From Mumia sp. zg.B17 (GTDB lineage: Bacteria; Actinomycetota; Actinomycetes; Propionibacteriales; Nocardioidaceae), in the NCBI RefSeq assembly GCF_019550915.1, contig NZ_JAHWCI010000008.1, positions 186,001 to 250,000 of the forward strand: a DNA stretch of 64,000 nucleotides, read 5' to 3'. Each line of letters starts with the position of its first letter. Position 1 is the stretch's first letter. The position numbers were made by a program, and so were the translations under genes. Below the pieces are notes generated by a model. It worked only from the letters and a program-made list of their open reading frames with translations, had not been told where the DNA came from and did not search any database. Below are positions 1 through 64,000 of the stretch, one piece after another.

Positions 1-22
1 AACGTCCACGAGAGGAGAAGCG

Positions 23-706
23 ATGAGTGTAGGAACCGTTCTCGTCACCGGAGGCGCCTCGGGCCTCGGAGCGGCGGTCGCCGCAGCGGTCGACAAGGCC
101 GGCGGGCGACCGTACGTCCTCGACCGGGTCGCCCCCGACTCGCCGTACGACCACACCGTGGTCGACCTGGCTGACACCGGCGCCGCGACCCGGGCCGTGG
201 AGGAGGCGATCGAGCGCACAGGCGGTCTGCACGGGGTCGTCACGTGCGCCGGCACCGACGCCTGCGGCAAGCTCGAGGACGTGCCGCTCGCGGACTGGGA
301 GCGCGTGATCGCCGTGAACCTGCTCGGCACGGCAGCCGTCGTCCGAGCCGCCCTGCCGTCGCTGCGGACCGAGCGGGGTCGCATCGTGACGGTCGCCTCG
401 ACGCTCGGGCTGCGCGCCCTTCCCGATGCGACGGCGTACTGCGCGTCGAAGTTCGGCGTCGTCGGCTTCAGCCGAGCACTCGCCGCCGAGCTCGCCGGAG
501 ACGTCGGTGTGACGATGCTCGTCCCGGGCGGGATGCAGACGGCATTCTTCGACGGGCGCACCGAGCAGTACAAGCCTCCAGCCGACGCGATGCTCAACGC
601 ACCCGAGGACGTCGCGCGGGCCGTGCTCTTCGCGCTGGAGACGCCTGCCGGGTGCGAGGTCCGGGAGCTCGTCGTGACACCGTCGGTCGAGCCCTCGTGG
701 CCATGA
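23..706 (+). CDS. SDR family NAD(P)-dependent oxidoreductase
   Basis: A 227-residue classical short-chain dehydrogenase. The N-terminus has the Rossmann glycine motif GGASGLG (residues about 10-16), the middle has the S...YCASK active-site block (Ser near 125, Tyr-x-x-x-Lys near 138-142), and the usual family length is 230-260. It should oxidise or reduce a hydroxyl or keto group of an unknown small molecule or sugar. The ATG at 23 is preceded by a good ribosome site (GAGAGGAGA). Its TGA overlaps the next ATG (ATGA at 703-706), so it is translationally coupled to the glycosyltransferase that follows and probably belongs to the same glycan pathway. Substrate unknown. Confidence 0.9.
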   Translation: MSVGTVLVTGGASGLGAAVAAAVDKAGGRPYVLDRVAPDSPYDHTVVDLADTGAATRAVEEAIERTGGLHGVVTCAGTDACGKLEDVPLADWERVIAVNLLGTAAVVRAALPSLRTERGRIVTVASTLGLRALPDATAYCASKFGVVGFSRALAAELAGDVGVTMLVPGGMQTAFFDGRTEQYKPPADAMLNAPEDVARAVLFALETPAGCEVRELVVTPSVEPSWP

Positions 707-1704
707 CGCCGCCGCCCGCAGCACCTCACCCCACGCGGGTGGTGGTGCTGCGGGCACTCGGGCTCGGCGACCTCCTGGCCGCCGTACCCGCCCTCCGGGC
801 ACTGCGCGGCGCTCTCCCCGACGCCTCCGTCACCCTCCTCGGTCCCCGCGACGTCGGTGGGCTCCTCCGCGACGCGGGACTCGTCGACGCGGTCGTTGCC
901 CACCAGGGGCTCGATCCGCTTCCCGAGGCGGTCCACGGCGCGGACCTGGCCGTGAACCTCCACGGGAAGGGCCCGCAGAGCCACCGGCTCCTCCGCGCGA
1001 CGCGTCCCGGCCGCCTGGCCGGCTTCGCGGACGTGACCACCGGAACCGTGGGGCCGGTGTGGGACGACACGGAGCACGAGCGCGCGCGGTGGTGCCGCCT
1101 CGTCCGCGAGACGTTCGGGGTCAGCGCCGACCCCGACGACGCCCGCATCTCTCCAGAGCTGCCGGAGCCCTTGGCTCGCGCGGCGGTGGTCGTGCATCCC
1201 GGAGCCGCGGCCGGGTCCCGCCGGTGGCCCGCGGAACGCTGGGCGGAGGTCGCCGCGCGGATGGCCGCCCACGGCGACGTGGTGGTCACCGGTTCCCCCG
1301 CCGAGCGCACGCTCGCCCGGGAGGTGGCCGCCGGCGCCTCCCTCCCGCCGGAGTCCGTGCTCGCCGGCACCACTGACGTACGCGACCTGGCCGCCCTGGT
1401 CGCCTCGGCCCGGCTGGTGCTCTCCTCCGACACCGGCGTGGCTCACCTCGCCCCGGCCTTCGGCACGCCGTCCGTCACGCTGTTCGGGCCCACGTCGCCC
1501 ACGACGTGGGGTCCGCCCCCCGGGCATACGCACCGGGTCCTCTGGCGCGGAGACACCGGCGGCGCCTCCTACCAGGGGGATCCGCACGGTGCCCTGATCG
1601 ACCCCGTGCTGGGCTCGATCGAGGTCGCCGAGGTCGTCGCGGCGGCGGAGGCCGCTCTCGCCCAGGGCATGCGCCCCCCGTCCGCGGGTACCCCGCAGGC
1701 ATGA
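703..1704 (+). CDS. Glycosyltransferase family 9 (heptosyltransferase-like)
   Basis: 333 residues. The N-terminal half starts with a Rossmann strand followed by a helix (VVVLRALGLGDLLAAVPALRAL), the hallmark of GT9 ADP-heptose:LPS heptosyltransferase-like enzymes. The C-terminal half carries HPGAAAGSRRWP and the SSDTGVAHLA segment that binds the nucleotide sugar. I chose ATG 703 because it overlaps the stop of the preceding SDR (ATGA) and begins just before the first conserved strand; an open frame upstream is antisense-like sequence. In an actinobacterium the acceptor cannot be LPS, so a surface or secreted glycan is more likely. The nearby GmhB-like phosphatase domain suggests a heptose donor, which is inference. 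Confidence 0.85.
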   Translation: MTPPPAAPHPTRVVVLRALGLGDLLAAVPALRALRGALPDASVTLLGPRDVGGLLRDAGLVDAVVAHQGLDPLPEAVHGADLAVNLHGKGPQSHRLLRATRPGRLAGFADVTTGTVGPVWDDTEHERARWCRLVRETFGVSADPDDARISPELPEPLARAAVVVHPGAAAGSRRWPAERWAEVAARMAAHGDVVVTGSPAERTLAREVAAGASLPPESVLAGTTDVRDLAALVASARLVLSSDTGVAHLAPAFGTPSVTLFGPTSPTTWGPPPGHTHRVLWRGDTGGASYQGDPHGALIDPVLGSIEVAEVVAAAEAALAQGMRPPSAGTPQA

Positions 1705-2777
1705 GGGAACCGATGACCCGGCAGCGCGACCTCGACGACGCACACGTGCTCGTCACCGGCGGAGCCGGCTTCCTCGGCTCCGCGCTGTGCGAGGCGATGC
1801 TGTCGCACGGCGCCCGGGTCACCTGCGTGGACGACGAGTCCACCGGGTCGGCGGCCAACGTCGCCGGTGCCGGCACGAACCCCCGCTTCCGTCTCCTGAT
1901 CACCGACGTCGTCGAGGTCGACCTCCCTGCGATCCGTGCGGAGCAGGGTGCCGTGGACGTCGTCATGCACCTCGCGGCGACGGCGTCGCCCGTGCACTAC
2001 CTGCGGATGCCGGTGCACACGCTGCGCACGGGCAGCGTCGGGACGCTGCGCGCGCTCGAGGCCGCAGCCGCCGACGGCGCGCGCTTCGTGCTGGCCTCGA
2101 CGTCGGAGGTGTACGGCGACGCGCAGGTCAGCCCGCAGCACGAGGCCTACTGGGGCAACGTGAACCCGATCGGGCCACGCGCGGTGTACGACGAGGCCAA
2201 GCGCTTCTCGGAGGCTGCCGCGTTCGCGTTCCGGCGCTCGCTCGACCTCGACGTCGGCGTCGTCCGCATCTTCAACACCTACGGTCCTCAGATGGGGCTC
2301 GACGACGGCCGGGTGGTGTCGACGTTCCTGGCCCAGGCGCTGCGCGGCGAGCCGCTCACCATCCAGGGGGACGGCTCCCAGACGCGGTCGTTCTGCTACG
2401 TCGAGGACACCGTGCGTGCGCTCGTGGCGATGGCGACGGCGGACGAGCCCGGACCGGTCAACGTCGGCAACCCGCACGAGATCACGGTGCTGGAGCTGGC
2501 ACAGCGCGTCCTCGCCGTGACCGGCTCCCGGTCGCCGGTCGTGCACGTCGGCCTCCCGGAGGACGACCCGGCGCGGCGCTGTCCCGACATCACGCGCGCC
2601 GGCGAGACCTTGGGCTGGAAGCCCGAGGTCGACCTCGACGACGGTCTCGCCCGGACCGCCGCCTGGGTCCGCGAGCAGGTCAGCGCACCTGCGCCACCCA
2701 CTTCAGCACCTCGTCGACCGCGGAGCGAAGATCTGGTCGTACGAACGCTGCTGCCGCGACCTCCTCGGGACGCGTGA
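1701..2777 (+). CDS. NAD-dependent epimerase/dehydratase, UDP-glucuronate decarboxylase-like
   Basis: 358 residues with an extended SDR fold: GGAGFLG near residue 19, and the YDEAKR (Tyr-x-x-x-Lys) catalytic pair. The block YWGNVNPIGPR, then RIFNTYGP and DGSQTRSFCYVED, matches the pattern of UDP-glucuronic acid decarboxylases (UXS), which form UDP-xylose. This fits the UDP-glucose dehydrogenase encoded at 5952, which would supply UDP-glucuronate. The start at 1701 overlaps the GT9 stop (ATGA). The last about 35 residues overlap the convergent gene by 98 bp and look non-native, so the original stop codon may have been lost. Function beyond the extended SDR class is inferred from motifs. Confidence 0.82.
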   Translation: MREPMTRQRDLDDAHVLVTGGAGFLGSALCEAMLSHGARVTCVDDESTGSAANVAGAGTNPRFRLLITDVVEVDLPAIRAEQGAVDVVMHLAATASPVHYLRMPVHTLRTGSVGTLRALEAAAADGARFVLASTSEVYGDAQVSPQHEAYWGNVNPIGPRAVYDEAKRFSEAAAFAFRRSLDLDVGVVRIFNTYGPQMGLDDGRVVSTFLAQALRGEPLTIQGDGSQTRSFCYVEDTVRALVAMATADEPGPVNVGNPHEITVLELAQRVLAVTGSRSPVVHVGLPEDDPARRCPDITRAGETLGWKPEVDLDDGLARTAAWVREQVSAPAPPTSAPRRPRSEDLVVRTLLPRPPRDA

Positions 2778-4221
2778 CGTCGTTCGGGACCATGATCCCG
2801 CGCGCGCCCGCGGCCCGGGCCGCCTCGACGTCGGCACCGATGTCCCCGATCACGACGCACCGCTCGACGGGCACGCCCAGCGCTGCGCACGCCTCCAGCA
2901 CCATCCGCGGCGCGGGTTTGCGGCACGCGCACCCGTCCTCGGGGGCGTGCGGGCAGATCTTCTCGACGTCGAACGGCCCGAGCAGCTGCTCGACCCGGCG
3001 GTTCACGGCGTCGACCTGCTCACGCTCGAGGAACCCCCGCCCGACGCCTGACTGGTTGGTGATGATCCCGACGTACGCGCCGGCGCCGCGCAGCCTCTGC
3101 AGGGCCTCGGCGCCCCCCTCGACCGGGTCGACCTTCTCGGGGTCCCCGTTGTAGGGGACGTCGTGCACCAGCGTCCCGTCGCGGTCGAAGAGGACCAGCC
3201 ATCGACGATCCGGCCAGGCCTCCACCCGACGGTGCAGGACCGCTCCGCGCAGGGCGTGCCAGCTCGCGGTCGGCGGGATGACGGCGCTGGTCCACAGCAT
3301 GCGGACCGTCTCGGCGCGTGAGCGCGACCCGGGGAGCCAGCGCGCCAGGAAGAGCTCGGACGTGCCCGCCGCCCATCCCGCGAGGGCGGCCACCGCTGTG
3401 CGTCGGCGCCCCGCTGCCAGGGCCAGCGCGCCGCCCGCGCCGAGCGCCGTGATCGCGAGGTGCCGGACGAGCCGTCCCGGTGGAGCCTCGGCGAGGGTGC
3501 GCCAACGCGGTCCGTGCAGCGCACGCATCAACCGGTCGTCGGCGTTGCCCCGCTGCGCACGCACGCTCACCCCTGCGCGCTCGGTGCGCACCGGGTGCAC
3601 CACGGTGCGCGCACCACGGACGAGCTGCGCACCGTTCGCCCTCATCCGCAGCGCCATGTCGGCGTCCTCTCGGTAGGCCCGCGGGAAGCGCTCGTCGAAT
3701 CCTCCGACGGCGACGAAGGCTGTGCGTCGGTAGGTCATGTCGGCGGTGATCCACCGCGCCGTCGCGAGGCCGGCCGTCGCGCGCGCGAAGTCGTCCGGTC
3801 GTCGGTCGGTCGGCAGCGGGACCTCGACCCGACCTTGAGTTCCCGCCACGTCCGGGGCGAGGCCGTCGAGGTCCTCGACGAGGCGCGCGGTCCACGCCGC
3901 CTCCGGCTCGACGTCGTCGTCGAGGAAGGAGATCCACGTCGTCCAGGCCTCCGCTGCGCCGAGGTTGCGCGCCGCCGCCGGCCCACGACCGTACGAGCGG
4001 ACGACGCTCAACCACGACCGGCTCCCGTCCGGCGGGAGCGCCGCTACAACCTCCTGCAACGGACGGTCGTCGTCAGCCGGCCGATCATCCACCACCACGA
4101 CGGCCGCCACACCCGGGCGCGGGGGCGCCAGGAACGTCGCGAGCACGCGCGCGAGCGACGGACGTCCGACGGTGGGGACGACGACCGTCGTGTCCACGAC
4201 CGGTTGCCGCACGGCGCTCAC
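2680..4221 (-). CDS. Fusion: family 2 glycosyltransferase + GmhB-like HAD phosphatase
   Basis: 513 residues. Residues 1-230 form a GT2 (GT-A) glycosyltransferase: VVVPTVGR at the start, a FLDDDVEP metal-binding DxD region and a GGFDERFPRAYREDADMA acceptor segment. A linker with two short hydrophobic stretches follows (about 230-320). Residues 325-513 form a HAD-IIIA phosphatase with FDRDGTL, ITNQSGVGRG, a Cys-His-Cys-Cys zinc loop (CPHAPEDGCAC) and GDIGADVEAA. This resembles GmhB, the D-glycero-manno-heptose-1,7-bisphosphate phosphatase. GTG at 4221 overlaps the carbamoyltransferase stop (GTGA), which fixes the start. The fusion suggests donor supply and transfer are linked; whether the phosphatase acts on heptose or another sugar is open. 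Confidence 0.87.
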   Translation of the reverse strand: MSAVRQPVVDTTVVVPTVGRPSLARVLATFLAPPRPGVAAVVVVDDRPADDDRPLQEVVAALPPDGSRSWLSVVRSYGRGPAAARNLGAAEAWTTWISFLDDDVEPEAAWTARLVEDLDGLAPDVAGTQGRVEVPLPTDRRPDDFARATAGLATARWITADMTYRRTAFVAVGGFDERFPRAYREDADMALRMRANGAQLVRGARTVVHPVRTERAGVSVRAQRGNADDRLMRALHGPRWRTLAEAPPGRLVRHLAITALGAGGALALAAGRRRTAVAALAGWAAGTSELFLARWLPGSRSRAETVRMLWTSAVIPPTASWHALRGAVLHRRVEAWPDRRWLVLFDRDGTLVHDVPYNGDPEKVDPVEGGAEALQRLRGAGAYVGIITNQSGVGRGFLEREQVDAVNRRVEQLLGPFDVEKICPHAPEDGCACRKPAPRMVLEACAALGVPVERCVVIGDIGADVEAARAAGARGIMVPNDVTRPEEVAAAAFVRPDLRSAVDEVLKWVAQVR

Positions 4222-5873
4222 CGATCCCTCTGTGCGGCGGTGTCCGGTGTCGGACGCGTGAGGACGTACGGGCCCATCACCAGCATCGAGACCGGGGCCG
4301 ACCCGAACAGCTCCAGCGCGTCGCGCGGCGAGTCGACCATCGGCCGCCCGGCGGTGTTCAGGCTGGTGTTGACGAGCACGGGCACGCCGGTCCGTTCCTC
4401 GAAGGCCTCGAGCAGCGCGGCGAGGCGCGGCGTCCGCGTCCGGTCGACCGTCTGGACGCGTGCCGTGCCGTCGACGTGGACGACCGCCGGGATCCGCTCG
4501 CGCCACGGCGGCCGGACGTCGTGGACGAAGAGCATGTGCGGGGACGGCAGCGGGCCCCGGGTGAAGATGTCGGGCGCCCGGTCCTCCAGGACCATCGGCG
4601 CCACGGGGCGGAAGCTCTCCCTGCCCTTGACCGCGTTGAGACGGTCGAGGTTCTGCGGGTCGCGCGGGTCAGCGAGCAGCGAACGATGTCCGAGCGCCCG
4701 CGGGCCGAACTCGCTCGCCCCCTGGAACCATGCGACGATGCCGCCCTCGGCAAGCGTGTCGGCGACCATGCCCGCCAGGTCGTCGGGCCGCTCCGCCGGC
4801 CAGTGGGCGGCCCGCAGGGCCTGCTCGATCTCGTCGTCGTCGAACCGCCGCCCCAGGTCGGCCCCGGGCACAGGTCGCGTCGGTCCGTGCTCGGCCGCGA
4901 CGGTCAGCGCCGCCCCGAGAGCCGTGCCCGCGTCGCCCGCTGCCGGCTGCGGCAGCACGTGCTCGTACGGCGTCTCGGCGAAGATCCTGGTGTTGGCGAC
5001 ACAGTTGAGGGCGACACCGCCGGCGAGCGCCAGGCGGTCGCCGCCGGTCTGTCCGTGCAGCCACCGCGCGAGGTCGATCACCGTGTCCTCCAGCACGCGC
5101 TGGGCGCTCGCGGCGAGGTCGGCGTGGTCGCGGGTCCACGGCTCGTCGGCGGCACGCTGCTTCGCGATCGCCGACCAGTCGACACGCTCGGTGACGAACC
5201 CGCCCTCGCCGTCGGCGTGGACGCGCTCGCGCAGGGCGTCGGCGTGCCGCGGCGTGCCGTACGAGGCGAGGGCCATGACCTTGTACTCGTCGCTGCTGCG
5301 GAGGAAGCCGAGGTGCTCGGTGAGGTCCTCGTAGAGCAGGCCCAGCGAGTGCGGGAGCCGCTGCCCCGCGAGCGGGTGGAGGACCCCTCCCTCATACCGT
5401 CCGGCGAGGTGGCTGGTGGCCTCACCACGCCCGTCGAGGACGAGCACGTCGGCGTGCCCGTCGGTCAGCGCCAGACCGGCCGATGCGGCGTGCGCGACGT
5501 GGTGCGGCACGAAGCGCACGTCGTCGGGGTCGAGCCCCGGGAGCGCGGCCGCCAGGAAGGCGGGGGCGCGGTCGGCGTACGTCTGGCGCAGGTCGTCCCA
5601 CGGGTCGTGCAGACCGAGCGCGTCGATCGGCTCTGCCAGTGCCGGGTCGTAGGCGTAGGCGACGGCGTCCAGGTCGGACGGCTTCAGGCCCGCGTGGGCA
5701 AGGCACCAGCGCATCGCCTGCTCCGGCAGCTCCCACGCGGCGAACGGGACCGGGCGCTTGCCGTGCTTGCGGCGGCTGAACCTCTCCTCCTCCGCGGCGG
5801 CGACGACGGACCCGTCGACGACGAGGGCTGCCGAGGGGTCGTGGAAGAGGGCGTTCACTCCGAGGACCTTCAT
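4218..5873 (-). CDS. NodU/CmcH-family carbamoyltransferase
   Basis: 551 residues, the usual length for O-carbamoyltransferases such as NodU, TobZ and CmcH. The N-terminal Kae1-like domain begins MKVLGVNALFHDPSAAL and holds the PHHVAHA histidine motif (H-x-x-H) that binds metal and nucleotide. The C-terminal domain contains FGPRALGHRSLLADPR and the NTSLN segment. The enzyme uses carbamoyl phosphate and ATP to carbamoylate a hydroxyl, typically of a sugar or antibiotic. It is divergent from the UDP-glucose dehydrogenase gene with 78 bp between the starts, and is coupled to the GT2-HAD fusion downstream. It probably decorates the glycan made by this cluster; the acceptor is unknown. Confidence 0.9.
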   Translation of the reverse strand: MKVLGVNALFHDPSAALVVDGSVVAAAEEERFSRRKHGKRPVPFAAWELPEQAMRWCLAHAGLKPSDLDAVAYAYDPALAEPIDALGLHDPWDDLRQTYADRAPAFLAAALPGLDPDDVRFVPHHVAHAASAGLALTDGHADVLVLDGRGEATSHLAGRYEGGVLHPLAGQRLPHSLGLLYEDLTEHLGFLRSSDEYKVMALASYGTPRHADALRERVHADGEGGFVTERVDWSAIAKQRAADEPWTRDHADLAASAQRVLEDTVIDLARWLHGQTGGDRLALAGGVALNCVANTRIFAETPYEHVLPQPAAGDAGTALGAALTVAAEHGPTRPVPGADLGRRFDDDEIEQALRAAHWPAERPDDLAGMVADTLAEGGIVAWFQGASEFGPRALGHRSLLADPRDPQNLDRLNAVKGRESFRPVAPMVLEDRAPDIFTRGPLPSPHMLFVHDVRPPWRERIPAVVHVDGTARVQTVDRTRTPRLAALLEAFEERTGVPVLVNTSLNTAGRPMVDSPRDALELFGSAPVSMLVMGPYVLTRPTPDTAAQRDR

Positions 5874-5951
5874 GGCGGTCGGGTTCCCCGAACCACGGCC
5901 GGGAAACGCTTCTCCACGCATAACCACCCGGGTGCCGGGAACCGCCTGGCC

Positions 5952-7256
5952 GTGAAGACATCGGTGATCGGGACGGGATACCTGGGCGCGACCCACGCCG
6001 CCTGCCTCGCGGCGGCGGGTCACGAGGTGGTGGCGTACGACGTCGATCGGGAGCGCCTCGCCGCACTGGCCGAGGGGCGCGTCCCGTTCCACGAGCCGGG
6101 CCTCGCCGACCTGCTCCGCTCCGGGGTCGCGAGCGGACGCCTCGTCTTCACCCACGACGTCGCCGACGTCGCGGACGCGGAGGTCCACTTCCTCTGCGTC
6201 GGCACACCCCAGGAGCGCGGGGGACGGGCCGCCGACCTGAGCGCCCTGCGTACGTCGGCGGTCGAGGTCGCCCGCCACGCGAGCCGCGAGTGCCTGGTGG
6301 TCGGACGCTCCACCGTCCCCGTCGGCACCGCCGACGACCTGGCCTGGCTGATGGCCGGCGAGGCTGACGTGCCGGTCTCCGTCGCGTGGAACCCCGAGTT
6401 CCTGCGCGAGGGGCACGCGGTCGACGACTCGCTCCACCCCGACCGGCTCGTCCTCGGCGTGCACGACGACGCGGCGTACGCGGTCCTCACCGAGGTCTAC
6501 GCGCGGTGGGGGCGTCAAGGGACGCCGATCATCCGCACCGACCTGCGGACCGCCGAGCTCGCCAAGGTCTCGGCCAACGTCATGCTGGCGGCACGCATCT
6601 CCGTGGTGAACGTCCTCGCAGAGGTGTGCGAGCGTGCCGGCGCCGACGTCGACGACCTCGTCCGTGTGCTGGCGGCCGACCCCAGGATCGGCCCGGACGT
6701 CCTCCAGCCCGGTCTCGGCTACGGCGGGAGCTGCCTGCCCAAGGACACGCGCGCGTTCGTCGCGCGAGCGCACGAGCTCGACGTGGAGTCCGCCGCGCTC
6801 CTGCACCACGTCGACCTCGTCAACATGAGGCAGCGGGCCCGTACCGTCGACCTGGTGCGTGGCGTGTGGGGAGAGCGACGACGAGTCGCAGTCCTCGGGA
6901 TCGCGTTCAAGCCCGGTTCCGACGACGTCCGGGACTCACCCGCCCTCGACGTCGCGACGACCCTCCACCGCCTCGGTGCCGAGGTCCGCGTGCACGACCC
7001 GCGTGCCGCCGCGCAGGCCGCACGCGTGGCCGACCACCTCACGTACGCGTCCTCCGTCGAGGAGACCTGCGCCGACGCCGACGTCGTCACCGTGCTCACC
7101 GCCTGGGACGACTACACCGCGCTCGACCCGGTGGCGCTCCGCGAGGAGGTCACCGCTCCGGTGGTGGTCGACGGCCGGACCTGCCTCGACGCGGACAAGT
7201 GGCGAGCTGCGGGATGGGACTTCCACGGACTGGGGAGGCCGGCATGCGCGTCCTGA
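5952..7256 (+). CDS. ugd: UDP-glucose 6-dehydrogenase family protein
   Basis: 434 residues with the three domains of UDP-glucose/GDP-mannose dehydrogenases. Seen: NAD motif GTGYLGATHA at residues 7-16, the NPEFLREGHAVDD segment, catalytic cysteine in GYGGSCLPKD, and the C-terminal GIAFKPGSDDVRDSPAL block. It oxidises UDP-glucose to UDP-glucuronate with two NAD+; UDP-glucose rather than GDP-mannose is favoured by the family resemblance and by the decarboxylase-like gene at 1701. GTG 5952 lies just before the first strand; no ATG fits, and the ribosome site is weak (GGGAA). The downstream glycosyltransferase starts 13 bp before this stop, so they are cotranscribed. Confidence 0.88.
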   Translation: MKTSVIGTGYLGATHAACLAAAGHEVVAYDVDRERLAALAEGRVPFHEPGLADLLRSGVASGRLVFTHDVADVADAEVHFLCVGTPQERGGRAADLSALRTSAVEVARHASRECLVVGRSTVPVGTADDLAWLMAGEADVPVSVAWNPEFLREGHAVDDSLHPDRLVLGVHDDAAYAVLTEVYARWGRQGTPIIRTDLRTAELAKVSANVMLAARISVVNVLAEVCERAGADVDDLVRVLAADPRIGPDVLQPGLGYGGSCLPKDTRAFVARAHELDVESAALLHHVDLVNMRQRARTVDLVRGVWGERRRVAVLGIAFKPGSDDVRDSPALDVATTLHRLGAEVRVHDPRAAAQAARVADHLTYASSVEETCADADVVTVLTAWDDYTALDPVALREEVTAPVVVDGRTCLDADKWRAAGWDFHGLGRPACAS

Positions 7257-8227
7257 TCTGGCACGTCCACGGCTCGTGGGCGACGTCGTTCCTCCAGGGG
7301 CCCCACGAGTACCTCGTCCCCGTCAACGCCGAGCGCGACGCCGACGGACGCGGGCGCGCACGCACGTGGGACTGGCCGGGCTCCGTCCGGGAGGTGACCG
7401 CCGACGAGCTCGCCACGACGCCGTTCGACCTCGTGGTCCTGCAACGACCGCACGAGGAGCAGCTGCTGCGGAGCTGGACCGGCCTGCGTGCCGGCGAGGA
7501 CGTCCCGGCGGTCTACGTCGAGCACAACACTCCCCCTGGCGACGCCGTCCGGAGCGTCCACCCGCTCGCCGACCGTCCCGACGTGCCGATCGTCCATGTC
7601 ACGCCCTTCAACCGTGCGTACTGGGACTGCGGCACGACACCGACGCACGTCGTCGAGCACGGCGTCGTCGATCCCGGGCACCGCTACAGCGGGGAGTGGC
7701 CTCGCGCGGCGGTCGTCATGAACGAACCGGTGCGCCGCACGCGGGTGCTCGGGACCGACCTCCTCCCCACCATCGCCGAGTCGGTTCCTCTCGACGTGTT
7801 CGGGATGGGCGTCACGCCGCTCGCAGAGGCCGACTGGGCCCGCCGGGTCTGGACGTACGAGGACCTCCCGCAGGACATCATGCACGACGAGGTGGCCCGC
7901 CGGCGCGTGTACGTCCACACCGCGCGATGGACCTCTCTCGGCCTGTCGCTGATCGAGGCGATGTTCCTCGGGCTGCCGGTTGTCGCCTTCGCGGGCACGG
8001 AGGCACCCCGCGCGGTCGGCGACGGCGGCGTCACCTCCGCCGACCCGCGGGCGATGCGCGACGCGGCCGCCCGGTTCGTCGCCGAGCCGATGCTCGCCGA
8101 GGAGACCGGGGCGGCCGCGCGGGAACGTGCGCGCGCGAGGTTCGGCCTCGAACGGTTTCTCGCCGACTGGGAGGCCGTCCTGGACGACGTCGCGGACGGG
8201 GTCAGGAGCCCGGCCACGCTCCGGTGA
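7244..8227 (+). CDS. Glycosyltransferase (GT4-like, GT-B fold)
   Basis: 327 residues. The N-terminal half starts MRVLIWHVHGSW and contains VEHNTPPGDA; the C-terminal half has a GT4-type nucleotide-sugar binding run, with SLGLSLIEAMFLGLPVVAFAG where the conserved glutamate lies. It should transfer a sugar from a nucleotide donor to the growing glycan. The ATG at 7244 has a strong ribosome site (GGGGAGG) and overlaps the ugd stop by 13 bp, showing coupling. Its 3' end overlaps the convergent DUF4235 gene by 26 bp. Donor and acceptor cannot be read from sequence; UDP-glucuronate or UDP-xylose would fit the neighbours. Confidence 0.82.
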   Translation: MRVLIWHVHGSWATSFLQGPHEYLVPVNAERDADGRGRARTWDWPGSVREVTADELATTPFDLVVLQRPHEEQLLRSWTGLRAGEDVPAVYVEHNTPPGDAVRSVHPLADRPDVPIVHVTPFNRAYWDCGTTPTHVVEHGVVDPGHRYSGEWPRAAVVMNEPVRRTRVLGTDLLPTIAESVPLDVFGMGVTPLAEADWARRVWTYEDLPQDIMHDEVARRRVYVHTARWTSLGLSLIEAMFLGLPVVAFAGTEAPRAVGDGGVTSADPRAMRDAAARFVAEPMLAEETGAAARERARARFGLERFLADWEAVLDDVADGVRSPATLR

Positions 8228-8477
8228 CCCGCTGGAACCCGCGGGCACCGGCCCGGTCGATGCTGGCCTTCACGACCGCGTAGATCATGCCCTGGATCGC
8301 CGACGCGAGCAGGAGCTCCCGCCAGCCGTAGGAGGACTCCGCGAGCGGGTCGGGCGTCTCGTCCTCGTCGGAGATCCGCTTCCAGACCTGCTTGAAGATC
8401 ATCCCGGCGATCATGCCTCCGGCCATGCCGGAGATCAGTCCGATGGGGCGGTACGCCAGCTTCGCAGCGTTGGGCAT
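8202..8477 (-). CDS. DUF4235 family small membrane protein
   Basis: 91 residues. It has a glycine- and methionine-rich hydrophobic segment near residues 10-28 (GLISGMAGGMIAGMIFKQVW) and a second near 50-67 (LLLASAIQGMIYAVVKA), typical of actinobacterial DUF4235 proteins; function unknown. ATG 8477 shares its A with the preceding stop (TGATG), and GAGAGGAG sits six bases upstream, which favours ATG over the GTG three bases earlier. It is the last gene of the sigma factor - topoisomerase IB - ChaB group and is probably stress induced with it. Confidence 0.8.
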   Translation of the reverse strand: MPNAAKLAYRPIGLISGMAGGMIAGMIFKQVWKRISDEDETPDPLAESSYGWRELLLASAIQGMIYAVVKASIDRAGARGFQRVTGAWPGS

Positions 8478-8767
8478 CACGTGCTCCTCTCGTCGGACTC
8501 GCCTGGGGCGAGACCGGGCTCGTTCGGTTCTTCCGGCTGCGGCTCGTTGGGCCGCGGGGAACCGGGGTTCGTGCGCGGGTCGGTCCGGGGGTCGGTGACG
8601 GGGTCGTCGCCTTCGGGCTCGGTCTTCGGTCGTGCGCCCCCATCGTCACCGGTCTGAGCGGTCGCCACCACCCTCACCCCGCACCGCTGCTCGGGCAGTA
8701 CCTGCTCCGACCGGCCGAGCAGCCCGAAGCCGGTCTCCTCCTGCACCTTCTCGATCGTGGCAGTCAT
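8477..8767 (-). CDS. Hypothetical acidic, Pro/Glu/Asp-rich protein
   Basis: 96 residues. Residues 1-35 are ordinary and could fold (a helix, then LLGRSEQVLPEQRCGVRVVATA); residues 40-96 are low-complexity, rich in Pro, Glu, Asp and Thr, with DPRTDPRTNP repeats, and are likely disordered. No family recognised. It sits 39 bp after the chaB-like gene and is coupled to the DUF4235 gene by TGATG, so it is a member of that operon. The start ATG at 8767 is the only good one; its ribosome site is weak. Confidence 0.6.
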   Translation of the reverse strand: MTATIEKVQEETGFGLLGRSEQVLPEQRCGVRVVATAQTGDDGGARPKTEPEGDDPVTDPRTDPRTNPGSPRPNEPQPEEPNEPGLAPGESDERST

Positions 8768-8806
8768 GTGCAGCGGGTGCCCGGAAGCCCGGGAACCATG
8801 CGTGCG

Positions 8807-9232
8807 TCAGGATCCGGCCCGCGCGTCGGCGTTCGCCCGGTCGTTCGCCCGCTGGATCGCTGTGACGAGCTCGTCCTTGGTCATCTGGGAGCGACCGGAC
8901 ACGTCGAGGCGGCGCGCCAGGTCGTACAGGTGCTTCTTGCTGGCGTTGGCGTCGACACCCCCGGCGGTGGGACGGTTCGTGCCGCGCCCGCCGCGTGCCT
9001 GGGCGTCCGACGGCCCTCGGTCGTCCTTCGGCTCCCAGTGGTCGCCGACCTTCTCGAAGCTGTGCTTCAGCGCTGCGTACCCGACCTGGTGCGCCCGTCG
9101 GCCCTCTCCGTACTCCTCCGCGGCGGAGTCGTGCGCCTTGGCGAACGTCCGCTGCGCCTTGGCGCTCGATCGGCGGATCGGGGCGGGGAGCTCCTCCTTG
9201 CGGGGCTGTCCGTCCTTGCGTGTCTTCGGCAT
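8807..9232 (-). CDS. ChaB-domain protein with C-terminal Rho-N/SAP-like domain
   Basis: 141 residues. Residues 1-70 match ChaB: MPKTRKDGQPRKEELP, then a basic helical region AKAQRTFAKAHDSA and HQVGYAALKHSFEKVGDHW. After a Gly/Arg linker, residues 103-135 (SKKHLYDLARRLDVSGRSQMTKDEL) form a short Rho-N or SAP-like nucleic-acid-binding motif. ChaB proteins are small and poorly understood; the nucleic-acid-binding tail suggests a chromosome or RNA role. The start ATG has GAGGAGGAG upstream. It follows topoisomerase IB by 24 bp, consistent with cotranscription. Similar C-terminal motifs occur in the coiled-coil protein at 21583. Confidence 0.83.
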   Translation of the reverse strand: MPKTRKDGQPRKEELPAPIRRSSAKAQRTFAKAHDSAAEEYGEGRRAHQVGYAALKHSFEKVGDHWEPKDDRGPSDAQARGGRGTNRPTAGGVDANASKKHLYDLARRLDVSGRSQMTKDELVTAIQRANDRANADARAGS

Positions 9233-9256
9233 GGTGCGCTCCTCCTCGTTCGTCGG

Positions 9257-10270
9257 TCAGGCTTCGTCGGTCAGCAGGTTGAGGACGGCGCGTTCCAGCG
9301 TCGGGCGGTCGCGCTCCTCGTCGATCCGCGGTCCGAGCATGCGCAGCGTCGGCGCGACGGTCACGCCGTCCTCGAAGAGCTCGATCACGCGAGGGTTCAC
9401 GTACGACGACCTCGCGACCGTGGGCGTGTTGCCGAGCACGTCGGAGACCTCACGCATGGTGGAGGCGACCGCGCGTCGCCGTGCAGCCGCCGTGCGCGAC
9501 GCCTCGTCCTTCGACGCGAGGGACACCGCGGCGAGGACGGTGGCGTGCCAGGTGCGGAAGTCCTTCGCCGTCATGTCGGCACACACCCGCTCCTGCAGGT
9601 ACGCGTTGACGTCGGGGCTGGAGAGCTCGGTCCAACGCCGTCTCTCCTGGAAGGCCAGCAACGTCTCCCCGCCTCGGCGGCGACGCATCGGCCCGACCAC
9701 CTCGTAGGTGAGCGGGTCGGTGACCTGGATGCGTTGCGAGACGCCGGACTTGCCCTCGTAGGCGAACTCCATCGTCGACCTGTCACGGCGGAGCGTGACG
9801 TGGTCCTTGCGCAGGGTGGCCAGTCCGTACCCGCCTCCGTTGGCGGCGTAGCGGTCGTTGCCCACCCGGAAGAGACCGCGGTCGAGGAGCCGGAAGGCCG
9901 CCCCCAGCGCCTTGTCGCGGGGCACGCCCGCCGCGTCGAGGTCGCGCAGCACCCGCTCACGGCCCTCGGGAAGGCGGTGCGCGACGTCGAGCACGCGCTC
10001 GTGCTTCTGCCGCTCCATGCGCTCGCGCCACAGCGGGTGGTACAGGTACTGGACCCGCCCGGCAGCATCGATGCCTGTGGCCTGCAGGTGCCCCGAGGGC
10101 CACCGGCAGATCCAGACGTCCTCCCACGCGGGCGGGATCGCGAGCGACTCGCAACGGGCCCGGTCCTCCCCGCCAAGGGGATGCCCCTGCTCATCGAGGT
10201 ACCGAAACCCCTGACCCACCCGTCGGCGGCTCCATCCACGCTCGCTGCGCGAGACCGTACGGAACCTCAT
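9257..10270 (-). CDS. DNA topoisomerase IB (poxvirus-type)
   Basis: 337 residues. Bacterial topoisomerase IB signatures are present: IPPAWEDVWIC near residue 40, ANGGGYGLATLRKDH in the middle, TAKDFRTWHATV, and the nucleophilic tyrosine in SSYVNP (Tyr290). The enzyme relaxes supercoils through a 3'-phosphotyrosine link and needs no ATP. ATG 10270 is the only plausible start before the conserved N-terminal region. It lies 11 bp after the sigma factor gene, so its expression is tied to that regulator. Length agrees with the family (310-350). Confidence 0.92.
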   Translation of the reverse strand: MRFRTVSRSERGWSRRRVGQGFRYLDEQGHPLGGEDRARCESLAIPPAWEDVWICRWPSGHLQATGIDAAGRVQYLYHPLWRERMERQKHERVLDVAHRLPEGRERVLRDLDAAGVPRDKALGAAFRLLDRGLFRVGNDRYAANGGGYGLATLRKDHVTLRRDRSTMEFAYEGKSGVSQRIQVTDPLTYEVVGPMRRRRGGETLLAFQERRRWTELSSPDVNAYLQERVCADMTAKDFRTWHATVLAAVSLASKDEASRTAAARRRAVASTMREVSDVLGNTPTVARSSYVNPRVIELFEDGVTVAPTLRMLGPRIDEERDRPTLERAVLNLLTDEA

Positions 10271-10281
10271 GCGATGGACGG

Positions 10282-11097
10282 CTACGCCGCCAGCGTGCCG
10301 TCGCCGAGCTGCTCGCGGAGCTGGGCGATGATGCGACTGAGGATCCGGGAGACCTGCATCTGAGTGACGCCGAGCCGCCCCGCGATCTGCTCCTGGGTCC
10401 ACTGGTGGAAGTAGCGCAACGCCAGCGTCTCGCGATCACGGTCGCTCAGCCTGCGCACCAACGGCGCGAGCGAGGCCTTCTCCTCCGCCCGCGCGAACGC
10501 GTCGTCGGTCTCGCCGAGGACGTCGGCGAGCGACCCCACGCCGTTGATGCCGGGCGAGTCCAGCGAGGAGGGGTGGTAGCAGCCGTCGGCAGCCATCGCC
10601 TCGTTGACCTCCTCGACCGGCAGCGCGAGGTGCTGTGCCACAGCCTCTGGGGTCGGGGTCTCGCCGAGCGTCTGGACCAGCTCTTCGACGCAGGCCACGA
10701 CTTGGGCGCGGGTCTCCTGGACGCGCCGTACCGGACGCACCATCCAGCAGCTGTCTCGGAACCAGCGGCGCACTTCGCCGCGGATCGTCGGGACGGCGTA
10801 GGTGAGGAAGTCGTGTCCACGCGCGGGGTCGAACCCGCGGGCGGCCTTGGCCAGGCCGACGTAGGCGACCTGCTCGAGATCGTCGAGGTCGACACCGCGG
10901 TTGCGGTACTGGGAGGCGACCGCACGGGCCACGCCCATGTTGACCTCGACCAGACGCGCCTGGAGCAGGTCGCGGTGGGCCTCGTTGCAGTCGGCAAGGG
11001 CTTCGCACAGCTCGGTGGTCACGGTCCGGCGCTCTTCGCGGCTCAGATCGCGAGGAAGAGCGTGCGGGCGGTCGAGGGTCGTTGCGCTAACAGACAT
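10282..11097 (-). CDS. SigB/SigF-type alternative RNA polymerase sigma factor
   Basis: 271 residues. Region 2 has LDDLEQVAYVGLAKAARGFDPARGHDFLTYAVPTIRGEVRR-type sequence (residues about 70-112), region 3 has TPTPEAVAQHLALP, and region 4 ends with a helix-turn-helix WTQEQIAGRLGVTQMQVSRIL. This is the general-stress SigB/SigF/SigG class of actinobacteria, normally held by an RsbW-like anti-sigma factor; none is encoded next to it. It heads the operon with topoisomerase IB and ChaB. The 125 bp upstream hold no clear SigB consensus that I can identify, so autoregulation is unproven. Confidence 0.92.
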   Translation of the reverse strand: MSVSATTLDRPHALPRDLSREERRTVTTELCEALADCNEAHRDLLQARLVEVNMGVARAVASQYRNRGVDLDDLEQVAYVGLAKAARGFDPARGHDFLTYAVPTIRGEVRRWFRDSCWMVRPVRRVQETRAQVVACVEELVQTLGETPTPEAVAQHLALPVEEVNEAMAADGCYHPSSLDSPGINGVGSLADVLGETDDAFARAEEKASLAPLVRRLSDRDRETLALRYFHQWTQEQIAGRLGVTQMQVSRILSRIIAQLREQLGDGTLAA

Positions 11098-11222
11098 GCC
11101 ACGCTCCGTTCACAAGTGCGAGAACGTGGCGCGCTGTTTGACCACTGAATAGGGCTGCCTGTCCTTTCTAACAGTCTTCTCGACTGCTGTCGACCTGAGC
11201 AGGCTGCGTAGATCCCCTGATG

Positions 11223-11981
11223 TCAGGGACGCCAGGGTCCGGCGGTCGCCCGCGCCTGACCGGCTGCGTCCCGCATGCTCCCCGCCCATACGGCGCCGTG
11301 CCCGGGGAAGATCGTGCCGGCATCGACGCTCGCGATCGCGTCGAGCGAGTCGACCGTCGCGTCGCGGTCGTGGGAGAACGGGCGGACGATCAGCTGTGGC
11401 CCCCGGAGCCGCGAGACGGGGTGACCTGTGATCAGCGCGTCACCACTCACCAGGACGCCCGAGCCGGGGATCAGGTACGAGGTGTGGCCGTCGGTGTGTC
11501 CGAGCGTCGGTACGGCCACCGGAGAGCCGGGCAGGTCGAGCCGGGATGCGTCGTAGGCGCCCACCTGGTCGATGCCGCCGCGGTCGGTGCCGCCGAGCCG
11601 GGTGATGTCGAGCAGCCACCCGAGGGCGCCCCGACGCCACAGCACCAGCGGGAGCCGCGCCGGTGACAGCTGCTGGAGGTAGTCGCGGCGCGCGTGCGGG
11701 ACCTCGACGGGCCCGGTCCACGTGTCGATCGAGTGCCGGGAGGCGATACGCGCCGCGCCACCGAGGTGGTCGACGTGCGCGTGGGTGAGCAGGATCCCGC
11801 GGATGTCGCGCACCTGGTGCCCGATATCGCGGATGGAGCGCTCCACGTCGACGGTGTTCCCGGGATAGCCGCCGTCGATGAGCGTGAGGTCGTGCCCGTC
11901 CTCGACGAGCACCCAGTTCACGTCGCGCGTCGAGACGAGGTACGCGTCGCCGACGCGGGTGATCGTGTAGGGCGTCGTCAT
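11223..11981 (-). CDS. MBL-fold metallo-hydrolase
   Basis: 252 residues. The metal motif HAHVDHLGG (H-x-H-x-D-H) lies near residue 70, with further ligands in GHTDGHTSY (near 170), SGDAL and FPGHG. The family includes glyoxalase II-like hydrolases, lactonases and other enzymes, so the substrate is open. ATG 11981 has GAGGAG seven bases upstream, which is better than the GTG two codons earlier. It follows the membrane-protein gene by 22 bp and may share a transcript with it. Confidence 0.87.
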   Translation of the reverse strand: MTTPYTITRVGDAYLVSTRDVNWVLVEDGHDLTLIDGGYPGNTVDVERSIRDIGHQVRDIRGILLTHAHVDHLGGAARIASRHSIDTWTGPVEVPHARRDYLQQLSPARLPLVLWRRGALGWLLDITRLGGTDRGGIDQVGAYDASRLDLPGSPVAVPTLGHTDGHTSYLIPGSGVLVSGDALITGHPVSRLRGPQLIVRPFSHDRDATVDSLDAIASVDAGTIFPGHGAVWAGSMRDAAGQARATAGPWRP

Positions 11982-12003
11982 CGGCACTCTCCTCGCTCGT
12001 CGG

Positions 12004-12558
12004 TCACCGCCGTTCCCGGACCTGCCCGAGGCCCGGGGGGCGTAGGGCCCGCGCGCGGATCATCTCGAACCGAGACATGCCCCAGGCGACAGCATCACGC
12101 AACCACGACGCCGCCGCCGGGTCGCGCACCCCGATCCGCATCGAGCGCGCCGCACGCGTGGCCGACCAGAAGCACAGCGGGATCGGGCCGAAGGCGACGG
12201 CCAGGACGACGAGGATCAGTCCGAGCACGGCGCCGGGATCAAGGTCACCCACGAGCGCCACGGGGGAGAACCACAACGCCGCCGCGAACAGCCCGGAGGA
12301 CACGAGCGCGATCTCCGGTCGCGTCCACCGGTCCTGCACCCGCACGACCAGTGCGGTGACGGCGACGACGGCCGCCGCTCCGGCGAGCAGGGAGACGGGC
12401 TGGAACGCCACCGGGACCAGCAGGAGCAAAAAGGCCGGTCCCGCGACGTAGAGCGAGGCGATGAGCACGCCGAGCGCCCATGGCGGCCCGATGACTGCGG
12501 TGGCGAAGGTGAGCGCCTCCAGCGGGGTCACAGGGTCGTTCTTTCGTGCAACCCTCAC
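12004..12558 (-). CDS. Hypothetical integral membrane protein
   Basis: 184 residues with about four hydrophobic segments (near 15-38, 38-70, 80-105 and 108-132) and a basic C-terminal tail. No family recognised. GTG 12558 has GGAGG four bases upstream, so I prefer it to inner starts. It is followed closely by the metallo-hydrolase gene. The 162 bp upstream towards the MarR gene show no clear promoter that I could defend. Confidence 0.72.
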   Translation of the reverse strand: MRVARKNDPVTPLEALTFATAVIGPPWALGVLIASLYVAGPAFLLLLVPVAFQPVSLLAGAAAVVAVTALVVRVQDRWTRPEIALVSSGLFAAALWFSPVALVGDLDPGAVLGLILVVLAVAFGPIPLCFWSATRAARSMRIGVRDPAAASWLRDAVAWGMSRFEMIRARALRPPGLGQVRERR

Positions 12559-12720
12559 GTCGCCTCCGTCACCCCTACCTCGACCTCTCGTCGAGCCCCC
12601 GAACGGTGCGGCACGACGGCCGACCCGCGGCGAACCTAGTGCGTCACGGCATCAAGCGTCAACCTGCACTCGAGGGTGCTGGACAGCCCGGTCACGCGGG
12701 CTGTGGAGCGGGCCGGTCGC

Positions 12721-13254
12721 TCAGCCGCTGACTGACCTCTCCGGCGCCTTCTCCGGGAAGTCACCGGCGGCCGAACGCAGCCGCCGCAGCAGGGCGAACG
12801 CGTCGTCCTGCTCGCGTGCGGTGAGACCGTCGACGGCGAAGTCGATCGCTGTCAAGGCGGCCGTCGCTTCGATGACGAGCTCGCGACCGGCCGGCGTGAG
12901 GGAGGCCAGCGTCCGCCTCCGGTCGCTGGGGTCGGTCTGACGCAGGACGAGCCCCTGGGCCTCGAGCCGATCGATCGCGTTCGTCACCGAGGTCGGGTGC
13001 ACCATCAGCCGCTCGCCGATCTTGCTCAGCGGCAGCGTGCCCGCCTGACTGAACGTCAGCAGCACCAGCACCTCGTAGCGCGCGAACGTGATGGCGTACG
13101 GCTTGAGTGCCGCGTCCAGCTCGGCGAGCAGCAGCTGCTGCACCCGCATCACCGAGGTCGCGAGCCGCATGGCGGTGGCGTCACCGAAGTGGCTCTCCCA
13201 GAGCTCGCCGGCGCGCTCGACGGGGTCGAACGGCAGTCGGGGTCGCTCTGGCAT
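12721..13254 (-). CDS. MarR-family transcriptional regulator
   Basis: 177 residues with a MarR winged helix: KIGERLMVHPTSVTNAIDRLEAQGLV recognition region, then TDPSDRRRTLASLTPAG wing, between dimerising N- and C-terminal helices. It is divergent from icmF with 56 bp between starts, and a near-perfect 18-bp inverted repeat lies in that gap, so it most likely represses icmF and itself with an acyl-CoA or similar ligand. ATG 13254 is 7 bases from a TAGGGT -10 box, so the mRNA may be leaderless; earlier in-frame starts would run into the operator. Confidence 0.88.
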   Translation of the reverse strand: MPERPRLPFDPVERAGELWESHFGDATAMRLATSVMRVQQLLLAELDAALKPYAITFARYEVLVLLTFSQAGTLPLSKIGERLMVHPTSVTNAIDRLEAQGLVLRQTDPSDRRRTLASLTPAGRELVIEATAALTAIDFAVDGLTAREQDDAFALLRRLRSAAGDFPEKAPERSVSG

Positions 13255-13261
13255 GGACCTC

Positions 13262-13303
13262 ACCCTATCGAGACTCGACATTACTTGGAAGTCCAACTAT
13301 TTT
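13262..13303. promoter_or_regulatory. Divergent icmF/marR promoters with MarR-type operator
   Basis: For icmF, TCGACA (13275-13280), a 17-bp spacer and TATTTT (13298-13303) form a good sigma-70-like promoter; the -10 ends 7 bases before the icmF ATG at 13311. For marR, TAGGGT (complement of 13262-13267) ends 7 bases before ATG 13254. An inverted repeat TTGGAAGTCCAA (13285-13296), extended with one mismatch pair to 13282-13299, fills the icmF spacer and the marR -35 region. One bound dimer could silence both. All of this is read from sequence; binding is inferred. Confidence 0.7.
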
Positions 13304-13310
13304 ACGTCCT

Positions 13311-16300
13311 ATGGAAACTGCGGATGCCCTGCGGGTACGGATCGTCACCGCCTCGAGCCTCTTCGACGGCCACGACGCCTCGATCAACATCATGCGCCGC
13401 ATCCTGCAGTCGCAGGGGTGCGAGGTGATCCACCTCGGTCACAACCGTTCGGTCGTCGAGGTCGTGGACGCCGCGATCGAGGAGGACGCGCACGGAGTCG
13501 CGGTCTCCTCCTACCAGGGCGGCCACGTGGAGTACTTCGAGTACCTCGTGCAGCTCCTCGCCGAGCGGGGCGCCGGGCACGTCAAGGTCTTCGGCGGCGG
13601 AGGCGGCGTCATCGTCCCCTCCGAGATCGCCCGCCTGCGTGAGAGCGGCGTCCTGATCTTCTCTCCCGAGGACGGGCAGCGCCTCGGCCTCCCCGGGATG
13701 ATCGCCGAGGTGGTCGAGGCCTGCCGCGCCGACCTGTGGGACCAGCACCGTCCCGACCCCGAGGCCGTGCTCGCGGGTGACCGGGTGTCGCTCGCGCGCG
13801 CTGTCACCGGTGCCGAGCAGGGCCGGCTCGACGGTCCGCTCGCCCGCGCCGTCCGCGCCGCGTCCGAGGCGTCGAGGACGCCTGTGCTGGGCATCACCGG
13901 CACCGGCGGCTCGGGCAAGTCCTCGCTCACCGACGAGCTGGTCCGACGCCTGCGCATCGACCAGCAGGACAAGCTCCGCATCGCCGTGCTCGCGGTCGAC
14001 CCGACCCGTCGTCGGGGCGGAGGAGCGCTGCTCGGTGACCGGATTCGGATGAACGCCCTCGACGGCGTCCACACGTTCTTCCGCTCGCTCGCGACGCGCG
14101 GGGCCCACGAGCTCCCCGACACGCTGAACGACGTCATCGCGGTCGTGAAGGCAGCGGGATACGACCTCGTGGTGCTCGAGACTCCAGGCATCGGCCAGGG
14201 CGACGCCGCGGTCGTGCCGTTCGTCGACACCTCCTTGTACGTCATGACGCCGGAGTTCGGCGCCGCGTCGCAGCTGGAGAAGATCGACATGCTCGACCTC
14301 GCCGACGTCGTGGCGATCAACAAGTACGAGCGCCGCGGCGCGGCCGACGCCCTGCGCGACGTCGGGCGGCAGATGGTGCGCAACCGCGAGGCGTTCGGCA
14401 GCCGACCCGAGGACATGCCTGTGTTCGGGACGTCCGCGGCGACCTTCAACGACGACGGCGTGACCGCGCTGTTCCAAGAGCTCGTGCGCCTCCTGGGCGA
14501 GCAAGGGCTCTCGCTCGAGGAGGGCGCGCTCCCCCGCGTCGACGTGCGCCACTCGACCAGGTTCGCCGCGATCGTCCCCCCGAACCGCTCTCGCTACCTG
14601 TCCGAGATCGCCGAGACCGTCCGCGACTACCACGCCGCCACCGAGCGCATCGCCGACACGGCCCGCCGCGCGCAGGCGCTCGAGTCGGCGGCACAGGACC
14701 TGGCAGCGGCGGGGCTCGGCACGGACGACGCCCGCTCGCTCGCGGAGACGACCGCGGCGACACTGCCCGACGAGGTGCGAGCCCGGATACGTGACTGGCC
14801 GACGGTGGTGGCGTCGTACCAGGGCGACGAGCAGGTCGTCACCGTGCGCGCCCGCGAGCTCCGCACGCGACTGGCCCGTGAGTCCTTGTCCGGCACGCGG
14901 GTGCCGAGGGTGGCACTGCCCCGCACGACCGACCACGGCGACCTCGTGCGCTACTGGCGCAGCGAGAACCTGCCCGGCCACTTCCCCTACACCGCGGGCG
15001 TCTTCTCGTTCAAGCGCGACGGCGAGGACCCGGCACGCATGTTCGCCGGAGAGGGCGATCCGTTCCGTACCAACCGCCGGTTCAAGCTCCTGTCGTCCGA
15101 CGGCGAGGCGACCCGGCTCTCGACCGCGTTCGACTCGGTCACGCTGTACGGACGCGATCCCGGCGAACGGCCCGACGTCTACGGCAAGGTCGGGACCTCG
15201 GGGGTGTCGGTCGCGACGCTGGACGACATGAAGGTGCTTTACGACGGGTTCGACCTCGTCTCCCCCTCCACGTCGGTGTCGATGACGATCAACGGCCCGG
15301 CCCCGACGGTGCTCGCGTTCTTCCTCAACACCGTCATCGACCAGCAGCGCGACCGCTTCCGCGACGAGAACGGACGCGAACCGTCGCCGGAGGAGGACGC
15401 CGACCTCGTCGCGTACGCCGTCGGCAACGTCCGCGGCACGGTCCAGGCGGACATCCTCAAGGAGGACCAGGGCCAGAACACCTGCCTGTTCTCGACGGAG
15501 TTCAGCCTGCGGATGATGGCCGACATCCAGGAGTGGTTCGTCCAGCGCCAGGTCCGCAACTTCTACTCCGTGTCGATCTCCGGCTACCACATCGCCGAGG
15601 CTGGGGCGAACCCGCTGAGCCAGCTGGCGTTCACGCTCGCGAACGGCTTCACCTACGTCGAGGCCTACCTCGCCCGCGGGATGGACATCGACGACTTCGC
15701 ACCCAACCTGTCGTTCTTCTTCTCCAACGGGATGGACCCGGAGTACTCCGTGATCGGCCGCGTGGCGCGCCGCATCTGGGCGGTCGCCATGCGCGAGCGG
15801 TACGGCGCCAACGAGCGTTCGCAGAAGCTGAAGTACCACGTGCAGACCTCGGGACGGTCCCTGCACGCGCAGGAGATGAGCTTCAACGACATCCGGACGA
15901 CGCTCCAGGCGTTGATCGCGATCTACGACAACGCCAACAGCCTCCACACCAACGCCTACGACGAGGCGGTGACGACACCGACCGAGGAGTCCGTGCGCCG
16001 CGCGCTGGCGATCCAGATGATCATCAACAAGGAGTGGGGTCTCGCGATGAACGAGAACCCGCAGCAGGGGTCGTACGTGATCGAGGAGCTGACCGACCTC
16101 GTCGAGCAGGCCGTGCTCGAGGAGTTCGACCGGATCACCGAGCGCGGCGGCGTGCTCGGTGCGATGGAGACCGGATACCAGCGTGGCCGCATCCAGGACG
16201 AGTCCATGCTGTACGAGCACCGCAAGCACGACGGCTCACTGCCGATCGTCGGTGTGAACACCTTCCGCAACCCGCGGGCCGGGGGGGAGCACGGACCGAT

Positions 16301-16532
16301 CGAGCTCGCCCGCGCGACCGAGGACGAGAAGCGGTCGCAGCTCGCCCGCGTCCACGCGTTCCAGGAGACACACCGCGACGAGGCACAGGCAGCGTTGGCG
16401 CGGCTGAAGGACGCCGCGGCGTCGGACGAGAACGCGTTCGACGTGTTGATGGACGCGGCACGGGTGTGTTCGCTCCAGCAGGTCACGGAGGCGTTCTTCG
16501 AGGTCGGAGGCCAATACCGGCGCAACGTCTGA
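13311..16532 (+). CDS. icmF: Fused isobutyryl-CoA mutase with G-protein chaperone domain
   Basis: 1073 residues, the length of IcmF. Order: an N-terminal adenosylcobalamin-binding domain with DGHDAS at residues 19-24 (the B12 histidine is His21); a MeaB-like GTPase domain with Walker A GTGGSGKSS near residues 197-205; and a C-terminal TIM-barrel mutase from about residue 540 with GHFPYTAGVFSFKRDGEDP. It interconverts isobutyryl-CoA and n-butyryl-CoA, and the GTPase domain loads and protects the cofactor. Substrate choice (isobutyryl-, isovaleryl- or pivalyl-CoA) is not settled by sequence alone. No ribosome site precedes ATG 13311; the start lies at the expected transcription start. Confidence 0.93.
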   Translation: METADALRVRIVTASSLFDGHDASINIMRRILQSQGCEVIHLGHNRSVVEVVDAAIEEDAHGVAVSSYQGGHVEYFEYLVQLLAERGAGHVKVFGGGGGVIVPSEIARLRESGVLIFSPEDGQRLGLPGMIAEVVEACRADLWDQHRPDPEAVLAGDRVSLARAVTGAEQGRLDGPLARAVRAASEASRTPVLGITGTGGSGKSSLTDELVRRLRIDQQDKLRIAVLAVDPTRRRGGGALLGDRIRMNALDGVHTFFRSLATRGAHELPDTLNDVIAVVKAAGYDLVVLETPGIGQGDAAVVPFVDTSLYVMTPEFGAASQLEKIDMLDLADVVAINKYERRGAADALRDVGRQMVRNREAFGSRPEDMPVFGTSAATFNDDGVTALFQELVRLLGEQGLSLEEGALPRVDVRHSTRFAAIVPPNRSRYLSEIAETVRDYHAATERIADTARRAQALESAAQDLAAAGLGTDDARSLAETTAATLPDEVRARIRDWPTVVASYQGDEQVVTVRARELRTRLARESLSGTRVPRVALPRTTDHGDLVRYWRSENLPGHFPYTAGVFSFKRDGEDPARMFAGEGDPFRTNRRFKLLSSDGEATRLSTAFDSVTLYGRDPGERPDVYGKVGTSGVSVATLDDMKVLYDGFDLVSPSTSVSMTINGPAPTVLAFFLNTVIDQQRDRFRDENGREPSPEEDADLVAYAVGNVRGTVQADILKEDQGQNTCLFSTEFSLRMMADIQEWFVQRQVRNFYSVSISGYHIAEAGANPLSQLAFTLANGFTYVEAYLARGMDIDDFAPNLSFFFSNGMDPEYSVIGRVARRIWAVAMRERYGANERSQKLKYHVQTSGRSLHAQEMSFNDIRTTLQALIAIYDNANSLHTNAYDEAVTTPTEESVRRALAIQMIINKEWGLAMNENPQQGSYVIEELTDLVEQAVLEEFDRITERGGVLGAMETGYQRGRIQDESMLYEHRKHDGSLPIVGVNTFRNPRAGGEHGPIELARATEDEKRSQLARVHAFQETHRDEAQAALARLKDAAASDENAFDVLMDAARVCSLQQVTEAFFEVGGQYRRNV

Positions 16533-16567
16533 GCCTGCGCTCGCAACCGGTGAACGGGGGCAGAACT

Positions 16568-16573
16568 GGGTAC
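16568..16573 (+). promoter_or_regulatory. GGGTAC: possible stress-sigma -10 element
   Basis: In the 95 bp after icmF, GGGTAC lies 55 bases before the repeat-protein start. GGGTA(C/T) is the -10 of SigB/SigF-class promoters. The matching -35 (GNNT or GTTT) is not convincing here, so this is only a suggestion. Confidence 0.25.
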
Positions 16574-16627
16574 TGTGCCGGACACGTACGGCCGCATCCC
16601 CGAGCGGCCCGGCTTGAGGAGTTCGAC

Positions 16628-17377
16628 ATGGATGACATTCCCTGGTGGGTCTGGGTCATCATCGCCGTCGTCGTGGTGGCGTTGATCGCACTGGCGGCCC
16701 TGGCCGCACAGCGCAAGAGCCGCGAGCGTGCAGCCGCACAGCGGCGCGAGGAGGCCAATGCCCTCCGCGCGCAGGCGCAGGACACCCAGCTGGAAGCCAG
16801 CCGTCGCGATGCCGAGGCGGCGCGAGCACGCGCCGATGCCGAGGAGGCACGGGTCGCGGCCGAGCAGCGCGAGCGTGAGGCGCGTGAGCACCAGGAGCAC
16901 GCGCAGCGCACCCGCTCCGAGGTCGACGAGAAGCTCGCGAGGGCCGACGAGCTCGATCCCGACGGCGGTCGCGACGACCGCCCGGCCGGCGCCTACGCCG
17001 CGGGCGCGAGCGGGGACTACGTCGCTGACTCGAGCGGGGACTACACCACCGACTCGCAGGGCGACTACACCACCGGCACGGACACCGGCACGCACGCCGA
17101 CGGCACGACCGACGCCGGCGCCTACACCACCGGCACGACTGAGCCCGGCACGCACGCCGACGGCACCGCCGACACCGGCACGCACGCCGACAGCACGACC
17201 GACGCCGGTGCCTACACCACCGGCACGACCGAGCCCGGCACGCACGCCGACGGCACGACCGACCCTCGCACCGATGCCGCGACCGACGAGACGGTCGAGG
17301 TGACCGAGACCTACGAGGTCCCGGCCGACGAGACCGAGCCGCGTCAGCGCGACGCCGACGGCCGGCACCAGGCCTGA
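16628..17377 (+). CDS. Membrane-anchored coiled-coil protein with Thr/Gly/Asp repeats
   Basis: 249 residues. Residues 1-28 are one transmembrane segment (WWVWVIIAVVVVALIALAAL), preceded by MDDIP. Residues 30-110 are a highly charged Arg/Glu/Ala coiled coil. Residues 120-215 are low complexity: SGDY-type units, then two copies of a 30-residue repeat built on GTHADGTTDAGAYTTGTTEP. The C-terminus is acidic. The ribosome site GAGGAG and ATG 16628 agree. Because the anchor is N-terminal, the repeat part could face either side; a cytosolic coiled coil or a surface stalk are both possible. No family recognised. Confidence 0.75.
   Translation: MDDIPWWVWVIIAVVVVALIALAALAAQRKSRERAAAQRREEANALRAQAQDTQLEASRRDAEAARARADAEEARVAAEQREREAREHQEHAQRTRSEVDEKLARADELDPDGGRDDRPAGAYAAGASGDYVADSSGDYTTDSQGDYTTGTDTGTHADGTTDAGAYTTGTTEPGTHADGTADTGTHADSTTDAGAYTTGTTEPGTHADGTTDPRTDAATDETVEVTETYEVPADETEPRQRDADGRHQA
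17087..17266 (+). repeat. Two 90-bp in-frame tandem repeats
   Basis: Two copies of a 90-bp unit (17087-17176 and 17177-17266). Each is a 60-bp block plus a shortened 30-bp block that itself repeats the start of the 60-bp block (GTHAD...). Copies differ at only a few bases. The periodicity is a multiple of three throughout, so copy number can change without breaking the frame. Confidence 0.85.
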
Positions 17378-18168
17378 CCACGGACGCCCGGACCAGCGAC
17401 GACCTCGGCACCCCGGTTGCGCACCCGCGCACCGCGTGCCGTGTCGTCTCACTGGTTCCGTCGCTCACCGAGGCGATCGCCGCGACCCGCGGCGACGCCT
17501 TGGTGGGCGCGACCGACTGGTGCACCCACCCCGCCGACCTCGACGTCGTCCGGGTTCGTGGCACCAAGAACCCTGACCTTCGGGCGGTCACCGACCTCTC
17601 TCCCGACCTGGTGGTCGCCAACCAGGAGGAGAACCGCGAGCTCGACGTCCGACGTCTGCGCGAGGCGGGCGTCGCCGTCTGGGTGACCAGGATCCAGACC
17701 GTCGACGAAGCGGTCGCGTCGATGCGGCGACTGTTCGCCGAGGCCCTGGGCTGGGGCGTCCCCGGCTGGCTCGACACTGTCGCAGCCGCGTGGGCGGCTC
17801 CCTCGCGGCCCACCACCGGCGCCCCCGCGCTCCGCGCGGCAGTCGCCGTCTGGCGCGACCCCTGGATGGTCGTCGGACGCGACACCTTCACCGGTGACCT
17901 GGTCTCCCGGCTCGGTTGGCAGCACGCGTACGCGCAAGCCGACGGCCGATACCCGCACGTCCCGCTCGAAGACCTCGACCGTGCCGACCTCGACGTCGTG
18001 CTGCTGCCCGACGAGCCGTACCCCTTCGGTCCGTCCGACGGTCCCGAGGCGTTCACCCGTGTGCCGACCGTGCTGGTGCCCGGTCGGCTCCTCACCTGGT
18101 ACGGGCCGTCGCTGCTCGAGGCGCGTACGGCGCTGGCCGATCTCGTGACCCGCTGCGCGACCGCCTGA
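17374..18168 (+). CDS. BtuF-like helical-backbone metal receptor protein, likely CTG start
   Basis: Residues after CRVVSLVPSLTEAI (codons from 17437) match the helical-backbone periplasmic-binding fold of BtuF/FhuD-like proteins: WCTHP, GTKNPD, LSPDLVVANQEENR, then VAVWRDPWMVVG, and a C-terminal LVPGRLLTWYGPS. No signal peptide or lipobox is seen, so it is probably a cytosolic cobalamin- or metal-binding homologue. No ATG, GTG or TTG occurs in frame before TTG 17500, which would cut off the first conserved strand. A CTG at 17374-17376 overlaps the preceding TGA (CTGA), the geometry of coupled starts, so I use it. An undetected sequencing error is the alternative. Confidence 0.72.
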   Translation: MTTDARTSDDLGTPVAHPRTACRVVSLVPSLTEAIAATRGDALVGATDWCTHPADLDVVRVRGTKNPDLRAVTDLSPDLVVANQEENRELDVRRLREAGVAVWVTRIQTVDEAVASMRRLFAEALGWGVPGWLDTVAAAWAAPSRPTTGAPALRAAVAVWRDPWMVVGRDTFTGDLVSRLGWQHAYAQADGRYPHVPLEDLDRADLDVVLLPDEPYPFGPSDGPEAFTRVPTVLVPGRLLTWYGPSLLEARTALADLVTRCATA

Positions 18169-18226
18169 CCCGCACCGCCGGAGCGCTCGACGCGCCGAGA
18201 GACGGGTCGCGGTTTACGTTCGCGCC

Positions 18227-19561
18227 ATGGACGATTCTTCGCTGCGGACGACGATCGCCGCGCTGATGCCCGCCATCCGCGACGAGCTGGAGTCGATGGT
18301 CGCCATCCCCTCGTGCGCGTTCCCGGGCTTCCCGCCCGAGCCTGTGCACTCCATGGCGCAGTCCGTCGTCGACGCGTTCGGCCGGTACGGCGTGCCAGCG
18401 ATGATCACCGAGATCCCCGGCGGTTACCCGGCGGTGACCGCGGAGATCCCGGCGCCCGAGGGACGGCCCACGGTCGTGCTCTACGCCCACTACGACGTCC
18501 AGCCGGCTCCCCCCGAGCAGGGCTGGGAGACCGACCCGTTCGCGCCGACGTGGCGCGACGGCCGGTTGTACGGCCGCGGCGCCGCCGACGACAAGTCGGG
18601 CATCGCGATCCACCTCGCGACTCTCGCCGCGTTCGACGGGAGACCGCCGGTCGGTGTCCGTCTCATCGTCGAGGGTGAGGAGGAGACCGTCAGCCACCTC
18701 GAGGCCTGGGTCACCGCCAATCCGGACAGGGTCGAGGCCGACGCCATGATCGTCGCCGACATGGGCAACCTCACCGTCGGCGAGCCGGTGCTGAGCGTGG
18801 GGCTGCGCGGTCATGTGAAGGCTGTGGTCGAGGTGCGGACGCTCGAGCAGCCGGTGCACTCGGGTCTCTTCGGCGGTGCAGCCCCCGACGCCTTGATGGC
18901 GCTGATCACCATGCTCGCGACGCTGGTCGACGAGGAGGGGAACTGTCTCGTGGAAGGCATCGCGTCCGGAGACTGGGAAGGCGCCGACTATCCCGAGGAG
19001 ATGCTGCGCCGCAACGCCGGCGTCCTTGACGGCGTCGGGCTGGTAGGGACGGGCACGATCGCCTCGCGTCTGTGGGCCCGGCCGTCAGTCAGTGTGCTCG
19101 GCCTGGACGCGGTGCCGGTCGACCGGGCGTCGAACGTCCTGCAGCCGAGCGCGCGGGCGGTGGTGGGGATGCGCATCCCGCCCGGGCAGGACCCCCGCGA
19201 CGCGATCGACGCCCTGATGGCGCACCTGCGCTCCGTCGCACCCTGGAACGCGCGGGTCGACGTGCACGCGGACAAGGTGAGCCCTGCGTTCTCGCAGGGG
19301 ACGGACGGGCGGGCTTTCGGCTTGATGCGCGAGGCGCTCGCCACCGCGTACGGCGCGGACGTCCAGACCGTCGGGTCGGGCGGGTCGATCCCGCTCCTCG
19401 AGACGCTGCACGAGGCCGTTCCGACGGCGGACTTCGTCCTGATCGGAGCCCAGGACGCCGAGCACGCCCACATCCATGGCCCCGACGAGTCGGTCGACCC
19501 TTCGGAGATCGAGCGCATGGCGCTCGCGCAGGCCCTCCTCCTCGAAGCACTCGCCCACTAG
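18227..19561 (+). CDS. M20-family metallopeptidase (dipeptidase)
   Basis: 444 residues. The metal and catalytic motifs are present: HYDVQP (near residue 88), GRGAADDKSG with the bridging aspartate (near 120), the EGEEE pair (near 148), and a late GPDESV histidine-ligand region (HIHGPDES). A dimerisation (lid) domain occupies the middle. It hydrolyses a dipeptide or N-acyl amino acid. TACGTT (18215-18220) ends six bases before ATG 18227 and there is no ribosome site, so the mRNA may be leaderless. The dicarboxylate carrier gene follows by 48 bp. Confidence 0.9.
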   Translation: MDDSSLRTTIAALMPAIRDELESMVAIPSCAFPGFPPEPVHSMAQSVVDAFGRYGVPAMITEIPGGYPAVTAEIPAPEGRPTVVLYAHYDVQPAPPEQGWETDPFAPTWRDGRLYGRGAADDKSGIAIHLATLAAFDGRPPVGVRLIVEGEEETVSHLEAWVTANPDRVEADAMIVADMGNLTVGEPVLSVGLRGHVKAVVEVRTLEQPVHSGLFGGAAPDALMALITMLATLVDEEGNCLVEGIASGDWEGADYPEEMLRRNAGVLDGVGLVGTGTIASRLWARPSVSVLGLDAVPVDRASNVLQPSARAVVGMRIPPGQDPRDAIDALMAHLRSVAPWNARVDVHADKVSPAFSQGTDGRAFGLMREALATAYGADVQTVGSGGSIPLLETLHEAVPTADFVLIGAQDAEHAHIHGPDESVDPSEIERMALAQALLLEALAH

Positions 19562-19609
19562 CAGCTCGCCCGGCCGTACGAGAGCGGCAGAGGCTCGAAA
19601 GGGGACGCC

Positions 19610-20953
19610 GTGGACACCTTCCTCCTGATCCTGCAGGCGCTCGTGGTCGTCGGCGCCATCTACATGGGCGTGCGCCTCGGTGGTGTCGGCCTCGGCCTCT
19701 GGGGTGCGGTCGGCGTCCTGGTCCTCGTGTTCGTGTTCGGTGCGCCACCGGGCGAGATCCCGAGCGACGCCATCCTCGTCATCATCGCCGTGATCACGGC
19801 GGCATCGGCGATGCAGGCGGCCGGCGGCATCGACTACCTCGTCCACCTTGCCGAGAAGGTGATCCGCTCACGTCCGAGGCTCGTGAACTACCTCGCACCG
19901 CTGATCACGTTCGCGTTCTGCGCCGGGTCGGGCACGGGGAACATCATCTTCCCGCTGCTGCCGGTGATCTACGAGGTCTCTTACGAGCGCGGCATCCGTC
20001 CGGAGCGTCCGCTCGCCACGTCGGTCGCGGTGTCGGGCTTCGCGCTGGCAGCGAGCCCCGTCGCCGCAGCGATGGCAGCGTTCGTCGGCCTGACCGGCGA
20101 CGAGGACGGCGCCCTGAGCCTGGGCGAGATCCTGCTCATCACCTTCCCCGCCGTGCTGCTCGGGACCATCGTGGCGGCGGTCGTGCAGAGCCGAGTCGGT
20201 CGCGATCTCGCCGACGACCCGGAGTTCCAGCGACGTCTCGCTGCCGGCCTCATCGAACCGCCGGCCTCCGAGACGGGCGAGGACAAGGGCGCCGACGTGC
20301 CTGCGACGGCCAAGCGCGCAGCCGGCGTCTTCTTCGCGGGAGTCCTCGCGGTCGTGCTCCTCGGCGCGTTCGACGAGCTGCTCCCCACGTACGAGGTTGA
20401 CGGCACCACCGAGACGCTGTCGCTGACGACGCTGCTGATCATGGTGATGCTCGTCGTCGCGCTCGCGGTGATGGCCGTCGGCAAGGTGCGGCCCGGCGCC
20501 GTCCTGGACGCGCCGCTCACGAAGTCGGGCCTCACCGCGATCATCGCCCTTCTCGGCATCGCCTGGTTGGCGAACACGTTCATCACCGGGAACGAGGACA
20601 CCGTGATCGGAGGCCTCACCGACATCGCCGAGGAGGCCCCGTGGTTCCTGGCGATCGGGTTGTTCCTGGTGGCCGCGGCGACCACCAGCCAGTCGGCCTC
20701 GGTGAACACGATGATCCCGCTCGGGATCAGCCTGGGCGTGCCGGTCGCGACGTTGGCCGCCTACCTCCCGGCGATGGGCGGCGTCATGACGCTCCCCGCC
20801 AACGGGTCGCAGCTCGCGGCGGTGGAGATCGACCAGACCGGCTCGACCACGATCGGCCGGTACGTCCTGAACCACTCGTTCATCCTGCCGACGCTGGTGA
20901 TCGCCGTCGTGTCGGTGCCCACGGCGCTCCTGATCTCCAGGCTGTTCGTCTGA
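19610..20953 (+). CDS. Dcu-type C4-dicarboxylate transporter
   Basis: 447 residues with about 11-12 hydrophobic segments. The DcuA/DcuB-like motifs AAGGIDYLVHLAEKVIR, CAGSGTGNI and SVNTMIPLGIS are present. Such carriers exchange aspartate, fumarate, malate or succinate across the membrane. GTG 19610 is preceded by AAAGGGGA at good spacing. Together with the M20 peptidase just upstream it could serve peptide- or amino-acid-derived acid uptake; that link is inference. Transport direction and ligand cannot be read here. Confidence 0.85.
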   Translation: MDTFLLILQALVVVGAIYMGVRLGGVGLGLWGAVGVLVLVFVFGAPPGEIPSDAILVIIAVITAASAMQAAGGIDYLVHLAEKVIRSRPRLVNYLAPLITFAFCAGSGTGNIIFPLLPVIYEVSYERGIRPERPLATSVAVSGFALAASPVAAAMAAFVGLTGDEDGALSLGEILLITFPAVLLGTIVAAVVQSRVGRDLADDPEFQRRLAAGLIEPPASETGEDKGADVPATAKRAAGVFFAGVLAVVLLGAFDELLPTYEVDGTTETLSLTTLLIMVMLVVALAVMAVGKVRPGAVLDAPLTKSGLTAIIALLGIAWLANTFITGNEDTVIGGLTDIAEEAPWFLAIGLFLVAAATTSQSASVNTMIPLGISLGVPVATLAAYLPAMGGVMTLPANGSQLAAVEIDQTGSTTIGRYVLNHSFILPTLVIAVVSVPTALLISRLFV

Positions 20954-20956
20954 CGG

Positions 20957-21277
20957 TCAGCGGTGACGGCGCCCGGACCTCTCCGAACGCGCCAGGCGCA
21001 GGAGGCGTTCGGCCTCGGGCAGTCCTCCGTCGACGGCCGTCGACGGAGCGATCGACGTGAGTGGGGCGATCTCGGTGCGTGGGCTCACCGTGGCGCCGAG
21101 CACGACGGGCCCCCCGAGATCGCTCGTCTCGGGTGCCGACGGCGGGGTGACGACGACCGTGGCGTCCAGCCGGAGCAGCCGAACGCCCAGCAGTCGCGCG
21201 ACCACGTGAGCCCTGACGACCGCCCCGTCGGCGAGCGTCGGACCCCCGTCAGGAGACGCGTGACCCGCCTGCGCCAT
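20957..21277 (-). CDS. Hypothetical protein, end of small-protein operon
   Basis: 106 residues with a conventional hydrophobic/charged pattern (VVRAHVVARLLGVRLLRLDATVVV) and no recognised family. ATG 21277 has GGGGA five bases upstream and overlaps the preceding small gene by 29 bp in another frame. Longer starts at 21289 or 21349 would overlap that gene further. The coding status is moderately sure. Confidence 0.5.
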   Translation of the reverse strand: MAQAGHASPDGGPTLADGAVVRAHVVARLLGVRLLRLDATVVVTPPSAPETSDLGGPVVLGATVSPRTEIAPLTSIAPSTAVDGGLPEAERLLRLARSERSGRRHR

Positions 21278-21410
21278 CAGGGTCCCCATACTGCTCGATC
21301 CGTTGTCCGGCACGCCTGGCGGCCGCGACGATCTGCTCGTAGCGGTCACGGCCTGCCTTCGTCCCCAACACGTAGCCGATCCCGAACACCGCGAGCGTCC
21401 GGAGCTTCAC
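21249..21410 (-). CDS. Small YtxH-like actinobacterial protein
   Basis: 53 residues: a short hydrophobic start (RTLAVFGIGYVLG) followed by TKAGRDRYEQIVAAARRA. The GYVLGTKAGRDRYEQI pattern is shared by many small actinobacterial membrane proteins of the YtxH type, of unknown function. GTG 21410 overlaps the preceding stop (GTGA). It is too short to be found by length alone, but the motif and coupling make it convincing. Confidence 0.75.
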   Translation of the reverse strand: MKLRTLAVFGIGYVLGTKAGRDRYEQIVAAARRAGQRIEQYGDPDGAGGSRVS

Positions 21411-21568
21411 CGGCTGCCCTGCCTGTCACGGATCGCGCTCACCGCGGCGCTGACCGCCGACAAGCCGATCAGCCCGGCAGCCGTGATGGCGCCACCTCGT
21501 ACGGCGCTGCCCCCGGGAATCTTCTCGACAACGCGCTCCAAGGGCGTCTTGCGATGGAAGAACTTCAC
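21407..21568 (-). CDS. Small membrane protein
   Basis: 53 residues: a basic start (KFFHRKTPLERVVEKIPGGSAVRGG) then one hydrophobic segment (AITAAGLIGLSAVSAAVSAI) and a charged tail. GTG 21568 has GGAGAG upstream at good spacing, and its stop overlaps the next GTG (GTGA). It lies 14 bp after the coiled-coil gene, so the genes form one operon. Function unknown. Confidence 0.72.
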   Translation of the reverse strand: MKFFHRKTPLERVVEKIPGGSAVRGGAITAAGLIGLSAVSAAVSAIRDRQGSR

Positions 21569-21582
21569 GTGGATCTCTCCGT

Positions 21583-22515
21583 TCAGTGGTTGCGCGAGGC
21601 GCGACGGATGGCGTTGACGAGCTGCGTCTTGGTCTTCTGAGACGTGTCCTCGACGCCGAGCGAGGTGGCGAGCTCGATGAGCTCGGCCTTGGTACGGCGC
21701 GGGAGGCTCGTCGGCAGCTCCTGGGTCTGCTCGGCACGCACCGCCCGCGCGGTCGTCGTGACGACGGCGTCCCGCGCGGCCGAGGCACGGGCACGCGTCT
21801 GGTCGGCCGCACCGGCCTGCTCCTGCGCCTTGGCGACGAGACGGTCGGCTTCTTCGCGTGCTTTCCGTGCGGCCTCCTCGGCCGCCTCGGTGGCCTCGTC
21901 GGCGAGGCGGCGGGCCTCGCTCATCGACGAGTGCGCCGCGTCGATCCGTGCCTGGGCGTCGGCAGCGGCACTGTCGGCCTTCGCGCGGATCCGCTCGACG
22001 TCGCGCTCCAACGCCTCACGGAGCTTCTCGTAGCGCTGTCGTGCCTCGTCCTGAGCCTCACGGCGTACGGACTCGACCATCTCGTCCGCACGGCGACGTG
22101 CCTCACGGACCCGCTGCCCGACGTGGTCGTCCGCCTCCTTCTTGGCGGCGCGGCTCCGGTCGCGCGCCTCCTTCTCCGCAGCACTCGCCTGCTCGGCGAG
22201 CTGCTTGGCCTCCTGGGCGTGGACGAGGGCGTCCTGCTCCTCGGAGCGTGCGCGCTCGACCGCCGAGTGCGCACGCGCGAGCCTCGACTCGACGGAGTCC
22301 GTCCCGGGGACCTTGTCAGCCACCGCGGCAGTCGCGCGGCGTGTCTGGTCCACCACCGCGTGCTTGGAGCCGTTAGCGACGCTGGTCGCGGTGTCCTGGA
22401 CACCTCCACCCAGGTCGACGGTCTTCGACAGAATCCACGCGGCATTGCGCGGCAAATCCTTCAGGCCACCGGCCATGCGTACGGACGCACGGCGCAGGAC
22501 TCCCTGGCTCGACAT
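21583..22515 (-). CDS. Coiled-coil protein with C-terminal Rho-N-like domain
   Basis: 310 residues. Residues 75-240 are a long Ala/Glu/Arg coiled coil with heptad character (EAKQLAEQASAAEKEAR and similar). The last 40 residues (RTKAELIELATSLGVEDTSQKTKTQL) form a Rho-N/SAP-like motif like the tail of the ChaB-domain protein at 8807. A role in binding or organising nucleic acid, or in envelope stress, is possible. The promoter region (22535-22552) has two TTCTACCC repeats, that is GGGTAGAA on the coding strand, resembling SigB-class -10 elements; this is weak evidence. Confidence 0.75.
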   Translation of the reverse strand: MSSQGVLRRASVRMAGGLKDLPRNAAWILSKTVDLGGGVQDTATSVANGSKHAVVDQTRRATAAVADKVPGTDSVESRLARAHSAVERARSEEQDALVHAQEAKQLAEQASAAEKEARDRSRAAKKEADDHVGQRVREARRRADEMVESVRREAQDEARQRYEKLREALERDVERIRAKADSAAADAQARIDAAHSSMSEARRLADEATEAAEEAARKAREEADRLVAKAQEQAGAADQTRARASAARDAVVTTTARAVRAEQTQELPTSLPRRTKAELIELATSLGVEDTSQKTKTQLVNAIRRASRNH

Positions 22516-22626
22516 GTGATCTCCCCTCGGATGGTTCTACCCGTTTCTACCCCGATAAGGGTGATCCATGCCATATGAGACAAGATCGACGCAGATCAGA
22601 CATCGGGAACAGCGAGGCCTGCATTT

Positions 22627-22654
22627 TTGTGAGTGCGCTAACGGTTCGTACACT
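22627..22654 (+). promoter_or_regulatory. Promoter of the OhrR-like gene
   Basis: TTGTGA (22627-22632), a 16-bp spacer and TACACT (22649-22654); the -10 ends seven bases before ATG 22662 and there is no ribosome site. Transcription would begin at or next to the start codon, giving a leaderless mRNA. Confidence 0.55.
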
Positions 22655-22661
22655 GATCACC

Positions 22662-23132
22662 ATGGACGCGGACGACCCCCTCTCCCTCGAGCACCAGGTG
22701 TGCTTCGCGCTCGCGGTGGCCTCGCGCGCCGTCGTCGCGGCCTACCGGCCTGTGCTCGAGCCGCTCGGCCTCAGCCACCCCCAGTACCTCGTGATGCTGG
22801 CCCTCTGGGAACGCGACGGCCAATCGCTCAAAGAACTCAGCGCCGCCCTCCACCTCGAGCCGGCCACCACGTCGCCGCTGGTCAAGCGGCTCGAGGCCGT
22901 GGGCCTGGTGGCGCGTGAGCGGTCGCCGCACGACGAGCGCGCCCTGACGATCTCGCTCACGTCCGGAGGACGGGCGCTGCGCGCCCGGGCCGTCGACGTT
23001 CCCGGCACCATGCTCGAGCGTCTCGGCATGTCGACCGGCGAGCTCACCGAGGCCAACGCCTTCCTCCACCGCCTGATCAGCTCGGCGCACCGCGCGTCCG
23101 ACCCCTTCCCCTCCAGGAGCACTCCCGCATGA
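22662..23132 (+). CDS. MarR-family regulator, OhrR-like
   Basis: 156 residues. The N-terminal HQVCFAL places a cysteine at residue 14, matching the peroxide-sensing Cys15 of OhrR, and tyrosines in AAYRPVL and PQYLVML sit where OhrR has the tyrosines that contact the oxidised cysteine. The winged helix is SLKELSAALHLEPATTSPLVKRLE, followed by RSPHDERALTISLT. It probably senses organic hydroperoxides; no ohr gene is adjacent, and the target is unknown. The downstream small membrane protein is coupled by ATGA. Confidence 0.82.
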   Translation: MDADDPLSLEHQVCFALAVASRAVVAAYRPVLEPLGLSHPQYLVMLALWERDGQSLKELSAALHLEPATTSPLVKRLEAVGLVARERSPHDERALTISLTSGGRALRARAVDVPGTMLERLGMSTGELTEANAFLHRLISSAHRASDPFPSRSTPA

Positions 23133-23470
23133 CCCAAGGTCCTCTGCCCTCAGCCCCCACGCCGCGGAAGTCACGCGAGCAGCGTGACGCCGAGCAGCGC
23201 GCGCTGCGGGTCGTCCAGCGCCGCGTCGCGGCGATCGGGTTCTTCGCGATCACCGTGCACGGCGTCTTCGGCTGCATCGGTCTCGGCCTCGTCCTCGACA
23301 ACCAGGGCCGCCACAGTGACGCCATCGCCATCACCGTGATGTCCGGGGTGATCGCCGCCATCACGTATGCCGGGGTACGGGTGATCCTCCAGCGCTCGCT
23401 GTGGGCGCCCGTGTGGATTGCCGTCGCTGCACTGCCCACGATCGCGGCACTCGTCTGGCTCCTGCGCTGA
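23129..23470 (+). CDS. Hypothetical small membrane protein
   Basis: 113 residues with a basic N-terminus (to about residue 33) and three hydrophobic segments (34-56, 65-83, 90-112). ATG 23129 overlaps the regulator's stop (ATGA), so the two are coupled and the protein is likely controlled by the OhrR-like regulator. No family recognised. Confidence 0.72.
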   Translation: MTQGPLPSAPTPRKSREQRDAEQRALRVVQRRVAAIGFFAITVHGVFGCIGLGLVLDNQGRHSDAIAITVMSGVIAAITYAGVRVILQRSLWAPVWIAVAALPTIAALVWLLR

Positions 23471-23511
23471 GGCTGAGGCATACCGACGCCACTCGCGGGT
23501 ACGGGAGGCCC

Positions 23512-24375
23512 ATGAGCGACAACTCTTTCCCGGCCCAGCAGCAGGACCCTCCAGGCTCGACCGCGGCGATGGACCCGGTCCCGGACCACGGCGAGGAGTC
23601 CTACCGCGGCTCCGGTCGACTGAAGGGCCTGCGCGCCCTCATCACCGGCGGCGACTCCGGCATCGGGCGTGCCGTCGCCATCGCGTACGCCCGCGAGGGC
23701 GCCGACGTGGCGATCTCGTACCTGCCTGAGGAGAAGCAGGACGCCGAGGACACCGCGTCCTGGGTCGAGCGCGAGGGACGGCGGGTGCAGCTCCTCCCCG
23801 GAGACATCACCGACAGCGAGACGGCGCGCAGCCTCCCGCAGCGGGTCGTCGACGAGCTCGGCTCCCTCGACGTGCTGGTCAACAACGCGGGCTTCCAGAT
23901 GGCGCGCCGGTCCGGCGACGACCTGGACGGCATCGCCGACGACGAGCTCGACCGTGTCTTCAAGACCAACCTCTATGCACTGTTCTGGATCACCCGCGCC
24001 GCCGTCCCGTTGATGCGAGAGGGGTCGAGCATCATCAACTGCACCTCGATCCAGGCGTACGACCCGTCGCCGGCGCTGCTCGACTACGCCGCGACGAAGG
24101 CGGCGATCAACAACGTCACCGCCAACCTCGCCTCGGCGCTCGGGCCGAAGGGCATCCGCGTCAACGCGGTCGCCCCCGGTCCGATCTGGACACCGCTGCA
24201 GCCGGCAACGCAGCCGACCGAGAAGATCGAGAGCTTCGGCGAGGACACGCCGCTGGGGCGCGCCGGCCAGCCCGCCGAGGTCGCACCGGCCTTCGTGTTC
24301 CTCGCCTCGCCGTCGGACGCGAGCTACGTGACAGGCACCGTCATCGGGGTGACCGGCGGCAAGCCGGTGTTCTGA
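23512..24375 (+). CDS. SDR oxidoreductase, general-stress (YdaD/YhxC-like) subgroup
   Basis: 287 residues. An N-terminal extension (MDPVPDHGEESYRGSGRLKG) precedes the Rossmann motif GGDSGIG, then NNAG and SIQAYDPSP...YAATK (Tyr-x-x-x-Lys), and a C-terminal VTGTVIGVTGG. This extension is typical of the stress-induced SDRs found with SigB regulons in other bacteria. It uses NAD(P); the substrate is unknown. ATG 23512 has GGGAGG upstream. It stands between the OhrR-like pair and the interrupted peptidase gene. Confidence 0.9.
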   Translation: MSDNSFPAQQQDPPGSTAAMDPVPDHGEESYRGSGRLKGLRALITGGDSGIGRAVAIAYAREGADVAISYLPEEKQDAEDTASWVEREGRRVQLLPGDITDSETARSLPQRVVDELGSLDVLVNNAGFQMARRSGDDLDGIADDELDRVFKTNLYALFWITRAAVPLMREGSSIINCTSIQAYDPSPALLDYAATKAAINNVTANLASALGPKGIRVNAVAPGPIWTPLQPATQPTEKIESFGEDTPLGRAGQPAEVAPAFVFLASPSDASYVTGTVIGVTGGKPVF

Positions 24376-24381
24376 GCGGCG

Positions 24382-24806
24382 TCACGCCACCACCACGCCG
24401 GCGCGGCGCAGCCGCTCCCGGACCACGCCACCGGGCACTCCGAGCACGGTGCGGCCGTGTCGTCCGTGCGTGGTGGTCGCCGCGAGGACCGAGTTCAGCA
24501 GCGCTTCCTCGACCGCGTCCATCGTCGACCCCAAGATCGGGTCGAGGGCCTCGTCGGCAGGGGGCTGGCCCGTGCCGACCGAGAACGCCAGGGCGTAGTC
24601 GCCACTCCCCTGGGCGTAGTCCGCGCCGACCCGGGCCATCGCGAAGACGGCACGCCGGGCGACCCGCCCGAGCTGGCGCGCGTCGAGCGGGGCGTCGGTC
24701 GCGACCACGATCATGCAGGAGTTGCCGACGGTCTGGGCGGGAGGAGCGCCGACCAGGTCCGCGGACGGCATCCGCACGCCCGCGATGGTGAGCACGCCGT
24801 CCATGT
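24382..24806 (-). pseudogene. C-terminal half of interrupted P1-family (DmpA-like) aminopeptidase
   Basis: The frame encodes VLTIAGVRMPSAD, then GNSCMIVVATDAPLDARQL with the serine at the autoprocessing/nucleophile position of DmpA-type N-terminal-nucleophile peptidases, and GSGDYALAFS and later segments to the C-terminus. It has no valid start: the frame runs into foreign sequence at 24807. Joined to the 29634-30236 half through the 11-bp repeat it gives a normal-length protein of 338 codons in one frame. As it stands, it is a disabled fragment. Confidence 0.85.
24796..24806 (+). repeat. Left 11-bp direct repeat of the insertion (GCCGTCCATGT)
   Basis: Identical to 29634-29644 in the same orientation. 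It lies at the exact break in the P1 peptidase gene. Followed by GGACGGC (24813-24819), which is the inverted complement of GCCGTCC (24796-24802). Confidence 0.85.
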
Positions 24807-24827
24807 CCCAGAGGACGGCCGCGGGCA

Positions 24828-25073
24828 GCCTCTGACCAGCTTCCTCGTGCTGACCTGCAGGTTCACGAGAAGACGCGGTGTTCAGAATGCCCTCCAACAA
24901 GCTCCATGCGACTAACGATGCGACTATGCACCCTAGGTGCGCCCCCTGCCCCATTGACGGGCATCCCGGTGAACGGCTGACATCCGGCGGGGTTGAGCCG
25001 CTTCACGTGGTCGACCGCTCACACCTGACATGCATGAGCAACCACACGATCGCCGCCCCGATCAGATGGGGAG
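24828..25073. other. Noncoding left arm of the insertion
   Basis: Apart from the repeats listed, I see no gene, RNA or clear hairpin here. Open frames are short and lack family features. Confidence 0.5.
24906..24927 (+). repeat. Left-arm ATGCGACTA tandem pair
   Basis: ATGCGACTA occurs twice with a 12-base period. Similar pairs occur at 29362-29380 and 29491-29512 in the right arm in the same orientation. They look like protein-binding arm sites. Confidence 0.65.
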
Positions 25074-25089
25074 CCTGACCTGCGCTAAC
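25074..25089 (+). repeat. Left copy of 16-bp direct repeat CCTGACCTGCGCTAAC
   Basis: Identical to 29575-29590, same orientation, one in each arm of the insertion. A shorter related piece, CTGACCTGC, also occurs near 24849. Confidence 0.75.
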
Positions 25090-25134
25090 CATCCGTGCGC
25101 CGTAAAGCGGCACAGGCAGCGGCCAAGCCCAACC

Positions 25135-25809
25135 TCACCCGGAGCGGCGCCCCGGCTGGACCAGCCCGTGGTCGAAGGCGAAGACCACGGCGGCAGCGCG
25201 GTCGCGCAGGCCGAGCTTGGCGAAGATGTGCCCGATGTGGGTCTTGATCGTGCCCTCGCCGAGGAACAGGTTGGCGGCGATCTCGGTGTTGTTGAGGCCG
25301 GCGCCGATCAGGGCGAGCACCTCTCGCTCCCGTGGCGTGAGCGTCTCGACAGCCGCGCCGGACACCGGTGGGGCCTGCGCTCCGCGGTAGGCCGTGAGCA
25401 CCCGGCCGGTGACGGCCGGGTCCAGCCACGAGTCGCCGGCGGCGACCGCCCGGACAGCGCGCTGGAGGTCCTCGGCCGGGACAGACTTGAGCAGGAAGCC
25501 GGCCGCCCCGGCGCGGAGCGCCCCGGCGAGCACCTCCTCGTCCTCGAACGTCGTCAGCACCAGCACCGGTGGCGCATCGGGTACGTCGGCCAGCAACCGG
25601 GTCGCGGCGACGCCGTCGACCCGGGGCATCCGCACGTCCATCACCACCACGTCGGGGCGCAGGGACGCCACCGCGTCGACGATGCCCTCGCCGCTCGCCA
25701 GCTCACCGACGATCTCGAACCCGAACCGGGAGCGCAGGATCCCGCGCAGCCCTGTGCGGACGAGCTCCTGGTCATCGACCAGGAGCACCCGGACCACCTC
25801 CTGGGTCAT
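25135..25809 (-). CDS. NarL/LuxR-family response regulator
   Basis: 224 residues. Receiver domain residues 6-122 with the acidic pocket VDDQ and phospho-acceptor Asp58 (VVVMDVRMP), lysine in FLLKSV. C-terminal LuxR helix-turn-helix: LTPREREVLALIGAGLNNTEIAANL and GTIKTHIGHIFAKLGLRDR. ATG 25809 overlaps the kinase stop (ATGA), so kinase and regulator are made together. It probably controls the ABC exporter genes upstream in the same unit. It lies inside the insertion that splits the P1 peptidase gene. Confidence 0.93.
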   Translation of the reverse strand: MTQEVVRVLLVDDQELVRTGLRGILRSRFGFEIVGELASGEGIVDAVASLRPDVVVMDVRMPRVDGVAATRLLADVPDAPPVLVLTTFEDEEVLAGALRAGAAGFLLKSVPAEDLQRAVRAVAAGDSWLDPAVTGRVLTAYRGAQAPPVSGAAVETLTPREREVLALIGAGLNNTEIAANLFLGEGTIKTHIGHIFAKLGLRDRAAAVVFAFDHGLVQPGRRSG

Positions 25810-26885
25810 GACGGCAGCACCGCCTCGACCAGCCAGCCCTGCGGGACCGGACCGGCGGTGAGTCGGCCACCGACGCTTTCGGCGCGCTCGCGCATGCCGT
25901 CGAGGCCGGAACCGGGGGTGGCCGCGGGGTCGGGCGTCCCGCCGTTGCGCACCGTCACCGTGACGTCTGCCTTGCCGGCGATCACGCAGACAGCGACTGG
26001 CTCGCCGGCGGCGTGCCGAGCGGCGTTGGTCAGTGCCTCCTGGACGATCCGGTAGGCAGCCAGTCCCCGGGTGGATCCCAAAGAGGAAAGGTCTCCCTCG
26101 ACCTTGAGCTCGACGGCAGCGCCGGCTCGGCGGAACGAGTCCACGAGGTCGGCGATGTCACGGGCGTCGGGCAGCGGCGCCATCCGGACGGGGTCGTCGG
26201 TGCGCATCAGGCCGACGGTGGCGCGGACCTCCTCCAGGCTCTGTCGGGCCAACCTCTCCGCCTCGACCAGGGAGGCGCGCGCTTCCTCGGGCTCGTCGTC
26301 GAGTGCGAGCCGGGCGCTGCCGATGTGCAGCAGCGAGACGGTCAGGGCGTGGCCGATCACGTCGTGCACCTCATCGGCGATCCGGCTGCGCTCCTCGGCC
26401 CTGCTGCGCTCGGCCAGCTCGGCCCGGGTGCGGTTGAGCTCGACCACGGTCAGTCGCAGTCGCCGGGCGAACACGCAGGCGATGGTCGTGAACGCCGTAC
26501 CGATGATCCAGGCACCCCATCCGGGTTCCGAGGGGTGGATCGCCCACTCCCCGACGGGTCCTGCGAGGAGTACGACGAGCGTGGTCAGGGCCACCGGCAA
26601 CGCAGACGACAGCGCGGCCCAGGCGGCGATGACGCACAGCCCCATCCAGGACAGGTTGGAGGACTGCTCGTGACCGAGCACCACCAGCCCCGCGATCGGG
26701 ATGACCAACCCCGCCGCGAGCCGCCAGCCCGACGGCGCCCACTTCGCCAGCGCCAGCGCCGCAGCGACGATGCCCGCGGCCGACCACAGCGCCACCGGGG
26801 TCGACTGGCGCGTCATCAGCACTCCCAGGAGCGCGAAGAACGCGAGCGCGGCAGGTGCCGCGGCTCGCGTTCCCCACTCCGTCAT
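25806..26885 (-). CDS. Sensor histidine kinase (HisKA_3 type)
   Basis: 359 residues. Residues 1-145 contain about five to six transmembrane segments and no large extracellular domain, so it likely senses within the membrane, as the regulators of drug exporters do. The phosphorylated His174 lies in EVHDVIGHAL; the HATPase domain follows with EALTNAARHA and GSGLDGMRERAE. ATG 26885 begins before the first membrane segment; the ribosome site is weak. It lies 17 bp after the permease and is coupled to the response regulator. Confidence 0.92.
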   Translation of the reverse strand: MTEWGTRAAAPAALAFFALLGVLMTRQSTPVALWSAAGIVAAALALAKWAPSGWRLAAGLVIPIAGLVVLGHEQSSNLSWMGLCVIAAWAALSSALPVALTTLVVLLAGPVGEWAIHPSEPGWGAWIIGTAFTTIACVFARRLRLTVVELNRTRAELAERSRAEERSRIADEVHDVIGHALTVSLLHIGSARLALDDEPEEARASLVEAERLARQSLEEVRATVGLMRTDDPVRMAPLPDARDIADLVDSFRRAGAAVELKVEGDLSSLGSTRGLAAYRIVQEALTNAARHAAGEPVAVCVIAGKADVTVTVRNGGTPDPAATPGSGLDGMRERAESVGGRLTAGPVPQGWLVEAVLPS

Positions 26886-26902
26886 AGGAGCGACCCTAGA
26901 CG

Positions 26903-27712
26903 TCACAGGGCGCTGCGCCGTGCCGCCAGGGCCATGGCGCCGACCGCGATCACGGTGACGGCCACCAGGGCGACCGTGGCGTCGCCGATCCCGAGCCACG
27001 GTTCCCGGATCGCCTGGTTGGCCAGCGACAGCGGCAGCCGCTCGGAGATCTCCCGCAGCGCATCCGACATCACCGCCGGCGGTGGGCCGCCGACACCGAG
27101 CAGGAAGGAGGGGAAGAACAGCAGCAGCCCGACGGCCTGTGCCGCCCGCGCCGAGGGCAGCATCGTCCCGAGCAGCACCCCGATGCTGGCGAACGCCACG
27201 GAGGCAACGACCACGCCGGCCACGACCCGCACCGGGTCCTCGACGCTCGGGATGCCGTAGACCGGTGCGGCGACGGCCAGCAGGAGCGCACCCGAGATCG
27301 CGATCGCGGTGAGGCCGACCATGAGCTGGGCCAACGCGAACGACCACCGTGGGAACCCCGACGCCGCGAACCGGCGCAGCACTCCTCGCTCCCGGTAGGT
27401 GGCGATGTGCACCGGCAGCATGATCAGTCCAGTCGCCCCGATCACCACGGTGAAGTAGGAAGCGACGTACCAGTGCGACGGGTTCACCGGGAAGGCGTCG
27501 TCGGGCTGGGTCCCGAACGAGCCGCCGATGATCAGCATGGAGACGATCGGGAACACCAGCACGAAGGTCAGGGCGAACGGCTCGCGGCTGAGCAGCCGGA
27601 GCTCGGTGGTGACGAGTCGGCGGGTGGCCGAGCGGTGCTTGGGCGCGGGCGCGGCGGTGGAGCGCGGATCGGCGCCGGCAGTGTCCGGCTGGATGGGGAC
27701 GAACGTGCTCAT
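26903..27712 (-). CDS. ABC-2 type transporter permease
   Basis: 269 residues. A cytosolic N-terminus of about 45 residues precedes six hydrophobic segments, with TYRERGVLRRFAASG in the cytoplasmic loop that couples to the ATPase, as in DrrB-like exporters. It would export a drug, lipid or peptide; the substrate is unknown. ATG 27712 overlaps the ATPase stop (ATGA), giving a two-gene exporter whose partner is the next entry. Confidence 0.9.
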   Translation of the reverse strand: MSTFVPIQPDTAGADPRSTAAPAPKHRSATRRLVTTELRLLSREPFALTFVLVFPIVSMLIIGGSFGTQPDDAFPVNPSHWYVASYFTVVIGATGLIMLPVHIATYRERGVLRRFAASGFPRWSFALAQLMVGLTAIAISGALLLAVAAPVYGIPSVEDPVRVVAGVVVASVAFASIGVLLGTMLPSARAAQAVGLLLFFPSFLLGVGGPPPAVMSDALREISERLPLSLANQAIREPWLGIGDATVALVAVTVIAVGAMALAARRSAL

Positions 27713-28689
27713 GATGCGACCTTCCTGGTCTCGGGGAGATCGGTGGACTGGTCGAGCAGGGTCAGCAGCGCCGACTCGAGATCGGGGATGTCGACCCGGA
27801 GATCGACCGGCACGGGGTGTCCGCTCGCGACGAGCCAGGCCCCCACGTGGGCGATGGCCTCGCGCGCGCCCTCGATCGCGACCTGGTCGCGCTCCTGGCT
27901 CACCCGGTGTACGCCGGGAAGTCGATCGAGCTCGCCGCGGATCGCCGAACCCCCGGCACCCGGAAGCCCGAAGCGGACCGTGACTCCAGGGGCGTGGCGG
28001 GCGACCAGCTCGGCGGGCGTGCCCTGGTCGAGCACCCGCCCCTGTCGCATGGCGACGACACGCTCGCACAGTGCCTCCGCCTCGTCGAGCTCGTGCGTCA
28101 CGAGCATGACGGTGGTGCCCTCGTCACGCAGCTGCGCAACGGCGGACCACACCTCACGCCGTGCGGCGGGGTCCAGGCCCTGGGTGAGCTCGTCGAGGAT
28201 GACCAGGCGCGGCCGGTTGAGCAGCGCGAGCACGAGGAACAACCGCTGCCGCTCTCCCCCGCTCAGCCCCGCGAACGGGGAGCGACGCAGCCGCCCGAGG
28301 CCGAACTGCTCGAGCAGCCGGTCCCGGTCCTGGGCGTGCGGGCCGGCGAACAGGTCCACCGCCTCGGTGACCCGCAGCCGGTCGGGCAACCCAGAGCTCT
28401 GCAGCTGGCTGCCCACCTGCAGGCGCAGGCGATCGGCCTGCTTGACCGGGTCCAGGCCGAGGACCCGGATCACCCCGGAGTCGGGCGTCCGCAGGCCCTG
28501 CAGGCACTCGACGGTGGTGGTCTTGCCGGCACCGTTGGCGCCGATGAGACCGACGATCTCACCAGCCCCCACGTGCAGGTCGAGATTGTCGACGACGACT
28601 CGTCCGCCGTACGACTTGGTCAGTCCGCGCACGGTGACGACCGGCCCAGAGATGTGCTCGGTGGCGTGGCGCATGGGTGTTGGTTGCAT
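27709..28689 (-). CDS. ABC transporter ATP-binding protein
   Basis: 326 residues. Walker A GANGAGKTT, Q-loop region, signature LSGGERQRLF, Walker B LVILDE followed by LTQGLDP, and the switch histidine in VTHELDEAE; a C-terminal 100-residue extension is typical of DrrA/CcmA-like exporters. ATG 28689 has a GGGGG site just upstream; an inner ATG at 28674 is possible. First gene of the insertion's four-gene unit, which is probably transcribed leftwards from the noncoding arm at 28690-28900. Confidence 0.92.
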   Translation of the reverse strand: MQPTPMRHATEHISGPVVTVRGLTKSYGGRVVVDNLDLHVGAGEIVGLIGANGAGKTTTVECLQGLRTPDSGVIRVLGLDPVKQADRLRLQVGSQLQSSGLPDRLRVTEAVDLFAGPHAQDRDRLLEQFGLGRLRRSPFAGLSGGERQRLFLVLALLNRPRLVILDELTQGLDPAARREVWSAVAQLRDEGTTVMLVTHELDEAEALCERVVAMRQGRVLDQGTPAELVARHAPGVTVRFGLPGAGGSAIRGELDRLPGVHRVSQERDQVAIEGAREAIAHVGAWLVASGHPVPVDLRVDIPDLESALLTLLDQSTDLPETRKVAS

Positions 28690-29361
28690 GCCCCCATTCC
28701 ATGTCGCGGGGACCCTCGGCACATCGGCCCGGAGGCAGAACCCGACCTCTGCCCCCGGGCAGAGGTCCCTGGAGACTGTAAGCAGTGCAGACGAACCCGA
28801 CCAGGTCCCTGGACCGGCCCTGCGACGGCCACGCGACGGCCACGCCATGACCGTGGTGACCTTCGGCGCAGTCAGGTAGGTGCGCCCCAGGGCGATCCGC
28901 TGGAGCACCTGGGTGTGGTCGCGCAGATCCTCGCCCTGGCCGAACAGGTCCCGCCGGCCACGGCCTCGCGGGCGCAGCTGTGGCGGCGTACGGCGAAACC
29001 GTCGTCCGCCTCCTGTAGACCAAGATGGTCGGGCAGCTAACGCAGCCACAAGGTGGGTGCCGACACGGGTGTCTAAGGCGCGATGGCGGTAGCCGTTGCG
29101 CTGTGCGGCGCGGCCCGGGTTGGGCCGTCTCCATTCCGCGCCAACGACAGCGTCGGCAGCGTTCTCCTCGATGAGGTGTCAGGCAGTCAGCGCGGGCAGG
29201 TCATCAGCTCCGATCTCGGGTTCGGTCACTACGCGGGACTTGACCGGCGTCAGCTCGGCCCGCAACCTCTTCGGGGGCGTCCGGCGTATCGAGCAGGGCG
29301 GCTCGCCCGGGCTCGGCAAGCGACGCTAGACCCGCACTGGATCACCCGACGCGGGGTCACG

Positions 29362-29380
29362 ATGCGACTATCGATGCGAC
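29362..29380 (+). repeat. Right-arm ATGCGAC pair, inner copy
   Basis: ATGCGACTATCG followed by ATGCGAC; same unit and orientation as 24906-24927. Confidence 0.6.
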
Positions 29381-29490
29381 GGTTCAGCGCTCAACGCATC
29401 AGTCAGGGATGTCGTGTGACCGGCTGGCAGGACGGGCGCCTCCACTCAGCCGACCAGCGGGAGGATGCATGACGTCGGGCCTTGAGCGCC

Positions 29491-29512
29491 ATGCGACTAT
29501 CCATGCGGCTAT
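29491..29512 (+). repeat. Right-arm ATGCGACTAT pair, outer copy
   Basis: ATGCGACTATCC followed by ATGCGGCTAT; one mismatch to the unit at 24906-24927, same orientation. Confidence 0.65.
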
Positions 29513-29574
29513 ACGCTACAGATTCGAATGCGCCCCTATGCCTCTGAACGCCCGCTGAGGACGCCGACGGCCCA

Positions 29575-29590
29575 CCTGACCTGCGCTAAC
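29575..29590 (+). repeat. Right copy of 16-bp direct repeat CCTGACCTGCGCTAAC
   Basis: Identical to 25074-25089; lies 43 bp inside the right 11-bp repeat. Confidence 0.75.
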
Positions 29591-29597
29591 GTGTAGG

Positions 29598-30236
29598 TCA
29601 ACGCACCTGGAAGTACCCCAGAGCACCCGGCGTGCCGTCCATGTTGGACTGCACGAGCGCGCCGACCGTGACGGTGCGTCCCGCGAGCTCGACCAGGCGA
29701 GACGAGGTGCCGATCCCTCCCTTGTAGCCGAGCGCCGTCGTGCCCGTCCCGGCTCCGACGCACCCCTCGACGACGCGCCCACCACTCGCCGACGCGAGGG
29801 CCTCCTCGACGTGCTCGGCGCCGACCGCGCGGGCGCGGACATCGGAGAGGTGGCCGTCGTTCGTCTCGCCGACGACAGGGTTGAGCGTGGCGACGTCCTC
29901 GTAGCCGGGACGCGCCAGGACGTGGGCGACCAGCGCGTCGGCCACCCGGAACACCGAGAGCGTGCTGGTGAGCAGCACCGGCGTCTCGAGCGCCCCGAGC
30001 TCGACCAGCTGGGTCGCCCCGACGAGCTTGCCGAACCCGTTGCCCACCGACAGCCCGGCGGGCAGCCGGCGACGCGACGGCCCGAGCGCGTCCGGCACGA
30101 TCGCGGTCACCCCCGTCCGCAGGTCCCCGCGGGCGATCGTCGCGTGCCCGACGCGCACGCCCTCGACGTCGGTGATCGCTCCGTACCGGCCCCGTGGATG
30201 GGGGCCGAGGGTGAGCGGCAGCTCGTCGACGCGCAC
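29598..30236 (-). pseudogene. N-terminal half of interrupted P1-family (DmpA-like) aminopeptidase
   Basis: Residues 1-201 match the N-terminal part of DmpA-like proteins: ITDVEGVRVGHATI, GVTAIVPDALG, GNGFGKLVGATQLVELG, TLNPVVGETNDGHLSD, GCVGAGTGTTALGYKGGIGTSSR and TVGALVQSNMDG. The next 12 codons (29598-29633) come from the insertion and end at a stop. The missing half with the serine nucleophile is at 24382-24795. The GTG start at 30236 is seven bases from a TAGCGT box, so the original mRNA may have been leaderless. The fragment should be inactive. Confidence 0.85.
29634..29644 (+). repeat. Right 11-bp direct repeat of the insertion (GCCGTCCATGT)
   Basis: Identical to 24796-24806. In the reconstructed gene this sequence continues as TGGAC, so GTCCA-TGT-TGGAC forms a small inverted repeat at the joint. 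Confidence 0.85.
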
Positions 30237-30280
30237 GATGTGGACGCTACCGCGTCAGAGCACGAATCGACGCGGCCGCG

Positions 30281-32083
30281 TCAGAGCGACGCGACGTCGA
30301 GGTCGAGCGTCGTACGGTCGCCCGAGGCGACGAGGTCGAGGCGCGGCCCGACCGTGGGCAGCTCGTAGGTGAAGAAGTAGCGGGCCGCGGCACGCTTCCC
30401 CTCGTAGAACACGTCCTGCCCATCACCGGCCGCGAGCAGCTGCTCCAGCCAGATCCAGGCCACGACGACGTGACCCGCCGCCTCCAGGTAGGCCGACGCG
30501 TTCGCCAACGCCACCGCAGCGTCGCCCTGGGCCCAGGCGGTGCGCGTCACCTCGACCAGCCGCCCGAGCACCGGCTCCAGGGCGTCGGCGTACGAGGCGG
30601 CGTCTCCTCCCGCCTTGCGGGCCTGGGCAACCGACGCGCCGATCGTCGCCGCGAGCAGAGCGAGGCCCGCGCCGCCGTCGGCGACGACCTTGCGGCCGAG
30701 CAGGTCGAGCGCCTGGATGCCGTGGGTCCCCTCGTGAATCGGGTTGAGCCGGTTGTCGCGATAGAGCTGCTCCACCGGGTAGTCGCGGGTGTATCCGTAG
30801 CCCCCGTGCACCTGGATCGCGAGATCGTTGGCCGCGAGGCACCACTGCGACGGCCAGGACTTGGCGATGGGGGTCAGAACCTCCAGCAGCGTGTGCGCGC
30901 GTGCCCGCGCCTCGGCGTCGGGCCCGGTCGCCTCCTCGTCGACGAGCCGGGCGCAGTAGAGGACGAGGGCGAGTCCGCCCTCGACGTACGCCTTCGACGC
31001 AAGGAGCATGCGGCGGACGTCGGCGTGCTCGATGATCGGCACCGGCGGCGCGAGCGCGTCCTTGGCGCCGACCGGGCGCCCCTGGGTCCGCGTCTTCGCG
31101 TAGTCGAGCGCATGGAGGTAGCCCGTGTAGCCGAGCGCGACCGCACCAGCGCCGACACCGATCCGGGCCGCGTTCATCATGTGGAACATGGCGGCGAGGC
31201 CGCGGTGCTCCTCGCCCACGAGGAAGCCGATCGCCCCCGCCTGCCCGCCTGGCTCGGCGAAGCCCTCGCCGAAGTTCAGCAGCGTGTTGGTCGTGCCGCG
31301 GAAGCCCATCTTGTGGTTGAGGCCGACCAGCGCGACGTCGTTGCGCTCGCCAGCCTCGCCCGCCGCGTCCGGAAGGTGCTTCGGGACGATGAAGAGGGAG
31401 ATACCGCGGACGCCGGGCGGCGCCCCGGGTGTCTTGGCGAGGACCAGGTGCACGATGTTCTCGCCGAGCTCGTGGTCACCACCCGAGATCCACATCTTGG
31501 TCCCGGTGACCCGGTAGGAACCGTCGTCCTGCGGCACCGCACGGGTGGTGATGTCGGTGAGCGAGGAGCCGGCCTGCGGCTCCGACAGGCACATCGTCCC
31601 GTACCAGCGGCCCTCGATCACCGGCTTCGCGTACGTCTCGATCTGCTCGGGCGTGCCGTAGGTCAGGATCAGGTGCGCGTTGCCCGCCGCGAGCGAGGGG
31701 TACGAGTGGACGCCGACGCTCGCCGCCTGGAACCACATCGCCGACGCCCGCTGGAGGGTGAAGGGCAGCTGGAGACCACCGTGCTCGGCGTCGAAGGCCA
31801 GGCCCGGGAACCCGGCGGCGTTGTACGCCGAGAGGGCCTCCGCCACGCCGGGAAGCATCTCGACGTGGCCGTCCGCGCCGACGCGGGGCTCCTCGATGTC
31901 GAGAGCGCGGCTGAGCGGGGCGAACTTCTCCGTCGCGATCGTCTCCGACAGCGCGAGAACCGCGTCGAACGTGTCGCGGTCGTGCTCGGCGTACCGCTCT
32001 CGAGACGTGAGCTCTTCGACGTCGAGCCACTCGTGCAGGAGGAACTCGAGGTCGCGCCGCGAGAGGATCCGGGAATCGGCCAT
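30281..32083 (-). CDS. Acyl-CoA dehydrogenase (FadE/DmdC-like, long form)
   Basis: 600 residues, the long acyl-CoA dehydrogenase form with an added C-terminal helical domain. Seen: TMCLSEPQAGSSLTDI (FAD/substrate), TKMWISGGDH, MGFRGTTN, then YTRDYPVEQLYRDNRLNPIHEGT near the end of the catalytic core. It introduces the alpha-beta double bond of an acyl-CoA and passes electrons to ETF. ATG 32083 is seven bases from TAGTAT and no ribosome site is seen. A palindromic operator overlaps the promoter. It starts 45 bp downstream of nothing else on its strand and may be a single-gene unit. Confidence 0.92.
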   Translation of the reverse strand: MADSRILSRRDLEFLLHEWLDVEELTSRERYAEHDRDTFDAVLALSETIATEKFAPLSRALDIEEPRVGADGHVEMLPGVAEALSAYNAAGFPGLAFDAEHGGLQLPFTLQRASAMWFQAASVGVHSYPSLAAGNAHLILTYGTPEQIETYAKPVIEGRWYGTMCLSEPQAGSSLTDITTRAVPQDDGSYRVTGTKMWISGGDHELGENIVHLVLAKTPGAPPGVRGISLFIVPKHLPDAAGEAGERNDVALVGLNHKMGFRGTTNTLLNFGEGFAEPGGQAGAIGFLVGEEHRGLAAMFHMMNAARIGVGAGAVALGYTGYLHALDYAKTRTQGRPVGAKDALAPPVPIIEHADVRRMLLASKAYVEGGLALVLYCARLVDEEATGPDAEARARAHTLLEVLTPIAKSWPSQWCLAANDLAIQVHGGYGYTRDYPVEQLYRDNRLNPIHEGTHGIQALDLLGRKVVADGGAGLALLAATIGASVAQARKAGGDAASYADALEPVLGRLVEVTRTAWAQGDAAVALANASAYLEAAGHVVVAWIWLEQLLAAGDGQDVFYEGKRAAARYFFTYELPTVGPRLDLVASGDRTTLDLDVASL

Positions 32084-32090
32084 GCGGCTG

Positions 32091-32110
32091 ATACTAAGCG
32101 CTCGCTTAGT
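32091..32110 (-). promoter_or_regulatory. TetR-type operator and -10 box of the acyl-CoA dehydrogenase gene
   Basis: ACTAAGCGCTCGCTTAGT (32093-32110) is an 18-bp palindrome with one central mismatch pair, like operators of TetR regulators of fatty-acid genes. The coding-strand -10 TAGTAT (32091-32096) overlaps its edge and ends seven bases before ATG 32083. The -35 is poor. No TetR gene lies nearby, so the regulator must be encoded elsewhere. Confidence 0.6.
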
Positions 32111-32197
32111 CAGCGTGTGAGCCCGGTCTCAGGCGGACGCTCTCCTGTCGGTGCCGACGGCTAGGTTGCTGATCACGACCCAGGAGCGCGAGGTGCT

Positions 32198-33400
32198 ATG
32201 TACGCCGTGATCGACACCGAGACGACCGGGCTCAGTCCGGCGTTCCACCACCGCGTGGCCGAGGTCGCCGTCGTCCTCGTCGATGCCGACGGCCGGGTCG
32301 AGCACGAGTGGTCCACTCTGGTCAACCCCGAGCGAGACCTCGGACCCCAGCGCATCCACGGCATCCGTGCCGTCGACGCCGTGCGCGCACCGCGGTTCTC
32401 CGAGGTCGCCGCGCACCTGGTGTCGCTCCTCCGCGGCCGCACGCTCGTCGCCCACAACCTCCCGTTCGACCTGACGTTCCTCGTGGCGGAGTTCGACCGG
32501 ATGGGGCTCGTCTTTCCCGTGGCTCACGACGCCGGACTGTGCACGATGACCCTGAGTGCCGACCTTCTCCCGGGCACGGGACGCTCGCTCGGAGACTGCT
32601 GCGCTGCGGCGGGGGTCCCTCTCGACGGATGGCACGCCGCCGCGGCCGACACCCGCGCGACCGCCGCGCTGCTCGCCCACTACCTCCGTCGCGTCGGGAC
32701 ACCACCTCCCTGGCACGACGTCGTCGACCGGGCGCGCGACGTCGCGTGGCCCGAGATCGCACCGCGGCGGTTCCGCGCGGTGCCGCGCCCCGACGATGCC
32801 TCGGCCGCGCGCCCGACCGGCTTCATGGCCGGCCTCGTCGGCGACCTCCCGCGAGACTCGGCGTCGGACCTCGCCGACCCGTACCTCGCGGTGCTCGACC
32901 GAGCGCTGACGGACCACGAGCTGGCGGCCGACGCCCCGGCCATGCTGGCGGCGGTCTCTCGCTCGCTCGGTCTGGGAGCCTCGGATGTCACTCGCATGCA
33001 CCGCGACTACCTCCGTGCTCTCGCCCGGCTCGCCACCCGCGACCGGACCTGCACCGACGCTGAACGACGAGAGCTCGAGCGCGTCGCCGACGCTCTCGGC
33101 CTCGACGGGTCCGACCTCGACGCTGCCCTGGCCGGCGCGGCCGTGCCGATGATCGTCGCCCCGTTCGCGCTCCCGCGCAGCGCCCGGGTGGTCTTCACCG
33201 GTGAGATGTCCGAGCCGCACGACGCCTGGGCCCGGCGCGCCACGGCGGCCGGGTTGCAGGTCCTCGACGGCGTCACGACCGAGGTCGACGTGGTGGTGGC
33301 CGCCGACTCGTGCACGATGTCGGTCAAGGCCAAGAAGGCACGCGGATACGGCATCCCGGTGATCACCGTGGAGGAGTTCGCACGCCACCTCGACCGCTGA
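32198..33400 (+). CDS. DEDDh exonuclease with C-terminal BRCT domain
   Basis: 400 residues. Residues 1-165 form a DnaQ-like 3'-5' exonuclease: DTETTGL (Asp6, Glu8), LVAHNLPFDLTFL with the second-metal aspartate, and HAAAADTRATA (DEDDh histidine and aspartate). A middle helical region (about 190-310) follows. Residues 325-400 form a BRCT domain: ARVVFTGEM, DGVTTEVDVVVAAD, KAKKARGYGIPVI. The pairing suggests a DNA repair or replication clean-up nuclease. ATG 32198 has GAGGTG upstream. The gene stands alone between divergent and codirectional neighbours. Confidence 0.88.
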   Translation: MYAVIDTETTGLSPAFHHRVAEVAVVLVDADGRVEHEWSTLVNPERDLGPQRIHGIRAVDAVRAPRFSEVAAHLVSLLRGRTLVAHNLPFDLTFLVAEFDRMGLVFPVAHDAGLCTMTLSADLLPGTGRSLGDCCAAAGVPLDGWHAAAADTRATAALLAHYLRRVGTPPPWHDVVDRARDVAWPEIAPRRFRAVPRPDDASAARPTGFMAGLVGDLPRDSASDLADPYLAVLDRALTDHELAADAPAMLAAVSRSLGLGASDVTRMHRDYLRALARLATRDRTCTDAERRELERVADALGLDGSDLDAALAGAAVPMIVAPFALPRSARVVFTGEMSEPHDAWARRATAAGLQVLDGVTTEVDVVVAADSCTMSVKAKKARGYGIPVITVEEFARHLDR

Positions 33401-33461
33401 CCCTCGGCGCACCCGGACACCGGGGGTTAGGCTGCACCATCGGCTTCGAGGAGGACGTCCG

Positions 33462-34139
33462 ATGGCAGAGCACAATGAGATCGTGAGCACGGTCGTGCGC
33501 GAGCTCAGCAGCATCCGGGGCCTGGAGCCGTCGATCGAGAAGGTGACGCAGTCCGCCCGACTCCTCTTCGACGCCGACCAGGCGGGGGTCACGCTCATCC
33601 GTTCGCGCGGCGAGCTCGAGACCGTCGGGCCGACGCACGAGATCGTGACCGAGCTGGACTCGCTGCAGTACGCGCTCGGCCAGGGTCCGTGCGTCGATGC
33701 GGTCACCGAGCAGCACGTCGTCATCGCCAACGATCTCGACTCCGACCCGCGCTGGCCGGAGTGGGGTCCACGGGCATGCAGCGTCGGCATCCAGAGCATC
33801 GTGGCGGCCGACCTCCAGGCCGACGGCAGGAGGATCGGCGCTCTCAACCTGTACGGTTCTCGCACCAACCAGTTCAAGGACACCGACGCCGCACTGCTGC
33901 TGTCGTTCTCGGCCCACGCGTCCGCGGCGCTCGCCGCCGCCCGCACGATCGAGTCGCTGAGCGCCGCGCTCGACACGCGCACCGTCATCGGCCAGGCGGA
34001 GGGCATCATCATGGAGCGGTTCGGTGTCGACCCGGTGACGGCGTTCGCGATCCTCAAGCGCTACTCCCAGGATTCCAACACGCGTCTGCGCGAGATCGCC
34101 GAGCAGATCGTCGAGCGACGAGAGCTGCCGAGCAGCTAG
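33462..34139 (+). CDS. GAF and ANTAR domain protein
   Basis: 225 residues. GAF domain, about 20-160, with LGQGPCVDAV; ANTAR domain, about 165-220, with IGQAEGIIMERFGVDPVTAFAILKRYSQDSNTRLREIAEQIV. ANTAR proteins bind paired hairpins in nascent RNA and prevent termination; the GAF domain supplies the signal. Common and multicopy in actinobacteria. ATG 33462 has GAGGAGGA upstream. No double-hairpin target is evident in the immediate neighbourhood. The ppk2 gene follows by 22 bp. Confidence 0.92.
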   Translation: MAEHNEIVSTVVRELSSIRGLEPSIEKVTQSARLLFDADQAGVTLIRSRGELETVGPTHEIVTELDSLQYALGQGPCVDAVTEQHVVIANDLDSDPRWPEWGPRACSVGIQSIVAADLQADGRRIGALNLYGSRTNQFKDTDAALLLSFSAHASAALAAARTIESLSAALDTRTVIGQAEGIIMERFGVDPVTAFAILKRYSQDSNTRLREIAEQIVERRELPSS

Positions 34140-34161
34140 TCGCACACCGGACGGGGGCATC

Positions 34162-35055
34162 ATGATCCAGAACTTCCGCGAGTACCTCGAGGACCTGGTC
34201 GTCGCGGGCTACACGGTCAGGCACGACGGCCATGGCTCGGACCCGGATCTCATCGATCCCGGCGGCCACCCGATCGAGACCTGGCGCGAGGACTACCCAT
34301 ACACGACACGGATGGACCGCGACCACTACGAGGCGGAGAAGTACCGCCTGCAGGTCGAGCTCCTCAAGTTCCAATACTGGGCCCAGGACAGCGGCACCAA
34401 GCACGTCATCCTCTTCGAGGGCCGTGACGCCGCCGGCAAGGGCGGCACCATCAAGCGCTTCACCGAGCACCTCAACCCCCGCAGTGCACGTGTGGTCGCC
34501 CTCACCCGACCGACGGAGACCGAGCGTGGCCAGTGGTACTTCCAGCGCTACGTCGAGCGGTTGCCGACCTCCGGCGAGATCGTCATGTTCGACCGCTCCT
34601 GGTACAACCGGGCGGGGGTCGAGAAGGTCATGGGCTTCTGCACCGACGTCGAGTACGAGCGCTTCATGCGCCAGGCGCCGCTCTTCGAGCAGATGCTGAT
34701 CGACAGCGGGGTGTCGCTCACCAAGCTGTGGTTCTCGGTGACCCAGCACGAGCAGCGGACGCGCTTCGCCATCCGCCAGATCGACCCCGTACGCCGGTGG
34801 AAGCTGTCCCCGATGGACATCGAGTCGCTCGACCGGTGGGACGACTACAGCGACGCGAAGGAGGCGATGATGCGGCACACCGACACCGACGTCTCCCCCT
34901 GGACCGCGATCAAGAGCAACGACAAGAAGCGCGGTCGCATCAACGCCATGCGCTTCTTCCTGAGCCAGTTCGACTACGAGGACAAGGACACCGCGGTCGT
35001 CGGCTATCCGGACCCCAAGCTCGTCCGTCGCGGCAAGGAGTCGGTCGGCGACTGA
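34162..35055 (+). CDS. ppk2: Polyphosphate kinase 2
   Basis: 297 residues, single-domain PPK2. Walker A FEGRDAAGKGGTIKRF (near 90-105), lid RPTETERGQWYFQRY, and Walker B region MFDRSWYNRAGVEKVMGFC; the C-terminus carries WKLSPMDIESL and KSNDKKRGRINAMR. It moves phosphate between polyphosphate and nucleoside mono- or diphosphates; the class I form makes NTP from NDP. It is probably coupled to the upstream GAF-ANTAR gene. The start ATG is preceded by ACGGGGG. Confidence 0.93.
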   Translation: MIQNFREYLEDLVVAGYTVRHDGHGSDPDLIDPGGHPIETWREDYPYTTRMDRDHYEAEKYRLQVELLKFQYWAQDSGTKHVILFEGRDAAGKGGTIKRFTEHLNPRSARVVALTRPTETERGQWYFQRYVERLPTSGEIVMFDRSWYNRAGVEKVMGFCTDVEYERFMRQAPLFEQMLIDSGVSLTKLWFSVTQHEQRTRFAIRQIDPVRRWKLSPMDIESLDRWDDYSDAKEAMMRHTDTDVSPWTAIKSNDKKRGRINAMRFFLSQFDYEDKDTAVVGYPDPKLVRRGKESVGD

Positions 35056-35103
35056 GCGCCGGGGGCTCCTGCCGGGCAGATCTCTTGCGACCGCCCGTGG
35101 ACG

Positions 35104-35580
35104 TCACGATGAGGCCTCGTCCGTACCGGAAGCCGCCGGAAATGCACTCGCCAAGATTTCCTGTGCCCATTCGTCTGAGTACTCGTCCGTAAGCGAGTCG
35201 ATCAGATCGCGAGCTTCGCTCTCCCGTCCAGTTTCGACGAGCAGTCTCACAAGATCGTCAGCCGCCTCCAGAGCGTCCAGACACAGTCACGCAGCGCTGC
35301 CTCGGCGAGTGCATCCTTGCCCAGCATTCGTTGCGCCAAGGCATACCCGCGCGCACCTCGCACGTTCCCGTCCAACGCGAGGTCGAGGAAGATTTCCGCT
35401 GCGAGCTCGGGATCCTCGGACAGTGTGAGATGGCCAAGAAATGATCTTCCGCCTCATCTTCGTCCCCGGCATGAGCAGCGACCACGCCCAGAAGCCTGTG
35501 GGTCGGCACTGAGACACCCCGCTCTAGCGCGTCGCCCAGATGTCGGCGGAGACGTCATCCGCACTTCGAGGAGCACCTCA
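35104..35580 (-). pseudogene. Frameshifted TPR/Sel1-like helical-repeat gene remnant
   Basis: No single frame is open, but three successive frames give a coherent helical protein: LGDALERGVSVPTHRLLGVVAA (frame 1), HLTLSEDPELAAEIFLDLAL and RGARGYALAQRMLG (frame 2), LDALEAADDLVRLLVETGRE to a stop at 35104 (frame 3). At least two frameshifts, probably three, are needed. The alpha-helical A/L/E pattern resembles tetratricopeptide or Sel1 repeats. It is a broken gene at the left edge of a small accessory islet. Confidence 0.6.
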
Positions 35581-35605
35581 CCGTTTGCTCGCCGCGCCGT
35601 CTGCG

Positions 35606-36184
35606 TCAGCCTTCCGCGACGAAGACTGGCTTGTTCCCGGTGAGATCACGAAGACGCTCTAACCATTCGTCCGTGGAGCATCGTTCCAACTCCCCGGTGC
35701 CGATGACGACAGCAGACCACGCCGCTCGTTCGAGGCCTTGCGCCTCCACGGAGAACCACGAGCCTCCCGACTCGGCGTACCGCAGGAACACCTCACCCAA
35801 CCCAACTGGATCTCCGTTGTCTATCCCTACCCCCACCAGCGGAGGAGCACCACCTTCGAACGCCTCTCGGTCAACGACGGAGTAGTCGGTTCTCGCGATA
35901 ACTGAGATCTGGGTCGACGACTCCGCGGGATCAAACATGTCGATTCCGGGCGCGTGAAATTCGTCCTCATCCTCGGCGGCGAAGGGAGGAACAGTATTGG
36001 CATAATCCGATAGCGCATCCGAGTACCCCTCAATGGCATGGACAAGCGGGTCGTCGAAAGAGAAGGCCTCGCGAGTTTCCGAGCTTGACGTGAGGTTCGA
36101 CATCGACTCGGTGTACTCGAGGATCGCGCGCGCCAACTTCTCTCCCGACCTGACAAACGCGTCGCGCTCTTCAACAGTCCACAT
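35606..36184 (-). CDS. Hypothetical protein (islet gene)
   Basis: 192 residues, acidic, soluble, no signal peptide. The N-terminal half is helical (VEERDAFVRSGEKLARAILEY); the C-terminal half has alternating strand-like segments (GSWFSVEAQGLERAAWSAVVIGTGELERC). Base composition is clearly less G+C-rich than the flanking core genes. Family not recognised; size and composition resemble immunity or contact-system accessory proteins, but I cannot assign it. Confidence 0.6.
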   Translation of the reverse strand: MWTVEERDAFVRSGEKLARAILEYTESMSNLTSSSETREAFSFDDPLVHAIEGYSDALSDYANTVPPFAAEDEDEFHAPGIDMFDPAESSTQISVIARTDYSVVDREAFEGGAPPLVGVGIDNGDPVGLGEVFLRYAESGGSWFSVEAQGLERAAWSAVVIGTGELERCSTDEWLERLRDLTGNKPVFVAEG

Positions 36185-36396
36185 ACCACTTCCCTGCTTT
36201 CCCTTATTTCATTGCGTGCAGCGACATCCGAGACGAGTCCGGGGAACGAGGACGAACAACGTTCGCACAAGTTATCCCGGAGGCGCACCGCGTCCCGGCG
36301 TTCGCCAACATGGTTCGAGCCTCAGTGCCGAGTCGAGTCAACCCGGCGAAGGGCTGCCCGTCCGGTCGCGCTCGTTCGCGTCACGGCAGCGCCTCA

Positions 36397-36906
36397 TCAT
36401 GACGACGTCTCGAACGTGGGCCCTTCCAGAAGGTAGGAATCGCCTTCCACTGCGAGCCGCAAGCCGTGCCTAGTCCGACCGCGAATCGGCCGTATCGCGC
36501 ACCATTCACCTTCACCATCGAAATAGGAAACAGAGAGGCGCACCATGAGGCGGAATACTTCGTCCCACGAATCCACGCAGTCATCGATCTCGATGAGACC
36601 GAATCCACCCTCGATCGCAAGCTCGAACAGGCCGGCTCCCGAGAGCTCGATGAAGGCCATCTCCCTCCGGAGAGGCTCGACCGGGGCTTGCTTGCGGCTC
36701 ATCGTGAGGGCTAGGCCACGCCTCCGTCTCTCGGATTCCACGATGAGGGGCCGATCACCAACTATGGCGCGAGCAGTGGCCCGAGCGATCTCCGGATCGA
36801 GGAGTTGAGCACCATACTTCGTCAATGTCGTCCGCCCTGGGATGCGATACGTCGTGGAGCAGCCGTGCCTACTGCGCCGTTGTCGCGGCGGGGGCCCATC
36901 AACCAC
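36397..36906 (-). CDS. Hypothetical protein (islet gene), start uncertain
   Basis: Up to 169 residues. Residues 30-60 (YGAQLLDPEIARATARAIVG) and 83-165 (MAFIELSGAGLFELAIEGGFGLIEIDDC, WDEVFRLMVRLSVSYFDG) look like real protein; the first 25 residues do not. Starts at 36906 (GTG), an internal TTG, or ATG 36702 are possible, and none has a good ribosome site. Less G+C-rich than core genes. No family recognised. Confidence 0.45.
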   Translation of the reverse strand: MVDGPPPRQRRSRHGCSTTYRIPGRTTLTKYGAQLLDPEIARATARAIVGDRPLIVESERRRRGLALTMSRKQAPVEPLRREMAFIELSGAGLFELAIEGGFGLIEIDDCVDSWDEVFRLMVRLSVSYFDGEGEWCAIRPIRGRTRHGLRLAVEGDSYLLEGPTFETSS

Positions 36907-37089
36907 AGGCCGCCGACGATGCCGACATCTTGGCAGGGTCTTGCAAGGGGTCGATCAGTGGTCTGCTCTAGTGGTTGAGACCTCAGAGCGGGTCCACCCA
37001 CGGATGGAGCTCGAGCGGCTGAGCGACGATTCCGAGCAGACGGACCGCATCCGCCGTGAGCCCCGGAGGAGGACTCAGGTCAGACGGAC

Positions 37090-37596
37090 TCAGCGTTCGG
37101 GCCCGTTGACGTCAAACTCGTCCAGCTCAACTGTGTTCCCCGCTGACAGCGCCACGAGGGCAGCCGCTGCGACCGCAACCAGCACCTCGCCGCGGTCAGC
37201 GCCTTTGGGATCCTCCAGAACCACGTCGAGAGCAGACTCGAGAAGCCCGATGGTTTCGCCCTTCTCAGCGGCATCGTCCATCTCGAAACAGAAGTCCGCG
37301 ACCTCGTCACTGCCGAAGATCACAGTGGCCCCTACACCCATCCGCGGCAACCCCGCGACAGGCGATGAGTCAACACGCAGCCAACGAAGCGCCCCCGTGA
37401 CACGTTCAAGGAGATCGGGCCGACCTTCCAGCACCTCAAGGTGCGCCAGTCGAGGTGCCGAGACACCTGTAACAACGACATCTGCCCGTCCAGTCAGTTC
37501 GGTGAGATTTGTGAGCCCCGAAAGATCGACCGGACCCGCAGACTCGAGCTCCTGGTCAAGTTGAAGGAGCTCGAACTGACGAAACTCGTCGAGCAT
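37090..37596 (-). CDS. Hypothetical protein with DUF4259-like C-terminus
   Basis: 168 residues. The C-terminal 83 residues (MGVGATVIFGSDEVADFCFEMDD, then VAVAAAALVALSAGN) resemble DUF4259 proteins, which normally start at this methionine (37341). The N-terminal 85 residues are leucine-rich with LRR-like spacing (LSGLTNLTELTG, APRLAHLEVLEG). The same frame stays open without a start codon to about 37735, and a different frame from ATG 37807 (MRQAYLSHPVWPRFD) looks like its original beginning. So it may be a frameshifted longer gene or an LRR remnant fused to a small protein. Confidence 0.45.
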   Translation of the reverse strand: MLDEFRQFELLQLDQELESAGPVDLSGLTNLTELTGRADVVVTGVSAPRLAHLEVLEGRPDLLERVTGALRWLRVDSSPVAGLPRMGVGATVIFGSDEVADFCFEMDDAAEKGETIGLLESALDVVLEDPKGADRGEVLVAVAAAALVALSAGNTVELDEFDVNGPER

Positions 37597-38087
37597 TGAC
37601 AGGTCGACGCCAGACCCGCCCCTCAGGACCAGATCGCGCAGTGTCCGGGCGAGCGGAAGGAGCGGTTCGAGCGATGTTGCCCCCAGGGCAGCTCGAGAAC
37701 AACCCCCAACCGCGAGACGAAATCTCCTTCAGCGCTTCCGGGCTCGGCCACCGCTGCCCAGCATCGAAACGCGGCCAGACCGGGTGGGACAGATACGCCT
37801 GTCTCATGAGACTGCCACCTCAGCCGAGATCAATTGACCGGATCAATATGCAATAGCGGACGCAGGGAAGAGCGATCAGGGTCCCGACGGCCGCCCCCGG
37901 TGCCGCCGTGTCACGGTCGCCGTCGTCGAGGGCGCCCTCGCGGGTCGGCTGCACGAGACCCGCTGACGAATCCGCGTCAACCCCACAACAGATCGCTGGT
38001 CGGGGCCTGATCTTCGCAACGAATGCGGCCCACTGGCGGAACGCTTGTCGACATACCTTCGAGTCACCGATGACACGGAGGTACTCG
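37597..38087. other. Islet edge: gene remnant and ddaH leader
   Basis: 37597-37807 probably holds the frameshifted start of the minus-strand LRR-like gene. 37808-38087 shows no gene I can support; it should contain the promoter of the dimethylargininase-like gene. No hairpin terminator was evident. Confidence 0.4.
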
Positions 38088-38957
38088 ATGACGATCACCA
38101 CCCGCGCTCCGCTGCCCTCGCCGGCGGAGCACGCGGTCAGCTCGAGGACGGCCGGCGAGGCCATCCCTCGCCGGTTTCTCATGTGCCGACCAGAGCACTT
38201 CGACGTGACCTATGCGATCAACCCGTGGATGGATCCCACCAAGCCGGTCGACACCGACCTGGCGGTGGCCCAGTGGGAGGTGCTGCGCGCCACTTACGAG
38301 AGCCTCGGCCACCGCGTCGAGCTGATCCAGCCGGTGGAGGGACTCCCGGACATGGTGTACGCGGCCAACGGCGGGGTGGTCTACGACGGGAAGGCCATGG
38401 CGGCCAGCTTCACGTTCGCCGAGCGTCAGCCGGAGGGTGCGGCCTATCACGCATGGTTCGACGAGGCCGGGCTCCGACCGACCATCCAGGCGGCCGCGCA
38501 GAACGAGGGCGAGGGCGACTTCCTCGTCGTCGGCCGCCTGATCCTCGCCGGCACCGGCTTCCGTACGTCAGTGGCCGCCCACCACGAGGCCCGTGAGTTC
38601 TTCGGCGCACCGGTGATCTCGCTGGAGCTGGTCGACCCCCGCTTCTATCACCTCGACACGGCCCTCGCGGCGATCGACGACCAGACGATCGCCTACTACC
38701 CGCTCGCCTTCAGCGCCGCGAGCAACGCGATCCTGCGTCAGCTGTTCCCCGACGCCATCGTCGCGACCGCGGCCGACGCCGAGGTGCTCGGCCTCAACGC
38801 CGTCTCCGACGGCTACAACGTGGTCCTGACCGACAAGGCCGTGCACCTGCACGAGCGCCTGCGGGAGAGGGGCTTCAACCCGATCGGCGTCGACCTGAGC
38901 GAGCTGCTCAAGGGCGGCGGAAGCGTGAAGTGCTGCACCTTGGAGGTACGCGCATGA
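38088..38957 (+). CDS. ddaH: Dimethylargininase / amidinotransferase-family hydrolase
   Basis: 289 residues, the pentein guanidine-modifying fold. Seen: FLMCRPEHFDVTYAINPWM at the start, NGGVVYDGKA, a central GEGDFLVVGRLILAGTGFRTS and a C-terminal GGGSVKCCTLEV with the catalytic cysteine. Family members hydrolyse dimethylarginine or arginine derivatives to citrulline. ATG 38088 has GGAGG six bases upstream. It is coupled by ATGA to the ornithine cyclodeaminase gene, which supports a role in arginine or ornithine breakdown. Exact substrate is not fixed by sequence. Confidence 0.85.
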   Translation: MTITTRAPLPSPAEHAVSSRTAGEAIPRRFLMCRPEHFDVTYAINPWMDPTKPVDTDLAVAQWEVLRATYESLGHRVELIQPVEGLPDMVYAANGGVVYDGKAMAASFTFAERQPEGAAYHAWFDEAGLRPTIQAAAQNEGEGDFLVVGRLILAGTGFRTSVAAHHEAREFFGAPVISLELVDPRFYHLDTALAAIDDQTIAYYPLAFSAASNAILRQLFPDAIVATAADAEVLGLNAVSDGYNVVLTDKAVHLHERLRERGFNPIGVDLSELLKGGGSVKCCTLEVRA

Positions 38958-40006
38958 CCACCGTCTCGTTCGTCGACGTCCCCGGCATGCGCCGCTGGAT
39001 CGCCGAGCAGGGCGCCGAGCAGATCATCGGCGACATGGTGACGGCACTGGAGGGCGACTTCCGCCGCTGGCCGCAGTTCGACAAGTCGCCCCGCCACGCC
39101 GTTCACACCCGCGAGGGCGTGATGGAGCTGATGCCGACCAGCGACGGCGACGAGTACGGCTTCAAGTACGTCAACGGGCACCCGAAGAACCCCCTGCGGG
39201 GCTTCCAGACCGTCACCGCCTTCGGTGTGCTCGCACAGGTCGACAACGGATACCCGACGTTCATCGCCGAGATGACGCTGCTCACGGCCCTCCGGACGGC
39301 GGCCACCTCGGCGATGGCGGCGCGCTGGCTCGCCCGTCGCGACGCCTCCACGATGGCGATGATCGGGACGGGGTCGCAGGCGGAGTTCCAGGCGCTCGGG
39401 TTCCGGGCGGCCCTGGGCATCGACCGGCTCCGGGTCTGGGACACCGACCCGGCCGCGATGCAGAAGCTCGTCCGCAACCTCGAGCCGCTCGGCTTCGAGG
39501 TGACAGTCGCGAGCAGCGCGGCCGACGCGGTCCTCGGCGCCGACGTGATCACCACGTGCACCGCCGACAAGACCAATGCGACCGTGCTCCGCGACGCCGA
39601 CGTGGTCCCCGGGGTCCACATCAATGCGATCGGCGGTGACTGCCCGGGCAAGACCGAGCTCGACCAGGCCATCCTCGAACGCGCGTCGGTGTTCGTGGAG
39701 TATCCGGAGCAGACCCGTGTCGAGGGTGAGATCCAGGCCTTCGGTCCTGAGTTCCCGGTCACCGAGCTGTGGACGGTCGTCGCCGGAGAGGCCCTGGGTC
39801 GTACGTCGGCCGACGAGATCACCGTCTTCGACTCCGTCGGCTTTGCGATCGAGGACTTCACCGCGCTGCGCTTCGTCCGCGATGCCGTCCGCGGCACCTC
39901 GTACGAGGCGGCGCTCGACCTCGTCGCCGAGCCGAGCGATCCCAAGGACCTCTTCGCGATGGTGACGCCGGCGCAGGTGCGCGAGCCGGTCGCCGCCGTG
40001 CACTGA
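38954..40006 (+). CDS. ocd: Ornithine cyclodeaminase
   Basis: 350 residues of the OCD/mu-crystallin family. Motifs: GFKYVNGHPKNP, QVDNGYPTFIAEMTLLTALRTAATSAMAARWLAR, the dinucleotide site IGTGSQAEFQ, and INAIGGDCPGKTEL. It converts ornithine to proline and ammonia with recycled NAD+. ATG 38954 overlaps the upstream stop; GGAGG lies eight bases before. Proline made here would feed PutA encoded at 41041. Confidence 0.9.
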   Translation: MTTVSFVDVPGMRRWIAEQGAEQIIGDMVTALEGDFRRWPQFDKSPRHAVHTREGVMELMPTSDGDEYGFKYVNGHPKNPLRGFQTVTAFGVLAQVDNGYPTFIAEMTLLTALRTAATSAMAARWLARRDASTMAMIGTGSQAEFQALGFRAALGIDRLRVWDTDPAAMQKLVRNLEPLGFEVTVASSAADAVLGADVITTCTADKTNATVLRDADVVPGVHINAIGGDCPGKTELDQAILERASVFVEYPEQTRVEGEIQAFGPEFPVTELWTVVAGEALGRTSADEITVFDSVGFAIEDFTALRFVRDAVRGTSYEAALDLVAEPSDPKDLFAMVTPAQVREPVAAVH

Positions 40007-40019
40007 GGCGACGGTGGCG

Positions 40020-40919
40020 TCAGCGCGGCGACTCGGCGGCGTACGCGAGGGCACGCCGGCACGAGGCGATGCCAGGACTCGACGCCGCCGAGAGCCGCGC
40101 GGACGTGAAGATCGAGCGTTGCGGGTCGTCCGGAAGGGGGCACAGCCGCGCCGGTGCGGGCAGCCCCTTCCAGAGGATGTCGGGGAGCAGGGCGACCGCG
40201 TGACCGGACTGCACCAGCCGCAGGTGCGCCTGGAGATCGGCGGTCTCGAACCGTACGTCGGGCTCGAAGCCCGCACGTCGGCACGCCTGCTCGGCCCAGT
40301 GCCGCGACGCCGCTCCGACGGGCTCCATCACCCACGGCACGTGCGCCGCGTCCTCGATGCGCTCGATCCGGCGGTGCTCGGCAGCATCGGGCGAGACGGC
40401 GAGCCAGAGCGTGTCGGTCGTGAGCGGCAGCCGGTCGAGGCCCGGATGGCGCGGTGCAGCGTGGTGCGGGTACTCCTCGGCGACGACCAGGTCGAAGTCA
40501 CGTGCCCAGGTCTCCGCGAGAGCGGTCTCGGGCTCCCGCTGGACGACCGTGACGCGGAGATCGGAGTGCTCGGCGTCCAGCCACGTGAGGGCCGCGGGAA
40601 GCAGGGCGAGCGCCGCGGACTGGAAGACGGCCACCCGCACCGAGCCGGACGGGCGCTCGAGGGAGGCCGCGACATCGGACTCCGCCCGCTCCAGCCGCGC
40701 GAGCATCGCCTCGGTGTGCTCGACGAGGATCTCGGCCTGCGGCGTCAGGCGCACGCCGCGACCGGACTTGAAGAGCAGCGGGACGCCGACCTCGCGCTCG
40801 AGCTGGGTCAGCTGCTGGGAGACCGACGAAGGGCTCTGGTGCAGCGCCTCGGCGACGCGGGCGAGGGTCCCGCGCAGGGCCAGCTCCCGGAGGAGACGGA
40901 GCCGCCGAACCTCGAGCAC
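40020..40919 (-). CDS. LysR-family transcriptional regulator
   Basis: 299 residues: N-terminal winged helix (RLRLLRELALRGTLARVAEALHQSPSSVSQQLTQLE, residues 5-40), then a substrate-binding domain of two lobes. It is divergent from putA and convergent with ocd, so it probably regulates proline or ornithine use. GTG 40919 has AAAGGCGG upstream. The 121-bp gap to putA holds an inverted repeat that could be its site. The effector is unknown. Confidence 0.88.
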   Translation of the reverse strand: MLEVRRLRLLRELALRGTLARVAEALHQSPSSVSQQLTQLEREVGVPLLFKSGRGVRLTPQAEILVEHTEAMLARLERAESDVAASLERPSGSVRVAVFQSAALALLPAALTWLDAEHSDLRVTVVQREPETALAETWARDFDLVVAEEYPHHAAPRHPGLDRLPLTTDTLWLAVSPDAAEHRRIERIEDAAHVPWVMEPVGAASRHWAEQACRRAGFEPDVRFETADLQAHLRLVQSGHAVALLPDILWKGLPAPARLCPLPDDPQRSIFTSARLSAASSPGIASCRRALAYAAESPR

Positions 40920-40939
40920 GACGCCCGCCTTTCATCAGA

Positions 40940-40953
40940 GATCCTGACGGATC
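40940..40953. promoter_or_regulatory. Inverted repeat GATCC-TGAC-GGATC: candidate LysR site
   Basis: Perfect 5-bp arms with a 4-bp centre between the divergent lysR and putA genes. It contains a T-N11-A spacing, as LysR sites do. AT-rich sequence follows (40960-40980) where the putA promoter should lie. Confidence 0.45.
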
Positions 40954-41040
40954 ATCATCAACAATCGTTACTTTACCTAACGACACCCCGAGCGCACACT
41001 GAACACGACACGCTCGACGACCCTGGGACGGCGAAACCTC

Positions 41041-44000
41041 ATGACCTCGACCACTGAGACTGACGCTCTCGCCACCGACCTCTCCGACGAGGTCGAGTCG
41101 CTCGTACGGCAGTGGCTGGACACCGCGAGGGACATCCCGGCCGACCGGTCCGCCGAGCAGCTCGCGGCCGTGCTGAAGGACCCCAAGGGCCTGCCGTTCG
41201 CCGTCGGCTTCGTCGACGGCGTGATCCGGCCCGAAGACCCTCGCGTGGCCGCGCAGGCCTTCGCCGACCTCGCGGGCGACCTGCCGCGCTTCCTTCCCCT
41301 GCACCTGCGCACAGCGGTCAAGGCGGGTGCCGTCGCGGCGCGGGTCGCCCCCGGGCTGGTGATCCCGGTCGTCCGCCGCGTCCTGCGCGCGATGGTCGGC
41401 CATCTCGTCGTCGACGCCTCCGACCGCCGGCTCGGCCCGGCCATCTCCCGGATCCGCAGCCGTGGAGTGCGGCTCAACGTGAACCTCCTCGGCGAGGCGG
41501 TCCTCGGCGAGCGCGAGGCAGCCCGTCGACTGGACGGGACGCACCGTCTCCTGGCCCGCGACGACGTCGACTACGTGTCGATCAAGGTCTCCTCGACGGT
41601 GGCGCCGCACTCCCCGTTCGCGTTCGACGAGACGGTCGACCACGTCGTCGAACAGCTCCGTCCCCTCTACCGGCGTGCCGCCGCGGCGTCCCCGCAGAAG
41701 TTCATCAACCTCGACATGGAGGAGTACCGTGACCTCGACCTGACGGTCGCCGTCTTCACCCGCCTCCTCGACGAGCCCGAGCTGCTGGACCTCGAGGGCG
41801 GGATCGTGCTCCAGGCCTACCTGCCCGACACGCTCGCGACCATGGCGCACCTCCAGGACTGGGCCGCGGCTCGGCGAGCGCGCGGTGGTGCGGGCATCAA
41901 GGTCAGGCTCGTCAAGGGAGCGAACCTCCCGATGGAGACCGTCGAGGCGTCCGTACGCGACTGGCCGCTCGCGACCTGGGGCTCCAAGCAGGAGACCGAC
42001 ACGCACTACAAGCGGATCCTCGACTACGCCCTCCACCCCGACCGCATCGCGAACGTCCGGCTCGGTGTGGCCGGGCACAACCTGTTCGACATCGCGTTCG
42101 CGTGGCTGCTCGCCGGTCGTCGCGGCGTCCGTGACGGCGTCGACTTCGAGATGCTGCTCGGCATGGCCCAGGGCCAGGCCGAGGCCGTCCGCCGTACCGT
42201 CGGTGACCTGCTCCTCTACACGCCGGTGGTACGCGCCTCAGAGTTCGACACGGCGATCGCGTACCTGGTGCGGCGCCTCGAGGAGGGCGCGAGCCAGGAG
42301 AACTTCATGTCCGCGGTGTTCGACCTGGACAGCGACGAACGGCTCTTCGCGCGTGAGCGGGCGCGGTTCCTCGCCTCGCTCCGGGCGCTCGACGCGACGG
42401 TCCCGGAGCCGAACCGCCGTCAGGACCGCCGTACCGACAGCGTCCCCGTACCGCCCGCCGGCTTCGAGAACACCCCTGACACCGACCCTGCGCTCCCTGG
42501 CAACCGCAAGTGGGCACGCGACATCCTCGACCGTGCCACCACGACCACCCGCGGCGAGGACCTCGTCCGCGACCACACGGTGACGTCGCCGGAGGCGCTG
42601 GAGAGCATCGTCGCCGCGGCCGTCGGCGCGCAGCCGGCGTGGTCCTCGCTCGGCGGCGACGGACGTGCGGAGGTGCTGCGGCAGGCCGCTGCCGAGCTCG
42701 AGCGCCGTCGCGCCGACCTCGTCGAGGTGATGGCGGCCGAGTGCGGCAAGACGATCGACCAGGCAGACCCGGAGGTGTCGGAGGCGATCGACTTCGCCCG
42801 GTTCTATGCCGAGTCGGCCGCGATGCTCGACCGTACCGATGGTGCCCGGCCGGTGCCTGTGCGCCTCACCGTCGTCACGCCCCCGTGGAACTTCCCCGTC
42901 GCCATCCCCGCGGGGTCGATGCTCGCGGCTCTCGCGTCGGGCTCGTCGGTGGTCGTGAAGCCGGCACCCCAGGCCCAGCGGTGCGGGTCACTGGTCGTCG
43001 AGGCGCTGTGGGCCGCCGGGGTCCCCCGTGACGTCCTCCACCTCGCCCACGTCGAGGAGTCCGACCTGGGGCGGCGCCTCGTCTCGGACCCGCGGGTGGA
43101 CCGGCTCATCCTCACCGGTGCGTACGAGACGGCCGAGCTGTTCCGGACGTTCCGGCCCGACCTGCCGCTGCTCGCCGAGACGAGCGGCAAGAACGCGATC
43201 ATCGTCACCCCGAGCGCCGACCTCGACCTCGCGGTCAAGGACCTGGTCGCCTCGGCGTTCGGGCACGCCGGACAGAAGTGCTCAGCGGCCTCGCTGGCCA
43301 TCCTGGTCGGTCCGATCGCCACCTCACGCCGGTTCCGCGACCAGCTCGCCGACACCGTCCGCTCCCTCAAGGTCGGCTACCCCACCGACGCCACCAGCCA
43401 GGTCGGCCCGGTGATCGAGCCGGTCCACGGCAAGCTTCGTGACGCGCTCACCTCGCTCGAGACCGGTGAGTCGTGGCTCGTCGAGCCCCATCAGCTCGAC
43501 GCCGACCAGCCCGACGGCGGTGGCCGGCTCTGGTCGCCGGGAGTGAAGGTCGGCGTCGCGCCGGGCTCACAGACCCATCTGGTCGAGTTCTTCGGGCCGG
43601 TCCTCGGCATCATGACGGCTGCGACGCTCGAGGAGGCGATCGCTCTGCAGAACGCCCCCTCGTACGGCCTCACCGCGGGCATCCACTCGCTCGACCCGCA
43701 CGAGATCGCCACCTGGGTCGACGGTGTGCAGGCCGGAAACCTCTACGTCAACCGCGGCATCACCGGCGCGATCGTACGGCGACAGCCGTTCGGCGGCTGG
43801 AAGCGCTCGGCGGTCGGTGCCGGGACGAAGGCCGGCGGCCCGAGCTACCTCCACGGGCTCGTCGACTGGGAGCCGGCCGAGGCCACGGCGACCGACCCCG
43901 TGCTCGACGTGCAGCGGCCGTTCCTCGAGTCGGCCGGCGCCGCGGGTGCCGCTGTGCACGACCTCCGCACGCTCGAGCGTGCGCTGCGCAGCGACGCAGC

Positions 44001-44496
44001 CGCGTGGCGTACCGAGCTCGGGAGCCCGACCGATGTCACCGGCATCCCGTTCGAGCGCAACGTCCTGCGCCACCTGCCCGTGCCCGTCACCGTGCGCTAC
44101 GACGGGTCGCGGCCGTTGGTCGAGCTGATCCGTGTCGTCGCCGCGGGCGCCCTGACCGGGTCGACCATCTCGGCCAGCTCCGCTGTGCCGCTGCCGGACG
44201 CCGTACGCGCCGCGTTCGGACGTGCACGAGCCTCGGTCGTCGTGGAGCCGGAGGACGCGTGGTTCGCGCGTGCCGCCGAGCTCCCGTCCGGGCGGGTCCG
44301 GCTCGTCGGTGGCGACGCGGCAGCCCTGGCGCGGGCGACGGGCGGTCGACCGGACCTCGCCGTCTACGGGCACGCGGTGACCGAGGCGGGGCGGGTCGAG
44401 CTGCTGCCGTTCCTGCACGAGCAGGCCGTGAGCATGACCGCCCACCGGTTCGGCACGCTCGACGGACTGACGGAGCAGGTGCTGCCGACGGTGTAG
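41041..44496 (+). CDS. putA: Bifunctional proline dehydrogenase / P5C dehydrogenase
   Basis: 1151 residues. The PRODH barrel (about 90-480) has NVNLLGEAVLGEREA, YVSIKVSS, NLDMEEYRD, IKVRLVKGANLPME and GVAGHNLFD. The aldehyde dehydrogenase domain (about 520-990) has TPPWNFPVAIP, ETSGKNAIIV and catalytic Cys747 in GHAGQKCSAAS, plus a C-terminal 150-residue tail. It converts proline to glutamate with FAD then NAD+. No DNA-binding domain is present at the N-terminus, so it is not a self-repressor; the divergent LysR protein is the likely regulator. No clear ribosome site precedes ATG 41041. Confidence 0.94.
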   Translation: MTSTTETDALATDLSDEVESLVRQWLDTARDIPADRSAEQLAAVLKDPKGLPFAVGFVDGVIRPEDPRVAAQAFADLAGDLPRFLPLHLRTAVKAGAVAARVAPGLVIPVVRRVLRAMVGHLVVDASDRRLGPAISRIRSRGVRLNVNLLGEAVLGEREAARRLDGTHRLLARDDVDYVSIKVSSTVAPHSPFAFDETVDHVVEQLRPLYRRAAAASPQKFINLDMEEYRDLDLTVAVFTRLLDEPELLDLEGGIVLQAYLPDTLATMAHLQDWAAARRARGGAGIKVRLVKGANLPMETVEASVRDWPLATWGSKQETDTHYKRILDYALHPDRIANVRLGVAGHNLFDIAFAWLLAGRRGVRDGVDFEMLLGMAQGQAEAVRRTVGDLLLYTPVVRASEFDTAIAYLVRRLEEGASQENFMSAVFDLDSDERLFARERARFLASLRALDATVPEPNRRQDRRTDSVPVPPAGFENTPDTDPALPGNRKWARDILDRATTTTRGEDLVRDHTVTSPEALESIVAAAVGAQPAWSSLGGDGRAEVLRQAAAELERRRADLVEVMAAECGKTIDQADPEVSEAIDFARFYAESAAMLDRTDGARPVPVRLTVVTPPWNFPVAIPAGSMLAALASGSSVVVKPAPQAQRCGSLVVEALWAAGVPRDVLHLAHVEESDLGRRLVSDPRVDRLILTGAYETAELFRTFRPDLPLLAETSGKNAIIVTPSADLDLAVKDLVASAFGHAGQKCSAASLAILVGPIATSRRFRDQLADTVRSLKVGYPTDATSQVGPVIEPVHGKLRDALTSLETGESWLVEPHQLDADQPDGGGRLWSPGVKVGVAPGSQTHLVEFFGPVLGIMTAATLEEAIALQNAPSYGLTAGIHSLDPHEIATWVDGVQAGNLYVNRGITGAIVRRQPFGGWKRSAVGAGTKAGGPSYLHGLVDWEPAEATATDPVLDVQRPFLESAGAAGAAVHDLRTLERALRSDAAAWRTELGSPTDVTGIPFERNVLRHLPVPVTVRYDGSRPLVELIRVVAAGALTGSTISASSAVPLPDAVRAAFGRARASVVVEPEDAWFARAAELPSGRVRLVGGDAAALARATGGRPDLAVYGHAVTEAGRVELLPFLHEQAVSMTAHRFGTLDGLTEQVLPTV

Positions 44497-44532
44497 GGCG
44501 CCCGCGCCCCAGTGCGCGGGTACCGTCGAGAG

Positions 44533-45240
44533 ATGCGTCGACTCGTCGTCCTGCTCGCAGGAGGCGCCGGCCTGGTCGTCACCGGGTGCGGTGTCTCCCA
44601 GGAGACGCGCACGCCGTCGCCACCACAGAGTGCCCCCTCTTCGACGACCGAGCGAGCAACGTCGCCTGCGACGCCGCCCGTAGCGCCGACCGAGCCCGTC
44701 GAGGCCAGACCTGCGACGCCTGCGAACCCTCCCCGCGACGCCGTCCTCTCGATACCCGCGATCGGCGTCGACGGTCTCCGTGTCGTCGCGTACCGGGGTC
44801 GGACCGACGACGCCGCCGGGACCCGCATCCAGAACCGCGGTCGCGCGGCGAGTCCGCACGGGCCTCGCGGCGGCGCCGGCCCCGGCGGTGTGGGCAACTA
44901 CCAGGTCACCGCGCACCGGTTGTCGTCGACGCGCGCCTTCCTCGACCTTCCGGACCTGGATCGCGGTGACCGGGTGCACGTGACCGCCGGCGGGACCCGA
45001 TGGACGTACGAGATCGTCCGCACCCGCTCGACGTCCTTCCGCTCCGCCCGCTCCCTCGCCGAGCAGCGGGCAGCCGTCCCCGGGCAACCCGGTCGTGAGC
45101 CGCGCCGTGCTTTCATCACGCTGTCGACCTGCGCGACGCCAGAGGACCACGCGCAGGGCAACTACTGGTCCGACGCCTTCGACAACCCCGAGCACCGCAT
45201 CGACAAGATCGGCGTGCTCGTCCGCACCTCGGCCTCCTGA
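44533..45240 (+). CDS. Class E/F-like sortase, lipoprotein-anchored
   Basis: 235 residues. A lipobox (LVVTGC, Cys19) ends the signal peptide, then a Pro/Thr/Ser linker to about 70. The sortase beta-barrel follows: His128 in VTAHRLS, Cys200 in LSTCATP, and Arg222 (EHRIDKIG), the catalytic triad. Class E/F sortases attach or process surface proteins; a lipid anchor in place of a transmembrane anchor is uncommon. TACCGT ends six bases before ATG 44533, so the mRNA may be leaderless. No sorting-signal substrate is apparent in the window. Confidence 0.8.
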   Translation: MRRLVVLLAGGAGLVVTGCGVSQETRTPSPPQSAPSSTTERATSPATPPVAPTEPVEARPATPANPPRDAVLSIPAIGVDGLRVVAYRGRTDDAAGTRIQNRGRAASPHGPRGGAGPGGVGNYQVTAHRLSSTRAFLDLPDLDRGDRVHVTAGGTRWTYEIVRTRSTSFRSARSLAEQRAAVPGQPGREPRRAFITLSTCATPEDHAQGNYWSDAFDNPEHRIDKIGVLVRTSAS

Positions 45241-45276
45241 GCTCACCGGCGCGGCATCAAGCGGCGGGCTCCGTCC

Positions 45277-45492
45277 TCAGCGCAGCACGATCACCAGCAC
45301 GCCGACCCCGAGCACCAGGTCGAGCGTCCCGCACCACTCCGCGAAGGGCCTGCTGACGACGGCATCCTCGTGCCAGTGGACGGCGTCCCAGGCGGCGTGC
45401 CCGATCAGCCCGACCCCGGCGACGGTGCCGGCGAGCACCGGGCTGGCGTACGCGCCGACGAGCCCAGCGACGAGGAACACCGCGGTGAGGTA
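45277..45492 (-). pseudogene. C-terminal fragment of a small membrane protein
   Basis: 71 codons encode three hydrophobic segments ending LDLVLGVGVLVIVLR, with the motif HAAWDAVHWHEDAVVSRPFAEW typical of a family of small membrane proteins. Upstream of 45492 the frame runs into antisense of a GlxA-type gene, so the N-terminus is missing. A GTG/ATG at 45537 could still start a chimeric product. See the opposite-strand fragment beginning at 45493. Confidence 0.65.
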
Positions 45493-46086
45493 CGGACGAC
45501 CCACTGGCAGTTCGCCGCACGACTGGCGCGGCACCATCCGTCCGTCGTCGTCGATGCGGAGCCCATCTTCATCCGCGACGGATCCATCGCCACCGCTGCC
45601 GGAGTCACCAGCGCACCCGACCTGACGCTGGCGTTCATCGAGGAGGACCACGGCGCTGAGCTCGCTCGGCAGGTCGCGCGCTACCTGGTCACGTATCTGC
45701 AGCGTCCCGGTAGCCAGGCGCAGATGAGCATCCACACCTCTGCGCCGGCACCCGACAGTCCGGTCCTCCGCCGTGTCACCGCGTACGTGACTACCGATCC
45801 GGCCGCTCCAGCCGACAGCACGGCGCTCGCCGACGTGGCGGGCGTGAGCGTGCGACACCTCGCTCGGGTGTTCGCCTCGGAGCTGGGGACGACACCCGCA
45901 CGCTATGTCCGTACGGTGCGGCTGGAGGCCGCATCGCACCTGCTCGAAGAGACGTCCGAGCCGCTCTCGGTCGTCGCCCGACGGTGCGGCTTCGGCTCGG
46001 CGGAGATGCTGCGGCAGTCGTTCGTACGCCACTACGGGACGACGCCGTCGGCCTACCGCCGTGCGCACGCACGGGCGCATGCCTGA
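45493..46086 (+). pseudogene. C-terminal part of a GlxA-family (DJ-1/PfpI + AraC) regulator
   Basis: The 197 codons begin RTTHWQFAARLARHHP, which in full-length GlxA-type regulators lies midway in the DJ-1/PfpI domain, then VEEDHGAELARQVARYLV, and a complete AraC helix-turn-helix pair (VSVRHLARVFASELGTTPARYVR, SVVARRCGFGSAEMLRQSF). About 120 N-terminal residues are missing; sequence left of 45493 belongs to the minus-strand membrane-protein fragment. A frame from 45370 exists but its N-terminus is not homologous. Confidence 0.7.
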
Positions 46087-46133
46087 GCGCACGGCGGCAA
46101 AGCGTACGGAATGCGGGCGACCCCGACGGACGC

Positions 46134-47369
46134 ATGACCTATCGTCGTCCGGTGACCGCGACCCTCGACCCGACCCTGCGTCGCGCCCGCACCGCCGTGG
46201 CCGTGCTGTTCCTCACGAACGGGGCGATCTTCGCGAACGTGCTCCCGCGCTATCCCGGCGTCAAAGACGACCTCGAGCTCACGAACGCCTCGTACGGCTT
46301 CGCGATCGCCGCCCTGCCCGTGGGCTCGCTGGTGGCGGGCCTGGCGGCCGGCGTGCTGATCCGCCGCTTCCGGTCGTCCCGGGTCGCCGTCGTCGGCACC
46401 ATCCTCACCGGGATCGGCGCGTTCGGGATCGGTCTCGCCCCCACCCTCGCGTCGTTCGCGACAGCGCTGTTCCTCCTCGGGGCGATGGATGCCATCACCG
46501 ACGTGGCGCAGAACGCGCACGGGCTGCGGGTGCAACGGCGTTACGGCCGCTCGATCCTGAACTCCTTCCACGCGGTGTGGTCCGCGGGCGCGGTGCTCGG
46601 CGGCCTCATGGGTGCCGGGGCGGTCGCGCTGGGCCTCTCGCGCGCGGTGCACCTCGGGCTGTCCTCCGCGCTGTTCGCCCTCGTCGCGGTCGCGGCGTTC
46701 CCCTTCCTCCTCCGCGGCCCGGAGGCGGACCCTCTCGAGCCCACCGAGGCGGGCGCCGCCTCCGCGGCGCGACGCCTCTCCCGCGGGGGCGGCCCCACTC
46801 CCCGCACGCTCTTGGTGCTCGGCGCGCTCGTCCTCCTCGGCGTCGCGGACGCCCTCGTCGAGGACGCGGGCAGCACGTGGGCCGCGGTCTACCTGAGCGA
46901 CTCGCTCGGAGCCCCCGGGTCGATCGCGGCGTTCGGGTACGTCGCGCTGGTCGGCGCACAGTTCGTCGGCCGTGTGCTCGGCGACCGTCTCGTCGACAGG
47001 TTCGGGCAGCGTGCCGTCGTGCGGGTCGGAGGCCTCATCACCACCGTGGGCATGGGCGCTGCTCTGGCGCTCCCCACCGTGCCGGGGACCATCGCAGGCT
47101 TCGCAGCGGCCGGCTTCGGTGTCGCCACCGTGTTCCCGGCGGCGATGCACGGTGCCGACGAGCTGCCGGGGTTCAAGCCCGGCACCGGTCTCACGCTGCT
47201 GACGTGGTTGATGCGGATCGGCTTCCTGGTGTCGCCGCCGCTCGTCGGTCTCATCGCCGACGCCACCAGCCTGCGTGTCGGTCTGCTCGTCGTCCCGCTC
47301 GCGGGCATCACCCTGCTGGCGCTTGCAGGCGTGCTCGACGGACGTCGCCGCCCTCAGTCAGGGTCGTAG
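46134..47369 (+). CDS. MFS transporter (YbjJ-like)
   Basis: 411 residues with 12 hydrophobic segments and a short central loop (LEPTEAGAASAARRLSRGG). FFTNGAIFANVLPRYPGVKDDLELTNASYGFAI-like sequence at the N-terminus and DVAQNAHGLRVQRRYGRSILNSFHAVWS in the middle match the YbjJ-like subfamily; substrate unknown. ATG 46134 or GTG 46152 are possible starts. The 3' end overlaps the convergent lipoprotein gene by 16 bp. Confidence 0.88.
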   Translation: MTYRRPVTATLDPTLRRARTAVAVLFLTNGAIFANVLPRYPGVKDDLELTNASYGFAIAALPVGSLVAGLAAGVLIRRFRSSRVAVVGTILTGIGAFGIGLAPTLASFATALFLLGAMDAITDVAQNAHGLRVQRRYGRSILNSFHAVWSAGAVLGGLMGAGAVALGLSRAVHLGLSSALFALVAVAAFPFLLRGPEADPLEPTEAGAASAARRLSRGGGPTPRTLLVLGALVLLGVADALVEDAGSTWAAVYLSDSLGAPGSIAAFGYVALVGAQFVGRVLGDRLVDRFGQRAVVRVGGLITTVGMGAALALPTVPGTIAGFAAAGFGVATVFPAAMHGADELPGFKPGTGLTLLTWLMRIGFLVSPPLVGLIADATSLRVGLLVVPLAGITLLALAGVLDGRRRPQSGS

Positions 47370-47737
47370 TTGAGGTCGTCAAGGAGGGCATTGAACGTCG
47401 CCTCCTTGTCGGGGCAGTAGACGTCCACGACGACGCGGTCATAGTCCACGAGCTCCTTCACGTGCTCGCTCGGCATCCGGTGCGTCCGCGTCCACGCCCA
47501 CGGCAGCGCGACGTCGTCCGGCTGGTCGTCCAGCGCCGCGCAGACCGCACCGCCATCGTCGCCGTAGAGCGACTTGGCCAGCTCGGGCGTCATCTCCGGC
47601 GCCACCCCCGAGTCGACGGCAGCCTTGGTGAAGTCAGAGGCCAACCCGTCCGCCGTGTCCTCGTTCGTCGACCCGCACCCCGCGGCCAGTCCCACGACGG
47701 CGACCAGCAGCGCGCCTCTCCTCAGCAGATCACGCAT
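47354..47737 (-). CDS. Hypothetical lipoprotein
   Basis: 127 residues. Signal peptide RDLLRRGALLVAVVGLAAGC with a lipobox cysteine at about residue 20, then a soluble domain of about 105 residues with two further cysteines, perhaps one disulphide. ATG 47737 has GGGAGGGGA five bases upstream. It overlaps the end of gadC by 8 bp and may be cotranscribed with the glutamate decarboxylase genes. No family recognised. Confidence 0.78.
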   Translation of the reverse strand: MRDLLRRGALLVAVVGLAAGCGSTNEDTADGLASDFTKAAVDSGVAPEMTPELAKSLYGDDGGAVCAALDDQPDDVALPWAWTRTHRMPSEHVKELVDYDRVVVDVYCPDKEATFNALLDDLNYDPD

Positions 47738-49184
47738 GGCTGTCCCCTCCCGCCGTGGCCTGCCCCTTCTCATGCTCGTCGCGCTGATCCCAGGCAGGTT
47801 TTCGGAACGCGTAGAAGAGCAGCGGCGGGACGCCCAGGACGATGATCACGGCGCCCATCACCCACGGGTATGCGCTGGACGGGATCCCCGCCAGGCCGGA
47901 CGGCGGGATGAATCCCAGCAGGAATGCCGCCAAAGACGCGAAGAACCCGACCCCCGCGACCAGCGGCATGAGCGGCACCCGGTAGTCGCGCTTGACGTTC
48001 GGTGCCTTCTTCCGCAGCGTGATCGCGGAGGCGAACATCAGCATGTACATGATCAAGTAGAGCGCCGCTGCCATGTCGACCAGCGTGAAGAACGCCGCGC
48101 TGACGTTGGGGATCACCACGAACAGCCCGGCGAGGATCGTCACGATCACGCCCTGTGAGATGAGGATCCCGATCTGCACGCCGGCCTTGTTCTCCTTCTG
48201 GAGCCACGGTGGCAGCAAGCCCGTCCGACCGGCTGCGAGCAGCCCTTTGCTCGGACCGGCGATCCACGTGACGACCGATGCGAGCGCACCCAGTGCGATC
48301 GCCGCGGAGATGATCGCGGTCGCCCAGCCGATGCTCCAGTGGTCGAAGTACGCCTGGAACGCGATGTTGATCCCGGTTGTCAGCCCGAGCTGGCTCTTCG
48401 GGACGACGAAAGCGATGGCGAGGGTCGGCAGGATGAAGACGAGAAGGATCAGACCGGCCGCGATGAAGATCGACCGCGGATACTCCTTGCCCGGTCGCTT
48501 CATGTCGTTCGCATGGACGGCGTTGACCTCCATGCCCGCGTAGGCGAGGAAGTTGCTGACGATCAGCACGATGCTCGCGAGACCGGTGAACGGCGGGATG
48601 ACGTCGCTCGTCTCCATCGGGACCTGGCTCTTGTTGCCGGCGATCAGCCACACCGCCCCGAGCACGATGAGGATGACCCCGGGGATCAGGGTGCCGATGA
48701 GTCCACCCCATGAGCCGACCTTCGCGAAGAGCCCGCCTCCACGAAGGTTCAGCAGGGTGCAGATCCAGTAGAAGACGACGATGACGATCGCCGTGTAGAT
48801 GCCGGAGTTGGCCAGGTCGTTGTCTCCGAACACGAACGCGATGCTGGCGGCGATGAAAGCGAGCTGGACGGGGTACCAGACGACGTTCTGGACCCACTGG
48901 AGCCAGATCGCCTGGAAGCCCCACCTGTTGCCGAACGCCTCGCGCACCCATGCGTAGACCCCGCCGCGCCACCCGGTGGCCAGCTCTGCCGCCACCAGCG
49001 CGGTCGGCACCAGGAACAGCAGCGCAGGGATCAGGTAGAGCGTGATGCTTCCCAGCCCGTACCCCGACATCGCCGGCAGGCTGCGCAGGCTGGCGACGGC
49101 GACGACCGTCAAGATCGAGACCTGGAACATCGAGAGGTAGACCTTGGCGGCCCTCTGCCCGGGCGTGCTTCGCGTGTCGCTCAT
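47730..49184 (-). CDS. gadC: Amino-acid permease, glutamate/GABA antiporter-like
   Basis: 484 residues, APC superfamily, about 12 transmembrane segments. The N-terminal helix 1 motif (VSILTVVAVASLRSLPAMSGYGLG) and GWRGGVYAWVREAFG are typical of the glutamate:GABA antiporter family. It lies immediately after the glutamate decarboxylase gene, so it most probably imports glutamate and exports GABA. Two adjacent ATGs exist (49187 and 49184); the second has better spacing from GAGGGG. No C-terminal plug like that of E. coli GadC is evident beyond a short charged tail. Confidence 0.88.
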   Translation of the reverse strand: MSDTRSTPGQRAAKVYLSMFQVSILTVVAVASLRSLPAMSGYGLGSITLYLIPALLFLVPTALVAAELATGWRGGVYAWVREAFGNRWGFQAIWLQWVQNVVWYPVQLAFIAASIAFVFGDNDLANSGIYTAIVIVVFYWICTLLNLRGGGLFAKVGSWGGLIGTLIPGVILIVLGAVWLIAGNKSQVPMETSDVIPPFTGLASIVLIVSNFLAYAGMEVNAVHANDMKRPGKEYPRSIFIAAGLILLVFILPTLAIAFVVPKSQLGLTTGINIAFQAYFDHWSIGWATAIISAAIALGALASVVTWIAGPSKGLLAAGRTGLLPPWLQKENKAGVQIGILISQGVIVTILAGLFVVIPNVSAAFFTLVDMAAALYLIMYMLMFASAITLRKKAPNVKRDYRVPLMPLVAGVGFFASLAAFLLGFIPPSGLAGIPSSAYPWVMGAVIIVLGVPPLLFYAFRKPAWDQRDEHEKGQATAGGDSHA

Positions 49185-49192
49185 CATGCCCC

Positions 49193-50572
49193 TCAGTGGT
49201 GGAACTGCTGCTTCGACACAGCGTGGGGGATCGGGGCGGGCAGGCTGTCGAGGTCCTTGGTGGCCGAGGCGATGTCACCGAGCAGCTTGTCTGCCAGGTC
49301 GATGCTCAGCCCGTTGCGGACGACGATGCGCTGGACGGTGAGGTCGGACAGGTTGTCGGGCATCGGGTACGCCGGCACCTGCCACCCGTACGTGCGCAAG
49401 CGGTCCGACAGGTCGTACAGCGTCCAGTTGTCGGTGTGGCCCTCCCTGAGCCGCCACGCGAAGACGGGGATGTCGCTGCCGTCGTTCCACAGCTCGAACG
49501 CGCCGTGCTGCGCGATCCCCTCGGCGAGGTGCTTCGCGGTGTCCTGCGAGGCTTGCTGCACGGCCGTGTAGCCGTTGCGGCCCAGGCGCAGGAAGTTGAA
49601 GTACTGCAGGAGGACCTGCGCACCCGGACGTGAGAAGTTCAGCGCGAACGTCGGCATATCGCCGCCGAGATAGCTCACGTAGAAGATCAAGTCGTCGGGC
49701 AGGAGGTCGCGCGAGCGCCAGACGACCCAGCCGAGCCCCGGGTAGACGAGACCGTACTTGTGACCCGAGGTGTTGATCGAGTGCACCCGGTCGACGCGGA
49801 AGTCCCACTGGAGATCCTCCTGCAGGAACGGGGCGATCATCCCGCCGGAGGCGCCGTCCACGTGGATAGGGACGTCGAGACCGGTGCTCTTCTGGATCTC
49901 GTCGAGCGCCGCCGCGACCTTCGTCACCGGCTCGTACATGCCCGTGTACGTGACACCCATGATGACGACCACGCCGATCGTGTTCTCGTCGACGTACTTG
50001 TCGAGGTCGTGTCCGTCGAGGGTCTTGTGCTCCTCGGAGATCGGGACGTAGCGCGCCTCGACGTCCCAGTAGTTGCAGAACTTCTCCCACACCACCTGGA
50101 CCGCCGAGCTCATCACGAGATTCGGCGTAGCAGCCGGCTTGCCCGCGGCCTTGCGAGCGTTCTGCCAGCGCCGCTTGAACGCCAGACCGGCGAGCATGCA
50201 GGCCTCGGACGAGCCGATCGTGGAGGTGCCGATCGAGTTGGCGGGGTCAGGCGCGTTCCACAGGTCGGCGACCATCCGCCAGCAGCGTTCCTCGATCGCC
50301 GCGGTCGCCGGGTACTCGTCCTTGTCGATCATGTTCTTGTCGAACGTCTCCGAGTACAGCTTCTCGGCGTACGGGCCCATCCAGGTGCCCACGAACGTCG
50401 CCAGGTTGAGTCGTGCGTTGCCGTCGAGCATGACCTCGTCGTGCACGATCTGATAAGCCGTCTCCGGAAGCATCGGGTCGTCCTGCAGCGCCGTGCGGGA
50501 GTAGGTCGTCTGCTCCCCCGGACGTGCGAACAACGGGTTGACCTCGCGGGTTCCCACCTCTGGTTCTGCCAT
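49193..50572 (-). CDS. gadB: Glutamate decarboxylase
   Basis: 459 residues, PLP group II decarboxylase of the GadA/GadB type. Seen: STIGSSEACMLAGLAFKRRW, HVDGASGGMIAPF, and the PLP lysine Lys272 in NTSGHKYGLVYPG. It removes the alpha-carboxyl of glutamate to give GABA and consumes a proton. ATG pair at 50575/50572 follows GGAGGA; the second has better spacing. With the antiporter it forms an acid-resistance or GABA-producing unit. The 118 bp upstream should hold the promoter. Confidence 0.94.
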   Translation of the reverse strand: MAEPEVGTREVNPLFARPGEQTTYSRTALQDDPMLPETAYQIVHDEVMLDGNARLNLATFVGTWMGPYAEKLYSETFDKNMIDKDEYPATAAIEERCWRMVADLWNAPDPANSIGTSTIGSSEACMLAGLAFKRRWQNARKAAGKPAATPNLVMSSAVQVVWEKFCNYWDVEARYVPISEEHKTLDGHDLDKYVDENTIGVVVIMGVTYTGMYEPVTKVAAALDEIQKSTGLDVPIHVDGASGGMIAPFLQEDLQWDFRVDRVHSINTSGHKYGLVYPGLGWVVWRSRDLLPDDLIFYVSYLGGDMPTFALNFSRPGAQVLLQYFNFLRLGRNGYTAVQQASQDTAKHLAEGIAQHGAFELWNDGSDIPVFAWRLREGHTDNWTLYDLSDRLRTYGWQVPAYPMPDNLSDLTVQRIVVRNGLSIDLADKLLGDIASATKDLDSLPAPIPHAVSKQQFHH

Positions 50573-50690
50573 CATTCCTCCAGACTGCGCGCTGAACTCA
50601 GCGCAACGAAACCGGACCCGGGGGAGGCACTTCGTCGAAGCGGTCGCTCTACGGTCCTAACACAGCCCTTCGCACAGTGCAGCCTGGAAG

Positions 50691-51226
50691 TCAGGCGCGT
50701 CGGCGAGCCAGCACGTACGCCTGGCGAGTGCGCTCGCCTGCCTCGACATCGGCGGCACGGACCGTGGTCGCATCAACGTCGAGACCGTGGCTGTCCAGCA
50801 GCTTGCCGAATGCGGCCGGGTCTGGCCGGTGGAACTCCAGCGACACCGCGATGTCCCTGAGCTGGTTCGGACGGAAGGTCTCGGCATCGGTCTGGAACGC
50901 AGCGAGCAGCCAGCCGCCGGGCTCGAGCACTCGAACGAGCTCCGCGACAGCACCGGGCAGCGCCTCAGGCGGGACATGGATCAGCGAGTACCAGGCGACC
51001 ACACCGACGTACGACTCGTCGTCGAAGCGCAGGTCCGTCAGCGACCCGACCTCGAAGCGCAGCCCGCGTCGAGCACACGCCCGCGCCCCGCGACGTGTCG
51101 GGCGAACACGCCGAGCACGGCGTCGTCCCACGGACTGGTCGCCAGCTCGCGGACCCACGTCGCATACTCGTCGGCGAGCGCGTCGTACGAGGTCCGCGTG
51201 CGGGTGAGGAAGTCGGGTTCGGCCAC
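50691..51226 (-). pseudogene. SAM-dependent methyltransferase with internal deletion
   Basis: The start (MAEPDFLTRTRTSYDALADEY to GRGRVLDAGC, 51226-51070) is the N-terminus and first half of motif I of a class I methyltransferase. A different frame then begins GLRFEVGSLTDLRFDDE and continues to the normal C-terminus at 50691. About 35 residues (rest of motif I and strand 2) are missing and the frame is shifted, so the product cannot bind SAM. The joint GCGGGCTGCGC could belong to either side, suggesting deletion between short repeats. Confidence 0.75.
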
Positions 51227-51235
51227 CTTGGGATC

Positions 51236-52567
51236 CTAGGTCGCCGCGCTCCCGGAGGGCGGGATGTTCTGGTTGAGGTGGAAGACGTTGTCGGGGTCGA
51301 AGGCGTCCTTGAGGGCAGTGAGCCGGGCGAGCTTCGCGGGTGGGTACGCCCGTCGTACGCCGGCGGCTCCGTCGTCGCTGAGCACGTTGACGTAGACCCC
51401 GCTGGCGAAGTGCTCCAGGCGCGCACCCGCGTCGCGCGCGGACTGCATCCGCGCCTCGTCCTCGGTGGGATCGGTCCACCGGACCGCGGCGACGTACTCG
51501 AACGCCGTACCGCGCTGGCTGTAGGCGGTCGCGTCGTCGGCCACGTCCGCGATCGCGCCACCGTAGGCTTGGAGACTCGCCGCGACGGCGGGGTCTTGCG
51601 CGACCAGGACCTCGATCGCGGCATCGGTGAGCTCACGGAAGTAGTGCCCCTTCCAGTAGCGCCGCAACGAGTGGCCTTCGACGGAGTCGCCGATGCGCTG
51701 AAGGTCGATGTAGGACAGCTCGTCGACACGTCGCTCGAGGGGCGTGTCGAGCGCATCGAGGACGCGTGCGTGCGCTCGCCCCTCCTCGGGGTCACCGATC
51801 CAGACGAAGCCGAGCGTCACGACACCACCTGCGATGTCGGCCGTGTACGTCGCCTGCCGCGGCGCGGTCGCGCTCAGGTCGCGCCACCGCGCGACGGCGG
51901 GTGCCGCACCCGAAGCGGGGAAGTCGAGCTCCACGGTGAGCGCCCGGGTCCCTGTCTCATGCAGCTCGAACTCGAACTCCGTCACGACACCGAAGTTGCC
52001 ACCACCACCGCGAAGCCCCCAGAACAGCTCCGGCTCCTCCTCGGCCGACGCCCGGACGATGTCACCGCCGGCCGTGACCAGCTCGAACGACACGACGTTG
52101 TCGCAGGCCAGACCGTACTGACGGGCGAGCCACCCCATGCCGCCACCCAGCGTCAGTCCGCCGACGCCGGTGTGGCTGACGTTGCCGGCGGTGGTCGCGA
52201 GCCCGTACGGCTGGGTGGCCGCGTCGAGCGCGCCGAGCAGCGCGCCGCCCTGCACCCACGCTCGTCGGCGGTCCGGATCCACACGGACAGCGCCCATCGG
52301 CGTCAGGTCAATCATCAGTCCCCCGTCGGGCACCGCGTGCCCGATCACGCTGTGGCCACCGCACCGGACACCGATCTCCAGGCCCTCCTGACGGGCGTGC
52401 TCGATGGCCGCGGCGACGTCGTCGGGCGTACGGCAGGGCACGATCATCGCGGGCCGGTGGTCCACCATCGCGTTCCAGACCTGACGCGCACCGTCATACC
52501 CGTCGTCGCCTGGTCGCAGGACCTCGGTGTCAGAGATCGGGGTCGACTGTCTCCGGATGGTCGCCAT
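51236..52567 (-). CDS. FAD-binding oxidoreductase, BBE/PCMH type
   Basis: 443 residues. PCMH FAD domain with VRCGGHSVIGHAVPDGGL (flavin site; the histidine can be a covalent FAD anchor), GVGGLTLGGGMGWLARQYGL and LRGGGGNFGVVTEFEF; the berberine-bridge C-terminal element FDPDNVFHLNQNIPP ends it. Such enzymes oxidise sugars, alcohols or natural products with O2. ATG 52567 follows GAGGAG at about eight bases. It lies next to the decayed methyltransferase and may once have worked with it. Confidence 0.92.
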   Translation of the reverse strand: MATIRRQSTPISDTEVLRPGDDGYDGARQVWNAMVDHRPAMIVPCRTPDDVAAAIEHARQEGLEIGVRCGGHSVIGHAVPDGGLMIDLTPMGAVRVDPDRRRAWVQGGALLGALDAATQPYGLATTAGNVSHTGVGGLTLGGGMGWLARQYGLACDNVVSFELVTAGGDIVRASAEEEPELFWGLRGGGGNFGVVTEFEFELHETGTRALTVELDFPASGAAPAVARWRDLSATAPRQATYTADIAGGVVTLGFVWIGDPEEGRAHARVLDALDTPLERRVDELSYIDLQRIGDSVEGHSLRRYWKGHYFRELTDAAIEVLVAQDPAVAASLQAYGGAIADVADDATAYSQRGTAFEYVAAVRWTDPTEDEARMQSARDAGARLEHFASGVYVNVLSDDGAAGVRRAYPPAKLARLTALKDAFDPDNVFHLNQNIPPSGSAAT

Positions 52568-52645
52568 CGGTTCGCTCCTCGCATTCGGCCGTTCTGAGAG
52601 CACTGACCGACGACGACGGCGCAACTCATCGCGTGAGAGTGTCGA

Positions 52646-53338
52646 GTGGTGGACCACAACGTGGACGACGACGACCTCATCATCACGGGCAACCCGTTCC
52701 CGGACGGGATCGACGACCGCCTCTCCGCGCAGCTGGCCTTCATCGCCGAGGCCGACAAGCTCAAGACGATCGTGCGTGCCTCACCGTTGGCGGCAGCTGA
52801 TCGACGGGAGAACGACGCCGAGCACTCGTGGCACCTCGCGCTGATGGTCATGCTGCTCGCGGAGCACGCGAGCGAGCCGATCGACGTCGGTCACACCCTG
52901 AAGCTCGTCATCATCCACGACCTGGTCGAGATCTACGCCGGAGACAGCCCCGTCTTCGACGCAGCCTCGCGCCTCGATCAGCGGGAGCGTGAGGAATCGG
53001 CGGCTGACCGGCTGTTCCCGCTGCTGCCCGCCGACCAAGCACAGGACATCCGGGCGCTGTGGGACGAGTTCGAGGCCGGCGCGACACCGGAGGCGCGCTT
53101 CGCGAAGGCGATCGACCGGCTGGAGCCGATGGTGCTCAACTGGTTCAACGAGGGCGGGACGTGGCGGCTGCCGGGTGCGACCCTCGACAAGATCCGTGCC
53201 CGTGCCGCCGGCGTCGTCGCGGGGTCCACGGCGCTCGGTGATGCGACGGGCATGCTGGTGGACGAGGGCCTGCGCCGCGGGTGGATCCGCGAGCCGGGGT
53301 CCGGGGGCGAGGACTCCGACGTCAGCGGAACGCGTTGA
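52646..53338 (+). CDS. HD-domain hydrolase (YfbR-like)
   Basis: 230 residues. HD motif: RRENDAEHSWHLALM (first metal histidine), IHDLVEIYAGD (HD pair) and a later KAIDRLEP aspartate, as in YfbR-type 5'-deoxynucleotidases and related HD hydrolases. It probably removes phosphate from nucleoside monophosphates. GTG 52646 precedes the conserved region by 45 residues; the ribosome site is weak. Its 3' end overlaps the convergent phosphodiesterase by 17 bp. Confidence 0.82.
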   Translation: MVDHNVDDDDLIITGNPFPDGIDDRLSAQLAFIAEADKLKTIVRASPLAAADRRENDAEHSWHLALMVMLLAEHASEPIDVGHTLKLVIIHDLVEIYAGDSPVFDAASRLDQREREESAADRLFPLLPADQAQDIRALWDEFEAGATPEARFAKAIDRLEPMVLNWFNEGGTWRLPGATLDKIRARAAGVVAGSTALGDATGMLVDEGLRRGWIREPGSGGEDSDVSGTR

Positions 53339-54365
53339 GGCGGCGACTGCGGTTGAACGTCGACCCGGGGACTCGAGGCAGATCGAGGACGTCGGTCACC
53401 AGGTTGGCGAGGTCGCCGTTGCGGATCGGCTGACGCCCGCGGTAGGTCGTGCGAGCCGAGCCGGGGCCTCGGTAGCCACGGCTGAGGCCGTACAGGTTCC
53501 GCCCGGCGGCGACGCCCGGACCCCACACCAGGAACGGCACCCGGTAGTTGGCCGCCCTACGAGCGTCGGCGTGCGTGGCACCGGAGCCGCCGTGGTCGGC
53601 GGTGAGGGCGACGAGGGTGTGCTTGCGCAGCGCCGGCCGGGAACGGACGGTGGACAGGATCCGTCCGAGCAGCCGGTCGGATCGGCGGACCGCCCGCAGG
53701 TAGGCCGCACTCATGAATCCGTGGGCGTGGCCCGCCTGGTCGGGCAGCGACAGGTGGACGAAGGTGAACGTCCGAGGCGACCGCCGCAGCGAGGCGGTCA
53801 CCTTCCTCACGAGTCGGGCATTGTCGGTGTCGACGGTGAAACGGTCGATCTTGGGCTTCCAGCTGCGCTGGAAGAGCGCGAACTTCGTCTTCGTGGAGAA
53901 GAGCGCCGTCGAACGGCCGTGGTCGTGCACGACGTCGAACACGCTGGAGACATACCGGCCCGCGGCACGGTGCACGGTCGTGCCGGTGTCGGTGTTGAAC
54001 GACACGCCGTGCCCGCCGCGGCGCGCGTCGATCCGCCGACCGGTCAGCATGCCTGTGTGGTTCGGCAGCGTCAGGGTCAGCTCGCGCGCGGTACGGGCGT
54101 TCAAGGTGGACGCTCCTTGCCGCATCATCCGGTGGAAGTTCGGAGTGCGGGACCGGCCCAGCACACGGATCGCCCTGGGATTCAGGCCGTCCATCGAGAT
54201 CGCGACGACACGGTTCACCGGGTCGTCGGCTGACCTGCCGGCAGCCGGCGTGACCGTGGGTCGCGCGGTCGAACCAGCCATGTCGGTCTGGGCTGTCGGA
54301 GCTACGAGCAGTCCAACGAGGATCAGCCCGATTCCCGAGCTGACAGCGGCACGCCGAAGCATCAT
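53322..54365 (-). CDS. Exported alkaline-phosphatase-superfamily phosphodiesterase
   Basis: 347 residues. A signal peptide (LRRAAVSSGIGLILVGLLVAPTAQ) is followed by the metal motif AISMDGLNPRA and the nucleophile region RTARELTLTLPNHTGMLTGRR, then metal ligands in SLPDQAGHAHGF and ALTADHGGSG. This is the type I phosphodiesterase/nucleotide pyrophosphatase family. ATG 54365 has GAGGT four bases upstream; a longer GTG start is possible. Substrate unknown; it is oriented with, but 44 bp from, the muropeptide genes. Confidence 0.85.
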   Translation of the reverse strand: MMLRRAAVSSGIGLILVGLLVAPTAQTDMAGSTARPTVTPAAGRSADDPVNRVVAISMDGLNPRAIRVLGRSRTPNFHRMMRQGASTLNARTARELTLTLPNHTGMLTGRRIDARRGGHGVSFNTDTGTTVHRAAGRYVSSVFDVVHDHGRSTALFSTKTKFALFQRSWKPKIDRFTVDTDNARLVRKVTASLRRSPRTFTFVHLSLPDQAGHAHGFMSAAYLRAVRRSDRLLGRILSTVRSRPALRKHTLVALTADHGGSGATHADARRAANYRVPFLVWGPGVAAGRNLYGLSRGYRGPGSARTTYRGRQPIRNGDLANLVTDVLDLPRVPGSTFNRSRRLNAFR

Positions 54366-54409
54366 CAGCACCTCAGTCGTCGATCGAGTTGCTTTCCACC
54401 GAGCCTAGG

Positions 54410-56197
54410 TCAGTTCCTCGACTCCACCCAGCCGTCCGCGACGAAGCGGGCAGCGTCGGACCGCCGTTGGCCGTTGAACAGCGCTCCACCGAGATCCCGG
54501 GCCATCACACCGTCGACGTACACGCCGCGCCCGCGCGACGGGGTCGCGCGCAGGCCGGTGTAGCTCCAGCGGACGTGGGTCGCTCCCGCGGGCAGGGCGG
54601 CGTCCGCCTTCAGCCACTGGCGTCCTTCGAATCCGGAGAAGGTGCCGTCGGTGGACCACCGGTTCTTCCCCGCCCTGAGGTCGAGCGGCAGCAGCTGCCA
54701 GGTCGCACCGCCGTCGGTGGACGCCTCGACCCGACCCACGTCGTAGCCGGCCTCGGTGTCGTACCAGAGCCGGAACGTCAGCCGTGCCCAGTCCTTTGCC
54801 GGACGCGACAAGGGTGCGGTCAGCGTGTGCGTCGTGGTGCTCGGTCGCCCGGCGAACCACGCCGTACGACCGACGGCCGGCCGTACGGGGATGGCGCGGC
54901 CGACGTTGCGGGCGACGGACTGTCGCGCGCCGTTGTTCGAGCCCCACGCGCGGTTGGGGTGGACGCGGTTGGTGAGCAGGACGACGAGCGACCGCGACAC
55001 CGGGTCGAGGACCAGCGAGGTGCCGGTGAACCCGGTGTGCCCGAACGTCACCGGTGAGTCGAGCGAGGCCATGTAGAAGGACTGGTTGAGCTCGAACCCG
55101 AGACCGCGGCGAGATGTGACCGCGGGCGGGATGCCGACGTTCTGGTCGGTGATCGCCTCCCGCATGATGTCCTCGGAGAGGATCCGATGCTTGCCGTACC
55201 GGCCGCCGTTCAGCAGCATCTGGCCGAAGACGGCGAGGTCGCCGGCGGTGGAGAAGAGCCCGGCGTGGCCCGCGACGCCGCCCAGCGACCACGCGTTCTC
55301 GTCGTGCACCACTCCGTGGACCATGCCGCGCCCGATCGACGACATGTCCTCGGTGGCCGCGATGCGCGGGCGCAGCGACTCCGGCGGGTTGAACATGGTG
55401 TCGGTCATGCCCAACGGCTCGGTGATGCGCTCGGCGACGAGCTGGTCGAGCGTCTGGCCGGTGACGCGTTCGGCGAGCGTGCCCAGCGTGATGAGACCCA
55501 GGTCGGAGTAGACGTACGCCGTGCCCGGCGGGGTCACGAGGGTCTGCGCGTAGACAGCCGCGATCCGCGCCTCCGGCGTCGGGTACGCCGAGTAGAGGTT
55601 GACCCAGCTCCGCAGGCCCGACGTGTGGGTCAACAGGTGTCTGACGGTGATCGTGCCCTTGCCGTTCTGCGCGAACTCGGGGATGTAGTCGGCCACCGGG
55701 GTGTCGAGACCGACGACGCCCTGGTCCACCAGCTGCAGCGTCACGACGACGGTGAAGAGCTTGGTGATGGAGGCGAGGTCGAAGATGGTGTCCTCGCTCA
55801 TCGCGATCTGCTGAGCCTCGGGCAGCTCGGTGCCGTCGGCGCTCGCGTAGCGCACCGCGTCGCCCACCGCGCCGTGCTCGACGACGACACCGTCCTTCGC
55901 GACGAGCGCCACGGCACCGGCGTACATGGGGAAGTTCGGGTTCTCGGGCGTGGTGCCGAGGTATGCGACCAGGTCGGGCATGATCCGCTCGATGTGCTCG
56001 GGGAGGAGCCCCGCCTTCTCGGGCGAGCCCGTACGGAGGGTCCGAGGAGGCGAGAACCGGACGTCCTCACCGGTCACGGTCGGCGGCCCGGTCTCGTGCC
56101 CTGGCGGATCGACCGCTCCTGCCGGCGCGGCGAAGGATCCGACGACGACCGCCACCGCGAGTGCCACACCCCAGCTGGTCCGACGTGTACGACGCAT
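54410..56197 (-). CDS. Exported S12 serine hydrolase (AmiE/YbbE-like)
   Basis: 595 residues. Signal peptide RRTRRTSWGVALAVAVVVGSFAAPAGA; beta-lactamase-fold domain (about 40-420) with Ser143-x-x-Lys146 (SITK), YSD (YVYSDLG) and HTG (FGHTGFTG); a C-terminal 170-residue beta-sandwich-like region. It directly follows namZ. In Bacillus the same pairing (namZ with ybbE/amiE) recycles muropeptides: AmiE splits MurNAc from L-Ala. That role is transferred by context. ATG 56197 has GGAGGGGAG upstream. Confidence 0.85.
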   Translation of the reverse strand: MRRTRRTSWGVALAVAVVVGSFAAPAGAVDPPGHETGPPTVTGEDVRFSPPRTLRTGSPEKAGLLPEHIERIMPDLVAYLGTTPENPNFPMYAGAVALVAKDGVVVEHGAVGDAVRYASADGTELPEAQQIAMSEDTIFDLASITKLFTVVVTLQLVDQGVVGLDTPVADYIPEFAQNGKGTITVRHLLTHTSGLRSWVNLYSAYPTPEARIAAVYAQTLVTPPGTAYVYSDLGLITLGTLAERVTGQTLDQLVAERITEPLGMTDTMFNPPESLRPRIAATEDMSSIGRGMVHGVVHDENAWSLGGVAGHAGLFSTAGDLAVFGQMLLNGGRYGKHRILSEDIMREAITDQNVGIPPAVTSRRGLGFELNQSFYMASLDSPVTFGHTGFTGTSLVLDPVSRSLVVLLTNRVHPNRAWGSNNGARQSVARNVGRAIPVRPAVGRTAWFAGRPSTTTHTLTAPLSRPAKDWARLTFRLWYDTEAGYDVGRVEASTDGGATWQLLPLDLRAGKNRWSTDGTFSGFEGRQWLKADAALPAGATHVRWSYTGLRATPSRGRGVYVDGVMARDLGGALFNGQRRSDAARFVADGWVESRN

Positions 56198-56214
56198 CGC
56201 TCCCCTCCGTCCTG

Positions 56215-57525
56215 CTACCGACGACCCCGCACCTGGTGGTAGATGAGGTACTTCTTGCGCGTCCGCCGGAACTCGGCGAGCTCGTCCTGCCAACCGGCGA
56301 CGATCTCGTCGACGTCCCCACCGGCGTCGATGACGAGGCGCGCGCGGTCGGATCCGGTGAGCTTGTCGAGCCAGAACGAGGTGACGTCCTGGCTCCTCCA
56401 TCGGTACTCGGGAAACTCCTGGCGCTGGGTGACGATCATCGCCAGACCCGTGGTGATCGGGTCGAAGGTGTCACGGTCCTCGACGTACACCTGGACACCG
56501 CCGCAGACCTTGTTGGCCTGCTTGGAGATGGTCGGCGTGAAGTACGCCTCGCGGAAGCGCACACCGGGCAGCTCGCGGGCGTTGAGCGCCTCCGCCCAGC
56601 GGTGGTCGATGCCGGGTGCGCCGATCAGCTCGAACGGGCGAGTCGTGCCGCGGCCCTCCGACAGCGCGGTGGCCTCGAACAGCGCCGTACCGGGGTAGAC
56701 GACCGCCGTGTCCACCGTCGGCATGTTGGGCGACGGCAGCACCCACGGCAGGCCGGTCTCCTCGTACCACATGTCGCGGGACCAGTTCTTCATCGGAACG
56801 ACGGTCAGGTCGACCTGCTTGCCGATCGCGGGCGGGAGGAACTCCCCGTTGAAGTACTGCGCGAGCTCGCCGACGGTCATGCCGTGCTGCTGGCTGATCG
56901 GCTTGAGCCCGACGAAGGTCGAATGCTCCGGGTGGAGCACCGGCCCCTCGGCCTGCAGGCCGGTGATCGGGTTGGGGCGGTCGAGGACGACGAACCGAAG
57001 GTCGAGCTCGGCGGCCGCCTCCATGGCGAGGTACATCGTCCAGATGTAGGTGTAGAAGCGGGCCCCGACGTCCTGGATGTCGAAGACGACGGTGTCGATG
57101 CCGGCTGCCGCGAACTGGTCGGACATCCGGGCGGCGTCGTTGTAGGCGTTGTAGACCGGCAGGCCGGTCTTGGCGTCGATGAAGAAGTCCTCGCCCTGGC
57201 CGGCCTGCGAGACGCCGCGGAAGCCGTGCTCGGGACCGAAGACGGCGACGATGTCGACCTGGGGGCTGTCCGCGAGCACGTCGACCTCGTGCGTCAGGTC
57301 GCGCAGGACGCCCGTCGGGTTGGAGATCACCCCGACCCGCTGCCCGCGCAGCTCACGGAAGCCGGCGGCAGCCAGGGTCTCGAAGCCGGTACGAACCTGC
57401 CGGCCCCTCCCGTGACCCACCGGTTTGGCAGCGACGGTCGCACTCGCTGCTGCGTTGGCCGCACCGCCGAGGACCGGCACGCTGGCCACCCCCAGCATGC
57501 CTGCGAGAACATCCCTACGTCGCAT
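56215..57525 (-). CDS. namZ: Exo-beta-N-acetylmuramidase NamZ (DUF1343)
   Basis: 436 residues. Twin-arginine-type signal (RRRDVLAGM, then a hydrophobic run ending GAANAAA), then VGVISNPTGV, FGPEHGFRG (acidic catalytic region), FDIQDVGARFYTYIWTM, LDRPNPI, and LPSPNMPTVDTAVVYPG, all typical of DUF1343/NamZ. It removes terminal MurNAc from peptidoglycan fragments outside the cell. ATG 57525 has GGGGAG upstream. A LacI-type operator-like site lies 25 bp before the start. It heads an operon with the S12 hydrolase. Confidence 0.92.
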   Translation of the reverse strand: MRRRDVLAGMLGVASVPVLGGAANAAASATVAAKPVGHGRGRQVRTGFETLAAAGFRELRGQRVGVISNPTGVLRDLTHEVDVLADSPQVDIVAVFGPEHGFRGVSQAGQGEDFFIDAKTGLPVYNAYNDAARMSDQFAAAGIDTVVFDIQDVGARFYTYIWTMYLAMEAAAELDLRFVVLDRPNPITGLQAEGPVLHPEHSTFVGLKPISQQHGMTVGELAQYFNGEFLPPAIGKQVDLTVVPMKNWSRDMWYEETGLPWVLPSPNMPTVDTAVVYPGTALFEATALSEGRGTTRPFELIGAPGIDHRWAEALNARELPGVRFREAYFTPTISKQANKVCGGVQVYVEDRDTFDPITTGLAMIVTQRQEFPEYRWRSQDVTSFWLDKLTGSDRARLVIDAGGDVDEIVAGWQDELAEFRRTRKKYLIYHQVRGRR

Positions 57526-57550
57526 GGTTTCTCCCCTGCTTGTGGGTGGT

Positions 57551-57565
57551 GAGAAAACGGTTTCC
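57551..57565 (-). promoter_or_regulatory. LacI/CcpA-like operator upstream of namZ
   Basis: The coding strand reads GGAAACCGTTTTCTC, an imperfect palindrome centred on CG at 57558-57559, like sites of LacI/GalR repressors. It suggests sugar (for example MurNAc) control of the recycling genes. No LacI gene is adjacent. Confidence 0.45.
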
Positions 57566-57674
57566 ATCAGGAAGAGCGAGAGCAGAACAGGATTTTCATC
57601 AACTGGCGCGAACGTAGTGGGCGCGTCGTTATCGGGTCAAGAGGTCAGCGTTCGGGCGGCGAACATGCACCGAC

Positions 57675-58073
57675 TCACTGCGTCGATCCCGACACCAACC
57701 AACGGCCGTCCTGCTCCTGCATCCAAAACCCGAGGACTCGTGACCCGTTCTTCGCCTGCACGAGCGCCTCGCCGGACGGATCCCACACAGGGATGTCCAC
57801 CTCGGCCTCAGCAGGCGGCAGTGCCGTCGCCGCGTTCGAAGCCAACGCTGTCAATGCGCGACCACAGTCGGCTGCCTGAGGTTTCGACGTCGACGCGGCT
57901 GCCAGCTCGCGGCGGTAATCGTCCGTCATGTGGCCGCAGGCGGCTTCGTCGCGCTGGTGAACGGCGACGAGCCAGTCTCTGAATCCCGCTTCGACAGCGA
58001 CGTAAGGGTCACCGCCGCAGCCGGACATCAGGACCGCAAGAGCGACCACGGGAACAACATCGACTCGCGCCAC
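57675..58073 (-). CDS. Hypothetical lipoprotein, paralogue of the 62.3-kb copy
   Basis: 132 residues. Signal VVPVVALAVLMSGC with lipobox Cys19, then a domain with EAGFRDWLVAVHQRDEAACGHMTDDYRRELAAA and ending DGRWLVSG, like small secreted folds of the NTF2/SnoaL kind, though I cannot prove this. GTG 58073 is the start; the same arrangement occurs in the damaged copy at 62298-62512, and similarity continues at least 45 bp upstream of both. This copy is complete. Confidence 0.75.
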   Translation of the reverse strand: MARVDVVPVVALAVLMSGCGGDPYVAVEAGFRDWLVAVHQRDEAACGHMTDDYRRELAAASTSKPQAADCGRALTALASNAATALPPAEAEVDIPVWDPSGEALVQAKNGSRVLGFWMQEQDGRWLVSGSTQ

Positions 58074-58136
58074 GGCGACCCTTCCAGATCTGCGGGAGCG
58101 TCATGGTCGCACGGATCACAGCCGAACCGTCGTATT

Positions 58137-59252
58137 TCAGCCGTCGAGATCTGCTGTGCGCGCGGCGAGGTCGGCCAGCAGGGCCGGCATCCCGTCTCGC
58201 TCGTACAAGGCCCGCTGGCGGACGTACTCAGGGGGCTCGACGAGGATCGCCTGCACCGCGTCGAGGAGTCCGCCCGATCCGTCAGGTGTCAGCTGCTTGC
58301 GTGCGTCGTCGAGCGCACGTGCCGCAATTTCACGCATGGGTCGTCGTGACCCGTCCGCATCGACGACCGACGCTTCGAGCCCGTAGCGGCACGCGCGGAG
58401 GTCGTTGGCGATGACGACCTCGTCCGGCAGGTCCTGAAGATCAGGCGACTCCACGGCATGGCGTGCCAGCCCCTGCACCAGGGCGGTCAGTCCGGCGGCG
58501 CGGGCGAGTGACGACTGCGCGTCCATGACCCGCACCTCGATCGTCCCGAGTCGCGGTTGGGGCCGGAGCTCCCAGCACACATAGCTGTAGTCGGGCACCT
58601 CGTGCGCCCACACGGCGAGCTCGATCGCCTCGACGTACTCCTCCCAGGTGGGGAGCGCGGGCGGCATGGTCGTCCGGGGGTACGACCTGAGGATGGCTGG
58701 ACGGACGCAGGCGAGTCCGGAGTCGCGGGCGTGCCAGTACGGCGATCCTGCGGCGAGCGCGCGGAAGACGGACAGGCGGTTGCGCAGCCCGCGGTAGACC
58801 TTCAGGGCGGTGGCCGGGTCCGGCACGCCGACGTGCACCTGGAAGGCCGCGGTCGGCGTGCGCAGCAGGCCGGCGAACTCGCCGCCGATCCGGTCGTACC
58901 GAGGAGACGCCGCAAGGTCCGCCGCGCCGAAGCCGGCGCTCGGGTGGAGGCCGACTGCCATCGGTCGCACGCCCTCGGCGACCAGTGAGCTTCGCAGCCG
59001 TTGAAGCGACCGGTGCACTCCCTCGGCATCCGAGCAGATAGGTGTCTCGAGCTCGATCTCGTCGACGAAGATCTCGCCCTTGAGGGTGCCGTGAGGTCCG
59101 CGTGCGGAGAGGGTGGACATCACCGACTCCGCCGCCGGGCCGAGCATCAACCCTCGCTGGTCGACGAGGAACAGCTCGTCCTCACCACCCAGGGTGAAGT
59201 CGCCCCCTGGGTGCCAGTCGAGGTCGCTGATCTCTGGCGAACGACGAGCCAC
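58137..59252 (-). CDS. ybdK: Carboxylate-amine ligase YbdK / GCS2 family
   Basis: 371 residues. The ATP-grasp-like glutamate-cysteine ligase 2 fold: FTLGGEDELFLVDQRG, FQVHVGVPDPATALKVYRGLRNRL, SPYWHARDSGLACVRP and TIEVRVMDAQSSL. Such proteins join glutamate to an amine (gamma-glutamyl ligases). GTG 59252 has GGGGGAGG six bases upstream and sits just before the conserved start; earlier frames are not conserved. It stands between the lipoprotein copy and the truncated protease. Confidence 0.87.
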   Translation of the reverse strand: MARRSPEISDLDWHPGGDFTLGGEDELFLVDQRGLMLGPAAESVMSTLSARGPHGTLKGEIFVDEIELETPICSDAEGVHRSLQRLRSSLVAEGVRPMAVGLHPSAGFGAADLAASPRYDRIGGEFAGLLRTPTAAFQVHVGVPDPATALKVYRGLRNRLSVFRALAAGSPYWHARDSGLACVRPAILRSYPRTTMPPALPTWEEYVEAIELAVWAHEVPDYSYVCWELRPQPRLGTIEVRVMDAQSSLARAAGLTALVQGLARHAVESPDLQDLPDEVVIANDLRACRYGLEASVVDADGSRRPMREIAARALDDARKQLTPDGSGGLLDAVQAILVEPPEYVRQRALYERDGMPALLADLAARTADLDG

Positions 59253-59403
59253 TGAGGGCCTCCCCCTGATGCGTACGGACTTCCTGATGAGAGGTACCCC
59301 CGTCAGCCGCCCGCAACCGCCGACGATCGGCTCTCCCTTCTCTTGACGCGTCCCGCACCCGGCGTGAAGGTGGAAGTCCATCCCGCTGGCCCCAGGAGTC
59401 GAA

Positions 59404-59967
59404 ATGCACCGTCGCCTGCTCGCTCTTCTTCTCCTCCTCACCTTCGGCATGGGCTCGGCGGTGGTCGTCGGATCACCGGCGACGGCGATCATCAACGGCA
59501 CCCTCGACGGCGAAGGGCATCCAGCGGTCGGCGGGCTCGTCTCCCCGACCCAGTACTCCGACGGCACCTGGACCTATTGCTCCGGCACACTGATCTCGCC
59601 GACCGTCTTCCTCACCGCCGCACACTGCGGCGCCGAGGGCGAGCGGGTCGCCGTGACGTTCGACAGCGACTACGAGCGCGGCGACCCCATCTATGACGGA
59701 ACGTTCCACGCCGACCCGCTCTACCCGGGCAACCAGAGCGACGCGCACGACATCGCCGTCGTCGTCTTCGACGAGCCCGTCGAGGGAATCACTCCCGCTC
59801 AGCTGCCCGAGGCCGGCTCACTCTCTGACCTCCCTCGGAAGCAGCGGTTCACGTCCGTGGGGTACGGCGCGTACGAGGTGACCAACGGGCCCGGAGGCCA
59901 CCGCTACCTGTACGACGACCGCCGCATGGTGGCCACCGGCCAACTGAACGCCATCAAGGCTTGCTGA
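59404..59967 (+). pseudogene. Trypsin-like serine protease lacking its catalytic-serine segment
   Basis: 187 residues. A signal peptide (RRLLALLLLLTFGMGSAVVV) precedes IINGTLDGEGHPAVG, His74 in TAAHC and Asp116 in DAHDIAVV. Full-length relatives continue after ATGQLNAIKAC to the GDSGGP serine loop; here TGA follows the cysteine immediately and foreign sequence (an XRE fragment) comes next. The product would be secreted but inactive. The ribosome site CAGGAG and ATG 59404 are intact. Confidence 0.8.
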
Positions 59968-60092
59968 TCCCAGGCCGCACTCGCCGAGAAGGTCGGCTCC
60001 GACGCCCGTCAGGTCTCCCGCTACGAGAACTCCAAGGTCGCCCTCGGTCTCGAAGCCGTCATCCGCGTCGCCGAGACCTTCAACGTCACCGT
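59968..60092 (+). pseudogene. XRE helix-turn-helix fragment
   Basis: In the same frame just after the protease stop: SQAALAEKVGSDARQVSRYENSKVALGLEAVIRVAE is an HTH_3 domain without its first helix. About 41 codons; no start, and it ends at the edge of the toxin remnants. It is a displaced piece, not a gene. Confidence 0.75.
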
Positions 60093-60096
60093 CAGG

Positions 60097-60321
60097 TCAT
60101 TCATCGGGGTCTCTGATGCGGTCGCGAGCGGCCTTCAACCGTTGGAGATAGTCGCCCGCGAAAAGCGTCGGGTTTGCCGACTCCAATGCGGCCTCGAGGT
60201 CCCAGGCCGCCCGCTGCTCGGCCTGATCTACGAAGGTGACCTGCGAAGTCTCGCTGATGCGATGCAGCCATTCGAAGAGAACCAGCACCTCGTCGGCTGA
60301 CAGCTCGATCGAAATCTTGGG
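60097..60321 (-). pseudogene. Immunity-protein remnant following colicin-D-like toxin
   Basis: 74 codons: PKISIELSADEVLVLFEWLHR, then FVDQAEQRAAWDLEAALE and a helical end. It sits where cognate immunity genes lie and is all-helical, as ImmD-type proteins are, but I cannot assign a family. The first codon before PKIS is GTA, not a start, and the gene begins inside the toxin's last codons, so a small deletion removed the toxin tail, the gap and the start codon. A GTG at 60288 might still initiate a shortened form. Confidence 0.6.
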
Positions 60322-60988
60322 TACCCGAGGCGGTACGCGGTGACGAAGTTGCCACCCAGATCTGACACGACGTTGAGGGCTGATGCCGGATCCAAGTAGT
60401 GCGTCGCTGGCGCGTTGCGGTAGGTGCCCACGATGCTCTGCGTACCACCGGCGTTCATGTGTTCGTGCATCGCGGAACTGAACTTGGCGGCGTTGCCCTT
60501 GCTGTAGTTGCCGGTGACGCCGAAAACCCCAGCGTGATTGAACTTCTTCTGGAGTTGGGTCGGACTGCGGAGCAGGACCGTGCTGACATCACCTGCGCCG
60601 TTTGCGGCAACACGCCAACGCTGAATCGACGAGAGAACCCCGTCGCCGACCACAACTTGCCAACCCGTCGTAGTCGTAGCGTCAGAGCCCAATACCCGCG
60701 TCGCGGGAGCAGCGTCGGTCGTCCACGCGAGGGGTGTGGATCCACTTGGGCGTGCCAAAGCGCCGCTCGACCCCTGACCGTCGGCGTTGTAGGTGGTGTC
60801 GGGATCGCACGTCACCGGCGGGCCGCGCTCGTTGGTCGTGCAGGTTGACTCAGCAGCGTCGTGCTGGGTGTGTCGTAGGTGTAAGTCAGAGCACTGCGCA
60901 CACTTTGGGTGGCTGCTGACGTTGACGAGGTGCCCATCAACAGCGCGATGACAGCCGAAAGAACTCCGAAGGCAAGGCGGCGGATCAC
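60228..60988 (-). pseudogene. Secreted colicin-D-like toxin gene, frameshifted
   Basis: GTG 60988 (overlapping the previous stop, GTGA) starts a signal peptide (RRLAFGVLSAVIALLMGTSSTSAA), but that frame stops at about 60815. The rest lies in another frame: CTTNERGPPVTCDPDTTYNADG, then the C-terminal toxin domain from LQKKFNHAGVFGVTGNYSKG through SIVGTYRNAPATHYLDP to GGNFVTAYRLG. That last part matches the colicin D nuclease pattern (tRNA-Arg anticodon cleavage in the type protein). The final residues are replaced by out-of-frame sequence. Confidence 0.65.
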
Positions 60989-61599
60989 GTCAGCACACCT
61001 CGCGTTCGCATGTTGGCGACGAAGCTGGTGCGTTCACGGTCCGACAGCGGAACCTTGAAGTCTGGCTCGGTGAAGTCAGCGAGGGCCGTTTCAACCGACA
61101 CGAAGTCCACGCCTGCCGACAACCATGTGCCCCCTGACCGCTGCGTCAGAACAATGGCGATGTCCCAAGATCGCTCGGCCCAGACGGCCCACTCCCCAGA
61201 ACTGCCCACGATGCCCACAACGTTGGCCGTGTAGGCAGCCGAGCCAGTGGGATCGTCCCCAGGCTCGTGGGCAACTGCGTCCCAATAGGTGCGTGCAATT
61301 GTCGGCCCAGACAAGGTGAAGCCGGGGTACGAACCGTAGCTCTCGCGGTAGTAATCCGGTGTCGGATCGAGGACTGCAAAACTTACGCGGGCGTCCCCGT
61401 GGGCATCGACGAGGTGCTGCAGAACCGAGCCGAATGGCCCCTCGATCGCGAGACTGAACTGGCACACGTCGGCATTGCCGACCGGAACCTTAAAGGGCCA
61501 ATCCGGGAGTCGGCGTTCGGGCTCAAGGAGTTGCGCGACGTCACCGAGAATCTGTGCGAAAGAGTCGCCGCTGACAGGGTAAAGGAGCGGATCGGTCAC
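60985..61599 (-). CDS. Hypothetical immunity-like protein
   Basis: 204 residues, soluble, no signal peptide. GTG 61599 overlaps the Hint-toxin stop (GTGA) and its own stop overlaps the next GTG, so it is the middle gene of a coupled toxin cluster. The sequence TANVVGIVGSSGEWAVWAERSWDIAIVLT resembles immunity proteins found after polymorphic toxins. The family is not named with certainty. It is the only intact gene of the cluster. Confidence 0.65.
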   Translation of the reverse strand: MTDPLLYPVSGDSFAQILGDVAQLLEPERRLPDWPFKVPVGNADVCQFSLAIEGPFGSVLQHLVDAHGDARVSFAVLDPTPDYYRESYGSYPGFTLSGPTIARTYWDAVAHEPGDDPTGSAAYTANVVGIVGSSGEWAVWAERSWDIAIVLTQRSGGTWLSAGVDFVSVETALADFTEPDFKVPLSDRERTSFVANMRTRGVLT

Positions 61600-62363
61600 G
61601 GGGTGTACCTCAATCGGATCTCTAACGTATGCCGCGTCAATCCGGCCGGCGTGAAGTCGGCGGTCCATCCGGCATAGCCGCTGGAGTTCTTACTCCTGAG
61701 GACGTACTTGGCCCCGTCTCGCTGGAAGATCTGGACCGCCCCGTCCTTTGATGTCCGCGAAGCCCAGCCCGCGCCGGTCAGGTTGTCGGCGAATTCGGTG
61801 TGCGACGCATTCGTTCCAACATTTCGAATGGAACTGGGCTTGGTCAGGTCGATGTAGGTGCGGGCGTCACCGATGCCCTCGATGGCGTCGTCACCGTACT
61901 TTGCGGCAACACCGGTCGCGCACATGTTGTGCACCAACACGTCGAGCGCACCGACATGGTAGGTGTGGATGCCCTGAATCGACAAGTTGTAGGCCAGCGC
62001 CTGGCGTCCTGCCCGCGCACCCACCACGCCGCCGACGACTCGCTGCTTCCCATCGGCACTCAGCACCCGCTCGCCCAGGCTCAACTCGTCGGCACGTTCG
62101 AAGGTCTGGCTGTCGACCGACCAGAAGGGATGGTCCTCGGTCGTGGTGATGACCTCTCCGTCGACCTTGATGTCGGTGACGATGTCCTTGTGGACGTGGA
62201 CGGCCTCGACCCGGCGTGCGGCCTGCTCGTCGGTTTGCGGATCGGATGCCATGACGCGGTCGCCGACCTTGATGTCTTCGATCGACCTGCGCGAACGGCA
62301 CTCGGTTTCCTGAGCATTCGATGTCGATACGGCTGACAGCGCGCGACGGTACTCGTCCGTCAC
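61596..62363 (-). pseudogene. Hint-domain toxin tail fused to a broken lipoprotein copy
   Basis: The frame begins with VTDEYRRALSAVSTSNAQETEC, a lipoprotein piece, then from 62297 joins a pretoxin Hint domain: RRSIEDIKVGDRVMASDP, TTEDHPFWSVDS, YNLSIQGIHTYHVGALDVLVHN. A 100-residue C-terminal toxin-like domain follows (RNVGTNASHTEFADNLTGAGW to a stop at 61596) of a type I cannot name. The first Hint block with the nucleophilic cysteine is missing, and no proper start codon exists. It is an orphan toxin tail made by recombination. Confidence 0.7.
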
Positions 62364-62512
62364 GTGCTCTCACGCGCGGCCTCGTCGCGCTGGTCCACGG
62401 CGAGGAGCCAGTCTCTGAATCCTTCTTCGACGGCGACGTACGGGTCACCGCCGCAGCCGGACATCGCGACCGCGAGAGCAACCGCCGGAACAACAACACG
62501 TCCTCGTGACAC
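62298..62512 (-). pseudogene. Second lipoprotein copy, frameshifted and truncated
   Basis: From GTG 62512: VVPAVALAVAMSGCGGDPYVAVEEGFRDWLLAVDQRDEA, very like the intact copy at 57675-58073, then a frameshift near 62372 (this frame stops at 62360) before VTDEYRRALSAVSTS. It then runs into the Hint toxin tail. Upstream DNA also matches the other copy (58081 against 62521). Confidence 0.75.
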
Positions 62513-62683
62513 GGGCGCCCCTTCGAGATGTGCGGGAGCGTCATCGTCGCATGCACCGCAGCCTGACTCATCGAGTCCCGCGGCGCCGAGACCGGCGCAT
62601 GGCGGGGCGACGTGAAGCCGACCGGCGACGTCGACCCGTTGGACGAGACGCACCGCCACGGAGCGGCGCTGGGTACTGACAGG

Positions 62684-62717
62684 GAGGCCGTCCCCCCGGA
62701 TCCGGGGGGACGGCCTC
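62684..62717. terminator. Perfect 34-base palindrome, probable bidirectional terminator
   Basis: GAGGCCGTCCCCCC, then GGATCC-centred symmetry, then GGGGGGACGGCCTC; a 17-bp perfect stem on paper with a minimal loop. It lies between the minus-strand toxin cluster and the ECF sigma gene. No U-tract follows, as is usual in this kind of genome. Confidence 0.65.
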
Positions 62718-62792
62718 TGCCGTGCAGCGGGGTTCGCGCGGCGTTTGTTTCAACGTGGCGTCACAAAGGTCGGGCCCCGGACACTTCAAGGT

Positions 62793-63329
62793 ATGAACGA
62801 TCCCCAGGAGCGGTTCACGGAGATGTGGCACGCGGAGGCGCCTCATGTGCTCGCCTTTGCTCGCCGCCATGTCGGAGTCGAGGCTGCCCATGACGTCGTG
62901 GCAGAGACCTTCATGATCGCGTGGCGCCGCTGGGACGACATCTCCGCTCCGCCGATCGCGTGGCTCCTGGTGACGGCGCGCAAGGTGATCCAGAACCGGG
63001 CTCGCGCCACCCGCCGCAGCCGGGCCCTGACGGAGCGGATCGCACTTCTTGACGGGGTCGCGTCTCACGCGACCGCTACTGCCGAGGCGGCGATCACACG
63101 ACGTGAGGCACTCGAACGACTCGCCAGGCTCGACGACCAACACCGCGAGGCGCTGCTCCTCGTCAGCTGGGACGGGCTCACGAACGATCAGGCAGCAACG
63201 GTCCTGGGCATCAAGCCCGCGGCGTTTCGTCGGCGACTCAGCCGGGCTCGTGCCGCCCTCGAACCACCGCGCACATCCGGATCGACCGACTCGGACCCCC
63301 AGCACATTCCTGCGCAGGAGCTCTCATGA
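62793..63329 (+). CDS. ECF-type RNA polymerase sigma factor
   Basis: 178 residues. Region 2: MWHAEAPHVLAFARRHVGVEAAHDVVAETFMIAWRRWDDI; region 4: LARLDDQHREALLLVSWDGLTNDQAATVLGIKPAAFRRRLSRARAAL. ATG 62793 follows CAAGG; an earlier start at 62745 is not conserved. It is coupled by ATGA to a single-pass membrane protein that probably regulates it. Targets unknown. Confidence 0.9.
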   Translation: MNDPQERFTEMWHAEAPHVLAFARRHVGVEAAHDVVAETFMIAWRRWDDISAPPIAWLLVTARKVIQNRARATRRSRALTERIALLDGVASHATATAEAAITRREALERLARLDDQHREALLLVSWDGLTNDQAATVLGIKPAAFRRRLSRARAALEPPRTSGSTDSDPQHIPAQELS

Positions 63330-63955
63330 ACACGCTCGAACGACTCCGCCCTGAGGTCCGCCCCCTTGACGCCGAGTGGTCGGCATCGACGCTGGACGCG
63401 ATCCTGGCCAGCCGCCCCGGCACCGCCCCCGAACCGCAGGCCTGGCTCTCACGCTCACGGCGGCCGCGGCTGATGCTCGGAGCGGCCGCCGCAATCGCCG
63501 CCGCCACGATGGTCGTGGTGGTCCCCGGGCTCGGCACCACGGCGGCGTATTCCGTGCAGGAAGGAAACTCCGGCACGATCACCGTGGAAGTCCGACGACT
63601 CGAGAACGCCAACGGACTCGAGCGTGAGCTGGCGAAGCACAAGGTGACAGCAGACATCACATACCTGCCCGGCAAGCAGGTGTGCGCGCCAGGGCGGTAC
63701 GCACCAGTAGACCGACGGCTCTCCGGAATGTCGATCTCGATCGGTTCGGACGGGCTGCGCGTGACTCTCCCACCCGGCACCGTGCGCGACGGCGAGATCT
63801 TCGTCATGTCTGTCTCGGGTGAGGACGTACCGCCGCCCGCCTCTCTGCCGACCGAGGACGGCATCACCGAAGGGGGATTCAGCAGCAGGTCCGACTTCGA
63901 CGTGACCGCCGGACCGGTACGACCCTGCACCGCGGTGTCCGGCACTGGAAGTTGA
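63326..63955 (+). CDS. Single-pass membrane protein, likely ECF partner
   Basis: 209 residues: a cytosolic N-terminus of about 48 residues (LERLRPEVRPLDAEWSASTLDAIL), one transmembrane helix (LMLGAAAAIAAATMVVVVPGLG), then an exported domain of about 140 residues with two cysteines (near 111 and 202). ATG 63326 overlaps the sigma factor stop. The position and topology fit an anti-sigma factor, although no zinc-binding motif is seen. Function is inferred from context. Confidence 0.72.
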   Translation: MNTLERLRPEVRPLDAEWSASTLDAILASRPGTAPEPQAWLSRSRRPRLMLGAAAAIAAATMVVVVPGLGTTAAYSVQEGNSGTITVEVRRLENANGLERELAKHKVTADITYLPGKQVCAPGRYAPVDRRLSGMSISIGSDGLRVTLPPGTVRDGEIFVMSVSGEDVPPPASLPTEDGITEGGFSSRSDFDVTAGPVRPCTAVSGTGS

Positions 63956-64000
63956 CGAGCGGACTCGCGACGAGTTGAGAACGACTGCAATACGGTGGTC

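Follow-up and report, generated by a model that had tools for sequence, protein, structure and literature searches.

Introduction

The dusA-associated genomic islands (PMC4482086) are tyrosine-integrase islands that occupy the 5′ end of a protein-coding gene and provide it with a replacement 5′ end. They are bounded by direct-repeat att sites, carry diverse cargo and infrequently use other genes. CIMEs (PMC5704250) have lost their integration and transfer genes and keep attL and attR; they have complete relatives and occur in tandems. The use of a secondary site when the primary site is absent has been documented for ICEBs1 and SGI1 (PMC3715440, PMC2297512). Among actinobacterial ICEs, the pSLS subfamily is located outside tRNA genes (PMC3218068); we tried it as a comparison, and our literature search gave nothing of use.

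Here, we analyse a window, the whole 64-kb stretch of DNA under study, in which a gene for an S58 peptidase is split by an insert. Our joint explanation, which we hold with high confidence, is that the insert is a decayed, CIME-like integrative element with a response regulator, histidine kinase and ABC transporter as cargo, residing at a secondary site.

Results

Exactly two copies of the 11-bp sequence GCCGTCCATGT are present in the window, one at each break of the peptidase gene and both in the same orientation (Table 1), in agreement with a preliminary description of the locus. The 3.86-Mb genome holds four copies, two of which flank the insert, and a reversed control pattern occurs three times. 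As a rough figure, identity over 11 bp would arise by chance at a fixed pair of breakpoints with a probability of ~6e-7, or ~6e-6 when 11 offsets are allowed. The halves had been described as one DmpA-like peptidase, and both indeed match the Pfam Peptidase_S58 profile, in the order expected of a single gene. Joining the flanks with a single repeat copy yields 338 codons and a stop, reading QSNMDG followed by VLTIAG, which confirms that removal of the interval restores the frame. The interval between the repeats spans 24807–29633 (4827 bp), and the 4.84 kb given earlier is the repeat-to-repeat period. The N-terminal frame reads on into the element, adding TPGALGYFQVR and a stop, and ends at 29598.

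Comparison with relatives carrying the intact gene, the check proposed in the preliminary description, shows a single open frame of 335–342 codons in four of five congeners, with synteny on both sides; the fifth gave no peptidase match at E<=0.001. The N-terminal part is 77–83% identical to these four genes and the C-terminal part can be aligned to them. All four alignments to the window break at 24792–24798 and resume at 29643, in agreement with the ends of the insert. These empty sites, together with a second occurrence of the element, identical in its ends but in a different gene and genus (below), strongly support a discrete insertion, as had been proposed. At the position of the excision joint, seven of nine peptidase orthologs read F[GS]G, and two more distant ones (L193, L194) read M[ST]G, with M at the F position. 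The perfect 11-bp core is absent from all nine, the congener-type core matching at 5–7 of 11 positions, which implies either earlier drift to the core in this lineage or core conversion. The further suggestion, revival of the gene by precise excision, finds only partial support in the sequences. Excision would indeed restore the frame, but the insert yielded no recombinase gene, the genome contains no close relative of the family's integrase at E<=1e-60 (below), and the predicted MDG is seen in none of the nine orthologs.

Table 1 Features of the split peptidase gene and the inserted element.
Feature	Coordinates	Strand	Evidence
C-terminal part of split S58 (DmpA/P1-type) peptidase gene	24382..24795	-	Pfam Peptidase_S58 6.5e-28, profile 206-307
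Left att core, GCCGTCCATGT, DMDG codons on minus strand	24796..24806	.	Exact repeat
Replacement 5′ end of HAD-phosphatase gene, element-borne	24796..24885	-	Near-identical HAD N-termini in G184, G147
Putative integrase arm-type repeats, left end, ATGCGACTA-ACG-ATGCGACTA	24906..24926	+	Recurrence in relatives
xis-like gene remnant	25034..25063	+	First 10 codons MSNHTIAAPI, then RWGA and stop
NarL/LuxR-type response regulator (cargo)	25135..25809	-	Response_reg 2e-25, GerE 6.7e-18
HisKA_3 sensor histidine kinase (cargo)	25806..26888	-	HisKA_3 2.8e-16
ABC-2 type permease (cargo)	26903..27715	-	ABC2_membrane 1.7e-20
ABC ATPase, DrrA-like (cargo)	27709..28692	-	ABC_tran 2.5e-26
Right-end conserved motif CTGACCTGCGCTAACGT	29576..29592	+	60 bp before right core
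Right att core, 11-bp direct repeat	29634..29644	.	Exact repeat; right end of G184 copy
N-terminal part of split S58 peptidase gene	29634..30236	-	Pfam Peptidase_S58 8e-63, profile 2-186

The left end of the insert encodes a HAD-phosphatase leader, LNTASSREPAGQHEEAGQRLPAAVLWDMDG, which is fused in frame to the C-terminal half of the peptidase and has a putative CTG start at 24885–24883 behind GGAGGG. Neither this HAD origin of the left end nor the role of the repeat as the att core of an integrative element had been recognised in the preliminary description. Arm repeats similar to those at this end lie 108–109 and 120–121 bp from the core in eight genomes (G184, G147, G128, G311, G010, G276, G302 and G258), while in G228 and G022 the first of the two is recognised and the second is not; related copies occur near the right end at 29356–29383 and 29485–29512. 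The right-end motif recurs as CTGACCTGCG..AACGT, 60–61 bp before the right core, in G184, G311, G128 and two G010 elements. Arm repeats and right-end motif thus recur at near-fixed spacing across relatives. The motif CTGACCTGC, 52 bp from the left core, is also found in four HAD loci that have no arm repeats (L069, L073, L079, L085); it is therefore a feature of the HAD 5′ region, not a mark of the element, and is not diagnostic alone. The xis remnant aligns with the start of an xis-like ORF in L070, L076, L077 and L084, and intact xis-like ORFs match HTH_17 (3.4e-7 in L076, 6.1e-7 in L077). A relic of a Mutator-family transposase lies near the right end of the element.

Neither the ORF list nor Pfam revealed a recombinase, relaxase or transfer gene in the insert; the genes found are the four of the cargo. 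ARAGORN detected no tRNA in the window, and we reject a tRNA target. DMDG-core patterns uncovered no second copy of the left end in the element's own genome, the sole hit besides the insert being an LWDIDG site, and a search of the genome contigs matched relatives of the cargo ATPase and no element copies. The best NCBIfam model for this ATPase is drrA, at 186.5 bits, below the cut-off of 312.45. The same four cargo genes occur together in all eight loci compared (L099–L104, L107 and L110) out of 80 returned.

A copy of the element in another genus (G184) is 99.3% identical (4849 versus 4860 bp, 35 mismatches, 11 gap columns) and ends at the same 11 bp on both sides, in unrelated flanks. This copy lies inside a HAD-phosphatase gene, to which it supplies the 5′ end, with the displaced 5′ stub on its opposite side; the gene adjoins metH, which was confirmed by Pfam. 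Another copy (G147) is located between metH and the HAD gene. Larger relatives at the HAD site bear integrase and xis-like ORFs, which in G128, G228 and G311 adjoin the corresponding end on the HAD side, and the G128 relative has a TrwC relaxase as well as an integrase. Family members stand in tandem in G010. A conjugation-ATPase-like ORF next to a right-end match gave no Pfam match. The window copy shares the HAD 5′-end module, arm repeats and right-end motif of this family; it lies in the S58 gene, whereas the G184 and G147 copies lie at the HAD gene.

The tyrosine integrase of the family is present in 6 of 341 genomes, and the host genome G000, a draft of 18 contigs, contains no close relative of it at E<=1e-60, the sole threshold applied. 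A phage origin for the integrase was rejected, the 994 matching phage records all being below 60% identity. We likewise rejected a plasmid origin (348 plasmid records match, 9 of them at 60–80%). Among the matches listed, ten each for phage and plasmid and exclusive of those nine records, identity is 26–29% over 81–87% of the query. Residence of the element on plasmids was also discarded, as the five records found each cover 1–2% of the query.

The HAD ortholog reads DLDG, not DMDG, in all six genomes of the host genus, and its core matches at 8–9 of 11 positions (8 in the host itself); the host genus therefore lacks a perfect primary core at this gene. HAD matches include G003 and G004. All five congeners also have a second HAD gene, a paralog that reads DMDG and has a core matching at 10–11 of 11 positions; none was seen in G000.

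Discussion

In the history that we favour for this CIME-like element, members of its family would recombine at the 11-bp core in the 5′ part of the HAD-phosphatase gene beside metH, at the DMDG codons, giving that gene a new 5′ end, with a tyrosine integrase as the probable catalyst. The element may have entered together with, or aided by, an integrase-bearing relative, and ACATGGACGGC in the peptidase gene would have served as a secondary site because the DLDG ortholog of the host lacks a perfect core. The helper was presumably lost afterwards, which would probably leave the window copy locked in place. Against this explanation, HAD paralogs with a DMDG core matching at 10–11 of 11 positions exist in congeners, the helper is itself deduced, and two element-type cores are unexpected, as a single exchange at a mismatched core should not leave them (PMC3715440).

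We see roughly even chances that the element arrived in one step in trans, as a circle integrated by the integrase of another element, with the peptidase site already reading ACATGGACGGC through lineage-specific drift. Both repeats would then be identical, as observed, and the genome would have held three perfect cores before insertion (four are present now, two of them at the insertion). The two distant orthologs with M at the first changed residue indicate that this position of the peptidase tolerates M, and since the congener-type peptidase core is no better than that of the host HAD gene, a perfect core there would explain why this site was used. Set against this, the core is absent from all nine orthologs, and an integrase-less circle would have to be excised somewhere else and then reach the cell. 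Less probable, though a serious contender, is accretion in two steps, in which this element and an integrase-bearing one entered together as a tandem and inserted into the peptidase gene at a mismatched core, after which the partner left by recombination between the inner att site and attR, removing the host-type core. This would account for both the two element-type cores and the missing int; the tandem in G010 offers a precedent, and accretion and co-transfer are documented for CIMEs (PMC5704250). However, no trace of a partner and no tandem with this element were seen, and the congener-type peptidase core is no better a match than the HAD core of the host.

That an IS-like element or a composite transposon moved here by transposition, duplicating 11 bp of its target, is very improbable. 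Exact direct repeats, the empty site in relatives and the transposase relic would fit it, but target duplications differ between targets, and the unrelated HAD gene of G184 carries the identical 11 bp, on which ground we reject it. One end is, moreover, the HAD 5′ region common to the integrase elements and the other their right-end motif; the cargo includes no transposase gene, only the relic near the right end being present, and the 25 longest of the 70 repeat pairs listed include no end-to-end inverted repeat. That the halves are separate functional genes or an assembly error is suggested by their open frames, and it has a negligible chance given one gene in four congeners with synteny on both sides and an insert with identical ends found independently in a second genome.

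More tentatively still than the two-step route, the CIME-like reading can be extended: one HAD-specific integrase family may support integrase-less satellites, each comprising hardly more than two att ends and one cargo unit, which are moved by relatives and diverted to other genes where the target codons have drifted, leaving a split-gene chimera. The cargo would be the ABC/two-component cassette in the window copy, in G258 perhaps a GH106 enzyme, and almost nothing in a 1.0-kb G010 unit. The chimera of HAD leader and peptidase C-terminal half may be expressed, since the element brings its own predicted ribosome-binding site and start codon; this half retains GNSC, which we take to be the self-cleavage site of DmpA-type enzymes.

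The locus offers a natural example, precise to the base, of an element that occupies its usual gene in one genus and a stand-in gene in another. With 99.3% identity between the copies and the usual core changed in all six genomes of the host genus, this history is recent and testable. The HAD-phosphatase gene beside metH is thereby marked as an integration site with 5′-end replacement in this family, and no description of it was found in the literature searched, which covered few subscription papers. To gene callers, the peptidase halves and the HAD-leader chimera would appear as ordinary genes.

The cargo resembles DrrA-type ABC-2 exporters with two-component regulators in its clustering of ATPase, permease, histidine kinase and response regulator; its ATPase scores under the curated DrrA cut-off, and the exporter is putative. 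The insert has neither the integrase nor the relaxase and transfer genes of an ICE or IME. As with ICEBs1 and SGI1 at secondary sites (PMC3715440, PMC2297512), its host lacks a perfect primary site; unlike them, the window copy is natural and integrase-less, and both its cores are of element type. Like the CIMEs of PMC5704250, the window copy has lost its integration and transfer genes, with four cargo genes left and xis cut to 10 codons, and appears to have kept both att sites, as judged by its 11-bp cores and by arm repeats and a right-end motif spaced as in integrase-bearing relatives. Complete relatives exist and tandems occur in its family, as for CIMEs; it differs in lying at a secondary site, and its accretion and mobilisation are putative. 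Its family's target, a HAD-phosphatase gene next to metH within an actinobacterial family, sets it apart from the dusA-associated islands with their DAI tyrosine integrases. The two nonetheless agree in several respects (PMC4482086): tyrosine-integrase islands lie at the start of a coding gene and bring it a new 5′ end, the att sites are direct repeats, the cargo is diverse, and other genes are used infrequently.

Insertion into the peptidase gene

The segment is a genuine insertion, and the gene it interrupts is intact in relatives. As the preliminary description proposed, the peptidase gene is split between exact 11-bp repeats: its halves match the Pfam S58 profile in order (positions 2-186, then 206-307, of 307), and joining the flanks with one repeat copy does restore a frame of 338 codons. 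The repeat, GCCGTCCATGT, occurs at two sites only within the 64-kb window and four times in the whole genome (G000), two of the four being the insertion-flanking copies. Comparison with relatives holding the intact gene, also proposed there, agrees: the gene is a single open frame in four of five congeners (no match was found in the fifth, G001), whose alignments break at 24792-24798 and pick up again at 29643, with the same gene order on both sides of the site.

Features of the insert and of related loci
Feature	Location	Observation
Cores	24796-24806; 29634-29644	Exact GCCGTCCATGT
GGAGGG and putative CTG start	24885-24883	Supplied by element
16-bp direct repeat CCTGACCTGCGCTAAC	25074-25089; 29575-29590	One copy directly follows the xis stub, the other is close to the right end; together they bracket the cargo
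Transposase relic	29056-29226	Two short stretches match both ends of a Mutator-family transposase gene in L045 (G181; Transposase_mut, 2e-132) and its counterpart in L034 (G244); the G147 element copy stops exactly at 29056
ORF fragment	29380-29452	Matches the beginning of a conserved ORF at ~91% identity in four loci read (L035, L037, L040, L042)
Inverse-orientation perfect 11-bp core	G000:C7:17168-17178 (L201 2198)	Located ~90 bp upstream of where G000's own HAD ortholog encodes DLDG
Tandem of two family elements	L084 (G010) 5090-18995	Within one HAD gene; first with truncated integrase ORF, second ~1.0 kb, retaining both ends and a portion of xis
GH106-like ORF	L072 (G258) 4797-9305	Flanked by two HAD 5′-end copies; arm repeats at one, core not recognisable at the other
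Split family integrase	G022:C1:1628766-1629979 (L091, L092)	Two pieces, different frames

Copies at HAD genes and effect on the peptidase

Minus-strand sequence entering the left repeat encodes LPAAVLWDMDG, a HAD phosphatase start. Of 341 genomes of the bacterial family, 193 have some match to this left end (345 bp), many listed matches covering the first ~30 bp only. The whole element (35 mismatches and 11 gap columns relative to the window copy) also occurs in G184, flanked by the same cores within a HAD gene (PF13419, 3.1e-30) adjoining metH; there, element sequence supplies the start of the HAD ORF, the displaced original 5′ stub lies past the opposite end, and the flanks of the two copies are unrelated beyond the 11 bp. 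A third copy, in G147, is located between metH and HAD and lacks window 24965-25080 and everything right of 29056.

In the window, the element brings its own putative start, so the peptidase C half reads on in frame from a 30-residue HAD leader, and both halves retain open frames. When the window is compared with the four congeners, identical residues number 152-166 of 198 in the N half and 83-96 of 128-137 (63-70%) in the C half; between congeners (four pairs compared of six) the respective values are 151-168 of 201 and 91-106 of 128-132 (69-80%). The window C half is thus somewhat more diverged, which could reflect relaxed constraint. Excision would require an outside integrase.

Choice of site

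HAD orthologs encode DLDG in all six genomes (G000-G005), and 8-9 of the 11 bases of their cores agree with ACATGGACGGC; the primary site of the genus therefore lacks a perfect core, and the G000 element sits in another gene, at a core that is perfect. Use of a secondary site under such circumstances is documented for ICEBs1 (PMC3715440) and SGI1 (PMC2297512). Awkward for this account, all five congeners have a HAD paralog that encodes DMDG and has a 10-11/11 core (perfect ACATGGACGGC in L205 of G003 and L208 of G002; near-perfect in L206 of G001, L207 of G004 and L203 of G005). Such a gene would be a further candidate site; none was seen in G000.

According to section 10 of PMC3715440, strand exchange between mismatched cores is expected to leave two differing cores. 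Both cores flanking the G000 insert are of element type, and nine peptidase orthologs encode F[GS]G (seven) or M[ST]G (two, distant) at the core and never MDG, which together is also awkward for this account; in the congeners aligned, 5-7 of the 11 core bases match. We lean towards drift of the G000 lineage to a perfect core in the peptidase before insertion. Less favoured is accretion with a partner element, whose subsequent loss took away the host-type core.

Cargo, relics and known systems

By Pfam, the insert carries an ABC ATPase, an ABC-2 permease, a HisKA_3 kinase and a NarL/LuxR regulator, all on the minus strand; no recombinase gene was found in it. The four genes stay together in all eight loci compared (L099-L104, L107, L110; 50-82% identity) out of 80 returned as relatives, which marks the cassette, on sequence comparison, as a common actinobacterial type. 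Named relatives of the cargo point to Nocardioidaceae as the bacterial family. The CCTGACCTGCGCTAAC repeats may mark how cargo displaced xis and int. The transposase relic looks like the remains of an IS whose central part is gone, and the ORF fragment is a possible transfer-module remnant, the conserved ORF having a Walker-A-like GSGKS motif, a conjugation-ATPase-like appearance by eye and no Pfam match. The GH106-like unit is possibly a second integrase-less family member.

No description of HAD-site elements was found in the literature searched; the family resembles the dusA 5′-end islands (PMC4482086). With att-like ends kept and mobility genes lost, the G000 insert appears to behave like a CIME, a decayed cis-mobilizable element, as defined in PMC5704250.
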